Shown here: positions 1 to 41,348 of the stretch, piece by piece | Position numbering within the stretch: position 1 is the first letter of the stretch | Layout of the letters: each line of letters opens with the position of its first letter | Source: a virus | Reading direction: 5' to 3' (one strand) | DNA: 41,348 bases | IMG/VR virus record: IMGVR_UViG_3300036804_000119 | Coordinates: 1 to 41,348 of that record | Position numbers and translations under genes: made by a program | The notes under the pieces: generated by a model | What the model saw: only the letters and a program-made list of their open reading frames with translations | Told to the model about the DNA's origin: nothing | The model's database searches: none

Positions 1-430
1 CACGGTTAGCCAGATAGTCTTCCAGCCAACGGATTCCCTGCCGGTGACAGGCTTCGGCCTCTTCCCTGGTCCTGGCTTTGTCCTGCCATAGTTCGTCGCC
101 CCAGCTCTCCCGCTCCCGGCCAAAGATCACCCTCTTAACCCTGGGCGCGAAGACCATGGTCTCAAACCAGATGGGACTGCCCCCCGGCATATAGTTCATG
201 TTGATGCCGGTGAAGACCGTCGAGACGGTGTGCTTTTCGATCTCGTCCCGAAGGATGATCCGCTGGCCACCATTGCGTTCAAAGAAGAGCGCCCATTCAA
301 GGAGCTTCGCTTCAACCGGGTTGCCGCTTTCATCTAAGACCGCGAACTGCGGGCCGAAGGCATCCCGCACGTCCTTGTACAGCTCCTCTGTAGAAAAAGC
401 ATGCTTTTCTTCCTCGTCTTCGAATCGCAT
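1..430 (-). CDS. Conserved phage hypothetical protein, C-terminus cut by window edge
   Basis: This leftward frame starts with ATG at 430 (MRFEDEEEKH) and stays open for 143 codons to the left edge, so the C-terminus is missing. The N-terminus is acidic. The middle contains HTVSTVFTGINMNY followed by GSPIWFETMVF, and after that comes a Glu/Arg/Trp-rich helix (REEAEACHRQGIRWLEDYL). From memory, a VSTVF...LFETM pattern followed by a glutamate-rich helix is typical of a widespread small phage protein family of unknown function; I have not checked this by search. The non-coding region on its right separates it from the rightward genes, so it probably has its own promoter there. No function is assigned. 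Confidence 0.7.
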   Translation of the reverse strand, partial: MRFEDEEEKHAFSTEELYKDVRDAFGPQFAVLDESGNPVEAKLLEWALFFERNGGQRIILRDEIEKHTVSTVFTGINMNYMPGGSPIWFETMVFAPRVKRVIFGRERESWGDELWQDKARTREEAEACHRQGIRWLEDYLANR

Positions 431-486
431 TGACTTTAAGTTTAGCACGGTTTAAAGCTGGCTCCAGAAGACGTCCATCTTCAATC

Positions 487-579
487 ACCGGCAAGCTCGA
501 CAACGAACCTCAGAAACTCCTGTTGACTTGCCGGTCTTTTTTTGTCTAAGTAGATCATTCGGGACACTTCTGAGGTTCG
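487..579. promoter_or_regulatory. Two interleaved inverted repeats (pseudoknot topology) with a T-tract
   Basis: ACCGGCAAG at 487-495 is the exact reverse complement of CTTGCCGGT at 527-535, which is followed by seven T residues (537-543). CGAACCTCAGAA at 504-515 is the exact reverse complement of TTCTGAGGTTCG at 568-579. The arms alternate (A, B, A', B'), which is the layout of an H-type pseudoknot in RNA. On the plus strand the first stem plus T-tract could also work as an intrinsic terminator with a 31-base loop. Function is inferred only. Confidence 0.55.
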
Positions 580-694
580 ATACCGATGCACTCAAGGCCG
601 ACAGCAACTGCTTAAAGCTTGAACTGCTCCTTGAACTCTTTGCCCAATGTAAGCTTTTGCTTATGGAGGGTAGGGAGGTTCTTGGGCAGCTCAG

Positions 695-745
695 GCTGAG
701 CGCTTCGCTCAGCGTAGTTGGCAGGCGAGGGTGCGGGAAGCACCC
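695..745. promoter_or_regulatory. Pair of small perfect hairpins upstream of the gene at 807
   Basis: GCTGAGCG-CTT-CGCTCAGC at 695-713 is a perfect 8-bp stem with a 3-base loop. GGGTGC at 729-734 pairs with GCACCC at 740-745 across a GGGAA loop. They lie 60 to 110 bases before the rightward start at 807, so they would sit in its 5' leader or in a short RNA. Neither is followed by a T-tract, so they are not ordinary terminators. Confidence 0.5.
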
Positions 746-806
746 GAGCAGCCATTTCATAGTTTACTGAAGTGTATTAACAAACGTAGCTTCAAGGAAC
801 CCAAAG

Positions 807-1220
807 ATGAAAAAGCCAGTCAACCAAGGCCAGCAGTTCATTAACGAAGTCGAGGCCTCGCTGGAAAAGACCAGCCGCCCGCTGGGCATGCCGCCCCTGG
901 AAGCGATCCAGAGCGAAGTCCTGCGGATCGGTTTTACGAGACAGGATGCCGAATCCATTTACGATTTCTGGCTAAGCAACGGATTCAAGGTCGGCGCGAG
1001 GACTATCCGCGACTGGAAAGCGGCCATCCGCAACATGATCCGCTATAACCGGCTCCCTTCTCAACAAGCTAAGCCGCCGGGACTGGTCGAACATCAGAGA
1101 ACAAAACCGGCCCAGTTAGCCGAAGCGGCCAGGGACCGGCGGAAAACTCAGCCACCGGCCAGCGAAGAAGAAGCGCGCCGGGTCGGGCACGCACTCCGGC
1201 AATGGCGCAAGAGCCAATAA
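807..1220 (+). CDS. Small protein with replisome-organiser-type C-terminal motif
   Basis: This is a 137-residue protein starting with ATG at 807, with AAGGAA upstream. Residues about 45-78 read RIGFTRQDAESIYDFWLSNG then FKVGARTIRDWKAAIRNM. The pattern of an aromatic pair, K-V-G and D-W-K-A-A-x-R resembles the short C-terminal motif of many phage DnaD-like replication or helicase-loader proteins (YDYW...GWKVGK...DWKAAxRxW), here as part of a small protein without the usual N-terminal winged helix. The remainder is basic and probably disordered (PPGLVEHQRTKPAQ...). It is the first rightward gene after the intergenic region and overlaps the next gene by 19 bases. A role in replication or DNA binding is plausible but rests on this motif alone. 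Confidence 0.6.
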   Translation: MKKPVNQGQQFINEVEASLEKTSRPLGMPPLEAIQSEVLRIGFTRQDAESIYDFWLSNGFKVGARTIRDWKAAIRNMIRYNRLPSQQAKPPGLVEHQRTKPAQLAEAARDRRKTQPPASEEEARRVGHALRQWRKSQ

Positions 1221-1855
1221 AAAGCATGCTTATCGAAAACCTCACCGAGCTGCGGGACAACTTTAAGCTCCTGGGCATGGGCTGGGAGTTCTACGATTTC
1301 ATGCTCACCTACGGCACCTTCTGGAAGGGCTCGAGCCTGCCCAAGCGCTATGTGCGGCGCACGCCTAAACAGTGCTTTTACAATGGCCGCCAGCTTGTCC
1401 GGCGCTCTAAGGCCCTGAAGTACTGCGAAGGGATTGCTTGCAGGCCAGAGCTGCCGCTGCCGGTCCACCACGCCTGGGCCATTGGCGTTGACCACAGGGT
1501 CATTGATCCGACCTGGGACCGGCCAGAGACCTGCGAGTACCTGGGGATCATTTTCGACCGTAGTCTGCTGACTCACTCGCTGCGCTATAGCGGCCAGCTC
1601 TTCAACGAGTGGGGCGCGCTGCGGCCCGACATTTTCGAGCTGTTGCAAAGAAAAAGATCCCGGCAGGAGCCCAATCCTGCCGGGATAGAATGCAAGCACG
1701 CAATGGTATCGCGTATCGCCGGGAGCCTGTCACCGAATTTTAGCGAAAGCAACCTTATTGACCGGGTCCCTGTTGATCGGGTGCTGGCGGAGGCTGGATC
1801 TGGGAAGCAGGCCCCTGCATCCCAGGCACCTGAGGCTCCACATCCTGCGCGCTAG
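1202..1855 (+). CDS. Phage hypothetical with C...HAW...DPTW pattern (possible thiol-protease or transglutaminase-like fold)
   Basis: The frame is open for 217 codons. ATG at 1202 overlaps the preceding gene; ATG at 1229 (MLIENLTELRDN) would leave a short gap and is an equally good start, and neither has a clear Shine-Dalgarno site. The core, residues about 55-135, has KQCFYNGRQLV, then LKYCEGIA, LPLPVHHAWAIG and RVIDPTWD. A Cys after an aromatic N-terminal part, then HHAW, then DPTW is the order expected for a Cys-His-Asp catalytic fold of transglutaminase type. Similar CxxNA...HAW...DPTW proteins are common unnamed phage genes in my recollection. The last roughly 60 residues run through the terminator hairpin (1657-1686) and antisense to the 180-residue leftward gene, and look like poor protein sequence. 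Function is inferred. Confidence 0.6.
   Translation: MAQEPIKSMLIENLTELRDNFKLLGMGWEFYDFMLTYGTFWKGSSLPKRYVRRTPKQCFYNGRQLVRRSKALKYCEGIACRPELPLPVHHAWAIGVDHRVIDPTWDRPETCEYLGIIFDRSLLTHSLRYSGQLFNEWGALRPDIFELLQRKRSRQEPNPAGIECKHAMVSRIAGSLSPNFSESNLIDRVPVDRVLAEAGSGKQAPASQAPEAPHPAR
1648..1686 (-). terminator. Intrinsic terminator of the long leftward structural transcript
   Basis: ATCCCGGCAGGA (1657-1668) and TCCTGCCGGGAT (1675-1686) form a perfect 12-bp stem with a 6-base loop. Read leftward, the stem is followed by C, five T, C and three T (1656-1647). It lies 69 bases beyond the stop of the last leftward structural gene at 1755. There is no T-tract on the right side, so it works for the leftward strand. 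It is embedded in the 3' part of the opposing rightward gene. Confidence 0.85.
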
Positions 1856-2297
1856 GAGGCGGCTGGGGCGCGTTTTGCGCCGGGTAGGGTGTACTGACAC
1901 CCGCCGGACCTGCGGGCGCTGGTGGGGCGTTTACGGGGCTTTGTTGGCCCTGCGCCTGCTGAGCCGTAGCGGCCTGTTGCGCCGCCTGGGCCTTCCCTTG
2001 AGCTTGGCTCTGTTGAGCTTGCTCCTTATCGATGTCGGAGGGGCCTAAGACTTGGCCTCCTTCCTGCGCCGCCCGCATCTTGGTGTAGCCAGCTTCCTGG
2101 GGCCGCTCGCCGCCATAGATCGATTCGTAGTCATTGGCCTCGTGCTCAGCCTGATGCCGCTTGTCATGGAGGGCTTGGACCCGGTCATCGAATTCGTCGT
2201 TCACCGGACCCATCATCTTGCCCAGCTGAACCGCTGCAGCCTGCTGCTGGTCGCTCGCGCCTTCGCCGGGTTGTTGCTGCTGTGTCTGCTTTGCCAT
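1755..2297 (-). CDS. Gln/Pro/Ala-rich low-complexity protein, last gene of structural operon
   Basis: This is a 180-residue protein starting at 2297 (MAKQTQQQQPGEG) and ending in DQQGPGQ. Residues about 25-90 are moderately ordered and acidic or helical (VNDEFDDRVQALHDKRHQAE, then YESIYGGERPQEAGYTKMRA). The rest is almost wholly Gln, Ala and Pro, as in the C-terminal and linker regions of the large upstream virion proteins. There is no signal peptide or membrane segment. It lies 33 bases after the 3053-residue gene with only a weak ribosome-binding site and is followed by a strong terminator. It is probably a minor virion component or an accessory to the ejection proteins; no family was recognised. 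Its end overlaps the rightward gene by about 100 bases. Confidence 0.7.
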   Translation of the reverse strand: MAKQTQQQQPGEGASDQQQAAAVQLGKMMGPVNDEFDDRVQALHDKRHQAEHEANDYESIYGGERPQEAGYTKMRAAQEGGQVLGPSDIDKEQAQQSQAQGKAQAAQQAATAQQAQGQQSPVNAPPAPAGPAGVSTPYPAQNAPQPPPSAQDVEPQVPGMQGPASQIQPPPAPDQQGPGQ

Positions 2298-2330
2298 AAC
2301 CTGAGAATTTAATCTTTAATAAGTTTTAAA

Positions 2331-5300
2331 TCAAGCTGTCCCGGCTACTGATTGCCGGACCTTTTCAGCACGTTTCATCTGAGCCTTGGTGATATCCGGG
2401 GCCCGCTTGTAGGCCTTGAGCATAGGCCGGTAATCGCGATCCTCGGCGTCCTGGGTCCGTTCCCAGCCCTTAGCCTGCCAGTGTTTCTGTTCCGCGAACC
2501 ACAGAATTGCCTGGAGACTAGAGGGTTTTATTCCGATCCGGTCTGCCGCCTTTTTAAAGGCCAGTTGCGAGAGGCCGAAGTCGGTATCGTTAACCCCAGG
2601 CTCACCCGCTGGCTGAATCAGCCAGGGCTCTTTGGTGTGCCCCTCATAGCCCAGCCTGCGCATGGTGCGAGCGGCCCACATATCGATAGTGGCCTGCATA
2701 CTTCTGCCATTGAGGTTCGCCGCGAAATTCGGTGCCTTGGGCCCACCGGCTTCTTTCTCCCAGGTATGCGCCAGGACCTTCAAAACGTGGATCGAGTTGT
2801 GACCGAAAAGTGCCCCATCCTCATTGCGCGGAGTGATCCCGTGGTGCTCGATGTATTGTTCCATTGCGGCCTCGTCAGTCCCCGGCGCTTCTTCACCCAG
2901 AGCCGTGTGGATTCCCTTATCCACAACGTGCTGCATTAAGGCTCCTTTGCCGCTCTGCTTGATGCCGTAAGCTTTCCGGTACAGATCGATGTGCCGGTCA
3001 TAAGCTCCCCGCAGGAACTGGTGATAAGCTTTTATCGCCATCCCATAGTTAATTTTGACCTTGTTGCCGGGACTGGTCGCGGCCAGGAGATTGGCTACGA
3101 GGTCTGCGTGCCCGCCGAAATGATGTTCTAGCCATGTCTTAGCCTCATCGTACCAATCCTTGCCCCCCATGACTTCGGGCAGGTGCTCAATCGACTTGTA
3201 CATGTCGTGGAGCTTGTCCGCGAAGGTATCGACGGCACTGATGTCGTTGAGGTGGCTGACCCGTTTGCGATCCGTTGGGTTCAGGTAAGGAGTCAGGCGT
3301 TTCTCCTCGTCCAGTTCATGCAGATCGTCTTCGGTCTCATCCGGCGCTTTCGCCATCTGCAATTTGCCGGTCTTTTTATTTAAGACCTGTCCCAGCGCTT
3401 TGCCCGCCTTCTGCAACAGCGGCGCGTTGGCAATATCGTAGTTAGTTTTCTTGTACTTAACCTTGCCGCCGGATTCGGTCTTGAACTGGCCATCCTCGGT
3501 TCGATCCGGCTCTAAGGGAATCGCGCCCTTAACCTGAGTGTCCAGCCGCTCACCCGCTTCCTGCCAGAGTTTAGCTTGTTTCTCGTCTTTCGGCTTGGGG
3601 CCAAGCTTATCTTGAGTCTCCTGGGTGATCTCCCGAGGAGGCGGCGCTGGCGCTTTAGCTCCTTTGGCCGCTTTCTTAGCGACCATGTAGCTGATGCCTG
3701 GGGCTTCTGGCGCTACAGGTCGCCCACCGATTCGGCCTGCTTGATCGCTAGGTTCTTCTCCTGCTCCGAGAGCTTGCGGCCCTTGAACCTCTCCAGCCAC
3801 TCCAGAAACTTCTCTTCGGCTGCGGTCCTTGGCTTGGTCAAAGTCGGTTTCGAGTCGTGTGCTTGGCTCATGTTTAATCCAGCTTTCTCTATCCTGGGCT
3901 CGCTCTAAGGCAGCGCTTTCGCCGCCTGCATGATACCCTTTATGTGCCATAAAAACAACATCAGGATCATCGTCTTCTTCGTACTTCCACTTCGGTGGCG
4001 CGTAGTCCCGGTTAAAGGGCATCCGGCCCGTCTCGTGGAAGCCAAACTGGTGATAGAAGTCGGGCAGATAAGGATCAAATGCATCCAGGGTCTTCCCCCC
4101 GTTCCTGAGAGCGTGGATGACCGCATGGGCACCGGCTCCTTTAGGGCCACCGTTGTTAAACACATTCTGGATATCGCCCTCTGGGCTAACGGCCACTCCG
4201 GCAGTGCCGTTGTCGTTGGTATAGAGCTGGTGATTAGCGATGTCTTCGGGCGCTAAAGGCGAAAGATACTGCGGACGCTTAGACAGATCCCGCTGTTTGA
4301 TGAATTCCTCTGGACTAACTGACTTCCAAGTCGGCTCCCCTTCAGCCTTGGAGACTCCACCGGGCATGAAACTGATCCCTGGCCTGCCCGACATGGTGCC
4401 AGCAATCCGGCCATGAGTGGCGGCGCGGCCCATCTCTTCCAGCACATCTTCTTTGGGAGTTGTGTCCCTGACGATATCCATCATGGACTCGGGCGCTTTG
4501 CCTTTGCCGTAGATCTCTTCCAGGGCAGCTTCGCGCTGTTCAGGACTTGTCCGAATCGCCCGGTGCCCCGCTACCCGCGCCTCAATCTCGCCTGGGTCCA
4601 TCTCGTACATGGCATGGGCCATTTCTCTCATCCGCCGGTTAGTCCAGCCAAAACGTTCGTTATCGTTGTGGTCTAACTCCGATTCACTCATGGAGGAACG
4701 TTCCGGGTAAGCTGCATCCCACTGTTTGCGCAGCTCATCGTGAATCCCGGTATCATTGTACATCTTGGCGTAGAGGTGGTCGGCGCTAGCTCCTTTCCCA
4801 GCAAAATTCTCGTAGTGCTGGACCGCATGCTGGATCTCGTGCGCCACGGTCTCTTTATCAGTCGGACTTTTTACAACCAAATGATCGCCCCGCATATTGC
4901 CCTCCCTGTCTAGCCAGGGCTGCTCGTAATGGCCGTAGTGCGGAAGTGTGGGGTCCATTGAGATCTTGGTGTTCCGCAACCAGGGATAATTTTCGAACAG
5001 GTCCGGGTGCTGGATCGCATCGGAGAGTGGCATGGCACCGGGCCCGCGCGTATCAGTTTGATAACGTTCCTCTAAAGCGTTACGCGGCAGGTCATGCATT
5101 CCTTTAACCGGCGCGGAACGCCCAGTTGGCTTAAAGCTCATGTCCCGGTCGTCAATCTCGAAACGCTGGCCCCCGCCGGGGAGCGGCGTCTCAAAGGTCT
5201 TGCCCAGTGCCCGCGCGACCTTGAAACCCGTGGCCTTTGGTCCGGCCATGGGCATGTAGTGAACCCCACCCAGTGGTTCGCCGGGTTCTGGCACTTCGCG

Positions 5301-8300
5301 GACCCGATCCAAATAGTCGTTAGGCCGCAGCTTGCCCGAGATGAACTGCTTGCGGATGTTACCGGTCAGCTCCTTGTGTTCATCCGGGGAGAGCGGCGCT
5401 GGCATGAAGTGTACGCCCACCGGCACGTCGGGTCTGCCCTTGGGACTAGTTAACTCCTGGCCTAAGGTCTCTGTCAGTTTCTCATATCCAGGCACCTTTG
5501 GCCTAATCTCAGCCGGGATATGCTCCGGCGTCTCGTGCAGGGCATGAATCAACCCGGCGTTATAAGTGCGGATAGTCGGCTCTAAGATGTTTTTGCTCCA
5601 CCGATCATCAGCCGCTTTCTTTATGCCACCGTCCTTAATTTCTTCTGCTTTGCCACCTCGCAAGCCAGCCATATGGGCATCGATGTCGCGCCGGATCGGG
5701 TTAACTTCGCCTTCTTCGTTTAATAAGGTGCCTCCGGCTTTAGCTAACTCCTGATAGCCTTTACTATGCCGCGCGGCTTGATTGTTGATAACCGCATTCA
5801 TGAAATCGACTTCACGCTGCTTCAGCCGGTAGGGAACATATTTGCGGTCGGGATTAGCTGGATATTCTGCGGTGCCAGCTTGATAGCCTTTGCCAGTGCC
5901 TTTATGGCCAGCTAAAAGATTCTGCACGTAGCCAGCCAGATCGTTCCTGAACTTAGGGTGCCCCAGGTCTGGATAAGGCGACTCCTGACCCATTTCGGAA
6001 AGCGCCTCATTGAGCTTAGCGTGGTTGTGCGCCGCTACACTGGTCGAGATTCCCTGCACATAACCGCTAGAGTTTTGCGCCATTCCCTTGGCCCGATTTT
6101 TGCCTATCCCGATAGCGGTTGGGATCATCGAATCACCTGCCAACCTTCCATTGGTCCGACCTAACAATCGAGCCTGCGGACTAGAAGCATCGTAGTTAAC
6201 TTCGCGGCTGGCCCGCGTAATATCCGATTCTTTGCCAGGACCGGGAGGAGCCGAGATGTAACTAACATGCATCGGCTTTTTGTCAGCAATGGCCCTTTGG
6301 CCAGCGGCTAAGGCCACCTTTTCATTCTCAGGCAGGTCAGCCAGCATATGCTGATGCATAGGGTCGCCTGCAAGGAAGTGCTCCCCTTTAAACATATTGT
6401 CAGTTTGCTTCTGGACTCGAGTGTCATCGCTAGAAAGCAGACTCGCATGCAGCTTCTGGGCTTTAGTAATGTTATCAGGAGCATAGCCGCCTTGAGTTAA
6501 CAGCGATTTCAGCTTGCCGAACCCTTTAACGTTAGGTTCACCCAAAGTTGACTCTGCCGGTGCGCCGCCCTCTTCTTCGGGCGTAATGCCACCGATCCTT
6601 TGACCACGCATGTAATAGAGGCCACCACCACCACCGGGGGCCTCTGGAGCTTGCATACCAGCACCCATCTGCTGGGATTGCTGGATGGCTTCACCCTGAG
6701 TCATGGGAGCGCGCATCTGAGCGGCTGATGGCATCCCGAATGGATACATGCTAGCAAAGGGAGTCATGTGGGTCGCAGGCTCCTCCGCATAACCGCCACC
6801 GCCACCGCCGGTCGCAGCGCCTTCGCGCTCCGCTTCTTCCATCCCTGGTACTGCTGACTTTTCTTCTTCTTGTGCTGGCATTGGCGGCAAGGGCGAGTAA
6901 GGCACTTCTGCGCCACCACCGCCCCCTGGTCCTGAGGGCGCTGCGCCCTCACCACCGCCAGCCTGCCCACCGCCAGCCTGCGGGCCTTCTCCACTGGCCC
7001 ATTTGTCTTCTTCGCCTGACTTAACCTGCGGAGCTTTATCCGTAGGCAAATAAGCGTAGACATTGTCACCGAAACGATGTTGCCAGCCCTCGGTGGTGTA
7101 GTTCTTTTCCCAGTTGCCGTTTCTGGAGGAGTTGGAATAGATCGATTTACCGTCTTTACCCACGATGCCGGTGTGGCCGTAGATCCCTCCTTGGGCCGGA
7201 CTGACTACTATTGCTCCCGGTGTATTGACTGGCACCTTCTGATACCAGCCCTTGCTCGCGCCGTCCTCTAACTCGCTGTGCAAGGTGACCGTCGAAAGCG
7301 TGCGGGGCAGATCGATATGCATTTGCCCCCGCACGATGCGGGTGACCGCATCAGCACAAGCCAATTCTCCGCCGTTGGTGCCGGGATCTTGCACCGTATT
7401 CAAACGTCCCACGTTAGCCTCGGCAGCATCCGCTAGATTCTTGTAGCCTTTATAGGGAGCGCCTTGCGGCAGCTCGCCACCGGCAAAGCGGTAGCTCAGC
7501 GCCTGCTTACCGCTGGTAAAACCGATAGCCTGGGCTGTCCCGTGAAGCACGTCTAACCCAGCGCCGGTCGACTTCCCCGGCCCGATATCCACAATCGGAG
7601 CCAAGCCTTTTTTTCCATTAGCAGGGTTTGTCACCTCGACCATGACGTCATGGTTCTTCACCATCTGGGCGAAGCGAGGACTGGCGTGCCATGCACCGTT
7701 TTTGTCCCGGTAGATGGCGTTGTTGCCGAAGTGAGCCTGTAAATCTTCCGGCGGAACAGAAACGCCTTTTGTGTTCTCCCCTGATAAATCTTGAGAACCG
7801 AAATCACTGAACCCACGATTCTTGCTGGGATATTTCTCTGGATGAGCGGCAACCGCAGCCCGGTCGACCCAGCCGAACTCTGTGCTTGTAACGGTGCGTG
7901 AATCAGCGCTCGGGCCCGCAGCCTTGGGTGTTACCGCAGGTGATGGTTCTGGCTTGACCTCGGGCTGGCGCACCGTTGGTGCTACGTAAGGTGCTTTAGC
8001 AGCTTGTCCATTAGGTTGGACCTGTCCATTAGGCTGTTGTTGAGCGCGGGCCGTGGGGGCTACGTAGGGCGCTTTAGCGGTCTCTTGAGCGCGGGCCGTT
8101 GGCGCTACATAGGGTTTGGCGCTTGGGGCCGGGGGCGGCAGTGTCCCGACTGTCTCTGGGCCTTGATTAGGCGCAGCAGCATTTGTGCGCTGCGCGCCGA
8201 GAAGCGTTGGCGGGCTAAGAGCGTTAGCTGCTGTACCAAAGATTCCAGCACCCGGTTGCCAAACCGGCTTTGGGCTGCTCACTATCGGCCCTTTAGCGCC

Positions 8301-11300
8301 ACGCCTTCCCGGCATTTGAGACGGACCTTGGTCCTGCTCGAAGGTCTTGGGTTGCCGTCCTTCAACGATGGCTTGAGCTTCGCCTGCCGGGACTCCTCTT
8401 TTTATCAATTCCTCAAGCTGAGCATGATACTCAGGAGTGTTTGAGGCTGGGGTTTCAGGCGCTGGCGCTTCCGGCCCAGCCTTAGGAGCCGCTTTGCCGC
8501 CTCTTAGCTCATTTTCTGCCTGTAACCAGTCACTAACGTGATCACCGGATGTGCCCTTGGTTTCACGTTCTTGGCTGATTTCATAGGCGCGGCGCGCAAT
8601 AGCTTCCTGGGCTGGGGGCGCAGTGGGCGGAGCTGGCTCAGTCGGTACAGTCGGTCCTTTTCCGGTAGCGGCCTGAACCTCTGGACTCATGCCGGTCTGT
8701 TGCTCGTGAAGCGCGCCCTCAGCCGGGGTAGTAGGAGAAGTTGGCGGTGATGTGGTCGGCGGCGGAGTTGGCGGTGGTCGCCCAGTAGTGTCCCATGTAT
8801 CTCCAGGGTTCAGCGGCCAATTGCCCACCGGCCAGCTCGGATCTTTGGGATTCATCTGATAGCCCTTGGCCGCTTTGCGCCATAGACCATCTGATATAAG
8901 TCCGTTAGCGAAATAGGGATTGATGCCCATCTCGCTGGTTGACTTAAAGGTCTGGGTAGGAATTCCCATCCGTTCCAGCCAGCTGCCAGCCACCATGCGA
9001 ATGCTGCGTAATAACCCTGGGTTTTGTTTCGTGTATTGCTCGGCGTTTCCTGCGTTAAACCATTGCTTCAATGACTCCACTGCCATCTCGGTGCGAACCA
9101 ACTTCTTGGAGAGCATAGTCGGGTCCGCTGAGGGCGCATCTTCCGGCAGTGAGGCGTAAGTAGCTTTCTGATCGTAATGATCCTGAATGAATTTGTCTGG
9201 ATCATTGTACTTGAGCGCATTATTCATCAGCGCTTCTTGGTCGGCTTTAGAAGCAGAGAAAAAGATTCCGTGAGTCGCCTCGTGTGCGGCTGCTTCCTGA
9301 ATGCGATCTTTGAGGACAAAGCCTGCTCCCTGGCCAGTCCCCGTCCGATCTGGCCCTACCCAGAAACCGTAAGGCCGGGGCTGAGCATCGCCCCCAAAAC
9401 GTGCCTGATAATCATCGAGTACTTCAGGCGTGACTAGATAAAGCCTCGTGTTGCCGTTTTGAAAATGCTGGAGAGTAGCGAACTGATTCTTCTCATCGGG
9501 GGAGACGTCCTGAAGGTTAGCCTGCGAATGCGCATTTAAGTTTGGATCAGGTTGAGGATAATCCACCGGCGTGGTGTCACGGAATTCTCCCAGCCGCCCA
9601 AAGAGATTGTCACCTAACTCAGTCCCTACTGCTTGCCCGACTTGAGGAATGGCTCTGGCAGCAAATTGGACTGGGGCCAGTGTAGTCAGATTATCCCAGA
9701 ACCGGTTGGAGTCCCCGTCGCTATTTAGCAGCGCATAAGGCAGGGAATGAACAATAGAATCACTGGTAAGACGCGCGCCGCGACTAAGCAGTGACATCGG
9801 GCCACCCTGCTCGAAGTTCATCTTAGCGGCGTCATCCAGCACGTCAGTAGCAACGTGCCCCCACCTCCGATAAGCGCCCAATCCGAGACTACCAAGTGAA
9901 CCGCCCGTCGTCCACGCCAAGGCCAAGAGTGGGTTCTGGTGAAAAAAACCCTCATAATAGGCGACCCCCTGGCGAATCGGGGACATTGCGCCACTGTTCC
10001 AGAGCTTTTGGACACCTCCAGCTATTGGTGGCAGCACTCCGGCGACCTTAGCTGAACCGCCCAGCAGTTTAGAGCTGGCTAGATCCATGGAACCTTCTAT
10101 TTTCAGGGCTGGATCTAACGCCAGTTGAAGAGCCAAATTCGAAATATCAGAAGTGTCTTGAATCCGCTGGGTTGAAATCGGGCTTCCTTCTTTAGCCAAC
10201 TGTTCAGGGGAGGCATACTCCGCTCCACTGGGTAGCCAACCCATGCGCTTTTTCCAGTCTATATCCCATTGGTTAAACCCTTTGACCCAGCCCGGAACCT
10301 GACCGCTTTCTGTCTGACTAATAGCTTGAGCAACCGGGCGATGAGCACTGAAATAGGCTGCTAATTTTGGGGTCGGCCAGTTGGCGGCAGAATCCTTGCC
10401 CGTCAAATATTTCTGCCAATCAAACCCTGGTGGATTAAGGTCATAGTTATCGAAATCATCCAGGGCGTGACTCACTGCACGCACCTTGTCGTAAGTAAGA
10501 TTGAGGCCAGTGAAAACCTGCTGAAAAGCCTTGGTCTGCTGATGCTGGGCAAAGTTAGGATCAGATTGTGTGAGTAGTCCGGCAATCTGAACTTTGGTAG
10601 ATTGTTGTTCCTGCGGGCTTAGCTTCTCGTTAACCAGTTTGTCTTGCAGGGCTTGAGCCTGATTTACTAACGCGATATTCTGGTCATGGGTCTGCTGGTC
10701 GATAGTGTTGTTAGCCAGTTTGCCGTCTAGATCCTGGCGATAATCAATCGCGTTTTGGTTGCCGAAAGCTTGCAAGACATCATCGCCAGTTCCGCCAAGG
10801 GAGTTAACGATGCTCTTAAAATAGTTAATTGTGTTGGGAACGATGCCCTTAGTCTGAACGATGTTGTTCCACACATTGGACAGATCGTTCCACAGCACTG
10901 CTTTGTTGTTATCGAAGCTCTGATGACTGAGTTCCTGATTCTTTTTATTTTGCCAGAAGGCTGCAGCCCGATCTGGGTCAACATCATCTGAGGTAGAGAA
11001 ATAATGAAACAGATCGTCAGCACTTTTCTGATTTAACTCATCATCGCTCGGCTGAGCCTTGACTACCGGTGCCCGGTAAGCAGTCGGGATGTTAGTACCG
11101 GCATTGCTAAACTCATTGGACGTAGCCCCTGTCTGAGTCGGTGTCTGAGGTGTTTGAGCTTGGGGCGTCTGGCCAGGAGGGGTAGTGCCATCAGGGCTGG
11201 TGCCATCAGGGGCGGCTGGCGCAGGGAGTGTAGTTATGCCATAGCCAGGAGTGGATGCACTCTCAAGCGAACGCGGCCCAGCCGGGGTCGTAATGCCACC

Positions 11301-11492
11301 GGCTGCAGCATTGGCTTGCCCTATCTGCTGACCTTCGTCTGGCGGCTGCTGAGGCTGCGTACCGTTGCCGTCAGGTGCAGCAGGCGCAGTCGGCAGAGCA
11401 TAGCCAGGAGTGGATGCGCTCGGGGCACGCGCCTTTTGTTCTTCAGCCGCAGCCTTCAGCTGATCGAGCTGAGCTTGAGTGAGATCGGCCAT
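2331..11492 (-). CDS. Giant 3053-residue polyvalent virion protein (two HExxH regions, DUF2934, RlpA-like, CHAP-like, GNAT-like, DUF7178-like)
   Basis: Visible segments in order: disordered Pro/Gln/Thr-rich N-terminus (1-140) with a duplicated SASTPGY element; helical region (150-700) with a hydrophobic stretch near 520-545; AAAHEATHGIFF (HExxH) near 736; DUF2934-like helix (IARRAYEIS...DWLQAENEL) near 963-997; three PYVAPTxR repeats near 1127-1172; RlpA-like double-psi barrel (VEVTNPANGKKGLAPIVDIG) near 1240-1320; CHAP/NlpC-like domain with ELACADAV, PGAIVVSP and YGHTGIVG near 1372-1482; Gly-rich linkers; LPD23-like region with AHEIQHAVQ near 2216; GNAT-like segment (GAGAHAVIHAL...FYHQFGF) near 2400-2525; and a DUF7178-like C-terminus (NLNGRSMQATIDMWAARTMR...AILWFAEQKHW) near 2750-3010. 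Its ATG directly follows the upstream stop (TAAATG) with GAGGG upstream. Such polyvalent proteins are often injected with the DNA. Probable roles are wall degradation during entry, proteolysis and host modification. Domain names are by pattern, not search. Confidence 0.85.
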   Translation of the reverse strand: MADLTQAQLDQLKAAAEEQKARAPSASTPGYALPTAPAAPDGNGTQPQQPPDEGQQIGQANAAAGGITTPAGPRSLESASTPGYGITTLPAPAAPDGTSPDGTTPPGQTPQAQTPQTPTQTGATSNEFSNAGTNIPTAYRAPVVKAQPSDDELNQKSADDLFHYFSTSDDVDPDRAAAFWQNKKNQELSHQSFDNNKAVLWNDLSNVWNNIVQTKGIVPNTINYFKSIVNSLGGTGDDVLQAFGNQNAIDYRQDLDGKLANNTIDQQTHDQNIALVNQAQALQDKLVNEKLSPQEQQSTKVQIAGLLTQSDPNFAQHQQTKAFQQVFTGLNLTYDKVRAVSHALDDFDNYDLNPPGFDWQKYLTGKDSAANWPTPKLAAYFSAHRPVAQAISQTESGQVPGWVKGFNQWDIDWKKRMGWLPSGAEYASPEQLAKEGSPISTQRIQDTSDISNLALQLALDPALKIEGSMDLASSKLLGGSAKVAGVLPPIAGGVQKLWNSGAMSPIRQGVAYYEGFFHQNPLLALAWTTGGSLGSLGLGAYRRWGHVATDVLDDAAKMNFEQGGPMSLLSRGARLTSDSIVHSLPYALLNSDGDSNRFWDNLTTLAPVQFAARAIPQVGQAVGTELGDNLFGRLGEFRDTTPVDYPQPDPNLNAHSQANLQDVSPDEKNQFATLQHFQNGNTRLYLVTPEVLDDYQARFGGDAQPRPYGFWVGPDRTGTGQGAGFVLKDRIQEAAAHEATHGIFFSASKADQEALMNNALKYNDPDKFIQDHYDQKATYASLPEDAPSADPTMLSKKLVRTEMAVESLKQWFNAGNAEQYTKQNPGLLRSIRMVAGSWLERMGIPTQTFKSTSEMGINPYFANGLISDGLWRKAAKGYQMNPKDPSWPVGNWPLNPGDTWDTTGRPPPTPPPTTSPPTSPTTPAEGALHEQQTGMSPEVQAATGKGPTVPTEPAPPTAPPAQEAIARRAYEISQERETKGTSGDHVSDWLQAENELRGGKAAPKAGPEAPAPETPASNTPEYHAQLEELIKRGVPAGEAQAIVEGRQPKTFEQDQGPSQMPGRRGAKGPIVSSPKPVWQPGAGIFGTAANALSPPTLLGAQRTNAAAPNQGPETVGTLPPPAPSAKPYVAPTARAQETAKAPYVAPTARAQQQPNGQVQPNGQAAKAPYVAPTVRQPEVKPEPSPAVTPKAAGPSADSRTVTSTEFGWVDRAAVAAHPEKYPSKNRGFSDFGSQDLSGENTKGVSVPPEDLQAHFGNNAIYRDKNGAWHASPRFAQMVKNHDVMVEVTNPANGKKGLAPIVDIGPGKSTGAGLDVLHGTAQAIGFTSGKQALSYRFAGGELPQGAPYKGYKNLADAAEANVGRLNTVQDPGTNGGELACADAVTRIVRGQMHIDLPRTLSTVTLHSELEDGASKGWYQKVPVNTPGAIVVSPAQGGIYGHTGIVGKDGKSIYSNSSRNGNWEKNYTTEGWQHRFGDNVYAYLPTDKAPQVKSGEEDKWASGEGPQAGGGQAGGGEGAAPSGPGGGGGAEVPYSPLPPMPAQEEEKSAVPGMEEAEREGAATGGGGGGYAEEPATHMTPFASMYPFGMPSAAQMRAPMTQGEAIQQSQQMGAGMQAPEAPGGGGGLYYMRGQRIGGITPEEEGGAPAESTLGEPNVKGFGKLKSLLTQGGYAPDNITKAQKLHASLLSSDDTRVQKQTDNMFKGEHFLAGDPMHQHMLADLPENEKVALAAGQRAIADKKPMHVSYISAPPGPGKESDITRASREVNYDASSPQARLLGRTNGRLAGDSMIPTAIGIGKNRAKGMAQNSSGYVQGISTSVAAHNHAKLNEALSEMGQESPYPDLGHPKFRNDLAGYVQNLLAGHKGTGKGYQAGTAEYPANPDRKYVPYRLKQREVDFMNAVINNQAARHSKGYQELAKAGGTLLNEEGEVNPIRRDIDAHMAGLRGGKAEEIKDGGIKKAADDRWSKNILEPTIRTYNAGLIHALHETPEHIPAEIRPKVPGYEKLTETLGQELTSPKGRPDVPVGVHFMPAPLSPDEHKELTGNIRKQFISGKLRPNDYLDRVREVPEPGEPLGGVHYMPMAGPKATGFKVARALGKTFETPLPGGGQRFEIDDRDMSFKPTGRSAPVKGMHDLPRNALEERYQTDTRGPGAMPLSDAIQHPDLFENYPWLRNTKISMDPTLPHYGHYEQPWLDREGNMRGDHLVVKSPTDKETVAHEIQHAVQHYENFAGKGASADHLYAKMYNDTGIHDELRKQWDAAYPERSSMSESELDHNDNERFGWTNRRMREMAHAMYEMDPGEIEARVAGHRAIRTSPEQREAALEEIYGKGKAPESMMDIVRDTTPKEDVLEEMGRAATHGRIAGTMSGRPGISFMPGGVSKAEGEPTWKSVSPEEFIKQRDLSKRPQYLSPLAPEDIANHQLYTNDNGTAGVAVSPEGDIQNVFNNGGPKGAGAHAVIHALRNGGKTLDAFDPYLPDFYHQFGFHETGRMPFNRDYAPPKWKYEEDDDPDVVFMAHKGYHAGGESAALERAQDRESWIKHEPSTRLETDFDQAKDRSRREVSGVAGEVQGPQALGAGEEPSDQAGRIGGRPVAPEAPGISYMVAKKAAKGAKAPAPPPREITQETQDKLGPKPKDEKQAKLWQEAGERLDTQVKGAIPLEPDRTEDGQFKTESGGKVKYKKTNYDIANAPLLQKAGKALGQVLNKKTGKLQMAKAPDETEDDLHELDEEKRLTPYLNPTDRKRVSHLNDISAVDTFADKLHDMYKSIEHLPEVMGGKDWYDEAKTWLEHHFGGHADLVANLLAATSPGNKVKINYGMAIKAYHQFLRGAYDRHIDLYRKAYGIKQSGKGALMQHVVDKGIHTALGEEAPGTDEAAMEQYIEHHGITPRNEDGALFGHNSIHVLKVLAHTWEKEAGGPKAPNFAANLNGRSMQATIDMWAARTMRRLGYEGHTKEPWLIQPAGEPGVNDTDFGLSQLAFKKAADRIGIKPSSLQAILWFAEQKHWQAKGWERTQDAEDRDYRPMLKAYKRAPDITKAQMKRAEKVRQSVAGTA
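7974..8116 (-). repeat. Three degenerate PYVAPTxRxQ-coding repeats inside the giant gene
   Basis: Three copies of a segment coding for PYVAPTARAQ or PYVAPTVRQP lie in a Pro/Ala linker. The DNA shares GCTACGTAAGG or GCTACATAGGG cores, and the middle copy is followed by a doubled PNGQ. They separate the DUF2934-like region from the RlpA-like domain. They probably arose by slippage or unequal recombination and act as a flexible spacer. Confidence 0.6.
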
Positions 11493-14138
11493 TTACTTTT
11501 GTCCCTCGTTGCCAGCTTCATCCCTCCAGTGCGTGCCTTGTGGCAGACCGTTAAAATCATCGTCGCTATGCACAATTACCGGATTGTCGCGGCTGGAACC
11601 CACACCCTGAGTAGGTCTGCTTGCGCCAGGAGCTGGAGGAGGAGGACTATTGGTTACACGCGGAGCCAGAGTTGTATGCGCAGCATCCGCCGCCGCTAAT
11701 GGACCGATTTCGTTGGGCTTTTTCCTGCTGGGACCATAGGTGTCATCTGGGTCAAACCAGGGTTTCCCCGCATTGAAATCGTTCATCAGATCATTCCAGG
11801 CACCGGGTAGGCGGGATTTGTTAGCCCTGGCTGTGAACATGTCGTTATTCCATTCCACCTGCCACTGGCTAACTTTCCTCTTTAAAGCATCCAGAGCGTT
11901 AGCACTGCCAGTGCCGATCCCCCCTAACTCGTTGTCGCCAGCTACCCAATCCAAAGGATTTATTTCGGAACCTTCCGGTTTATGATGCATCCGGTTGATT
12001 AAGCTAGCTTCCTGTTGTTGCACAAAGGTTAGCCGGTCGTCTTCCTTTTTAGGGCCAGCTGCAAGTCCAAGTAGTGAGGACAGAGCATTTCCGACCTGCT
12101 GGATCGGCCCCTGTGGGTTAGGTGAAAAAAGACCTTTTCCAGTGCGATTGGCTAAGTTGACGCCCTGCGAGGCATAGTTGAAATCCCCTGGATTTTGGCC
12201 CTCTAAAGCATGGATCAACCGGTTGCCACTCAGGATCTTATAATAGGAATCTTCTATCTTGGTGGCTTGCCCAGGCTCCAAGTTGGGCTGGCTTGGCAAG
12301 ATGTTGTGTATGTAGTAATCGCTATAGAGCGCATCAGAGAGCTGCTGCGCGTTCATCTTGCTGATTGCGTCCATGCCAAGCGACTTGCCGTAAGCTGTAT
12401 TTAACAAATCCTGGCGGGCTTGATTAGCATTGGGGAGGGTAGGTTTCCACTGAGTGTCGCCTTCGTAGAGCCGGTCCCGATAAAAACCGCCCTCACCATC
12501 GCGATCAGCATAGGCTAATCCCTTACCATTATCGGATTGGTAATACTGAAAATCACCCAGCTTGCCTAGGGATGGGTTGCCATCGGCGTCCCGATTTATT
12601 GTAGAATCTCCGCTAGCGAGCCTAGTTTGAAGATTGGCTTTAGCCTGGGCGATATCCTCTGGGGTTGCTCCGGTGTTAGCCTTTACAAAGTCCTGGCTTA
12701 CAGCGGCGGCTGGATTATCAGTGCTGGCGTAGAGCTGGCCAAGTGATGGGCCACCTGCGTTAGGAACGTTAGTTGCCGCCGCTATCCGCTGGTCCATTAC
12801 ATCCTGCGGCAGCTGGCCGGGTATTGCGCCCCAGTTAGTTCCGCCGCCCGGTAGTTGGGGCACTTGAGAACCGGGCGTCGACCCGCTGGGGGCCGCTGGT
12901 GGCATCCCAACTTGAGGCGGTGATGCACCGGCCACACCACCGGCTACGGCACCGGCACCTCCTCCTGGCGGTTGCGCATTGGGTTGTGGCTGAGGCTGAT
13001 TCGGCTGCGGTTGGTTTTGCTGATCGCCCGCACTTAAGAGGTGGGAAGAGTTCTGGGCCGCGACCAGAGGCCCAGCTCCGGCTTTCACCATCTGGGGGAT
13101 AGGGACTATATTTGTCCCTCCCTTTTTCCCATAGAAAGCAAAAGCCGCTACCCTTTGGCCGTTAGCATCAGGGGGGCCACCTTGAGGCAGGTAAACCGCG
13201 CGGTTAATATCGGTATCGAGATTGGCGCGCGCCCAATTTCTCGCTTCCTCGGCGCTCATAACGCCGCCCTGGTTCTGATTCTGCCAACTGGTTAAATTCT
13301 GTTGTTCAAGCTGGCGCTGAGCCTGCTGGCGGGCTAACACGTCTGGACTCAGCACGCCAGCACCCTGCTGCGGAGCAAAAGCCTGAGCCTGGGCTTCGGG
13401 CGAATACGGGATATGAGCAGGGAGAGCGGAAGACAATCTCTGATCTTGAGGCGATTGCTGCTGAGCTGGAATCGGCGGAGGCGGAATGGCATTAGTAGGA
13501 GAGAAATAATTCGTAGGCTGTGGCGGCTGATCTGCAGATTGCACTTCGCCGCCAGATTGGTAACCTTGGTAGGAATAGCCTGGGCTAGGAACGATTCTAG
13601 AGTAGTCAGGATTAGTTAAGGCATCAGTGTTTGCGTCTCCCGTCCTAACCTGCCCCCCCCACCATGGCTGCACGTTAGAGGCCGGAGGATTAGGGTTAGG
13701 ATTATTGGTAGAGTTATTAGTAGTTCCGCTCTGGGGAGGGACGGAATTCGGATCAACCGCAGTCTTGGAGCCGCCGCCGGTTTCTTTAATTAGTGGACCG
13801 GCCAGCTTTTGACGCAAAAGCGGGTTCTCATAAGCGGGCTGCAGCCCAAACTGTCCTCCCTGCACATAGCCCTGGCTTGCCATAATATATTGGTTCTTGG
13901 TGGCCTGATCCAAGAACTGTCTGCCAGCATCAGAGCTGGCCACATCCATCTTCATCTTGGCGATAGTCGATGGATTCAGATAATGCAGAATATTGGACCC
14001 GGCTGACTCGATTGCCTGGAGCATCGGTCCATAGTTGGCAAACGGCACAGGAGTATAATGAAGCTGGGTAGTAGTAGGGTTGTAGAGACCCTGGGTCTGC
14101 ATTCCAGCCGGTTCGTGTTTAGTTTCTTCTCCAGGCAT
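11493..14138 (-). CDS. Large low-complexity virion/ejection-type protein (881 aa)
   Basis: The start is ATG at 14138 (MPGEETKHEPAGMQ) and the stop codon directly abuts the ATG of the 3053-residue gene (TAAATG), so the two are probably translationally coupled. Residues 1-110 and about 520-800 look ordered and helical (GRQFLDQATKNQYIMASQGY; NQARQDLLNTAYGKSLGMDA). Between them lie long Gln/Pro/Asn/Gly-rich stretches. The C-terminus reads DNPVIVHSDDDFNGLPQGTH then WRDEAGNEGQK, a compact P..V.s...f..LP.G..w.d..G ending that I recall at the ends of other phage structural proteins. There is no membrane segment or catalytic motif. Position after the nozzle and fibre genes and composition suggest an internal virion or ejection protein. 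Confidence 0.75.
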   Translation of the reverse strand: MPGEETKHEPAGMQTQGLYNPTTTQLHYTPVPFANYGPMLQAIESAGSNILHYLNPSTIAKMKMDVASSDAGRQFLDQATKNQYIMASQGYVQGGQFGLQPAYENPLLRQKLAGPLIKETGGGSKTAVDPNSVPPQSGTTNNSTNNPNPNPPASNVQPWWGGQVRTGDANTDALTNPDYSRIVPSPGYSYQGYQSGGEVQSADQPPQPTNYFSPTNAIPPPPIPAQQQSPQDQRLSSALPAHIPYSPEAQAQAFAPQQGAGVLSPDVLARQQAQRQLEQQNLTSWQNQNQGGVMSAEEARNWARANLDTDINRAVYLPQGGPPDANGQRVAAFAFYGKKGGTNIVPIPQMVKAGAGPLVAAQNSSHLLSAGDQQNQPQPNQPQPQPNAQPPGGGAGAVAGGVAGASPPQVGMPPAAPSGSTPGSQVPQLPGGGTNWGAIPGQLPQDVMDQRIAAATNVPNAGGPSLGQLYASTDNPAAAVSQDFVKANTGATPEDIAQAKANLQTRLASGDSTINRDADGNPSLGKLGDFQYYQSDNGKGLAYADRDGEGGFYRDRLYEGDTQWKPTLPNANQARQDLLNTAYGKSLGMDAISKMNAQQLSDALYSDYYIHNILPSQPNLEPGQATKIEDSYYKILSGNRLIHALEGQNPGDFNYASQGVNLANRTGKGLFSPNPQGPIQQVGNALSSLLGLAAGPKKEDDRLTFVQQQEASLINRMHHKPEGSEINPLDWVAGDNELGGIGTGSANALDALKRKVSQWQVEWNNDMFTARANKSRLPGAWNDLMNDFNAGKPWFDPDDTYGPSRKKPNEIGPLAAADAAHTTLAPRVTNSPPPPAPGASRPTQGVGSSRDNPVIVHSDDDFNGLPQGTHWRDEAGNEGQK

Positions 14139-14151
14139 ATGCGTAAGGGTG

Positions 14152-16515
14152 TTAACTCAGATATCCAGTATTGTAGCCTTCCTCGGCCTGATCCTGTGGT
14201 TGAGCCATAAGGACATAGCCTCCCTGGGTATTAGGTCTATTCACCTGATGGCCTTGCAGGACGATATCAGGAGTCCGGCTTTTGAAATCGGAAGGACTGG
14301 GGATCGCGCTTTGAATCGGCCTGTATGGCTGGCTACCAGCGCCTTTGGTGAAAGCTTGAGCCACGCTTGAGCCCAGTTGCCCAACAGCGCCAGCGATATT
14401 ACCGGCAACCGAACTGGCTCCAGTATTGATGCCGTAGGTCTTCGGGTCATAGGCTTCGCCTTGGCCTGCCGGTAAGCCAACTAGTTGGGCTCGCGGAGCT
14501 GCACCATAGCCTGCCGGAGCTGAGACGAGACTTGCTCGCGGGGCATTGTCGGTGTAAGCAGGAGTTCCTGTCTGGGGAGTTGTTAGATTTTGCAGATAGC
14601 GCTGCACCTCATTAACATTCCCATTCTGCCCAATATAGGCTTGGCCCTGCGGCGTATGTCCGTATTGAGCTAACCATTGGTCGAGCGAGCCGGAATAACC
14701 GGGTTGTCGCTGTTGCTGCGGCTGGCCTGCAGGCGCAGCCGGTGCCGTGGGATGAACCTGGGCAACAGTAGCAGCGGGGCTGCTCGTGCCCCCCATCTGT
14801 GCCGACATCGGAGTAGGAGTTCCTGTGGAACCCTGGTAGCTGTTAACCAGTTGATTGTATTTCTGCTGAACTCGTTGTCCCGCCGTCCCGCCGCCTTGAA
14901 GAGCAACTTGCTCCTGTGGTGCGAGCTGGTTAAAAGCGTAGCTTTGGGCATCTGAGCTTTGGGCGTTTGTGTTTTGGGCGTCTGCGCCTAGTGAATAGCC
15001 GAGCCCGGATACCGGGCCCCCTTCTTGGAAACGCTGGCGCTGATCAAATGGAAGTGGGCTAAGACCGCCTTGGCCCGGTGTCCAACCCATAAGAGGATTA
15101 GGCGAGGCACCCGTCGCCAGAGCGACTTGAGGAGCGGGAAGAGCAGCCCCGCCGGGAGGAGGAACCCCGCCGGGACCCGGCCCAGGCATGGAGCCTCCCC
15201 TAAATGAAAGCGGGTCGGGACCACTTTGAGCTTGGCCTGGGAATCTAAACGGAAGCGGACTGGGACCACCTTGGCCCGGTGTCCAACCTAGAAGGGGATT
15301 AGACGCAGATTGAGCAGCTGTCGTCGGAACGTATTGAGGGATTTGAGAAGCTCCGCCGGGAGGGGCGACTCCGCCGGGTCCGGGCCCAGGCATAGTGCCT
15401 CTAGGCTGCATGGGCTCCGGCCCTTCTTGCCTTACAGCACCGCCGCGCCGGAAATGTTGCCCGTTAAGCTGATCCAATTTGTCTCTACCGAGCTTCTGGG
15501 CTGCTTGCTGATTAATCACGTATTCGCCTGGAGTCAGCATGGCTGGGACCGTGTCGGTGTCGCCCACTGAACCGCCTCCCGCCATATGTTTAATCGCCGT
15601 CCCGTATCCAGAAGCCAAACCGGGTGCCCCTGGAGGCGTTGCGCTCGGTGAAAGACTAGAGATCGGCCCAAAAGGCGATCCAGCAATAGCATTTCCTGGC
15701 GCTGCCGGAGGCTGCGGAAGCGTGGCCGGAGTGGCCGGAAGCTGAGCAGAAACCTGCGGCGTCTGCATCGTATGAATTGCCGGAGGCGTGGCAAAAGGGA
15801 CGCCGGTACTGGTCTGGGCTCCGGTCGGCTGCGCGGCTGGGTTGATATAAAGACCCGCTTGTTGGTTCTGCTGGATTTGATTCTGTTCCTGCGAATAGGC
15901 CTGCCTCGCACCGTACTTCATGTCCTGGCCCCGCATATAGGCGTTTTGCTGCGCCGTACTCATGTTCCCCCAATTAGGGTTGGTGTTCGCGGGCTGTTCT
16001 GTCATCGGGCCGCTGATCGTCGGCTTAAGGGGCTGGACCGCATTAAAGACGCTACCGATTTGCGGGTTAATAGTCGGAGTCTTCTGGCCGCTGATGTCAT
16101 AGTTCATGGGCCCGCTGACCGTGGAGACGCCGCTCTGGGCAAAGTTAGAGCTGGCCTGACCGGTGCCAGGAGTCTGGTTAACCGTCATGGACTTACTAGG
16201 GTTAAGCCCCACGGCTTGCAAAGCTTGTGCGCCTAACAAGTTAGATGCATAGGCCGGGTCCTGCGCGCCGCTTAACTGGATCGTGCCAGGAGGAGGGCCC
16301 TGCTGCTGCTGTTGCTGTTGTTGCCCAGGTCCGAAGCCTCCGAATCCGAATCCAGCACCGTAGGCTATATTCGAGAAGCCCCCATATTGCTGGGCCAGTT
16401 GACCTACTTGGCTTAAGGGAACATTCAGGGCTTGCAGCTGGTCACTGACAGGACTGCCGTACTGACTGGAAACCTGATCCCAGCTATTAAATGTTTGGGG
16501 TGAACCATCAGCCAT
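14152..16515 (-). CDS. Virion protein with TVPAMLTPGEYVI tail motif and internal repeats (787 aa)
   Basis: The start is ATG at 16515 with AAGGAATAGTT upstream. Residues about 1-60 are ordered, followed by a polyGln run (about residues 65-72). Near residues 310-355 is KHMAGGGSVGDTDTVPAMLT then PGEYVINQQAAQKLG. This GG.V.G..DTVPAMLTPGE.VI pattern is common at the ends of phage tape-measure and tail proteins, so this is probably a virion protein of the tail or ejection apparatus. Residues about 370-490 hold two copies of an approximately 70-residue unit (MPGPGPGGVxPPGGA ... NPLxGWTPGQGGxSPLPF). The rest is Gln/Pro/Ala-rich. It follows TfuA by two bases, so it shares the YcaO-TfuA transcript. Confidence 0.75.
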   Translation of the reverse strand: MADGSPQTFNSWDQVSSQYGSPVSDQLQALNVPLSQVGQLAQQYGGFSNIAYGAGFGFGGFGPGQQQQQQQQGPPPGTIQLSGAQDPAYASNLLGAQALQAVGLNPSKSMTVNQTPGTGQASSNFAQSGVSTVSGPMNYDISGQKTPTINPQIGSVFNAVQPLKPTISGPMTEQPANTNPNWGNMSTAQQNAYMRGQDMKYGARQAYSQEQNQIQQNQQAGLYINPAAQPTGAQTSTGVPFATPPAIHTMQTPQVSAQLPATPATLPQPPAAPGNAIAGSPFGPISSLSPSATPPGAPGLASGYGTAIKHMAGGGSVGDTDTVPAMLTPGEYVINQQAAQKLGRDKLDQLNGQHFRRGGAVRQEGPEPMQPRGTMPGPGPGGVAPPGGASQIPQYVPTTAAQSASNPLLGWTPGQGGPSPLPFRFPGQAQSGPDPLSFRGGSMPGPGPGGVPPPGGAALPAPQVALATGASPNPLMGWTPGQGGLSPLPFDQRQRFQEGGPVSGLGYSLGADAQNTNAQSSDAQSYAFNQLAPQEQVALQGGGTAGQRVQQKYNQLVNSYQGSTGTPTPMSAQMGGTSSPAATVAQVHPTAPAAPAGQPQQQRQPGYSGSLDQWLAQYGHTPQGQAYIGQNGNVNEVQRYLQNLTTPQTGTPAYTDNAPRASLVSAPAGYGAAPRAQLVGLPAGQGEAYDPKTYGINTGASSVAGNIAGAVGQLGSSVAQAFTKGAGSQPYRPIQSAIPSPSDFKSRTPDIVLQGHQVNRPNTQGGYVLMAQPQDQAEEGYNTGYLS
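15040..15410 (-). repeat. Tandem duplication of an approximately 207-bp unit inside the 787-aa gene
   Basis: Two units coding for MPGPGPGG(V)xPPGGA...NPL(L/M)GWTPGQGG(P/L)SPLPF lie about 207 bases apart. The DNA still matches well, for example GGTGTCCAACC(T/C)A followed by a GGATTA block in both. A half-copy (GPDPLSF) lies between them. This looks like a fairly recent tandem duplication that kept the reading frame. Confidence 0.75.
16300..16323 (-). repeat. CTG/TTG microsatellite coding for polyGln
   Basis: Eight consecutive CTG or TTG triplets on the plus strand encode eight Gln residues in the leftward 787-residue protein. Such runs can vary in length by slippage; copy number may differ between isolates without shifting the frame. 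Confidence 0.8.
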
Positions 16516-16517
16516 AA

Positions 16518-17837
16518 CTATTCCTTTGCTGCAGCTAGCCGACTCAAAGCCACTGCCAACTCGCGTTTATTGCTAAATCCGGTTTCCAACAAGTAAGCTT
16601 CCTGGGAGCTTTTCAGTTCCAGGCCTTCTCTATCAAATTGCTCCTGCAATAGTTTCCACGTTTCTAAATCCAGTGGCCACTCGTCGATCCCCATCCGTTC
16701 AATCTGGGCCTCTTTCTGCGCGGCCTTAATGGCCCAGTAGTCAAAGCCCTGATGGGTGCGCAAATAGTCGAGGATCGCACAAGTGTTGCGCCGGGAATGC
16801 TTGGAAGAACTCAAGGCGTGCTGCAGCTTGCGGATGCGGGCATTCTGCACCATCAGCCGGTCGTATTCGCCTCGGGTCCAGCCGTTATTAGCCAGCATGT
16901 TGCTGAAATCCTCGAGGCTCTTAATCTCGCACCGGCTCTGAAAGCGGGCCGATTCCATCTCGATCTCGCTTAAATCGACCGTGACAAAAAGTAAGTTACA
17001 CAAAACCAGGGCCAGCTCTTGGTTAGCACTGTCCCAGCAAATCCGCTCGTACTCCGGGTTGTGTAAAAGGACGTAGCTATCGATGTGCTGCTGGGCCAAC
17101 GGCTGGCCATTAACCTCAATGCGCCGGTCCCGGTCATAGAGAGCTTGGAAAGCGTGCGACAGATGGTCGGGCCTGGGCTTAACCTTTACCTGCGGCAGAT
17201 AGCTCCAGAAGTTAGTCAGGGCCTCGACCGCATCTAACTCTTTTTGCGGGATGCAAGGGAAACTGACTCCCAGGGCACCGGCCCACATCTCCTCACAAAG
17301 CGCGACCGTGCGCTGGCTGTAATGGATGGCCTGCATCACTTTTAAGAACTGTTCGACTGGCCCCACTGTCTCCGGGTGCTCCGCGAACTCTTTCTGGTAA
17401 TGCTCGACTCCGGCCCGGATATTAACTAACGGGACCGTGAGTGAATCATAGGCTCCCCCTGGCCGCTGCACGTAGTTAAGCGCCACCTCGGAGTCATCTT
17501 CAGTGACGCCATTATGATACCATTCGTAGATCTTACCGATCCCGATCATCCCCACGTAGTCCAGCTCAACCGCTCGCAAAGCACCAATAGAGGCCGCTCC
17601 GTAAATGGCTTTAACCCCTGGATGCTGCAGTGCATAGATGATCTCCTTGTGCCAGGGGCTCAAATTCTGCCGGAACTCGCCATCAATCAGGATCACAATG
17701 CTGGGGTTGAGATTGATGACGTCGCTGGCGATATCGCCCTGGCGAGCCGGTGGCTTGAATGTCGCCTCCGGTATAATCTTTTTGGCCTTTTCCAGTTCAA
17801 GGCTGGGGCCCAGGTAGACAAGGATCAGGTCGGACAT
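16518..17837 (-). CDS. tfuA: TfuA-like protein, partner of YcaO
   Basis: This is a 439-residue protein. Residues 1-145 carry the TfuA core: YLGPSLELEKAK (8-19), FKPPARQGDI (27-36), VILIDGEF (48-55), WHKEIIYAL (62-70), YGAASIGALRAVEL (79-92), VGMIGIGKIYEWY (95-107), EDDSEVAL (113-120) and PLVNIRA (136-142). TfuA proteins act with YcaO cyclodehydratases, best known for backbone thioamide formation in thioamitide peptides and in methanogen McrA, where TfuA is thought to help deliver sulfur or substrate. The C-terminal 290 residues are a helical extension (ANNGWTRGEYDRLMVQNARI). The start at 17837 has a near-perfect Shine-Dalgarno site and overlaps the end of ycaO by 13 bases, so translation is coupled. 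Identification is by motif; the target is unknown. Confidence 0.9.
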   Translation of the reverse strand: MSDLILVYLGPSLELEKAKKIIPEATFKPPARQGDIASDVINLNPSIVILIDGEFRQNLSPWHKEIIYALQHPGVKAIYGAASIGALRAVELDYVGMIGIGKIYEWYHNGVTEDDSEVALNYVQRPGGAYDSLTVPLVNIRAGVEHYQKEFAEHPETVGPVEQFLKVMQAIHYSQRTVALCEEMWAGALGVSFPCIPQKELDAVEALTNFWSYLPQVKVKPRPDHLSHAFQALYDRDRRIEVNGQPLAQQHIDSYVLLHNPEYERICWDSANQELALVLCNLLFVTVDLSEIEMESARFQSRCEIKSLEDFSNMLANNGWTRGEYDRLMVQNARIRKLQHALSSSKHSRRNTCAILDYLRTHQGFDYWAIKAAQKEAQIERMGIDEWPLDLETWKLLQEQFDREGLELKSSQEAYLLETGFSNKRELAVALSRLAAAKE

Positions 17838-19045
17838 TCTTTATCCTCCTTAAGTTCTTCCAGCTTGCGCTGGGCGTAAGAAAGGCAGCGCAGGCCCGGA
17901 GTCCAATAGTCGAACCGGTGGGGCTCGCACTGAGGCGAAAGGACCCGCACCACATGCAGGCAATCCGCATGCCGTCCTAAATCCTTAACGAAGACTTCGC
18001 TAACGCCCCGGCTCTTAAGTAACTTTAACAAATAACGTAATTCGCTTTTGATATCAGGGAACTCGAGCTTGCGGTATTCGCTGATGGAAGAGCCCCGCTC
18101 TAACTCGTTAAACATCTGGTCGAGCTTCGTCTGATCCATCCGCTTCATTAAGAGGAACTGGCGGCGTAAGAGGTCATCGCGCGCGCCGGAGATGTAGCAG
18201 GCACGGCCCTGGATGGCCTCGGTGATCGCCCGCAAAGCGGCGCTCTCCGCATTCAGGTGGCATCCGTATCCGGCAAAGGTTCCGGCACAGTTGCCGCTTA
18301 AATCCAGAATGGTTGCGGTAAAGACCGGCACCTGATAATCGGTTGTGCAATCAAAGAGATGCAGCTTGAGGTCCTGTTCCTCTAACCGTTTAACGATAGC
18401 CTCAATCTCGGGACACAAACTAACTAGCGGCATCCGGTTAGCTAAAATCCCTAAGTTCTCCATCATGTAGGTGTGGATCGTCCAGCCGTCGCGTTCCACG
18501 ATCTCGTAGAGGCCCGAAAGAATCGCATCTTCCAATGTCGCCCCGCTGGCTAAGCCATTTGAACCGACCTGAAAGTACATGACCGGCTGCGCTTCGAGCC
18601 GGGGCACTATCCAGATAAGATCACTGGGGACAAGCTTGACGGCCCCGTTCTGGATGTTAGTCGTCTCTTCCCAGGCAATGGGCGTTAGCTCGTTAACTAT
18701 CGAAGCCCGGATAGGGAAACAATCCTCTACCGGCAAATGGTCTTCTTCGGGCAGCTGGAGACTGTTAGCCAGCCTAAAGTCGCCAAAAGGGTGCTCAGCC
18801 ACCTCAAACTCAATGGCCTCGGCGATGGCTCCGGCGCGGGCAAACTTCGCTTCTAGGCCTTTACCGGCATGAATAGAAAGGGTCTGAGAAAGTGCCCTGG
18901 TAGTGGTGAAGACCGGCACTCCGATAGTGTCTAGTCCGGTCACATCGGCCACCCGCGAGATCGCGAACTTCTCCAACAGCTCTTCGCGGGTAAGCCGGTT
19001 AAGGGCCTCAGCACAAGCTTCGCGCAACTCTAAGCGGGTAGGCAT
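17825..19045 (-). CDS. ycaO: YcaO-family ATP-dependent backbone-modifying enzyme
   Basis: This 406-residue protein carries the YcaO signature blocks: SIHAGKGLEAKFARAGAIAE then AIE (57-79, with E76 and E79), SNGLASGATLEDAILSGLYE then IVERD (162-186, with E173, E181, E184, R185 and D186), and AGYGCHLNAESAALRAITEA then IQGR (258-281, with E267, R272, E276 and R281). In characterised YcaO proteins these acidic and Arg residues bind Mg-ATP and phosphorylate a backbone amide, giving azolines or, with TfuA and a sulfur source, thioamides. Length is normal for a stand-alone YcaO. The C-terminus (KELKEDKECPT) lacks the Pro-rich tail typical of azoline-forming members. The start at 19045 overlaps the end of the upstream virion gene by 16 bases and has no clear Shine-Dalgarno site, which points to coupled translation. 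The natural target is unknown. Confidence 0.93.
   Translation of the reverse strand: MPTRLELREACAEALNRLTREELLEKFAISRVADVTGLDTIGVPVFTTTRALSQTLSIHAGKGLEAKFARAGAIAEAIEFEVAEHPFGDFRLANSLQLPEEDHLPVEDCFPIRASIVNELTPIAWEETTNIQNGAVKLVPSDLIWIVPRLEAQPVMYFQVGSNGLASGATLEDAILSGLYEIVERDGWTIHTYMMENLGILANRMPLVSLCPEIEAIVKRLEEQDLKLHLFDCTTDYQVPVFTATILDLSGNCAGTFAGYGCHLNAESAALRAITEAIQGRACYISGARDDLLRRQFLLMKRMDQTKLDQMFNELERGSSISEYRKLEFPDIKSELRYLLKLLKSRGVSEVFVKDLGRHADCLHVVRVLSPQCEPHRFDYWTPGLRCLSYAQRKLEELKEDKECPT
17844..17851 (-). promoter_or_regulatory. Strong Shine-Dalgarno site for tfuA
   Basis: Read leftward, AAGGAGGA lies six bases before the ATG at 17837 and inside the last codons of ycaO. It is among the strongest ribosome-binding sites in the window and fixes the tfuA start. 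Confidence 0.85.
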
Positions 19046-20532
19046 ATGTAGGTCGTCCGGTCGGTCACCAGGGTCATTAATCCCCTCACCAGGGCCCCTA
19101 GCAGCCTGTTCTGGGCGACTTTAGGAGCCAGGGAAGGTCCATACACTAGGTAGGTTCTGCGGACGATCCTGGGGGCTTTATTCATCAGCCAATGCCGGAA
19201 TACACGCCACTTAGGCGAGTCCTCGCCGAATGCGGCACGGGCCACCCAACAGGCTCCTGCTGCGGTGGCTCCGACTACTGCTGCAGTCGAACCGGCTGAG
19301 ACCAGGGCTCCGGTCGTAGCCGATTGCTGTTGCGCAGCCATCTGTTGGTTCTGGGCATTGAGCTGAGCCTGATTAAAGGCGATGCCGTTCATGGTCGCAT
19401 AATTTGCCTGTTGAAAACTGTTGTAAGCCCCGGCTTGACCCAGCTCAGTCTGTGCCATGTTAGTTCCGCCCATCCCAAAGGGCCGCTTCTGGAACATATT
19501 CCCGGCAGTCTGCATGTTGAGCATTAGATTGGTGGCCTGCTGGTTCTGCAGGTTGCCATAGATGTTGGCCATCTGGGACGTGTCCATCCCGTACTGCTCC
19601 TGGGCTTGTTGAGCAGCATTGGAAAGCTGGCCAGCCTGACCTGCGGTCTGGGCTCCTAACCCAAGAGTCTGGGCTCCTTGACCCAAGACACCTGCTCCTA
19701 GTCCCATGGTCTGAGCCCCGGAGCCAATCGTTTGCGCGCCAAGACCTGAGAGCTGTCCACCCTGGCCCATAATGGATGCGGCTTGGGAGATATCGCCCAT
19801 GGCCTCGCCCCGCATTGCTTGGCCATACTGCAGCGTGTTTAAGCCTAACTGCCGCGCGGCAGCGGATTGTCCGGCCATGCCCTGGCCTAATGAAGCGGCA
19901 CCTAACCCAGCGCCCATTGTAGTTCCCAGCCCCGCCCGCATCATTTGCTGCTGGGTCTGCGGATCAATCGGCTCCTGCAAGAGTTGCTGGCCTAAAGCGT
20001 AAGGAGTTGCCGCCATGCCGCTGAGCTGCTGGCCCTGTCCGTATAACTGCCCGCCCATAGCCCCTTGCTGTGCGCCCATGTTAACCATGGGCTGGGCTAG
20101 ACCAGCCTGCTGGGCACCCAGGCCCATGATCGGCTGGACTGCCCCGCCCACGGTCGAAGCCGCGTTACGGATGGAATTGATGTCGCTAGTCGTCGGAGTG
20201 CCTTGACGGCCCGCAATCTGGTTAGCTAACCCACCCATGACCGACTGGAGGCCACCTGTGGCCGCTCCGGCAGCATTAACTTGGTTCCCTAGGTTAGCTT
20301 GCCACTGCTGGTAAGCATTCTGTAGCGCCGGATAGCGGTTAGCGAAATCCGCGTCACTTAACGCATAACTCTGGACATCGCCTCCGATGGCCATCTGGTT
20401 GAGGGCCTGGGCGCTATTATAATCAAACCCAGGAGGAGTGCCTTGGGCCTTGAATTGACTACTGCCGCCGCCGCCGCCGCCGCCAAAGTAGCGCGGACCA
20501 AATAGCCATACTATGAAATCAAACAGTCTCAT
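19030..20532 (-). CDS. Gly/Gln/Ala-rich virion protein with CWVAR C-terminal domain; candidate YcaO-TfuA substrate
   Basis: This 500-residue protein starts at 20532 with GAGG upstream and overlaps the previous gene by 4 bases (ATGA). A hydrophobic N-terminus (MRLFDFIVWLFGP) leads into a run of seven Gly. Residues 40-410 are helical and low-complexity with heptad-like repeats (GAQTMGLGAGVLGQGAQTLG), typical of phage needle or ejection proteins. Residues about 410-427 are a small hydrophobic stretch (AAVVGATAAGA). Residues 428-475 read CWVARAAFGEDSPKWRVFRH, WLMNKAPRIVRRTYLVYGPS and LAPKV. I recall similar C-W/F-V/I-A...Y/F-G...LR/FR...YY..G/S.P.A C-terminal modules in other phage and surface proteins. 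The tail (TDRTTYICLPA) overlaps the start of ycaO. Virion location and substrate role are inferred. Confidence 0.78.
   Translation of the reverse strand: MRLFDFIVWLFGPRYFGGGGGGGSSQFKAQGTPPGFDYNSAQALNQMAIGGDVQSYALSDADFANRYPALQNAYQQWQANLGNQVNAAGAATGGLQSVMGGLANQIAGRQGTPTTSDINSIRNAASTVGGAVQPIMGLGAQQAGLAQPMVNMGAQQGAMGGQLYGQGQQLSGMAATPYALGQQLLQEPIDPQTQQQMMRAGLGTTMGAGLGAASLGQGMAGQSAAARQLGLNTLQYGQAMRGEAMGDISQAASIMGQGGQLSGLGAQTIGSGAQTMGLGAGVLGQGAQTLGLGAQTAGQAGQLSNAAQQAQEQYGMDTSQMANIYGNLQNQQATNLMLNMQTAGNMFQKRPFGMGGTNMAQTELGQAGAYNSFQQANYATMNGIAFNQAQLNAQNQQMAAQQQSATTGALVSAGSTAAVVGATAAGACWVARAAFGEDSPKWRVFRHWLMNKAPRIVRRTYLVYGPSLAPKVAQNRLLGALVRGLMTLVTDRTTYICLPA
20464..20484 (-). repeat. Seven GCC triplets coding for polyGly
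   Basis: Seven consecutive GCC triplets on the plus strand encode seven Gly after the hydrophobic N-terminus of the 500-residue protein. It is a candidate slippage tract. Confidence 0.8.
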
Positions 20533-20939
20533 GGGGCCTCTTCGTCGTAGATATAAGCCGTTTCGTCGGCTCGCTTGAGCCGAATCCGCCTAAAATTGTT
20601 AGCTCCGAACTCCTGATCTTTTTTGCACATCATGAAGATCGGGTTACCCACCATGCGTTTAAACTCAGTCACAAGGCTGCGCACGATGTGCAAAAACTCG
20701 CGAGGACTGAGCCGCTCCGGGTGCAGCGCCGGGTAAACCACGAATTGTTGAACAGTTAGGAAATAACCAACCGGTTGACCGTGATAGAAGACGATGTAAA
20801 CCGGGTATTGGCGCGGGCAGTCTCCGCCCCACAGATCGCGGGATAAGAGATCGACTCCCCAGTTGCGCATCTCTTTTTCATCATTGATGCGGATCAGGGA
20901 GATCCCCTCTTTGTCAGGCATTTTATGCAAGTCTTGCAT
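20529..20939 (-). CDS. GNAT-like small phage protein
   Basis: This is a 136-residue protein from ATG at 20939 (MQDLHKMPDKEG). The segment PVYIVFYHGQPVGYFLTVQQ then FVVYPALHPERLSPREFLHI, VRSLVTEFKR and NPIFM matches the strand-strand-helix pattern of GNAT folds as seen in small phage proteins near tail genes (x-x-G-Q-P-V-G-Y-F, V-x-P-A-L-H-P). The C-terminus (NNFRRIRLKRADETAYIYDE) is compatible with the last GNAT strands. It overlaps the fibre gene by 17 bases and the next gene by 4, so it is part of the tail block. It could acetylate a virion or host protein, or be a structural derivative of the fold; no catalytic residue can be assigned from sequence alone. Confidence 0.6.
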   Translation of the reverse strand: MQDLHKMPDKEGISLIRINDEKEMRNWGVDLLSRDLWGGDCPRQYPVYIVFYHGQPVGYFLTVQQFVVYPALHPERLSPREFLHIVRSLVTEFKRMVGNPIFMMCKKDQEFGANNFRRIRLKRADETAYIYDEEAP

Positions 20940-22218
20940 CAGCAGTGATATAGGTAAAAAACACCTCTCCCTTGACTGCAGTCACGGTGCCACCACTCGA
21001 ATTAATTCCTTTGGCAACAGCCGCCAACGTGGCAGCTGTATAATCCACTCCCGTGCTGATATTGGTTATCTTTCCAGCAGTAAAACTACTTGAGCCATAA
21101 GGCACAACTGTAGGAGCCTTGCACATCCGGCGAGGGAACCCGAAACCGAACGCAACCGCATTAGCTAAATGAGCTGTAGCAGTGATGGGGAAACCTCCCG
21201 TGACCGATTGGTAAGTGAATGTTGTGAAGTAGTACCGGATACAGTCGTGGAGATCGGCCTCAAAAGAGTTGGCAGTGAAATAGGTGGGGCTGGGGCTAGC
21301 CTCGAGCTTGATCGCCGTGATCTTAATCTGGTTGTTGGCGACGGCTAGCATGTTGGAGTTAGCTGACGTCCCAGCAAAGAATCCTGAGACCCATTGATTG
21401 GGAGTGGTGGTCTGGTACTGGCCTCCGACTCCCATGACCACACCTAAGTAAAGCCCGGTCTGGCCTTCCCCGAAGTTCCATGTGCCGGTGCTGGTCGGCA
21501 GCGCCGGGATATTGGTGATCTTGATCCGGGTATAGGTGTTAGGCGTGACAATCGTGAAAGGGAAAACGTAGCTGTAATCCCGGCCATTCGAGGTCAGGTA
21601 AGCCGAATAGTTCCCCGGTTGATTAACCCATACGCTGAAGGCGAGACTCAATATCTCTCCCTGGATTCCGGCAATATCACTGCCCTCGATCAGATGCTCG
21701 TGCGCAAAAAGATCGGTCGCGGCCAAGGTCGGAACCAGGGTGGTGCCCACCGTGTATTTGATGGCGCTGCCGATAAAATCTGTGTCGACGCTGGCCGTGG
21801 GGCCCGTGTCCAAGCTGACCGATAAAACATTGGGCTGAGTGACCCGGCTTAAGACCATGTCAAAGGTTCTGTTGACTCCGGCGGGCAGCGAATTAAAGGC
21901 ATTCCCCAGCTGCTGGATTTGATAGAGTGCGTTCTTAGCGTAGTTGCGCGCAGCCTTTACACTGGCTGATTGCGGCAGGTACTGGCCGCTCACCGGGTCC
22001 CAGAAATACCATTGGCCGTTTAAAGCAATGGGGCCCTGGTCGCTGGTAGGCAAGGTGGGTGCGGGCGTAGTCCCAACCGGGTAATAAAGGCCAGTCAGAA
22101 AGTTCCCGCTGATATAGATAATCGCGAGCTGGCCGCTCTGCTGGAAGGTCTCATCCATGTCCCCCTCAAACCCTTCGGGGAACGGCGCATAAGCTAAATA
22201 ACCTTGGAAAAGTGGCAT
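20923..22218 (-). CDS. Tail fibre / receptor-binding-type protein
   Basis: This is a 431-residue protein starting at 22218 (MPLFQGYLAYAPFPEGFEGD). Residues 1-80 look like a virion-attachment segment that includes GQWYFWDPVSGQYLPQS. Residues 110-330 are beta-rich and look like a carbohydrate-binding or jelly-roll region (TFDMVLSRV...IKITAIKLEASPSPTYF). The C-terminal part has EADLHDCIRYYFTTF, GFGFPRRMCKAPTV and a Gly/Thr-rich end (AATLAAVAKGINSSGGTVTA). The ELxxCxRYY pattern is frequent in phage tail fibres and tail-associated domains. It lies directly after the nozzle-like and 66-residue genes. Likely role is adsorption to the host surface; the receptor is unknown. Confidence 0.8.
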   Translation of the reverse strand: MPLFQGYLAYAPFPEGFEGDMDETFQQSGQLAIIYISGNFLTGLYYPVGTTPAPTLPTSDQGPIALNGQWYFWDPVSGQYLPQSASVKAARNYAKNALYQIQQLGNAFNSLPAGVNRTFDMVLSRVTQPNVLSVSLDTGPTASVDTDFIGSAIKYTVGTTLVPTLAATDLFAHEHLIEGSDIAGIQGEILSLAFSVWVNQPGNYSAYLTSNGRDYSYVFPFTIVTPNTYTRIKITNIPALPTSTGTWNFGEGQTGLYLGVVMGVGGQYQTTTPNQWVSGFFAGTSANSNMLAVANNQIKITAIKLEASPSPTYFTANSFEADLHDCIRYYFTTFTYQSVTGGFPITATAHLANAVAFGFGFPRRMCKAPTVVPYGSSSFTAGKITNISTGVDYTAATLAAVAKGINSSGGTVTAVKGEVFFTYITADARLA

Positions 22219-22221
22219 GGC

Positions 22222-22422
22222 TTACCAACGATGGTTAGGTCTGGATAGAATCAGGAACTGCGGCCCGAAAGGGTTCTTGACGAACTGCAATTCACCCTGC
22301 AATGCGTCATAGATCAGTTCCCTGGAGCGTTTTTGGTAGATCGGCGGCATCCCCGTCTGGGGCACGATCTGGACAGCTCCCCCGCTATCAGCGGCATTCT
22401 TAGGCTTAGGTGGCTGGCTCAT
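22222..22422 (-). CDS. Small 66-residue virion-block protein
   Basis: The start was placed at ATG 22422 (MSQPPKPKNAADSGGA) because GGAGG lies eight bases upstream; a longer frame from 22476 has no such site and would run deep into the upstream gene. The chosen start overlaps the nozzle-like gene by 17 bases. The N-terminus is Pro/Lys-rich, and residues about 20-66 (PPIYQKRSRELIYDALQGEL, then FGPQFLILSRPN) look folded. It sits between nozzle and fibre, where small joining or chaperone proteins are common. No family recognised. Confidence 0.7.
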   Translation of the reverse strand: MSQPPKPKNAADSGGAVQIVPQTGMPPIYQKRSRELIYDALQGELQFVKNPFGPQFLILSRPNHRW

Positions 22423-24256
22423 AGGTTGCCTCCAAAATGATTTTCGGGGTGGTGGATTCGTCGACCGGGCAAACACCCTGAGGCGATTGCAGCTGCCGGT
22501 CGTAGAAGAACTTGATCATGCGAACACCGAGACGCCCTTGCCACTGGATCATCAGCTGGAAAGCTTTATCGATCCCGTCCGGGCGACCAATCTCTAAACA
22601 GGCTGCGCCGTCACTGGTAACACCGTCTTCCTTGACTACAAATTCCTTGGTCCGCATGTGCCGGACCTGTCTGCGGTAGTTCTCAAACTCGGTCGTACGG
22701 CCCTCAGCGACGTAGTAAAGGACGGCATTAGCCGGGTTGCCCCAGGGCCCGACATCCGCGCGCAAAGTAGTCGAAAAAAGCGGCTGGTAGTTCCCAGCCA
22801 ACCCGGTCACATAGACCTGCACCGGGACCACGCCTTTCAGGTTAACCAGCATGAACTCGGCAAAAACAAACCGGTAATAGTCATCGGTCGTAAGCGTGAA
22901 AGCTTTGGTCTCTAAACTACAGGCAACGTCAGTCTCGCAAGCATCGATCTGGTTAGGAATAAAGTTTTCCCACAGATGGATGTTAGCCTGGAGCGGCAGA
23001 CTGGTCTCGGGCTGCGGGCTAGGGCTATCGCCTGCATTCACCGCCAGAAAGCCGCCAGAATAAGACAGTTCGTACTGATGTTGGGTGCCATTGAAAATGG
23101 GGCTGGTAAACTGGATCGGAAAGGTCCCTACCCAGATGCCGGTCCAGCAGATCCCGGCTGTATTATTGAGTTTCTCCGCAATCCCGGCATCCATGATCCA
23201 AGTGTGCCGGTTCTGGATGGCACTGGCTGGGACTGCGATCAGTAAGATGTTCTCCCAGGTGCCGATAACTATTCCGCTCGTGTCCGGCGCGAATAGGTCC
23301 TTAGAGCGCATCATTTCGCCGTCCACGGTCAGGATCACCGTGGTCAGATTCTGGGTCAGCGCCCGGTCATAGCTGATCAGGCCCCGGTGGGTCATAAACC
23401 AGGGCATCCCGTGTAAGAGCCCATAAGCAAAGGGCCCCACTAGTCCGATCTCCAAGTTAACATCGGATTGAAAGCCTTGGGTGGTCTGCCACTGGGTCCG
23501 GTCCTGAATAAAGCTCGACAAGGAATGCATGGAGCTTTCGGTGTAGACCTGCACACCCTGGACCGGAGCCGGAAAAAGGTTAACAACCTTGCGCGGGAAC
23601 CTAAAGCCGGTCTGGGTGGCCAGATATTCTTCCTCGGTGAAACTGGCCCCGTAAAGCAGGTCAGAAGCGAAAACTAACTCGCCTTGAGCTAACCACAGTC
23701 GGTTATCCTGCCAGAGCATGGCCGTCCCAATCATCATGGGCTTGCGCGGATTGCCCGTGACGTAGCTCTCATTAACTATGCCGCTCGAAAAGTCGGATAA
23801 GTCCCAGTAACAAGGCTGGCTTTCCCCATCCTGCATGAAGACCACATTCTTTGGGTTGGGAAGAAGCACGATATTGTTAGAGTTGTCGTAGTAGAGCGCC
23901 TGGACTGTGTTTTGGAAATAGATCCAGTCGGCATCAGGGGCAAAGGTGACTCCCTTTAGCTGACTCCAGCTGCCTTTGTAAAAGGGAAGGGGCGACCAGT
24001 AGATTTTCCCGTCAATCGCCACCATCTCGTAGTTCACGTCATCAATGGTGCGCACCCAGTAATGTCCGTGGCCTTTGCGGCCACAGAAAGAAACTACCTT
24101 GCGCTTGCCGGGGCGAGTCTGGATGATGCCGCCCCGGTTAACGATGTTAACTCCCCAGGAATAAGTGCCTTGAGTTAAGTCAGTGGGATAGAGCAGCGAA
24201 TCGACTCCGCCTACATACTGGCCATCCAAAATGATTTGTTCGTTCTGTGCGGCCAT
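22406..24256 (-). CDS. Tail nozzle / stabilisation-type protein
   Basis: This 616-residue beta-rich protein starts at 24256. The N-terminus, IILDGQYVGGVDSLLYPTDL then TQGTYSWGVNIVNRGGIIQT and RPGK, fits the opening of tail nozzle or stabilisation proteins of short-tailed phages, where NxxNRxGxxxxRPG is typical. The body carries repeated Trp/Tyr-rich blades (NRLWLAQGELVFASDL; GTWENILLIAVPASAI; GICWTGIWVGTFPIQF) that suggest a beta-propeller. The order connector, nozzle, fibre supports the call. It is two bases from the upstream connector gene. I infer a role as the distal tail channel beneath the adaptor; the family is assigned by pattern and synteny. Confidence 0.8.
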   Translation of the reverse strand: MAAQNEQIILDGQYVGGVDSLLYPTDLTQGTYSWGVNIVNRGGIIQTRPGKRKVVSFCGRKGHGHYWVRTIDDVNYEMVAIDGKIYWSPLPFYKGSWSQLKGVTFAPDADWIYFQNTVQALYYDNSNNIVLLPNPKNVVFMQDGESQPCYWDLSDFSSGIVNESYVTGNPRKPMMIGTAMLWQDNRLWLAQGELVFASDLLYGASFTEEEYLATQTGFRFPRKVVNLFPAPVQGVQVYTESSMHSLSSFIQDRTQWQTTQGFQSDVNLEIGLVGPFAYGLLHGMPWFMTHRGLISYDRALTQNLTTVILTVDGEMMRSKDLFAPDTSGIVIGTWENILLIAVPASAIQNRHTWIMDAGIAEKLNNTAGICWTGIWVGTFPIQFTSPIFNGTQHQYELSYSGGFLAVNAGDSPSPQPETSLPLQANIHLWENFIPNQIDACETDVACSLETKAFTLTTDDYYRFVFAEFMLVNLKGVVPVQVYVTGLAGNYQPLFSTTLRADVGPWGNPANAVLYYVAEGRTTEFENYRRQVRHMRTKEFVVKEDGVTSDGAACLEIGRPDGIDKAFQLMIQWQGRLGVRMIKFFYDRQLQSPQGVCPVDESTTPKIILEATYEPAT

Positions 24257-24257
24257 A

Positions 24258-26132
24258 TCATGGCATCGTGATCATTGATCCTCCCCACGTCGAAGGATCG
24301 AATTGCAGGTCCAGGCCTTCCTGTGGATGAGTGGCGCGCCACTCTTGGTTAAGCTGCTGCTTCGCGGCCATCATCAGCTGCTGGGCGCTCATCGGATCGG
24401 TGGTGGCCGTCTGGATGGAGCGCAGGGCGTTAAACATGGCACTGCGGCTGCGCATATGAATCGGATCAGTCAGGCTGGTGATTTTGAGCCACCGTTTCTT
24501 GTAGCGCAGGCGGATAGTGACCGCTTTCTGGCCGATCCGAATGACCCGGAACCGGGGTTCACAGACTCCGGGCCAGAACGTCCCTAAATTCTGTAGAAGT
24601 TGCGTTCCATCGGTCGCATACAACATAATGAAACTTTGGGCGCTTCCCTCGATGACGACCCGGTCCACCCGCTTGTAGGGATAGGTCTGGTCAGAGATAT
24701 CGTAGCCGGTTTGCTCACAACTTATCCTGGCTCCTGGGCGACCGTCACTTGCTGACATGATAGGCAGATCGTTCTGGTCAATCCCAAAGATTAGTATGGC
24801 GGTGCCGTTATCGCCCGCGCTCACCGGCTGTGCCACGAGGTAACCAGGGCTAGATAAAGGAAAGGCGCAGGGAAACTCGCCCACCTCTTCCCAGCCGCCG
24901 CAGGGCCGGTTTGAGCCCACTTGGTCGGCATAATCGTTGTCCTGGCCCAGGCCGTTCATGTGGAATTCAAACCACTGGTTTCGGAAGGTGCCGGTCGACT
25001 TATTCACATTGATCGCCAGAACTTGATCAACGTAGTAGGGCAAGGTCACATAGAAGGAATCCCAGGTCTGGATATCCACGTATCCAATCAAAGGGTCCCA
25101 GGCGGGACCGAGGTTGGCGAGTAGCTCAATCGCCTCGGTGATCCGGTCGAAAACTTTCTGCTGGCCTATGGGGCCGAAGACGTCACAGGCAAAGTCGTAG
25201 ATGTCGGCCACAATGATCGCATCTCGGGTGTTGATCTGGAGATTAAGCGTCGGAGTGGTTTCGGCCATGTTGGAAACTCTCTGGAACAGGTTCCGCGCTG
25301 CTTGGTCCTCATCCAGAAATCGGAGCGCATTCTGCTCTGCGGTTGCGCCATCATCCCAATTAAGCGTGTCGTAGGCTTTGATGGCGATGCAGGCTGTGAT
25401 GACGGCTTGCCGGTTAGAGAGGGGGATGACATCGGTGGGTTGACTGATTACATAGGTCCGGCGGCGAGCTAAGATTTTGCAGCTCACTCCGGCCTGGGAA
25501 AGCTTGATCCATTCAAACTGCGGATAGAGCACGGTGGGGCCCCAGTTAGCTACCAGCTTGGACCCGATGATGTAAGGGCCAGAATAAAGCTGCAGCGTGC
25601 CCAGGGTGACTGGTTTAGAGACCTCCTGAATGCCCCAGGCTTTTACGGTAGTGGCTTGGCCGACAAAGACCGTCAACCACTGGGTGGAACGATCCTCGTT
25701 GATGATGTTAACTAGGACCTCGACGTTGTTGTCGTTCGCGTCGGTCGAATTGACGAAAAGGTAGTCGCCGCTGGCTGGCCAGGGCTTTTGCAGACAGTTC
25801 CAGCCTCGATCTTGCCAGCTGAAACCCGATTCCGGGTCAGTCGAGCCGGGACCATTTATCGAGAATTCGAAGAACTGGTTACGGGTGAAGGCAGGTTGCT
25901 TACTGATGTTAACTTTTACCGGCTTTTGGACGTGGGGTGGCAGACAGACGTAGTAATTCTGGACTATGGGGATATCGACGTAGATCAGCATCGGGTCCCA
26001 CAGAATGTTAGTTTTGGTGGGCTTATTGGCTAAAAGCTCGACTGCTCGGGTCAAAACATCGTAGACGTAGTCGTCATCGCAGGTGCCTAGCACCCGCCCC
26101 ACCTGATTGAAAACTTGACTGGCGATAATCAT
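24258..26132 (-). CDS. Head-tail connector/adaptor-like protein with internal tandem duplication
   Basis: This is a 624-residue protein built from two similar halves. Residues about 20-120 (VYDVLTRAVELLANKP, WDPMLIYVDIPIVQNYYVCL, VNISKQPAFTRNQFFEFSIN) align with residues about 320-420 (VFDRITEAIELLANLG, WDPLIGYVDIQTWDSFYVTL, INVNKSTGTFRNQWFEFHMN). Both halves end in a similar block (SCKILARRRTYVISQPTDVI and TIRLRYKKRWLKITSLTDPI), followed by a helical segment (SRSAMFNALRSIQTA). Single units of this kind resemble tail adaptor (gp4/gp11-type) proteins that sit under the portal. The gene starts at 26132 with no clear Shine-Dalgarno site, after a 16-bp tandem duplication. The extra domain may form a second ring or a larger collar. 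The adaptor assignment rests on order and pattern. Confidence 0.75.
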   Translation of the reverse strand: MIIASQVFNQVGRVLGTCDDDYVYDVLTRAVELLANKPTKTNILWDPMLIYVDIPIVQNYYVCLPPHVQKPVKVNISKQPAFTRNQFFEFSINGPGSTDPESGFSWQDRGWNCLQKPWPASGDYLFVNSTDANDNNVEVLVNIINEDRSTQWLTVFVGQATTVKAWGIQEVSKPVTLGTLQLYSGPYIIGSKLVANWGPTVLYPQFEWIKLSQAGVSCKILARRRTYVISQPTDVIPLSNRQAVITACIAIKAYDTLNWDDGATAEQNALRFLDEDQAARNLFQRVSNMAETTPTLNLQINTRDAIIVADIYDFACDVFGPIGQQKVFDRITEAIELLANLGPAWDPLIGYVDIQTWDSFYVTLPYYVDQVLAINVNKSTGTFRNQWFEFHMNGLGQDNDYADQVGSNRPCGGWEEVGEFPCAFPLSSPGYLVAQPVSAGDNGTAILIFGIDQNDLPIMSASDGRPGARISCEQTGYDISDQTYPYKRVDRVVIEGSAQSFIMLYATDGTQLLQNLGTFWPGVCEPRFRVIRIGQKAVTIRLRYKKRWLKITSLTDPIHMRSRSAMFNALRSIQTATTDPMSAQQLMMAAKQQLNQEWRATHPQEGLDLQFDPSTWGGSMITMP

Positions 26133-26134
26133 CT

Positions 26135-26166
26135 AGTTCTTGAAGTAGTCAGTTCTTGAAGTAGTC
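26135..26166. repeat. 16-bp perfect tandem duplication at a gene junction
   Basis: AGTTCTTGAAGTAGTC occurs at 26135-26150 and again at 26151-26166. Read leftward it encodes DYFKN plus the stop of the upstream gene. A 12-base partial copy (GTTCTTGAAGTA) lies at 26524-26535 in the upstream non-coding stretch. With only one copy, the stop would have been TAG directly before the ATG at 26132; the duplication inserts 16 bases and makes the stop TGA. Confidence 0.85.
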
Positions 26167-26478
26167 CTTGAAGCTCTTGCGGGCGTCATCGCCGTAACTG
26201 CCGTTCTTCTTCTTTTCTTTCTCTGGCGGAGTAAGTGACATGATCTCCAGACGCAGTGAGCAGGAATGCTTCTTATCCTTGTCTTTTCCCTCTTCCCGGT
26301 GCGTCCGACTGGCCACCCGGTACTTGATCATGCACTCCCCTTTGTCGGGGATGTCAGCTAACTTCGGATCGTCACTATCGATATAGATGTCAGGATAATA
26401 AGGCTCATCCTTACTCGTAGGATTGCTAGGCTCCGCGAGATCACTGGGCCTTTTGCCGAGATCGATTGCTTTACTCAT
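26149..26478 (-). CDS. Small capsid-accessory (staple/decoration-type) protein
   Basis: This is a 109-residue protein from ATG at 26478 (MSKAIDLGKRPSDLAEPSNP). Residues 25-90 contain YYPDIYIDSDDPKLADIPDK, then CMIKYRVASRTHREEG and SCSLRLEIMSLTPPEK. The LGKRP...YP.iyI....L.diPdkG....yrv.srt....s..leI layout is one I associate with small capsid-stabilising proteins encoded right after the major capsid gene, which is where it sits. The C-terminus is Lys-rich (EKEKKKNGSYGDDARKSFKD). No Shine-Dalgarno site precedes the ATG; an inverted-repeat arm followed by five T abuts the start. The specific function is inferred. Confidence 0.65.
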   Translation of the reverse strand: MSKAIDLGKRPSDLAEPSNPTSKDEPYYPDIYIDSDDPKLADIPDKGECMIKYRVASRTHREEGKDKDKKHSCSLRLEIMSLTPPEKEKKKNGSYGDDARKSFKDYFKN

Positions 26479-26605
26479 AAAAATTGAGGGGCCGGAAACC
26501 GCCGCTGTTTTGGGACTTAGGTGGTTCTTGAAGTAACCTAGTTTGGCGTTTCCTTTCTGTTAAAGACTCGGTTGACAGCCCCGGCCCCTCCCGGTGGAAA
26601 ACTAA
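26479..26605 (-). promoter_or_regulatory. Structured junction between capsid gene and capsid-accessory gene
   Basis: GAGGGGCCGG at 26486-26495 is the perfect reverse complement of CCGGCCCCTC at 26581-26590, enclosing 85 bases. In the leftward RNA the distal arm is followed by AAUUUUU and then immediately the AUG of the 109-residue protein. This layout could work as an attenuator or as a structure controlling initiation. A partial copy of the 16-bp junction repeat lies inside. No clear promoter seen. Confidence 0.5.
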
Positions 26606-26629
26606 CAGGGCGGCTTTGACGCCGCCCTG
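26606..26629 (-). terminator. Terminator-like hairpin after the major capsid gene
   Basis: CAGGGCGGC (26606-26614) pairs with GCCGCCCTG (26621-26629) across a 6-base loop, seven bases after the capsid stop. In the leftward direction it is followed by TTAGTTTTCC, a weak T-tract. It probably gives partial termination or protects the 3' end of the capsid message, raising capsid expression over downstream genes. Confidence 0.7.
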
Positions 26630-26635
26630 ATTTGA

Positions 26636-27877
26636 TTACATCGCGTAACCGCTAGCAGAGCCAGGATAGCTCGGGCAGGTTAGGAAGTTGAAGGTCGGGT
26701 TGCACCTCTTGTACATGATCGGGATAACGGCGTGAGGCCGCTCCGGGCGATAAGCCCTGATCATTTGATAGATGTGGTAGCCGTAGTCACCGTAGGTGTT
26801 GCAATCATTGTCTCTGATGACAGTGAATTCCAATTCTCCTTGCGCGAATTGCGCCGGGAATTTCCAGTCACCAACTCCTAAGTATTGCTCGGGAACTAAC
26901 CGGCGGAACGAGTTGGCGAACATGAGGAAGCCAACCTCGTATTGGGCATAGAGCCACGCTGGGTTAGTCCGCGCACCGAAACCAGTGGTCACCGGCACCG
27001 CAATCTCGGGTTCGATGAACTGCGGAATCAACTGGCCGTTTAGGACGGTAAATTGGTTGAATCTGAGAGGCTGTTGGTCAATACCGAACGCAATCCCGCG
27101 ATAGGGTCCTTCCCAGGTGTACCCGGTGATGGACTCATTGCCCAGCTCGTAGCGACCTGTGGTCAGGTACTGCAAGTCTTGGTGAACATTGAGTTCATCG
27201 CGGAAAACGTTCAGCTGGCTTTGGGAACCGATGAACTTAGCTACCGTTCCCTTCTCGGACTCGAAGCTTTCGCATAACAGAGTCTCATGTGCGAAAACTA
27301 ACAAATACTGCATGAAGCTGAAGGTGAGGTTGGCGTCCGGTGGCGTCGAATCGTTCACAGGAACGTCGATCATCTGGACATCGCCATTGACCATCTGCTC
27401 GAAGGTGCGGCCCTGGTTAATCTTAACCTTGACGCCGCTATGCAGGAACAACTGGCTGCGCACGTCGCAGTTGGCCAGATAGAGCAACTGCTTTTGAAGG
27501 CTGTCTTGGACCGCGACATAGGAATTCTGAAATGCCGACCGCATCTGTTTTACACAGACCTTAGGTCCGCGACCTCTGAGCGTACCTAACCGGGTTACGT
27601 ATTCGGTCGTGCCCACCTGCGCGATCTGACCAAAGGTTCCGCAGGAATCGGTGTCGTTGATGTATTCTGGCAGCACCAGGGACTGGCCCAGAATCGGTCG
27701 TTCAACGACCACGTTGCGCTGTTGATCGGAAATGGCGTTCTCGAAAACGCCGCCATCTAGAGTGTCATTGTACGGCGCGCGCCGCATAATGAGAGTCGTG
27801 ATCTGGCCAACTAGACGGTTGTTGTCTCGGTTGGCAAAATCGGTCGCCTGTACGGGAGTGACGATACAATCGCCCAT
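26636..27877 (-). CDS. Major capsid protein
   Basis: This is a 413-residue protein starting at 27877 (MGDCIVTPVQATDFANRDNN). The composition is that of an HK97-like or podovirus-type capsid protein: few Lys runs, many aromatic and Asn/Gln residues, and folded throughout. Segments such as KQMRSAFQNSYVAVQDSLQK (a long central spine-like helix), PEIAVPVTTGFGARTNPAWL, AQYEVGFLMFANSFRRLVPE and GDWKFPAQFAQGEL fit A-domain and P-domain elements. The middle contains FAHETLLCESFESEKGTVAK. Synteny is strong: scaffold and portal are upstream, a capsid-accessory protein and connector are downstream. It is preceded by a 167-base hairpin-rich leader and followed by a hairpin terminator, consistent with independent tuning. 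Fold assignment is inferred. Confidence 0.85.
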   Translation of the reverse strand: MGDCIVTPVQATDFANRDNNRLVGQITTLIMRRAPYNDTLDGGVFENAISDQQRNVVVERPILGQSLVLPEYINDTDSCGTFGQIAQVGTTEYVTRLGTLRGRGPKVCVKQMRSAFQNSYVAVQDSLQKQLLYLANCDVRSQLFLHSGVKVKINQGRTFEQMVNGDVQMIDVPVNDSTPPDANLTFSFMQYLLVFAHETLLCESFESEKGTVAKFIGSQSQLNVFRDELNVHQDLQYLTTGRYELGNESITGYTWEGPYRGIAFGIDQQPLRFNQFTVLNGQLIPQFIEPEIAVPVTTGFGARTNPAWLYAQYEVGFLMFANSFRRLVPEQYLGVGDWKFPAQFAQGELEFTVIRDNDCNTYGDYGYHIYQMIRAYRPERPHAVIPIMYKRCNPTFNFLTCPSYPGSASGYAM

Positions 27878-28044
27878 AACGTTATGATGTAGAGATGTTG
27901 CCTCTTAAAAGGCAGAATTGGGGTGCGGTTTCCTGGCTTACCCAGCCAGCTTGATCCCAGCGCACCCCGAACAACTCTAGAGGCCCCGGTGACAGGCCTT
28001 GGCAGAAGAAAGAGAGCAGACTCTGCCGAACTGCAGTTTTTGGC
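27878..28044 (-). promoter_or_regulatory. Highly structured 167-base leader before the capsid gene
   Basis: Four hairpins are visible (plus-strand coordinates). GGCAGA 28001-28006 pairs with TCTGCC 28022-28027. AGGCC 27981-27985 pairs with GGCCT 27995-27999. GGGGTGCG 27920-27927 pairs with CGCACCCC 27961-27968 and encloses CTGGCT 27933-27938 with AGCCAG 27944-27949. TGCCT 27899-27903 pairs with AGGCA 27910-27914. No Shine-Dalgarno site lies within 15 bases of the capsid ATG. The region may be a processed or protective 5' leader of the capsid mRNA or an attenuator. Confidence 0.6.
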
Positions 28045-28848
28045 TTACTCCTCAGCCGCTCCCAGCGCAAGCACTTTGTTCTCGTCCTTAAGAATTTCTA
28101 ACGAATTTTGCTGATTTGGAGCCACTTGCACACCGGAAATCAGGGCCTCGGCGGCTCTGCGGCCACTGGAATCTTTAATCCCGTGAAGCAGCGCCGGTCG
28201 CCGCCCATGCTTGGTGACGGTGGCTAGTTCCTCCAAAGTAATCGATTGGCGATGGTAATGCTGGAAGATCGCATAGGTGTCACAGGATATCGGGATGATC
28301 CGGTCTCTGAACCAGTAATCCCAGCCTTGAGTGCCGCAGCCGACTATTGTTGTCGGGTGGCGTTCGAAATAGTCGAACCGGAAGATCGCGTTTCCGTTCA
28401 TGTGCAACGTGGTCTCATCGCCCTGCTGGTGCCAGTGGCCGGTCGCTTCTTTGCCCATGGCTTTAGCCCGCTCCCATTCGGCTGAGAGCTGATCTATCCA
28501 ATCCTCGGCCATCGGGATACAGTCGGGCTCAAAAAGGAGAAAGGCCTCATTCTTGGCGACGTCGGCCCGTCGCAGGATCTCCATCTCAATAAAGGCGCTT
28601 GCAGCGAGCATATTGGAGCCACCCGGCCAGCCGACATCGTGATTGCGCGCCACACAGGCCAGGGCCTTGAACCGGTGACCGGCGAGCTTCTGGAATTCTT
28701 TAGCTACCCAGCTGGGACAATCCTTGCGGTAGATAAGGAAGAATTCGCCAGCCGGGTCCCGTTCTTTCTGGATCTTAACAATCAGCTGGGCCAGCTCGAA
28801 GGCTGCATCCAGATCATAAGGACATGCCTGGAGGCAAAGGCTGATCAT
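28045..28848 (-). CDS. Glycosyltransferase-like protein (GT-A type)
   Basis: The start was placed at ATG 28848 (MISLCLQACPYDLDAAFELA) because it overlaps the stop of the upstream membrane protein as ATGA, and the 45 codons further upstream lie over that gene and look non-protein. The 267-residue protein has FFLIYRKDCPSWVAKEFQKL near 36-55, then AFLLFEPDCIPMAEDWIDQL near 102-121, where FEPDC stands in the place of a DxD motif, then TGHWHQQGDETTLHMNGNAI near 136-155 and GTQGWDYWFRDRIIPISCDT. This matches phage GT-A-like sugar transferases. It is the last enzyme gene before the capsid gene. The donor sugar and target are unknown. The codons for NQQNSLEILKDEN near its end are repeated as DNA at the right end of the window. 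Confidence 0.75.
   Translation of the reverse strand: MISLCLQACPYDLDAAFELAQLIVKIQKERDPAGEFFLIYRKDCPSWVAKEFQKLAGHRFKALACVARNHDVGWPGGSNMLAASAFIEMEILRRADVAKNEAFLLFEPDCIPMAEDWIDQLSAEWERAKAMGKEATGHWHQQGDETTLHMNGNAIFRFDYFERHPTTIVGCGTQGWDYWFRDRIIPISCDTYAIFQHYHRQSITLEELATVTKHGRRPALLHGIKDSSGRRAAEALISGVQVAPNQQNSLEILKDENKVLALGAAEE
28086..28127. repeat. Copy A of a 42-bp near-identical dispersed repeat
   Basis: This stretch in the 3' end of the glycosyltransferase gene matches 41122-41163 at 37 of 42 positions, including a perfect 16-base block (CCTTAAGAATTTCTAA) and a perfect 12-base block (TTTTGCTGATTT). Here it encodes VAPNQQNSLEILK. Confidence 0.85.
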
Positions 28849-29039
28849 CTGGGAACGGCGAGGTGACCGCCTCCGATAAAGCCAATCAGGACGTAAATGA
28901 CGTAGATGACAAAGATTACGACACACAGCACCTGAATGATGTGTGCAAAGGGAGCCAGGAAGGGCAGCTGGGTGCAGACCCACCAGATCAGCCCCAGGAT
29001 AATGGCCGCAATAACAAGGTAGAGAAGACTCGTGATCAT
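28845..29039 (-). CDS. Small two-helix membrane protein
   Basis: This 64-residue protein starts at 29039 and overlaps both neighbours by ATGA. Residues 1-22 (MITSLLYLVIAAIILGLIWW) and 36-56 (IQVLCVVIFVIYVIYVLIGF) are two hydrophobic helices joined by a short loop (CTQLPFLAPFAH). The layout matches the small Thivi_2564-type membrane proteins common in phages and proteobacteria, and also a class II holin. It sits between two glycosyltransferase-type genes, so it might anchor those enzymes at the membrane; a holin role is possible but no lysin gene is adjacent. Confidence 0.8.
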   Translation of the reverse strand: MITSLLYLVIAAIILGLIWWVCTQLPFLAPFAHIIQVLCVVIFVIYVIYVLIGFIGGGHLAVPR

Positions 29040-30331
29040 GCTGGTTCGATGTAGACGACCCCGCGCCGCTGGCCGCAGGCTTCGATGTTGTGATGGTGCA
29101 GATAGCCGTTGGGATAGATCTGCTCTAGGACCGGTTCAATCAGCTCCATGGTGTAGGGGCCAATGTCCCAGGTGTCATAGCCCAGGTCGTTCCGGTAAGG
29201 GTTCTGGAAATCGTGAATGATGATCACCGGAGGCTTCTGGCACTTACGGATAGCCTGCAGTTCTTCTAAAAGCGGGCTGTGAGCGCCCCAGTGAGCGTCC
29301 AGATAGAACAGAATCGGCTCCGCGATCCCCGGCAGAAGCTTCGGCAGGAGCTGCGCCGAATCGCCTTGGAGCCGGGTCACATTGGGCATGTCCTTGGTGG
29401 CATTATAGAACTCCGGGTTAAGCTCCATCGTAACTACTGGAGCCATCTGGGCCATGATCTTGGTCGAATCGCCCCGGCAGGTGCCGGTCTCTACTATGGT
29501 CGAGATTGCGTGCTTGCTGACAAGGCTGGCAACGCGTGACTGGACGTAGATGTCGCCGCTAAATGGCTCTGGCCGGTGCAGTAAGTTTTCCAACAGGTCA
29601 CGCGTTTCTTGAGTCCAATGGCCATGACTCCAGAAAACCCGGAAAGGCCAGTCCTCATCAGGCGGCTGATGCACTACCGTGTAATCATGCGGTTCGAACT
29701 TGGCAGCGTAGAGCCCCAGCGCCTCATAGTCGCAGTAGACTTTGGGGTGACTGAGGAAGCTGCGGTAGTCGTAGGGTTTATCCGAGTAGACGGCATCATG
29801 GAATGGCAACCCGGTCACCTCTTCAACCCGCTCCCGCACGTGCAGAAAAGTCTTACGGGCAAAGACGAAGGGAGGCGTGCGCATATAGTCCCGGTCCAAT
29901 GGAATCCCCAGCGCACGCTCGGTTGGAGGCCCCCACTGCTTCTTACCTTCGACTAAGGTGAAATCGTTAGGGTCCTCGTTCCAGTCTCTATAGCGGAGGA
30001 TCGGCCTGGGCCCGTCCATGAAGGTTTCGAGCTGGGCCGGACGCGTGATCATATGGTCTGAGTCCAGCACCATGATGTAGTCGGCATCAGAGTAAGTGTC
30101 CGCTATCGACTTCTGGTACATGGCAAAGGCGTAACCGTCCGGCCAGGGCGCAACGTAATGAAAGGTCGTCGAAGGCAAGCCCCAGGTTGAACAGATCTCT
30201 TCGCAGTCCGGCTCGGCTACAATGTGAACCCGGAAATCGGTTTTAAGGTACTTAAATAAAAGCTGTGCTGAATAGACGATCCAACACAAATCTTTTTTGT
30301 AAGTGACGTAGAAAACATCTAAGCGAGGCAT
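29036..30331 (-). CDS. Glycosyltransferase-methyltransferase fusion
   Basis: This 431-residue protein starts at 30331. The N-terminal half (about 1-240) is a GT-A-like domain: LDVFYVTYKKDLCWIVYSAQ at the start and ADYIMVLDSDHMITRP with DSD at 90-92 as metal-binding motif. The C-terminal half (about 260-431) is a class I SAM-dependent methyltransferase-like domain: IVETGTCRGDSTKIMA (279-294) as motif I, VVTMELNPEFYNATKD with the acidic residue at the end of strand 2, VTRLQGDSAQLLPKLL, LFYLDAHWGAHSPLLEEL (341-358) and VIIIHDFQNP (369-378). This last set resembles sugar O-methyltransferases. It probably adds and then methylates a sugar on a virion or cell-surface target. It overlaps the HNH gene by 13 bases and the membrane gene by 4. 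Confidence 0.85.
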   Translation of the reverse strand: MPRLDVFYVTYKKDLCWIVYSAQLLFKYLKTDFRVHIVAEPDCEEICSTWGLPSTTFHYVAPWPDGYAFAMYQKSIADTYSDADYIMVLDSDHMITRPAQLETFMDGPRPILRYRDWNEDPNDFTLVEGKKQWGPPTERALGIPLDRDYMRTPPFVFARKTFLHVRERVEEVTGLPFHDAVYSDKPYDYRSFLSHPKVYCDYEALGLYAAKFEPHDYTVVHQPPDEDWPFRVFWSHGHWTQETRDLLENLLHRPEPFSGDIYVQSRVASLVSKHAISTIVETGTCRGDSTKIMAQMAPVVTMELNPEFYNATKDMPNVTRLQGDSAQLLPKLLPGIAEPILFYLDAHWGAHSPLLEELQAIRKCQKPPVIIIHDFQNPYRNDLGYDTWDIGPYTMELIEPVLEQIYPNGYLHHHNIEACGQRRGVVYIEPA

Positions 30332-30825
30332 AGGCGGTGCGTCTTTCCGTTTTTGATATGATGGACTGTGGCTTGGTGAATACCGTAGAGAGCCGCAATG
30401 TCTCTTTGACTGCCTTGAGCCTGTCGAATTTCAGCAACTTGGTCTTTGGTTAATTTATTAAACCCAGGTCTAGGGATGCCATCTTGATTTTGACGCCGGG
30501 TTACATAGCGCAAATTCGAGAGAATATTTCCAGCCCTGTCTCGATTAATGTGGTCTACCTCTTTGCCTGGAGGACATGGACCTAAAAACGCTTCTGCGAC
30601 CAGTCGATGAACCAAAAAACTCTGGCCTTTGCCTAGTTTACAAAGCCACACTGACAAATAGCCACCATGACGGTTAGCTTGCGTTACAATCTTTCCTGAG
30701 ACCCGTCTGATCCCCTTCGTGTTTGATCGTCCTGAGGGCACGCTTCTCCCAATCCCACGAACCTGACCTAGATTTGAGACCTCGTAGAAGCCTTCAAATC
30801 CGACCACTGGCAACCATTGCTCCAT
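30319..30825 (-). CDS. Free-standing HNH homing endonuclease with NUMOD4 and HTH
   Basis: This is a 168-residue protein from ATG at 30825. WLPVVGFEGFYEVSNLGQVR (4-23) is a NUMOD4 motif. The HNH core is FLVHRLVAEAFLGP (70-83), then KEVDHINRDRAGNILSNLRY (88-107), with the HxxxN and DH residues in place. The C-terminal region (LTKDQVAEIRQAQGSQRDIA then ALYGIHQATVHHIKNGKTHR) is a helix-turn-helix used for DNA recognition. It lies between two glycosyltransferase genes, and its end overlaps the next gene by 13 bases. Such elements spread by cutting alleles lacking them; it interrupts the gene order rather than any coding sequence. Confidence 0.9.
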   Translation of the reverse strand: MEQWLPVVGFEGFYEVSNLGQVRGIGRSVPSGRSNTKGIRRVSGKIVTQANRHGGYLSVWLCKLGKGQSFLVHRLVAEAFLGPCPPGKEVDHINRDRAGNILSNLRYVTRRQNQDGIPRPGFNKLTKDQVAEIRQAQGSQRDIAALYGIHQATVHHIKNGKTHRLCLA

Positions 30826-30831
30826 AATCTT

Positions 30832-32238
30832 TCAAAGTGCCAAAACAGGATTTGAATGTTCGGGCATGAACGCCATAGAGCCGATATGGGCACAAATTAA
30901 TTGCGTGTCGAGCCAAATGGGAATTCCACAGGCCTTAACTCGCTGACAAAATGCCTCGTCTTCACCGAGGTCTCCCTCTGGTTGAAAGAAGCGCCATGCA
31001 GCCATCTCGGTTTGCGGAGCCAGCTGCGGGAAATTACGCTGCACCTCTAAGAACACTTCCCGATGAACCAGAGCGCACCCGAATCCGATCCAGTCTACTT
31101 CGGCCAAGCCGCGTGCCGTCCCGCGTCGGATTTCATTGCACAAGAGTTTGTCCTCATGGCTGCGCGGGTTGATTTCCGGCTGTATTACCAGACTGCCGTG
31201 CCATTTCCGACTAGCGTAAACGCCACCTAGGACAGCCTTCGATTGCCCCAGCATACGCCCCAGCACGTCATAGCTGCAGTACTCCTGGGGCACGCTGGTG
31301 CAGTTGGTGATGTACCGATACCAATCGGGGTTAGCGATTGGGGGAGCCATATCTGCATCTAGCCAGAGACTCCAGAGGCAACCCGATTCTAAAAAACGTT
31401 TTGCTAGCATGTTCCGCGACCGGTGAATCATCGTGTCGGCCTGGAAAGTGAAACCCAGCTCGTACTTCTTAGTGAGATAGCCCAGCACCGTGGTAAAGGG
31501 CAGCGTAGGCCGGTCAAGCACGGCAGAGCAGATCATCACGTTGGTCTTAGTCCGGTTAGGGACACTGGTCACCCAGCCTTCCCGGCCATTGGCCTCAAAG
31601 TGGGGCTCCAGCTCCTCAAGAATCATGTCCTTAATGCCCGGAGTGCGGTGCATGAATTTGAGGATGGCGGCAAGCGGGATCGTGCCCGGATTAGCCATCC
31701 AATTTTTTAGCGTAGTGCCGCTCCGTTCATAGAACTTCTGGGCTTCCTCGCTCTTCTCGCCACCCAGCTCCCAAACGTGATCGCAGATGAGTTTGGCAAG
31801 GTCCAGGGGCGGGCGCTCGGGTTTCTTGGTCTGATGATCATCCTGCGGCGCTACCGGCTCCGGTTGCGGAGGAGGCTCTTGGACCTGCTGTTGCAAAGGA
31901 TTAGACCGGTTGGGCTCAACAATGGTGCCAATCGAAGTGCGACTGCCACCTTGAGGCGGCATCACCGCCATCTGGGGCTGGTTAGGGACATGGGCTTGAG
32001 GTGGCACCACTGCGATCTGCGGAGGGGACGTCACCGCCTCGCCCCGGCCCACCACTTGGCTGATAAATTGACCGGGCTCAACCGGAGTGCCTTGCGGTAT
32101 CTGGTGAGGCCCGCTTGTGCCTGGAGGCGGCTTGCCACTGCCAGGATAATAAAACTCTGCGGTGGGAGGAGGCTGGGCTCCGCCGCTTTTGCCGCCGTAC
32201 TTGGCTTCCAGCGCCGCTGCGTCAGTTTTGATTGCCAT
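30832..32238 (-). CDS. Glycosyltransferase with N-terminal disordered region and helix-turn-helix
   Basis: This is a 468-residue protein. Residues 1-140 are Pro/Gln-rich and disordered with a doubled PPQxAVxPPQ element, like the virion proteins of this phage. Residues about 145-200 (DLAKLICDHVWELGGEKSEE, then FYERSGTTLKNWMANPGTIP) look like a helix-turn-helix. Residues about 230-468 are a GT-A-like domain: NVMICSAVLDRPTLPFTTVL, LWSLWLDADMAPP (DAD as metal motif), VLGGVYASRKW, VDWIGFGCALVHREVF, and GEDEAFCQRVKACGIPIWLD ending in THQLICAHIG-like residues typical of phage glycosyltransferases. It follows the scaffold gene by two bases. The target could be a virion protein or DNA; the added HTH is unusual. 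Confidence 0.82.
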   Translation of the reverse strand: MAIKTDAAALEAKYGGKSGGAQPPPTAEFYYPGSGKPPPGTSGPHQIPQGTPVEPGQFISQVVGRGEAVTSPPQIAVVPPQAHVPNQPQMAVMPPQGGSRTSIGTIVEPNRSNPLQQQVQEPPPQPEPVAPQDDHQTKKPERPPLDLAKLICDHVWELGGEKSEEAQKFYERSGTTLKNWMANPGTIPLAAILKFMHRTPGIKDMILEELEPHFEANGREGWVTSVPNRTKTNVMICSAVLDRPTLPFTTVLGYLTKKYELGFTFQADTMIHRSRNMLAKRFLESGCLWSLWLDADMAPPIANPDWYRYITNCTSVPQEYCSYDVLGRMLGQSKAVLGGVYASRKWHGSLVIQPEINPRSHEDKLLCNEIRRGTARGLAEVDWIGFGCALVHREVFLEVQRNFPQLAPQTEMAAWRFFQPEGDLGEDEAFCQRVKACGIPIWLDTQLICAHIGSMAFMPEHSNPVLAL

Positions 32239-32240
32239 AA

Positions 32241-33545
32241 TTATTGGGTGCCTTTGTCGATGTCATCCCAAATGCTCTGCATGGATTTGCGAGGATCTCC
32301 CAGGTCTTTAATGGAAAGGCCCTGACCGTTTTTCTTGGTCTCTGCCGAAGGCTGCGTGCCGGTAGTGTGCGCTAACTTCCGGCGGGCTCCCGTAATCTTT
32401 TCTAGGTCGCCTCTGAGCTGGTCGCGCTCACTTTTCACGTCTTTAAGCTCCTTCTCCAGATTGACGATCTGATCATTCATTATTTGAGAGCGGGTCGCCT
32501 CCACGGCCACTCGCACCCAGGCGCGCGGGCCGTTTTTAGAAATATCCCTGACCTGGGAAACAAAGAAGTCGTTGAGCTTCTGGAAGCGGGCGTTATGCGC
32601 CTCCATGGCGGCACGCTCTTCGGTCGTCTTAGCCTGACTGACGTCCACCGGCATAACCGTCGAGATCCGCTTTTCCTGTTCCCCGATCTCCGCCATGATT
32701 TCCGCTTCGACCTGCTGGCCCGTGCGTTGAGCTTTCTCGTTAATCCAGTTGTCGAAGCTGGACTTGTCATTGGTCCGGCGGGTGATCTCGGCGTCCCGGT
32801 CCTTCTGCAGCTCTAAGAGTTTACTGACCTGATTAAGTAGGGAGCTGCGCTCCAGCTCATTGGGCACCTTGGCTACCACACTGTTGAGCCACCAGTCCCG
32901 GTTTACTGCGTCCGGCCCATAGTTCTGCTTAATGTGCTGGGCCCAGTTCTGCGCGGCCTGCCGGTCCTGCAGAACCTCAACCGCTTGGTCTAAGATCCGA
33001 TCAAACTGGTTGCGAACCGGCGCATGGTACTGCTTCAGGAACTCCGGGTCGGACATGAAGTCGAACCGGCGACGGACTTGGACGGCTTGCTCGTAATCTG
33101 CTCGAGTCTCCGGCGTCCAGGCATTCTGGCGCGCCTGGGCCAGCTCCTGCTCCATCGCCTGGGCCTTCTGCGCGGCCTCGTTGGCCCTGCGCTGGTCGGC
33201 CTTCCAGAGTTCCTTGATCTTCTTAAACTGCTCAACATGCTCGGGCCGGGGCGTGTAAGTACCGGCAGTCAGCTCGAGCTTATCGATATCCACCGGCTCT
33301 GGGGCTGTTCCTGTGGCCGGTACGGTCTCCTTCGGCGTTTCGGTGGGAGTTTCCTTGGGAGCCTCCTTGGGAGTTTCCGGCGCTGCCGGAGCTTCTGGGG
33401 GAGCCTCTTTGGGCGCGCCCTGGTCTTGGGTTTCCCAAAAGTCTTCGAAGGACTTATTCAGGTCTCCCACCTGCGCCTTATCGACCCCTAGATCGATAGT
33501 CGTAGTCTCTGGGACCGTGGTAGACAGAGGTACATCATCAGCCAT
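32241..33545 (-). CDS. Scaffolding-like coiled-coil protein
   Basis: This 434-residue acidic, helical protein lies between portal and capsid genes. Residues 45-85 form a Pro/Glu/Thr-rich linker (KEAPKETPTETPKETVPATG). Residues about 100-400 are predicted helix or coiled coil (EQFKKIKELWKADQRRANEA; IVNLEKELKDVKSERDQLRG). The C-terminus, basic and then acidic (RKLAHTTGTQPSAETKKNG, ending SIWDDIDKGTQ), resembles capsid-binding ends of scaffolds. Its position and composition match internal scaffolds that are lost during capsid maturation. No protease motif seen in it. It starts at 33545 and follows the 87-residue gene by four bases. Confidence 0.75.
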   Translation of the reverse strand: MADDVPLSTTVPETTTIDLGVDKAQVGDLNKSFEDFWETQDQGAPKEAPPEAPAAPETPKEAPKETPTETPKETVPATGTAPEPVDIDKLELTAGTYTPRPEHVEQFKKIKELWKADQRRANEAAQKAQAMEQELAQARQNAWTPETRADYEQAVQVRRRFDFMSDPEFLKQYHAPVRNQFDRILDQAVEVLQDRQAAQNWAQHIKQNYGPDAVNRDWWLNSVVAKVPNELERSSLLNQVSKLLELQKDRDAEITRRTNDKSSFDNWINEKAQRTGQQVEAEIMAEIGEQEKRISTVMPVDVSQAKTTEERAAMEAHNARFQKLNDFFVSQVRDISKNGPRAWVRVAVEATRSQIMNDQIVNLEKELKDVKSERDQLRGDLEKITGARRKLAHTTGTQPSAETKKNGQGLSIKDLGDPRKSMQSIWDDIDKGTQ

Positions 33546-33549
33546 GGCT

Positions 33550-33813
33550 TTAGTCTTTCGTCATATCGATTGGTTTTAAGCTCGAGGTCTCTTCGGTCCT
33601 CACCGTGCGGGTCGCCGGAATCGCTTCGTTCAAGAAATGCTCATATCCGGCGACGTAGGCCCCGCTCAACGCTGCGGCCTCGGTCCCCTTAGTGATATCC
33701 ACCTTGGGTTTCATTGTCATCAGCGTCGACAGCCAGCGAACTCCCTGTTTCGAACTGAGGAAATCGTTGATGGCGCTCGCATCGGAGGCCGTCCACATCT
33801 GGGGGACCATCAT
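33550..33813 (-). CDS. Small head protein between portal and scaffold
   Basis: This is an 87-residue protein starting at 33813, overlapping the portal stop as ATGA, with a second ATG immediately following. WTASDASAINDFLSSKQGVR then WLSTLMTMKPKVDI and AAALSGAYVAGYEHFLNEAI follow a pattern (WTpeda..l..fL.s..G..l...L.....d....e.a.L.g.v.Gye..l) common to small unnamed proteins encoded between portal and scaffold in podovirus-like genomes. Its role is probably in head assembly; no biochemical function is known to me. Confidence 0.7.
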   Translation of the reverse strand: MMVPQMWTASDASAINDFLSSKQGVRWLSTLMTMKPKVDITKGTEAAALSGAYVAGYEHFLNEAIPATRTVRTEETSSLKPIDMTKD

Positions 33814-36299
33814 TGCATGCCTCCTCCTGCTCCTAACTGGGGCATGCCGCCAGCGCCATTAGCGCCCCCTGGAGCCCCTAATCCCATCCCGGCAGCATTA
33901 TTGCCCATGGGAATGCCCATCGGCCCTGTGGGGCCCATTGGCGGCTGTTGTGGGGGCATTCCCATTCCGGCCACTCCGGCATTCTGCTGGGCCAGGGCCT
34001 GCATCTGTGCCGCCATCTGTTCAGCCTGCATGATCTTCTGGTTTAGTTCTCCGTACATTTTCTCCAGATCCTTCATTTGCAGAATTTGAGGCTTGAGCTG
34101 GCGCTCGTTGGCTCCGCCCTGGAGCATCGCCTGCACATGGGCCTCGGCGTGCGTCACGCCCAGTTTACAGGCGTTAAGCAGGTCTTTTGGCACCTGCACC
34201 GGAGGCATCTGGGAGGCAATTTTGAGGTGGTCGGCAACCGCTGGCACGATGGTCTGGAAGTGCTGCATATGGGGATCGCGTTGGCTTACTTGGACCCCGA
34301 TGCCCGATCCTAACATGGTTGACCACTCCATTTGCTGGTTGCGCTGGGCTTCGATGTCGGTGGTCTGTCCCGGCTGGGGCACGTAGAGTTCTTTGGCGAT
34401 CTGAAAGCCCACCATCCGGTTCGCGGCCTGCTCGTCTAACTTCGACTGGTCGAAATTCGGGTTGCCCTTGGCCAGCTGGTAGAACTGCAGGAACATCATG
34501 TCGTCGTCCCGGCCAGCGTGCTGGGTGAATTGGGTGGCCGGTTCATGGGCTAGGATAATGACCTCTTGGATGGAAAGCCCATCGTCAAGCAAGCGCATGA
34601 TGGTCTCGACACTTGCTTGGTCGGCATCCCCTAGGTCCGGCGCGCGCGTGAACTGTTTCTGGGTATCGTCGTCAACCTCCATCATGGCGTCGTAGAGGTC
34701 GGCAAAGATGATGGTCTTGCCGGTGTCAGCGGCTTTAATCCGCGCTTTGCGCTGTTTCATGGCGGCGCGCAAATTGACCTTGGAGTAGATCCGGCGCTGC
34801 ATGGAACTAACGCCGCGCGTGAACTGGACCCACCACCGGTTCATCATACCTTCCTTGACCTCTTCCTCTTTAACGACATCAATCGAACTCTGGGTAGCAG
34901 TTTGCATCTGCTGGCCGTTGTTAGAGATCTGCTGCTGTTGAGGCATGAAGGCTCCGGCAATGATCTCTGCCGTGTTAGAGAGCTTCTGATCCAGACCCAG
35001 CCAGTTATTGATGTCGACCTTGAACTGCTGCATGAGCAGCGTAAAACCTTCCGGTATTACCATGAATGGCGAACGCACATGCGGCTGCAGCCGACCGATA
35101 ATCGACTCCTCGGCTTGGCCCACTAACAGCCCAGAGATGTACATGGCATCGATAAAGCACATCCGGGCTTTCTCCATGGCTAGAGAAATATTATAAAGGA
35201 GGCGTCCGATCCCCTTACTACCAAAAAGCCGACAGTTCCCGGCCTGGAAGCTGAACAAGGTAATTACATCGTCCATGGCCTCGGCTACTCGCTCAAAATA
35301 GCCTAGCTCATAGGGATCTTGTTCCATGGGCCTGGGCTCACCCGGCACCGGCTCCGCAGTCTGGGATGGACTCTTTTCCATGGGCCGACTACGGTTGGAG
35401 TTGGAGCGTTTACTGCCATTTCTATTAACCCACCAATGATCGACCGTATTATCATAACACTTAACGAAAACGTGTGCCGTCTCGATCATTTTGGATGATC
35501 GGTGAAAGGAGTAATACAAATTTCCTTCACGGACCATGTCGGAGAGCTGCCTGGGGTTGTAGACAAACGAATCGTACGGTGGGGCCGCTTTCTCCACAGC
35601 GGCCTTAATATTCTGGACGTGATAACCGGCTTTCTCAGCCGAATCGGCGTCCTCGATTATCGCACACGCTTCGTGGATGTAATAATTAGCTTTAACCACA
35701 AAGACGGGCAGCTTTTCCGCGAGCTGCGGCGCTTGCTCGTCGAAAAGCGTGTCCTCTTGACGGAAAGTCTGCGGCCTCCACTCGAATTCGTCCATCTGCA
35801 CGCCTGCGGTATAACCGTAGAGCACATTCTCGGTCGCTATCTGTTCAACGTAGTCCACCCAACCGTTCCAACTCCTGAGTTGTTCGGTCGTCCGTTCCCT
35901 GAATTTCTCTGTTTTGTTGGTCGCATTGATGAAGGAGTCGGGAAGTTCGCTAGCGGTAAGGTATTTCATGCCATGCACCGCATCGGTGAGCCGTGGCGTG
36001 ACACGGTCAACGAATGTCGCGAGTACCAGGGTGGAAAAATTGGCTCGCCAGCCTTGTGCATTGGAGTCCAGTTTTTTCTGATCAAACGGACTGCCTCCGT
36101 TGTACTGGTCAGAGATCAGCTTGTTGCGATTGGCCCGCGCCTGATTGTCTCTTTGGAGGCGCTGGAAGACCTCGAAAGCCTGTTGAGCGGTCGAGATCGG
36201 CTTATTTACGACCTTCGTGGAGTCCTCTGCAAAGCGAACGGTATTAAATCTGCCGAGTTGCTCTCCTCCAAATGAATCAGTGATGCCGTCACTAGCCAT
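33810..36299 (-). CDS. Portal protein
   Basis: This is an 829-residue protein starting at 36299. The large size, position after terminase, and segments such as RDNQARANRNKLISDQYNGG, FSTLVLATFVDRVTPRLTDA, LYGYTAGVQMDEFEWRPQTF, NISLAMEKARMCFIDAMYIS and ISNNGQQMQTATQSSIDVVK fit the large portal proteins of short-tailed phages. The clip or stem region is followed by helices and a Met/Gln coiled coil (KDLEKMYGELNQKIMQAEQM), then a Gly/Met/Pro-rich C-terminal tail, probably facing the capsid interior. It forms the dodecameric DNA channel and docks the terminase. It overlaps an HNH gene by 8 bases and the next head gene by 4. Assignment is by size, context and pattern. Confidence 0.85.
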   Translation of the reverse strand: MASDGITDSFGGEQLGRFNTVRFAEDSTKVVNKPISTAQQAFEVFQRLQRDNQARANRNKLISDQYNGGSPFDQKKLDSNAQGWRANFSTLVLATFVDRVTPRLTDAVHGMKYLTASELPDSFINATNKTEKFRERTTEQLRSWNGWVDYVEQIATENVLYGYTAGVQMDEFEWRPQTFRQEDTLFDEQAPQLAEKLPVFVVKANYYIHEACAIIEDADSAEKAGYHVQNIKAAVEKAAPPYDSFVYNPRQLSDMVREGNLYYSFHRSSKMIETAHVFVKCYDNTVDHWWVNRNGSKRSNSNRSRPMEKSPSQTAEPVPGEPRPMEQDPYELGYFERVAEAMDDVITLFSFQAGNCRLFGSKGIGRLLYNISLAMEKARMCFIDAMYISGLLVGQAEESIIGRLQPHVRSPFMVIPEGFTLLMQQFKVDINNWLGLDQKLSNTAEIIAGAFMPQQQQISNNGQQMQTATQSSIDVVKEEEVKEGMMNRWWVQFTRGVSSMQRRIYSKVNLRAAMKQRKARIKAADTGKTIIFADLYDAMMEVDDDTQKQFTRAPDLGDADQASVETIMRLLDDGLSIQEVIILAHEPATQFTQHAGRDDDMMFLQFYQLAKGNPNFDQSKLDEQAANRMVGFQIAKELYVPQPGQTTDIEAQRNQQMEWSTMLGSGIGVQVSQRDPHMQHFQTIVPAVADHLKIASQMPPVQVPKDLLNACKLGVTHAEAHVQAMLQGGANERQLKPQILQMKDLEKMYGELNQKIMQAEQMAAQMQALAQQNAGVAGMGMPPQQPPMGPTGPMGIPMGNNAAGMGLGAPGGANGAGGMPQLGAGGGMQ

Positions 36300-36690
36300 A
36301 TTTTTGCTCCTTCTTTTTTACGTAGGATGCTTTTTTGCATCGCTTACATTGGCGGCGTCGGCCATTAACCTTAATGACGTTTTCCTCGCTCAATAGGTGG
36401 CCTCGGGCGCAATGAGTACTCAAATGTCGGGCTGAATGATCCAGCTGGTTAAGGACCGCTAAATGGTCCGGGTTACAACATGCCCTGACCTCGCATTTAT
36501 GGTGCAGTTGAAAGCCTTCAGGGACAGGACCCACGAACAATTCGAATAAGAGACGGTGGACTCGCGTGGCTTTACGGAAGATAGCTACATAGCCGTAACC
36601 CTGGCTTTTAGCACCCGTCCAGAGCCAGCAACCATTGTCATCGACTTTAAGCCGGGTGCGGTATCTAGGGGGAACTTGTTCTAGTTTCAT
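36292..36690 (-). CDS. HNH endonuclease (homing type)
   Basis: This is a 132-residue protein from ATG at 36690. RVHRLLFELFVGPVPEGFQL then HHKCEVRACCNPDHLAVLNQ (63-82) is the HNH core, with HH, CCNP and DHL residues as in phage HNH enzymes. The C-terminal CARGHLLSEENVIKVNGRRR then CKRCKKAS supplies extra Cys ligands (a CxxH...CxxC zinc site). It sits between the Cys-rich 208-residue gene (4-base overlap) and portal (8-base overlap). It is a second independent HNH element in the structural operon. Confidence 0.88.
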   Translation of the reverse strand: MKLEQVPPRYRTRLKVDDNGCWLWTGAKSQGYGYVAIFRKATRVHRLLFELFVGPVPEGFQLHHKCEVRACCNPDHLAVLNQLDHSARHLSTHCARGHLLSEENVIKVNGRRRQCKRCKKASYVKKKEQKYG

Positions 36691-37313
36691 TGTTTGACCC
36701 AGCAGTGGGAAGGAGGAGGGTGAATTGCCGCTGACTTAGTATCGTTCAGCCAGATAGCCGCCCGGTTAACATGGCCGTAGGCGCGACACATATGCAGCTG
36801 TCGGTCTAAAGGTGTCCTTAAGTTGCCCAGGAAATTCTGAATCCTGACTTCAATAACGTCATTGCAGGGGGCGCAGGGAGTTTGCCAACGAATGTTGAGG
36901 GTACACTGAGCGCAAATCTGGGCGCGATGTCCAGCTAAGCCCGTATCGACGAATTCGGGTTTGAAACTAGCGAATTGGCCTAACCAATTCCCAGCCCGGT
37001 CGATGGGCGCACTGTAATCGCGCCGGATAAAGCCGGTTCCCTGCACCTTGTGGGGAGCAGGACTCGAATCGGCGCAGTTTTGCCGGAAATTAGCGCAGTA
37101 GTAGGCCTTTAAATCAGCCCGGACAGCCTCGATGTAGGCATTTTCCGATCCGCATAGGTCGAGATGACGTCTGCGGAAGTCGAGGATGTTGTCGATTAAC
37201 TGCTCAAAACTGAATCCTATGATTTTGTGGGTCTGCCCGCTTGCTAACTTCTGCAGGTAGTGCCAGCCACCGGGCGGAACTACGCTAGTGATAATTCCAT
37301 ATTCGACAGACAC
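36687..37313 (-). CDS. Cys-rich zinc-binding-type phage protein
   Basis: This is a 208-residue protein from ATG at 37313 (MSVEYGIITSVVPPGGWHYL). Residues 1-90 contain a conserved-looking helical region (FEQLIDNILDFRRRHLDLCG). Residues about 130-185 hold QICAQCTLNIRWQTPCAPCN and DRQLHMCRAYGHVNRAAIWL: two CxxC pairs and a further C/H pair that could bind zinc. I recall similar AxxCAxCxLN...CxxC...LxxCxxxGxxxxxxVW proteins beside terminase in other phages. Function is unknown; DNA or protein binding in packaging is possible. Confidence 0.7.
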   Translation of the reverse strand: MSVEYGIITSVVPPGGWHYLQKLASGQTHKIIGFSFEQLIDNILDFRRRHLDLCGSENAYIEAVRADLKAYYCANFRQNCADSSPAPHKVQGTGFIRRDYSAPIDRAGNWLGQFASFKPEFVDTGLAGHRAQICAQCTLNIRWQTPCAPCNDVIEVRIQNFLGNLRTPLDRQLHMCRAYGHVNRAAIWLNDTKSAAIHPPPSHCWVKQ

Positions 37314-37316
37314 ACT

Positions 37317-37607
37317 TTAATGGCCGGAAGTTCTTTTCGGGGTGCCTTTGATTGATTTTTGAGAGAAGGCCGGAACACTCTTAGCCGCCTTACCGGAGTT
37401 GCTGTTGTTGAACGCCGGAGCTTTGGAGCGCCCGCTGGTCCGGTTCAAGGTGGATGCGGTCGGATAAGTTGCCGCCATATGCGGAACGGCTTTCTGCTTG
37501 CCCGCATTGGTCGATTTGACATGGTCGGTAAAACCGCTGCGCTGGCCGTTGCCGCCAACGGTGGGGCCAGGAGACGACTTTTTACTGAAGGCTGGTATAG
37601 AACGCAT
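37317..37607 (-). CDS. Small basic Ser/Lys/Gly-rich protein
   Basis: This 96-residue protein starts at 37607 (MRSIPAFSKKSSPGPTVGGN). It is strongly basic and disordered with three related PAF(S/N)xKSxxG elements near residues 5, 63 and 79. There is no Shine-Dalgarno site (CCTCC precedes it on this strand). It sits between terminase and the Cys-rich gene, 3 bases from the latter. The composition suggests a nucleic-acid-binding or virion peptide. No family recognised, and the frame could be wrong. Confidence 0.5.
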   Translation of the reverse strand: MRSIPAFSKKSSPGPTVGGNGQRSGFTDHVKSTNAGKQKAVPHMAATYPTASTLNRTSGRSKAPAFNNSNSGKAAKSVPAFSQKSIKGTPKRTSGH

Positions 37608-37671
37608 AGCTCTGTAAATAGGAGGAAACGCCAGTTGGATCTATACGCCTAAGACGGGGCGCAAGTCTAGA

Positions 37672-39483
37672 CTAGAGATCCTGAGTGAAGTCGATGTACT
37701 GGGTGCGTTCGCGCGGGCCGATGTTGCCGTCCGGCTGGAGCGCGGCCCGCTTAGATCCAACCATACTCGCTTTTTCGGGCCCATTAAGCGCGCAGCCGTG
37801 AACTAGCATCACTAGGCCGTCGCCGATGTCCGGCGACCAGCCCAGGCGCTTTTTAAACTCTTTCTTGGGCTCAAGCCGAATGCGCGGTTTGCCCGATGGG
37901 CCTTTACTGGAGGGCTGGAACCGGCGGCTGGACAGCTCTTTAAAGAGCTGGGTGGTCTGCACCTGGGGATGGATACACAGAAGGCCGAATTCCAGAAACT
38001 TGCGCACCCGCATATGCATCTCGGTCGTCACGCCATCGTAGACCTCGACTGCGTAATCGTGATCATCAGCCAGGAGCTTGCGCGCGCCCGATTCCGCGCC
38101 CCACATGACTCCCCGGATTGAACCACTCCACTGTTCGCACATAGCATCGTGGGTGCCGGTGCCCACTCCGGTGCGGTCGCAGGTCACCCAGTCAGGATGG
38201 ATGTTGAGGCCTTTGCATTTAACTTCCAGGCTACTAGCAAGCGCTATCGTTTTCTCTTTCGGCATATCGTAGTACTGGTCAACCTGCACGGCGTAGCGGG
38301 GCTTCTTAAAAAGGATAGGGACGCCCCGCAGCGGCTGGAAGCCGATGGCTTTACCGTATTTGCCCACTACCAGAATGATGCGGTCCCCGCCTTCACTGGC
38401 CAGATCGATTCCGGCAGCTCCCACCGTGCGCCCGTCGAAGATGAACTGGCCGATCACCGGCTCGAGCAACGAGTAGGGGATGAGAGTGTTCTGGAGCGCC
38501 GAGAGCGGATACATGCCGCGCCCGAAAGTCAGGTAGCGGCTGGACTGCCCTCCTAACTCCAGAGCATAAATCTGGTAACCGTCCCAGGTCAGGAAACCCG
38601 GAAAAATTAACTGCCGCTGTTGAACATTCTCACTGTCAGCCCCATCGAGTCTAAGGACGCTCCAGCGCTCGCTAGAGTACCATTCCTTGTCCTTATCGAG
38701 ATCGATCTGCGTCCACCCGCATGCCGGTTCAGCGAGTTGCGCGAGCTTACTCGTGACATCTCGTGGATTGGTTGCACAGCAGACTTTGACTGCTTCAGCG
38801 CCCCAGGCAGAGGCGAGAAGATTTGCCACGCCTTCCCATACTCCCGCAGGAATCTCTTCCGCCTCGTCCAGAAAGGCTCGGACGCGCGACATACTTCCAA
38901 AGGCCGGATGAGCGCGGCTTCGGGGCACTGGGTGAAAACCTTGAAGAACACCTTTGCCATCTTCACCCTGTGGGATTGCCACGAGCGTGATGGCACTGTG
39001 CCGGTCCTTAGGGTTAAGGCCGACAAACATATCCATCGCCAGCCCCGGAAGGGGGATAATGGCGTTCTGGTACAAACGTTGGAGGGTGGAGAAGCTTTGC
39101 GACTTCGCATGGCCACCCGTCGTCGAAATGATCTTAATCTCTGTGAATTCTGGGTCACGTATCCAATCCAGTAAAAGGTAACAAATTATCGTGTAAGTCT
39201 TGCCCAGCGCCGCCCCGCCTAGAACGATCAAATTCTGGGTAGTGCGGACTTTCTGAATGACTTGTTTGACGGCCTGGGGCCCGTAATTGAAAAGGGCCTC
39301 CCCCCAAAGGATAAGGCCCGCAGCCCCATAACGTTCAGTCTCAAGGAGCCGTTTTGCGAGCGCCCAGATCCAGCTCTTGGCTTGATCTGGGCTTTCGACC
39401 GAGTTGTCTATCTGGTAGACGGCCCGGACTAACTCTTCATCAGTTCCTTCACCACACTCGCGACGAAACTGCACCAGATCCAT
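37672..39483 (-). CDS. terL: Terminase large subunit
   Basis: This 603-residue protein contains an ATPase domain with Walker A GGAALGKT (89-96), a Walker B-like VRAFLDEAEE (201-210, DE at 206-207) and the coupling motif CATNP (236-240). The nuclease domain has GIDLASEGGDRIILVVGKYG (about 365), with the first acidic cluster, and VTCDRTGVGTGTHDAMCEQW (about 440) with the second. It powers DNA translocation into the prohead and cuts the concatemer. It starts at 39483 within the preceding overlapping frames, with no strong Shine-Dalgarno site. The C-terminus ends FTQDL at 37672. Order terminase-portal-scaffold-capsid confirms the call. Confidence 0.92.
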   Translation of the reverse strand: MDLVQFRRECGEGTDEELVRAVYQIDNSVESPDQAKSWIWALAKRLLETERYGAAGLILWGEALFNYGPQAVKQVIQKVRTTQNLIVLGGAALGKTYTIICYLLLDWIRDPEFTEIKIISTTGGHAKSQSFSTLQRLYQNAIIPLPGLAMDMFVGLNPKDRHSAITLVAIPQGEDGKGVLQGFHPVPRSRAHPAFGSMSRVRAFLDEAEEIPAGVWEGVANLLASAWGAEAVKVCCATNPRDVTSKLAQLAEPACGWTQIDLDKDKEWYSSERWSVLRLDGADSENVQQRQLIFPGFLTWDGYQIYALELGGQSSRYLTFGRGMYPLSALQNTLIPYSLLEPVIGQFIFDGRTVGAAGIDLASEGGDRIILVVGKYGKAIGFQPLRGVPILFKKPRYAVQVDQYYDMPKEKTIALASSLEVKCKGLNIHPDWVTCDRTGVGTGTHDAMCEQWSGSIRGVMWGAESGARKLLADDHDYAVEVYDGVTTEMHMRVRKFLEFGLLCIHPQVQTTQLFKELSSRRFQPSSKGPSGKPRIRLEPKKEFKKRLGWSPDIGDGLVMLVHGCALNGPEKASMVGSKRAALQPDGNIGPRERTQYIDFTQDL

Positions 39484-40021
39484 TGGTCAGCTCTACCACG
39501 AGACGGGCGATTTTCAGATCAGAAAAAACGGCTACAGGGATTCCAGATCGGTCAAGGACGGCATAGACTCTACTGAAGAGCTGGGCGTAGGGGCCGCTGA
39601 CTCGTGCGCTTGTGTCCACACTGTCATCAACGCGCCAGGGTAATCGGAGATCAAGTTTTGGCTGAAGGCCTCCTGTATCAGGCGGCGCATTGCGATCACC
39701 AGGGCTTCCCTCAGGTGATAAGCCCGGTCCATGGTGGTGCAGAGGATCGGGTAACTCACTCTTGCTTCCAGCAGGTTCATCTCGTCCTCCAGACTTAGGT
39801 TTAGCCATTGTCTGTCTGCCCTTATCTCTAGATCGACGCTGAGCTTCAAATCCTTTGCTACTGTCGTTACGCTTTCGAGCGGGGAGGACAAAGTTATTGA
39901 AGCAGAAAGCGCAGCACCATCCCCCAGGTTTAATTGGTTCCGCGTGCCATTTCCATGCCCCGCATGGTCCCAAGCAGATGCAGCATTCATTTGTTGATAA
40001 TCTTGGCTTCTCCGTTTCCAC
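39449..40021 (-). CDS. Zinc-ribbon-like protein in a frame that overlaps another open frame
   Basis: This 190-codon frame starts at 40021. Its N-terminus (CCICLGPCGAWKWHAEP, GGWCCAFCFNNFV) has two CxxC pairs, a convincing zinc ribbon. Its C-terminus (YAQLFSRVYAVLDRSGIPVA then VFSDLKIARLVVELTNG) also looks like a folded small domain. The middle (about 65-140, DEPAGSKSELPDPLHHHGPG) looks disordered or out of frame. It overlaps terL by 35 bases and the upstream gene by 35 bases. A second frame (39532-39990) covers the middle and looks coding there. Either two genes overlap or a frameshift joins them. Confidence 0.5.
   Translation of the reverse strand: METEKPRLSTNECCICLGPCGAWKWHAEPIKPGGWCCAFCFNNFVLPARKRNDSSKGFEAQRRSRDKGRQTMAKPKSGGRDEPAGSKSELPDPLHHHGPGLSPEGSPGDRNAPPDTGGLQPKLDLRLPWRVDDSVDTSARVSGPYAQLFSRVYAVLDRSGIPVAVFSDLKIARLVVELTNGSGAVSSRVW
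39532..39990 (-). CDS. Alternative overlapping frame, possible terminase small subunit position
   Basis: This is a 152-codon frame whose ATG at 39990 overlaps the stop of the upstream gene as ATGA, a typical coupled start. Its first 45 residues look out of frame (MNAASAWDHAGHGNG), but residues 50-140 (DLKLSVDLEIRADRQWLNLS, MNLLEARVSYPILCTTMDRA, YHLREALVIAMRRLIQEAFS) look helical and protein-like. It lies directly upstream of terL, where the small subunit is expected. No helix-turn-helix is obvious. The N-terminal part competes with the zinc-ribbon frame for the same DNA. Confidence 0.45.
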   Translation of the reverse strand: MNAASAWDHAGHGNGTRNQLNLGDGAALSASITLSSPLESVTTVAKDLKLSVDLEIRADRQWLNLSLEDEMNLLEARVSYPILCTTMDRAYHLREALVIAMRRLIQEAFSQNLISDYPGALMTVWTQAHESAAPTPSSSVESMPSLTDLESL

Positions 40022-40295
40022 CTTGCATGGGTTCGAATCTGGTAATTAGCCGCAGTCCGCGTTTTGTGACCGTGGCTTCCCAGTCAGAACCCCATAGCTG
40101 ATCCAATGCGTGGCGCAACGCATACTTGGCGCTGTTAGGGAGATTGTAGGTCCTAGTAAAATGCTCACTCACCAGCTGGTGAAGTTTTTCGCTGGCCGGT
40201 GGAAGGCGCTGGGCCAGTGCAGTCAGCATAACGGCGACATCGATTGTCATCTTTTTCATCTCCTCATCCAGATCGTCAAAAGGGGACTTTTTCAT
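39987..40295 (-). CDS. Phage hypothetical protein, 102 aa
   Basis: Start ATG at 40295 overlaps the upstream gene by 4 bases; stop overlaps the next frame as ATGA. The sequence MKKSPFDDLDEEMKKMTIDV then AVMLTALAQRLPPASEKLHQ, LVSEHFTRTYNLPNSAKYAL and RHALDQLWG is helical, with a mixed basic C-terminus. It belongs to the cluster of small genes before terminase and may take part in packaging or DNA binding. No family recognised. Confidence 0.65.
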   Translation of the reverse strand: MKKSPFDDLDEEMKKMTIDVAVMLTALAQRLPPASEKLHQLVSEHFTRTYNLPNSAKYALRHALDQLWGSDWEATVTKRGLRLITRFEPMQGGNGEAKIINK

Positions 40296-40777
40296 GTTGC
40301 CCAGATTTTAATCTGGTCCTCCGTTCCGAAAAGGTGGACGCAGCCTTTGCCGTTACGCAAATTGAATCGGCGCTCCTTTGGTTTACTGCCCTCACTCACT
40401 CTGGGAGAGTACCTACCTGCAGCTCGCGCGCGGGCCCCTTCCTTCTGTTTATAGGCCAAGGTGGCCGCACGGGCAGGCCGGTGGAACACAAAGCCTCCCG
40501 GTGGCACTTTCTCACCGTGATCAAAACGCATCAGGTATTCGCTGGCGTACTTCTTGACAGTGTAACGCTCCATGAGTGGCTGACCGCGTTCATCCAATGT
40601 CTGGATGTAGGCTATCGTCTTAAAAACGAAGACATTGGGTGCGTCGAGGACCCGTCTGATGCAGCGGGCATAGGCGCAGTTAACCGGCGACTCCTGGGTT
40701 GCGCCGTCGATGTCTTTCTGGTTGGGCTGAACGTGGATTGAAGCGCGAGCTTCTCTGACCGGGATGCCTTTAAACAT
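40292..40777 (-). CDS. Phage hypothetical protein, DxxGAxxxxxxNCAxARxxRR type
   Basis: The start was placed at ATG 40777 (MFKGIPVREARASIHVQPNQ): it follows the upstream stop (40800) by 22 bases and has AAGGA 11 bases upstream. An upstream ATG at 40888 would overlap the previous gene by 89 bases. Residues 20-60 contain KDIDGATQESPVNCAYARCI then RRVLDAPNVFVFKTIAYIQT, a D-x-x-x-A...NCAxAR pattern I recall from small unnamed phage and plasmid proteins. The C-terminus is basic. Function unknown. Confidence 0.65.
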   Translation of the reverse strand: MFKGIPVREARASIHVQPNQKDIDGATQESPVNCAYARCIRRVLDAPNVFVFKTIAYIQTLDERGQPLMERYTVKKYASEYLMRFDHGEKVPPGGFVFHRPARAATLAYKQKEGARARAAGRYSPRVSEGSKPKERRFNLRNGKGCVHLFGTEDQIKIWAT

Positions 40778-40799
40778 CCGGCTTTGATTCCTTGAGGGC

Positions 40800-41042
40800 C
40801 TAGTCCTCCGTTTCATTAGGATGGATGGTTGTTTTCTGGGTTTTGTCTTTAGCATAAAGCTGCGCACCGAAGCCAAGCGGCCTATCAAGGGAGTCGCCTC
40901 GTTCGTAAGCCTCGATTAAAGCTAGGCCGCAAATCCGAAAGAAATTAGTCGGATTGCCGAATTCGTAGTGCGCTACGGCACTTCGGAGAAGGTCTCTTTT
41001 CTCGCGTGGAAAAGAGACGTTCGTAAAAGAATCAGAGTGCAT
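40800..41042 (-). CDS. Small hypothetical protein, 80 aa
   Basis: ATG at 41042 (MHSDSFTNVSFPREKRDLLR). The middle (SAVAHYEFGNPTNFFRICGL then ALIEAYERGD) is helical and folded-looking; the ends are charged. It is preceded by the repeat-rich region 41043-41161. It may be a DNA-binding or regulatory peptide of the packaging block, but no family was recognised. Confidence 0.6.
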   Translation of the reverse strand: MHSDSFTNVSFPREKRDLLRSAVAHYEFGNPTNFFRICGLALIEAYERGDSLDRPLGFGAQLYAKDKTQKTTIHPNETED

Positions 41043-41048
41043 TGGACG

Positions 41049-41115
41049 CCACCCTAGGAGTGGGTGGGAGTGGCGTCAAATGGATAATAACCACCCTTAG
41101 AGTGGGTGGAAGTGG
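41049..41115. repeat. Two 25-bp direct repeats, each a small inverted repeat
   Basis: The segments at 41049-41073 and 41091-41115 match at 22 of 25 positions. Both start CCACCCT and continue GAGTGGGTGG; each can fold CCACCC with GGGTGG. They lie 5' to the 80-residue leftward gene and close to the terminase block. They could be protein-binding operators, a packaging-start (pac/cos-proximal) recognition element, or regulatory hairpins. Confidence 0.7.
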
Positions 41116-41118
41116 GTC

Positions 41119-41145
41119 AACCCTTAAGAATTTCTAAGGGTTTTT
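41119..41145 (+). terminator. Terminator-like hairpin
   Basis: AACCCTTA (41119-41126) pairs with TAAGGGTT (41135-41142) and is followed by TTT on the plus strand, giving five T in a row from 41141. A plus-strand transcript would be needed to use it, and no rightward gene is seen here, so this may be coincidental. It lies inside copy B of the 42-bp repeat. Confidence 0.4.
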
Positions 41146-41163
41146 GCTGATTTTGAACCACTT
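41122..41163. repeat. Copy B of the 42-bp dispersed repeat
   Basis: It matches 28086-28127 at 37 of 42 positions. Here it lies outside any annotated gene, directly beyond the TAA stop of the 57-residue basic protein, and stays open in that frame as VVQNQQKPLEILKG followed by TGA. Confidence 0.85.
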
Positions 41164-41335
41164 ACGGCATCATGCCGCTTGCGCCGGTCCCACCCAGGCC
41201 CATCAGGCCTCCGCCCAGGGTCGGCATTTTCGTCTTTTTCTTGCCGCCAAAAGCCGGTGGGGCCATCGGGGGAGCTTTGCGGGCTTGAGCCTTGCGCTTT
41301 GGAGGCGCTTTTTTGGATTTTGATTTGCCTGCCAT
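41162..41335 (-). CDS. Very small basic Gly-rich protein, 57 aa
   Basis: ATG at 41335 (MAGKSKSKKAPPKRKAQARK) and TAA at 41162. The N-terminal half is Lys/Arg/Ala/Pro-rich, the C-terminal half Gly/Met-rich (LGGGLMGLGGTGASGMMP). The same style of Gly/Met tail is found at the C-terminus of the portal protein. It could be a DNA-condensing or virion peptide. It is upstream of the repeat region. The frame is supported by composition and clean start and stop only. Confidence 0.6.
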   Translation of the reverse strand: MAGKSKSKKAPPKRKAQARKAPPMAPPAFGGKKKTKMPTLGGGLMGLGGTGASGMMP

Positions 41336-41348
41336 TCTATTTCTTCTT

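Follow-up and report, generated by a model that had tools for sequence, protein, structure and literature searches.

Organization of the locus

The viral DNA analyzed here, all 41,348 bases of a linear IMG/VR virus record, is referred to as the window. It is a fragment of a phage genome, since the record is linear at this length and its near relatives extend to 74-78 kb. Structural-type genes form a row in the window that runs from a portal-like through a scaffold-like and a capsid-like gene to two tail-type genes and a fibre gene, and then on through P4, P3, YcaO, TfuA, P6, and P7 to the gene of a giant protein (Table 1). Throughout the region from 11.5 to 22.2 kb, neighbouring genes abut or overlap. 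YcaO and TfuA share 13 bases (17825-17837), while P3 and YcaO share 16 bases (19030-19045), and these coordinates bear out the two overlaps described in an earlier note on this DNA. The same note had found no short precursor gene adjoining the pair, and this agrees with the tight packing of the surrounding genes; the ORFs of the window include no free-standing short reading frame or RiPP precursor gene beside YcaO and TfuA.

By position, the gene row resembles the T7 order 8-9-10-11-12-13-14-15-16, with the YcaO-TfuA pair placed between the counterparts of genes 14 and 15. The gene order, the helical prediction, and a weakly GNAT-like P4 suggest a T7-like internal virion protein block. When the block was searched for T7 gp13/gp14-type homology, most members gave no PHROG match at E 0.01 and there was no sequence match in the PDB. 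The capsid gene had no PHROG or Pfam match and was assigned by position.

Table 1. Features of the window, with positions, strand, and basis of assignment
Feature	Position	Strand	Basis
YcaO-type ATP-dependent amide-backbone activating enzyme, 406 aa	17825..19045	-	PF02624, E 1.8e-58; motifs; dN/dS
TfuA, 439 aa, probable sulfide-releasing partner of YcaO	16518..17837	-	PF07812, E 1.1e-30; 6xp8; downstream of YcaO
P3, 500 aa, ejection-type virion protein, prime substrate candidate	19030..20532	-	Upstream of YcaO in almost all viral clusters
P4, 136 aa, weakly GNAT-like fold, before P3	20529..20939	-	AlphaFold2 pLDDT 88; order conserved
Tail-fibre-like protein, upstream of P4	20923..22218	-	PHROG 4492 'tail fiber protein', E 2e-11
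P6, 787 aa, virion-type, after TfuA (T7 gp15 position)	14152..16515	-	Position; weak tape-measure PHROG matches, E 4e-3
P7, 881 aa, after P6	11493..14138	-	Position, synteny
P12, 3053 aa, giant protein (T7 gp16 position)	2331..11492	-	DUF7178, 2e-12; CHAP-like, 7e-4, below cut-off
Probable major capsid protein (phage lineage marker)	26636..27877	-	Position after portal/scaffold-like genes; 93-99% identity in relatives
Terminase large subunit	37672..39483	-	PHROG 2, E 3e-9

Assignment of YcaO and TfuA

The earlier note had read the two genes as a YcaO and a TfuA from the letters alone. Profile searches placed both far over their Pfam cut-offs, and the coordinates that it had given proved exact; both genes are on the minus strand. 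YcaO matched PF02624 at 198.8 bits (cut-off 25.7), covering 324 of 325 model positions, and exceeded the cut-off of the NCBIfam model TIGR00702 (154 bits against 75.65). TfuA matched the full PF07812 model at 106.3 bits (cut-off 30). The Pfam-defined TfuA domain occupies residues 52-177 at the N-terminal side of the protein and is followed by a C-terminal extension of ~260 residues. The solved structure closest to YcaO, which has a pI of 5.1, is the methanogen YcaO MJ1094 (6pe3, E 9e-31), and that closest to TfuA is a TfuA-domain protein (6xp8, E 6e-25).

The motif residues of the YcaO ATP/Mg site are intact. Residues E76, E79, E181, E184, R185, D186, R272, E276, Q279, and R281 are kept in 42 viral clusters, one truncated sequence aside, and N163 is kept in 41 of the 42. 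Twelve viral TfuAs retain the blocks GPS, W-H-K-E, G-A-S-x-G-A-L-R-A, E-V-A, and P-L-x-x-x-R. Among the near relatives, at dS values of 0.4-1.4, dN/dS was 0.055-0.08 for YcaO, 0.09-0.11 for TfuA, 0.09-0.12 for P3, and 0.02 for the capsid protein. The ratios for YcaO and TfuA mark both as functioning genes under purifying selection. Azoline-forming (TOMM) YcaOs work with a partner of the ThiF/E1 or ocin-ThiF type, and the proteins encoded next to the pair gave no Pfam match to a ThiF-type domain. Against TIGR03604, the window YcaO scored 105.8 bits, under the cut-off of 219.25.

Conservation of the pair and its neighbours

Three contigs are near relatives of the window, with YcaO proteins 89-94% identical and all neighbours kept. 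A scan with the capsid protein recovered 20 loci; among the 19 records tested, YcaO was present in 15 and TfuA in 14. Since the four capsid records without YcaO are fragments, two ending before the cassette position and two being pieces of 8-11 kb, and since the one record with YcaO but without TfuA ends just past YcaO, the pair is a core feature of the phage lineage of the window.

The wider set of viral YcaOs was assembled from IMG/VR by profile scans of YcaO and TfuA together with a broad YcaO alignment, and comprises 90 sequences in 42 clusters at 85% identity. In the scan of genome contigs, a query of four near-identical sequences gave no match, while the broader alignment did. In a quick tree, for which cellular sampling was limited by the search patterns, the viral sequences fell into two clades of 21 clusters each (SH-aLRT 96 and 99), apart from 60 cellular representatives, and the two viral clades may have a single origin. 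The second clade is made up largely of contigs of 40-42 kb.

The earlier note had proposed a survey of phage genomes for conserved neighbours of the pair, and such neighbours were found: across the 42 viral clusters, the pair nearly always adjoins a single type of virion gene. TfuA lies at most 450 bases from YcaO, either directly downstream or past a ThiS-like gene, in 39 of the 42 clusters, and the other three meet a contig edge. In every cluster with a continuing contig (39 of 39), TfuA comes after YcaO. A P3-type gene is the direct upstream neighbour of YcaO in roughly nine tenths of the viral clusters, which are dependent on each other as gene order is inherited within clades. The product encoded directly 5' of YcaO ends in a 'C-x-V-A-R-x-x-[YF]-G ... 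FR' domain (CxVAR) in 33 of 42 clusters, or in 34 when L153, whose gene is separated from YcaO by a 420-base gap, is included. A P3 homologue without CxVAR precedes YcaO in L159, L160, and L164, and the upstream gene of L165 and L214 is P3-type by position and composition only. Exceptions to the arrangement are the L228/L223 pair and L261, in which YcaO-TfuA is located between a portal gene (a weak SU10_portal match) and SU10-type capsid genes. In L228, YcaO-TfuA stands alone on the opposite strand between phosphoesterase-like and DNA methylase genes; this genome also has a CxVAR gene, there followed directly by the next virion gene.

The P4-P3-YcaO-TfuA block holds together in G019, at a distance of 31 kb from the capsid gene, and also in G014, where it is oriented away from that gene; P4 is found beside P3 in many viral clusters. 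Because the block is intact in both contigs despite the changed distance or orientation relative to the capsid gene, its retention favours a functional connection of YcaO-TfuA with P3-type proteins. The linkage of YcaO and P3 may in part be an old inherited gene order, as no short P3 motif is common to all lineages. Cellular homologues were sampled at 80 loci, all of which have YcaO-TfuA and none of which has P3 or P4 nearby, so the link of P3 and P4 to the pair is specific to phages.

A ThiS-family sulfur carrier

A subgroup of the second viral clade has an 88-aa gene, its product ending in AGG, between YcaO and TfuA. This product was identified as ThiS (PF02597), with E-values of 3e-8 to 5e-9 in four of the five sequences tested and 8e-8 in the fifth, all over the cut-off. 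The ThiS-like gene was present in 12 of 30 records tested, and it is the sole recurrent short ORF beside the pair in the relatives, which have no RiPP precursor there. TfuA had seemed to be missing from some contigs of this clade; it is present in them, displaced by the ThiS-like gene. Neither the window nor any of 17 relatives tested has a ThiS gene, and the lineage of the window would possibly depend on a ThiS-type carrier of the host.

Thiocarboxylated ThiS homologues, working with the TfuA hydrolase, are described as the source of sulfide for thioamide-forming YcaOs (PMC13063428), and some RiPP clusters with TfuA also contain ThiS genes (PMC8120280). The presence of ThiS between YcaO and TfuA suggests sulfur transfer, and hence a thioamide rather than cyclodehydration. 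It is the strongest evidence on the chemistry and points to phage systems that would make thioamides and not azolines. The -18 Da change expected of cyclodehydration, listed in the earlier note as an alternative, is disfavoured by this gene and by the strict pairing with TfuA. For the phage of the window, knowledge of the two families makes thioamidation the very probable chemistry.

P3 and P4

P3 is mainly helical, and Gly, Ala, and Gln account for 50% of its residues 1-427. The protein is divided in charge, with a pI of 4.9 for residues 1-420 and 10.9 for residues 421-500. The predicted model contains long low-confidence helices and a confident basic helical domain at residues 428-492, with pLDDT above 90 only at ~430-490. 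A fold search with P3 was set aside and its matches discarded, the model being low-confidence coil plus the C-terminal domain with a mean pLDDT of 54. The earlier note had described this 500-aa neighbour as a virion-type gene; the gene itself was upheld, while the virion role is drawn from position, composition, and synteny; no profile names the protein.

The C-terminal domain of P3 in the window carries the CxVAR motif as CWVARAAFG. When 13 P3s were compared with CFI-box-CTERM (NF041770), five were weakly in register, the best at E 8e-4 and under the cut-off, and a relationship between the two domains is only suggestive. The CxVAR domain is common to YcaO neighbours that are otherwise unrelated. 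It was considered as the sole substrate and rejected, as the domain is found without YcaO in HMO-2011 and contig G020, and YcaO is found with a P3-type gene that lacks CxVAR in L159, L160, L164, L165, and L214. Being neither necessary nor sufficient for YcaO, the domain cannot be declared the modified site. A second candidate for the modification site, F-x-x-R-x-[FY]-G-x-x-G, is invariant in 20 P3s and was also rejected, since it could not be seen by eye in L165, L168, L169, L188, and L189.

The best PDB matches of the AlphaFold2 model of P4 are GNATs (E 0.026, prob 0.84, TM ~0.35). The model thus makes P4 weakly GNAT-like, in a gene at the T7 gp13 position.

Comparison with known systems

The methanogen system that modifies a glycine of McrA combines both families in adjacent genes with overlapping ends, as in the phage; its substrate is a long protein. 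Neither system has a precursor peptide. However, the best NCBIfam matches of the window pair, TIGR03266 at 174.7 bits (cut-off 365) and NF033432 at 140.1 bits (cut-off 235.2), leave it far under the cut-offs of both McrA-glycine equivalogs. The phage also has no McrA, its TfuA has the long C-terminal extension, and its neighbours are virion genes. The E. coli YcaO acting on uL16 (PMC13063428) is an example of a full-protein substrate recognised by its fold rather than by a leader peptide. No TfuA is involved there, and the phage YcaO, with 50.9 bits to NF040716 (cut-off 700), belongs to a different subfamily. The clusters for thioamitides and other thioamidated RiPPs (PMC8120280, PMC6511847) resemble the phages in having a YcaO-TfuA pair and, in some, ThiS. 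In contrast to these clusters, the phage pair lacks precursor, tailoring, and export genes and is linked to ejection genes. The complete 55-kb genome of HMO-2011 has neither YcaO nor TfuA, and its gene 25 likewise ends in the CxVAR domain, 53% identical to that of L168, and likewise precedes gp15/gp16-like genes.

Proposed mechanism and substrate

YcaO catalysis begins with addition of a nucleophile to the amide carbonyl; the resulting oxyanion is then phosphorylated with ATP and the phosphate departs, so that sulfide as the nucleophile yields a thioamide. The phage YcaO would bind ATP and Mg, sulfide would attack a backbone amide of the substrate, and phosphorylation of the oxygen by YcaO would lead to the thioamide (C=S). 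TfuA would free the sulfide from a thiocarboxylated carrier of the ThiS/MoaD type, which has its own gene between YcaO and TfuA in some relatives and would be supplied by the host in the phage of the window. The proposed target is an ejection-module protein made from the same transcript, with P3 as the first candidate, and the thioamide would stiffen or protect this protein during packaging or ejection. The McrA thioamide is considered to stabilise the structure around it (PMC5589413); for the phage, any gain in stability, in resistance to proteases, or in control of conformation during ejection is speculative.

We lean towards phage-borne backbone thioamidation of a virion protein of the ejection module, most likely the adjacent P3. 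A protein substrate rather than a RiPP precursor is probable because no RiPP precursor is present. That the target belongs to the virion rather than to the host is reasonably probable, given the linkage and the late-gene position, and the choice of P3 itself falls somewhat short of probable. The earlier note had proposed modification of the backbone of a virion protein or of a host protein late in infection. A phage pair within a transcript of virion genes and a probable protein substrate both stand, and gene linkage favours the virion over the host as the source of the target.

Phage enzymes often remodel host machinery, and the cassette might act late in infection by thioamidating a protein of the host, such as one from the ribosome or the envelope, with its placement in the virion block serving only late expression. 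The known protein targets are all cellular, namely McrA (PMC5589413) and ribosomal uL16 (PMC13063428), and the pair of L228 is located outside the virion block. We nonetheless consider a host target unlikely, as the same structural neighbour accompanies the pair across very diverged phages, including those in which it is placed differently with respect to the capsid gene. The phage YcaO is also far from the uL16 type by the NF040716 score given above, and YcaOs of that type work without TfuA.

Modification of a virion protein other than P3 is quite improbable, although P4, P6/P7, the giant P12, and the very conserved capsid protein are all encoded in the same transcript. P4 stays beside P3 in many clusters, the capsid protein has the lowest of the dN/dS values, and in L261 the pair is found between portal and capsid genes. 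However, none of these proteins is a constant neighbour across both YcaO clades, and the pair-carrying records of L165, L168, L188, and L189, some of which are fragments, contain no detectable capsid relative. Bacterial YcaO-TfuA pairs have mostly been studied in clusters for thioamidated RiPPs (PMC8120280), and the phage pair could by analogy make a small thioamidated peptide directed against competitors or the host. This is very hard to reconcile with the locus, where genes abut or overlap around the pair, a precursor gene is absent, no export, protease, or RRE gene is present, and the constant linkage is instead to virion genes.

Backbone thioamides are known in two natural proteins only, small peptides aside (PMC13063428), and we found no report of YcaO or TfuA in phages in the open-access literature. 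The enzyme families and their chemistry are already known; the open-access papers searched yielded no viral, virion-linked cassette that is conserved and partly comes with its own sulfur carrier. Thioamidation of an ejected virion protein by phage YcaO-(ThiS)-TfuA is proposed tentatively, and it would be the first viral backbone thioamide, adding a third natural protein target to McrA and uL16, and would make phages a large reservoir of protein-thioamidating enzymes that had gone unreported. If this is true, viruses chemically edit protein backbones, probably those of their own particle, and a widespread phage clade keeps a thioamidation cassette beside its ejection genes, with some members providing their own sulfur carrier. 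The phages would then offer a tractable route to new protein substrates of thioamidation, and to the role of the thioamide in a protein that must unfold, be transported, and refold. A search of 50,697 phage records returned no YcaO-TfuA pair and no relatives of the TfuA, capsid, or portal proteins; the sole YcaO in these records is of the E. coli type and comes from one Entero_P88-type record.

Sulfur carrier, TfuA extension and CxVAR domain

Phage contigs of ~41 kb from the distant-relative scans (L206, L213, L216, L218, L222, L227, L236, L243-L245, L266 and L267) carry a gene of the ThiS/MoaD sulfur carrier family between YcaO and TfuA; the encoded protein is 88 aa in length with GG at its C-terminus. 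The phage TfuA has a conserved C-terminal extension past the Pfam TfuA domain, itself without a Pfam match. The C-terminal domain of P3, the ejection-type protein encoded directly upstream of YcaO, has the pattern CxVARxxYG...FR and weak likeness to CFI-box-CTERM; it recurs on ejection-type proteins of unrelated phages, with carriers in HMO-2011 (gene 25) and contig L199.

The YcaO-TfuA pair also occurs in another virion-gene context, between a portal gene and an SU10-type capsid gene in L261 (12,085 b). An annotated E. coli-type YcaO in PV468777.1 (33783-34913; record name Escherichia phage Entero_P88) is perhaps host flank or a picked-up host gene.

Features in the window and an example from a relative
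Feature	Location	Strand	Match
ThiS/MoaD-family gene	L216:9158-9424	+	
CxVAR domain of P3	19030-19290	-	
TfuA extension, ~260 aa	16518-17300	-	
Giant protein, 3053 aa	2331-11492	-	CHAP (weak), DUF7178
Probable capsid protein	26636-27877	-	
Three glycosyltransferase-like genes	28045-32238	-	
Glycosyltransferase-like gene	29036-30331	-	DUF6492 (weak)
Glycosyltransferase-like gene	30832-32238	-	PHROG glycosyltransferase, 8e-6
HNH endonuclease	30319-30825	-	NUMOD4, HNH_3
HNH endonuclease	36292-36690	-	HNH_3

Probable capsid gene and other genes

Phages whose YcaO proteins are only 62-66% identical share a probable capsid protein at 93-99% identity, for which PHROGs, Pfam and 50,697 phage records yielded no match. 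With a dN/dS of 0.02 and saturated silent changes, this likeness reflects constraint rather than recent exchange. The three glycosyltransferase-like genes, conserved in relatives, lie between a scaffold-like gene and the capsid gene. Mid-protein, the giant protein weakly matches CHAP, with DUF7178 close to its C-terminus, and it is probably an ejected multi-enzyme protein. Both HNH endonuclease genes are homing-endonuclease-like insertions amid head genes.
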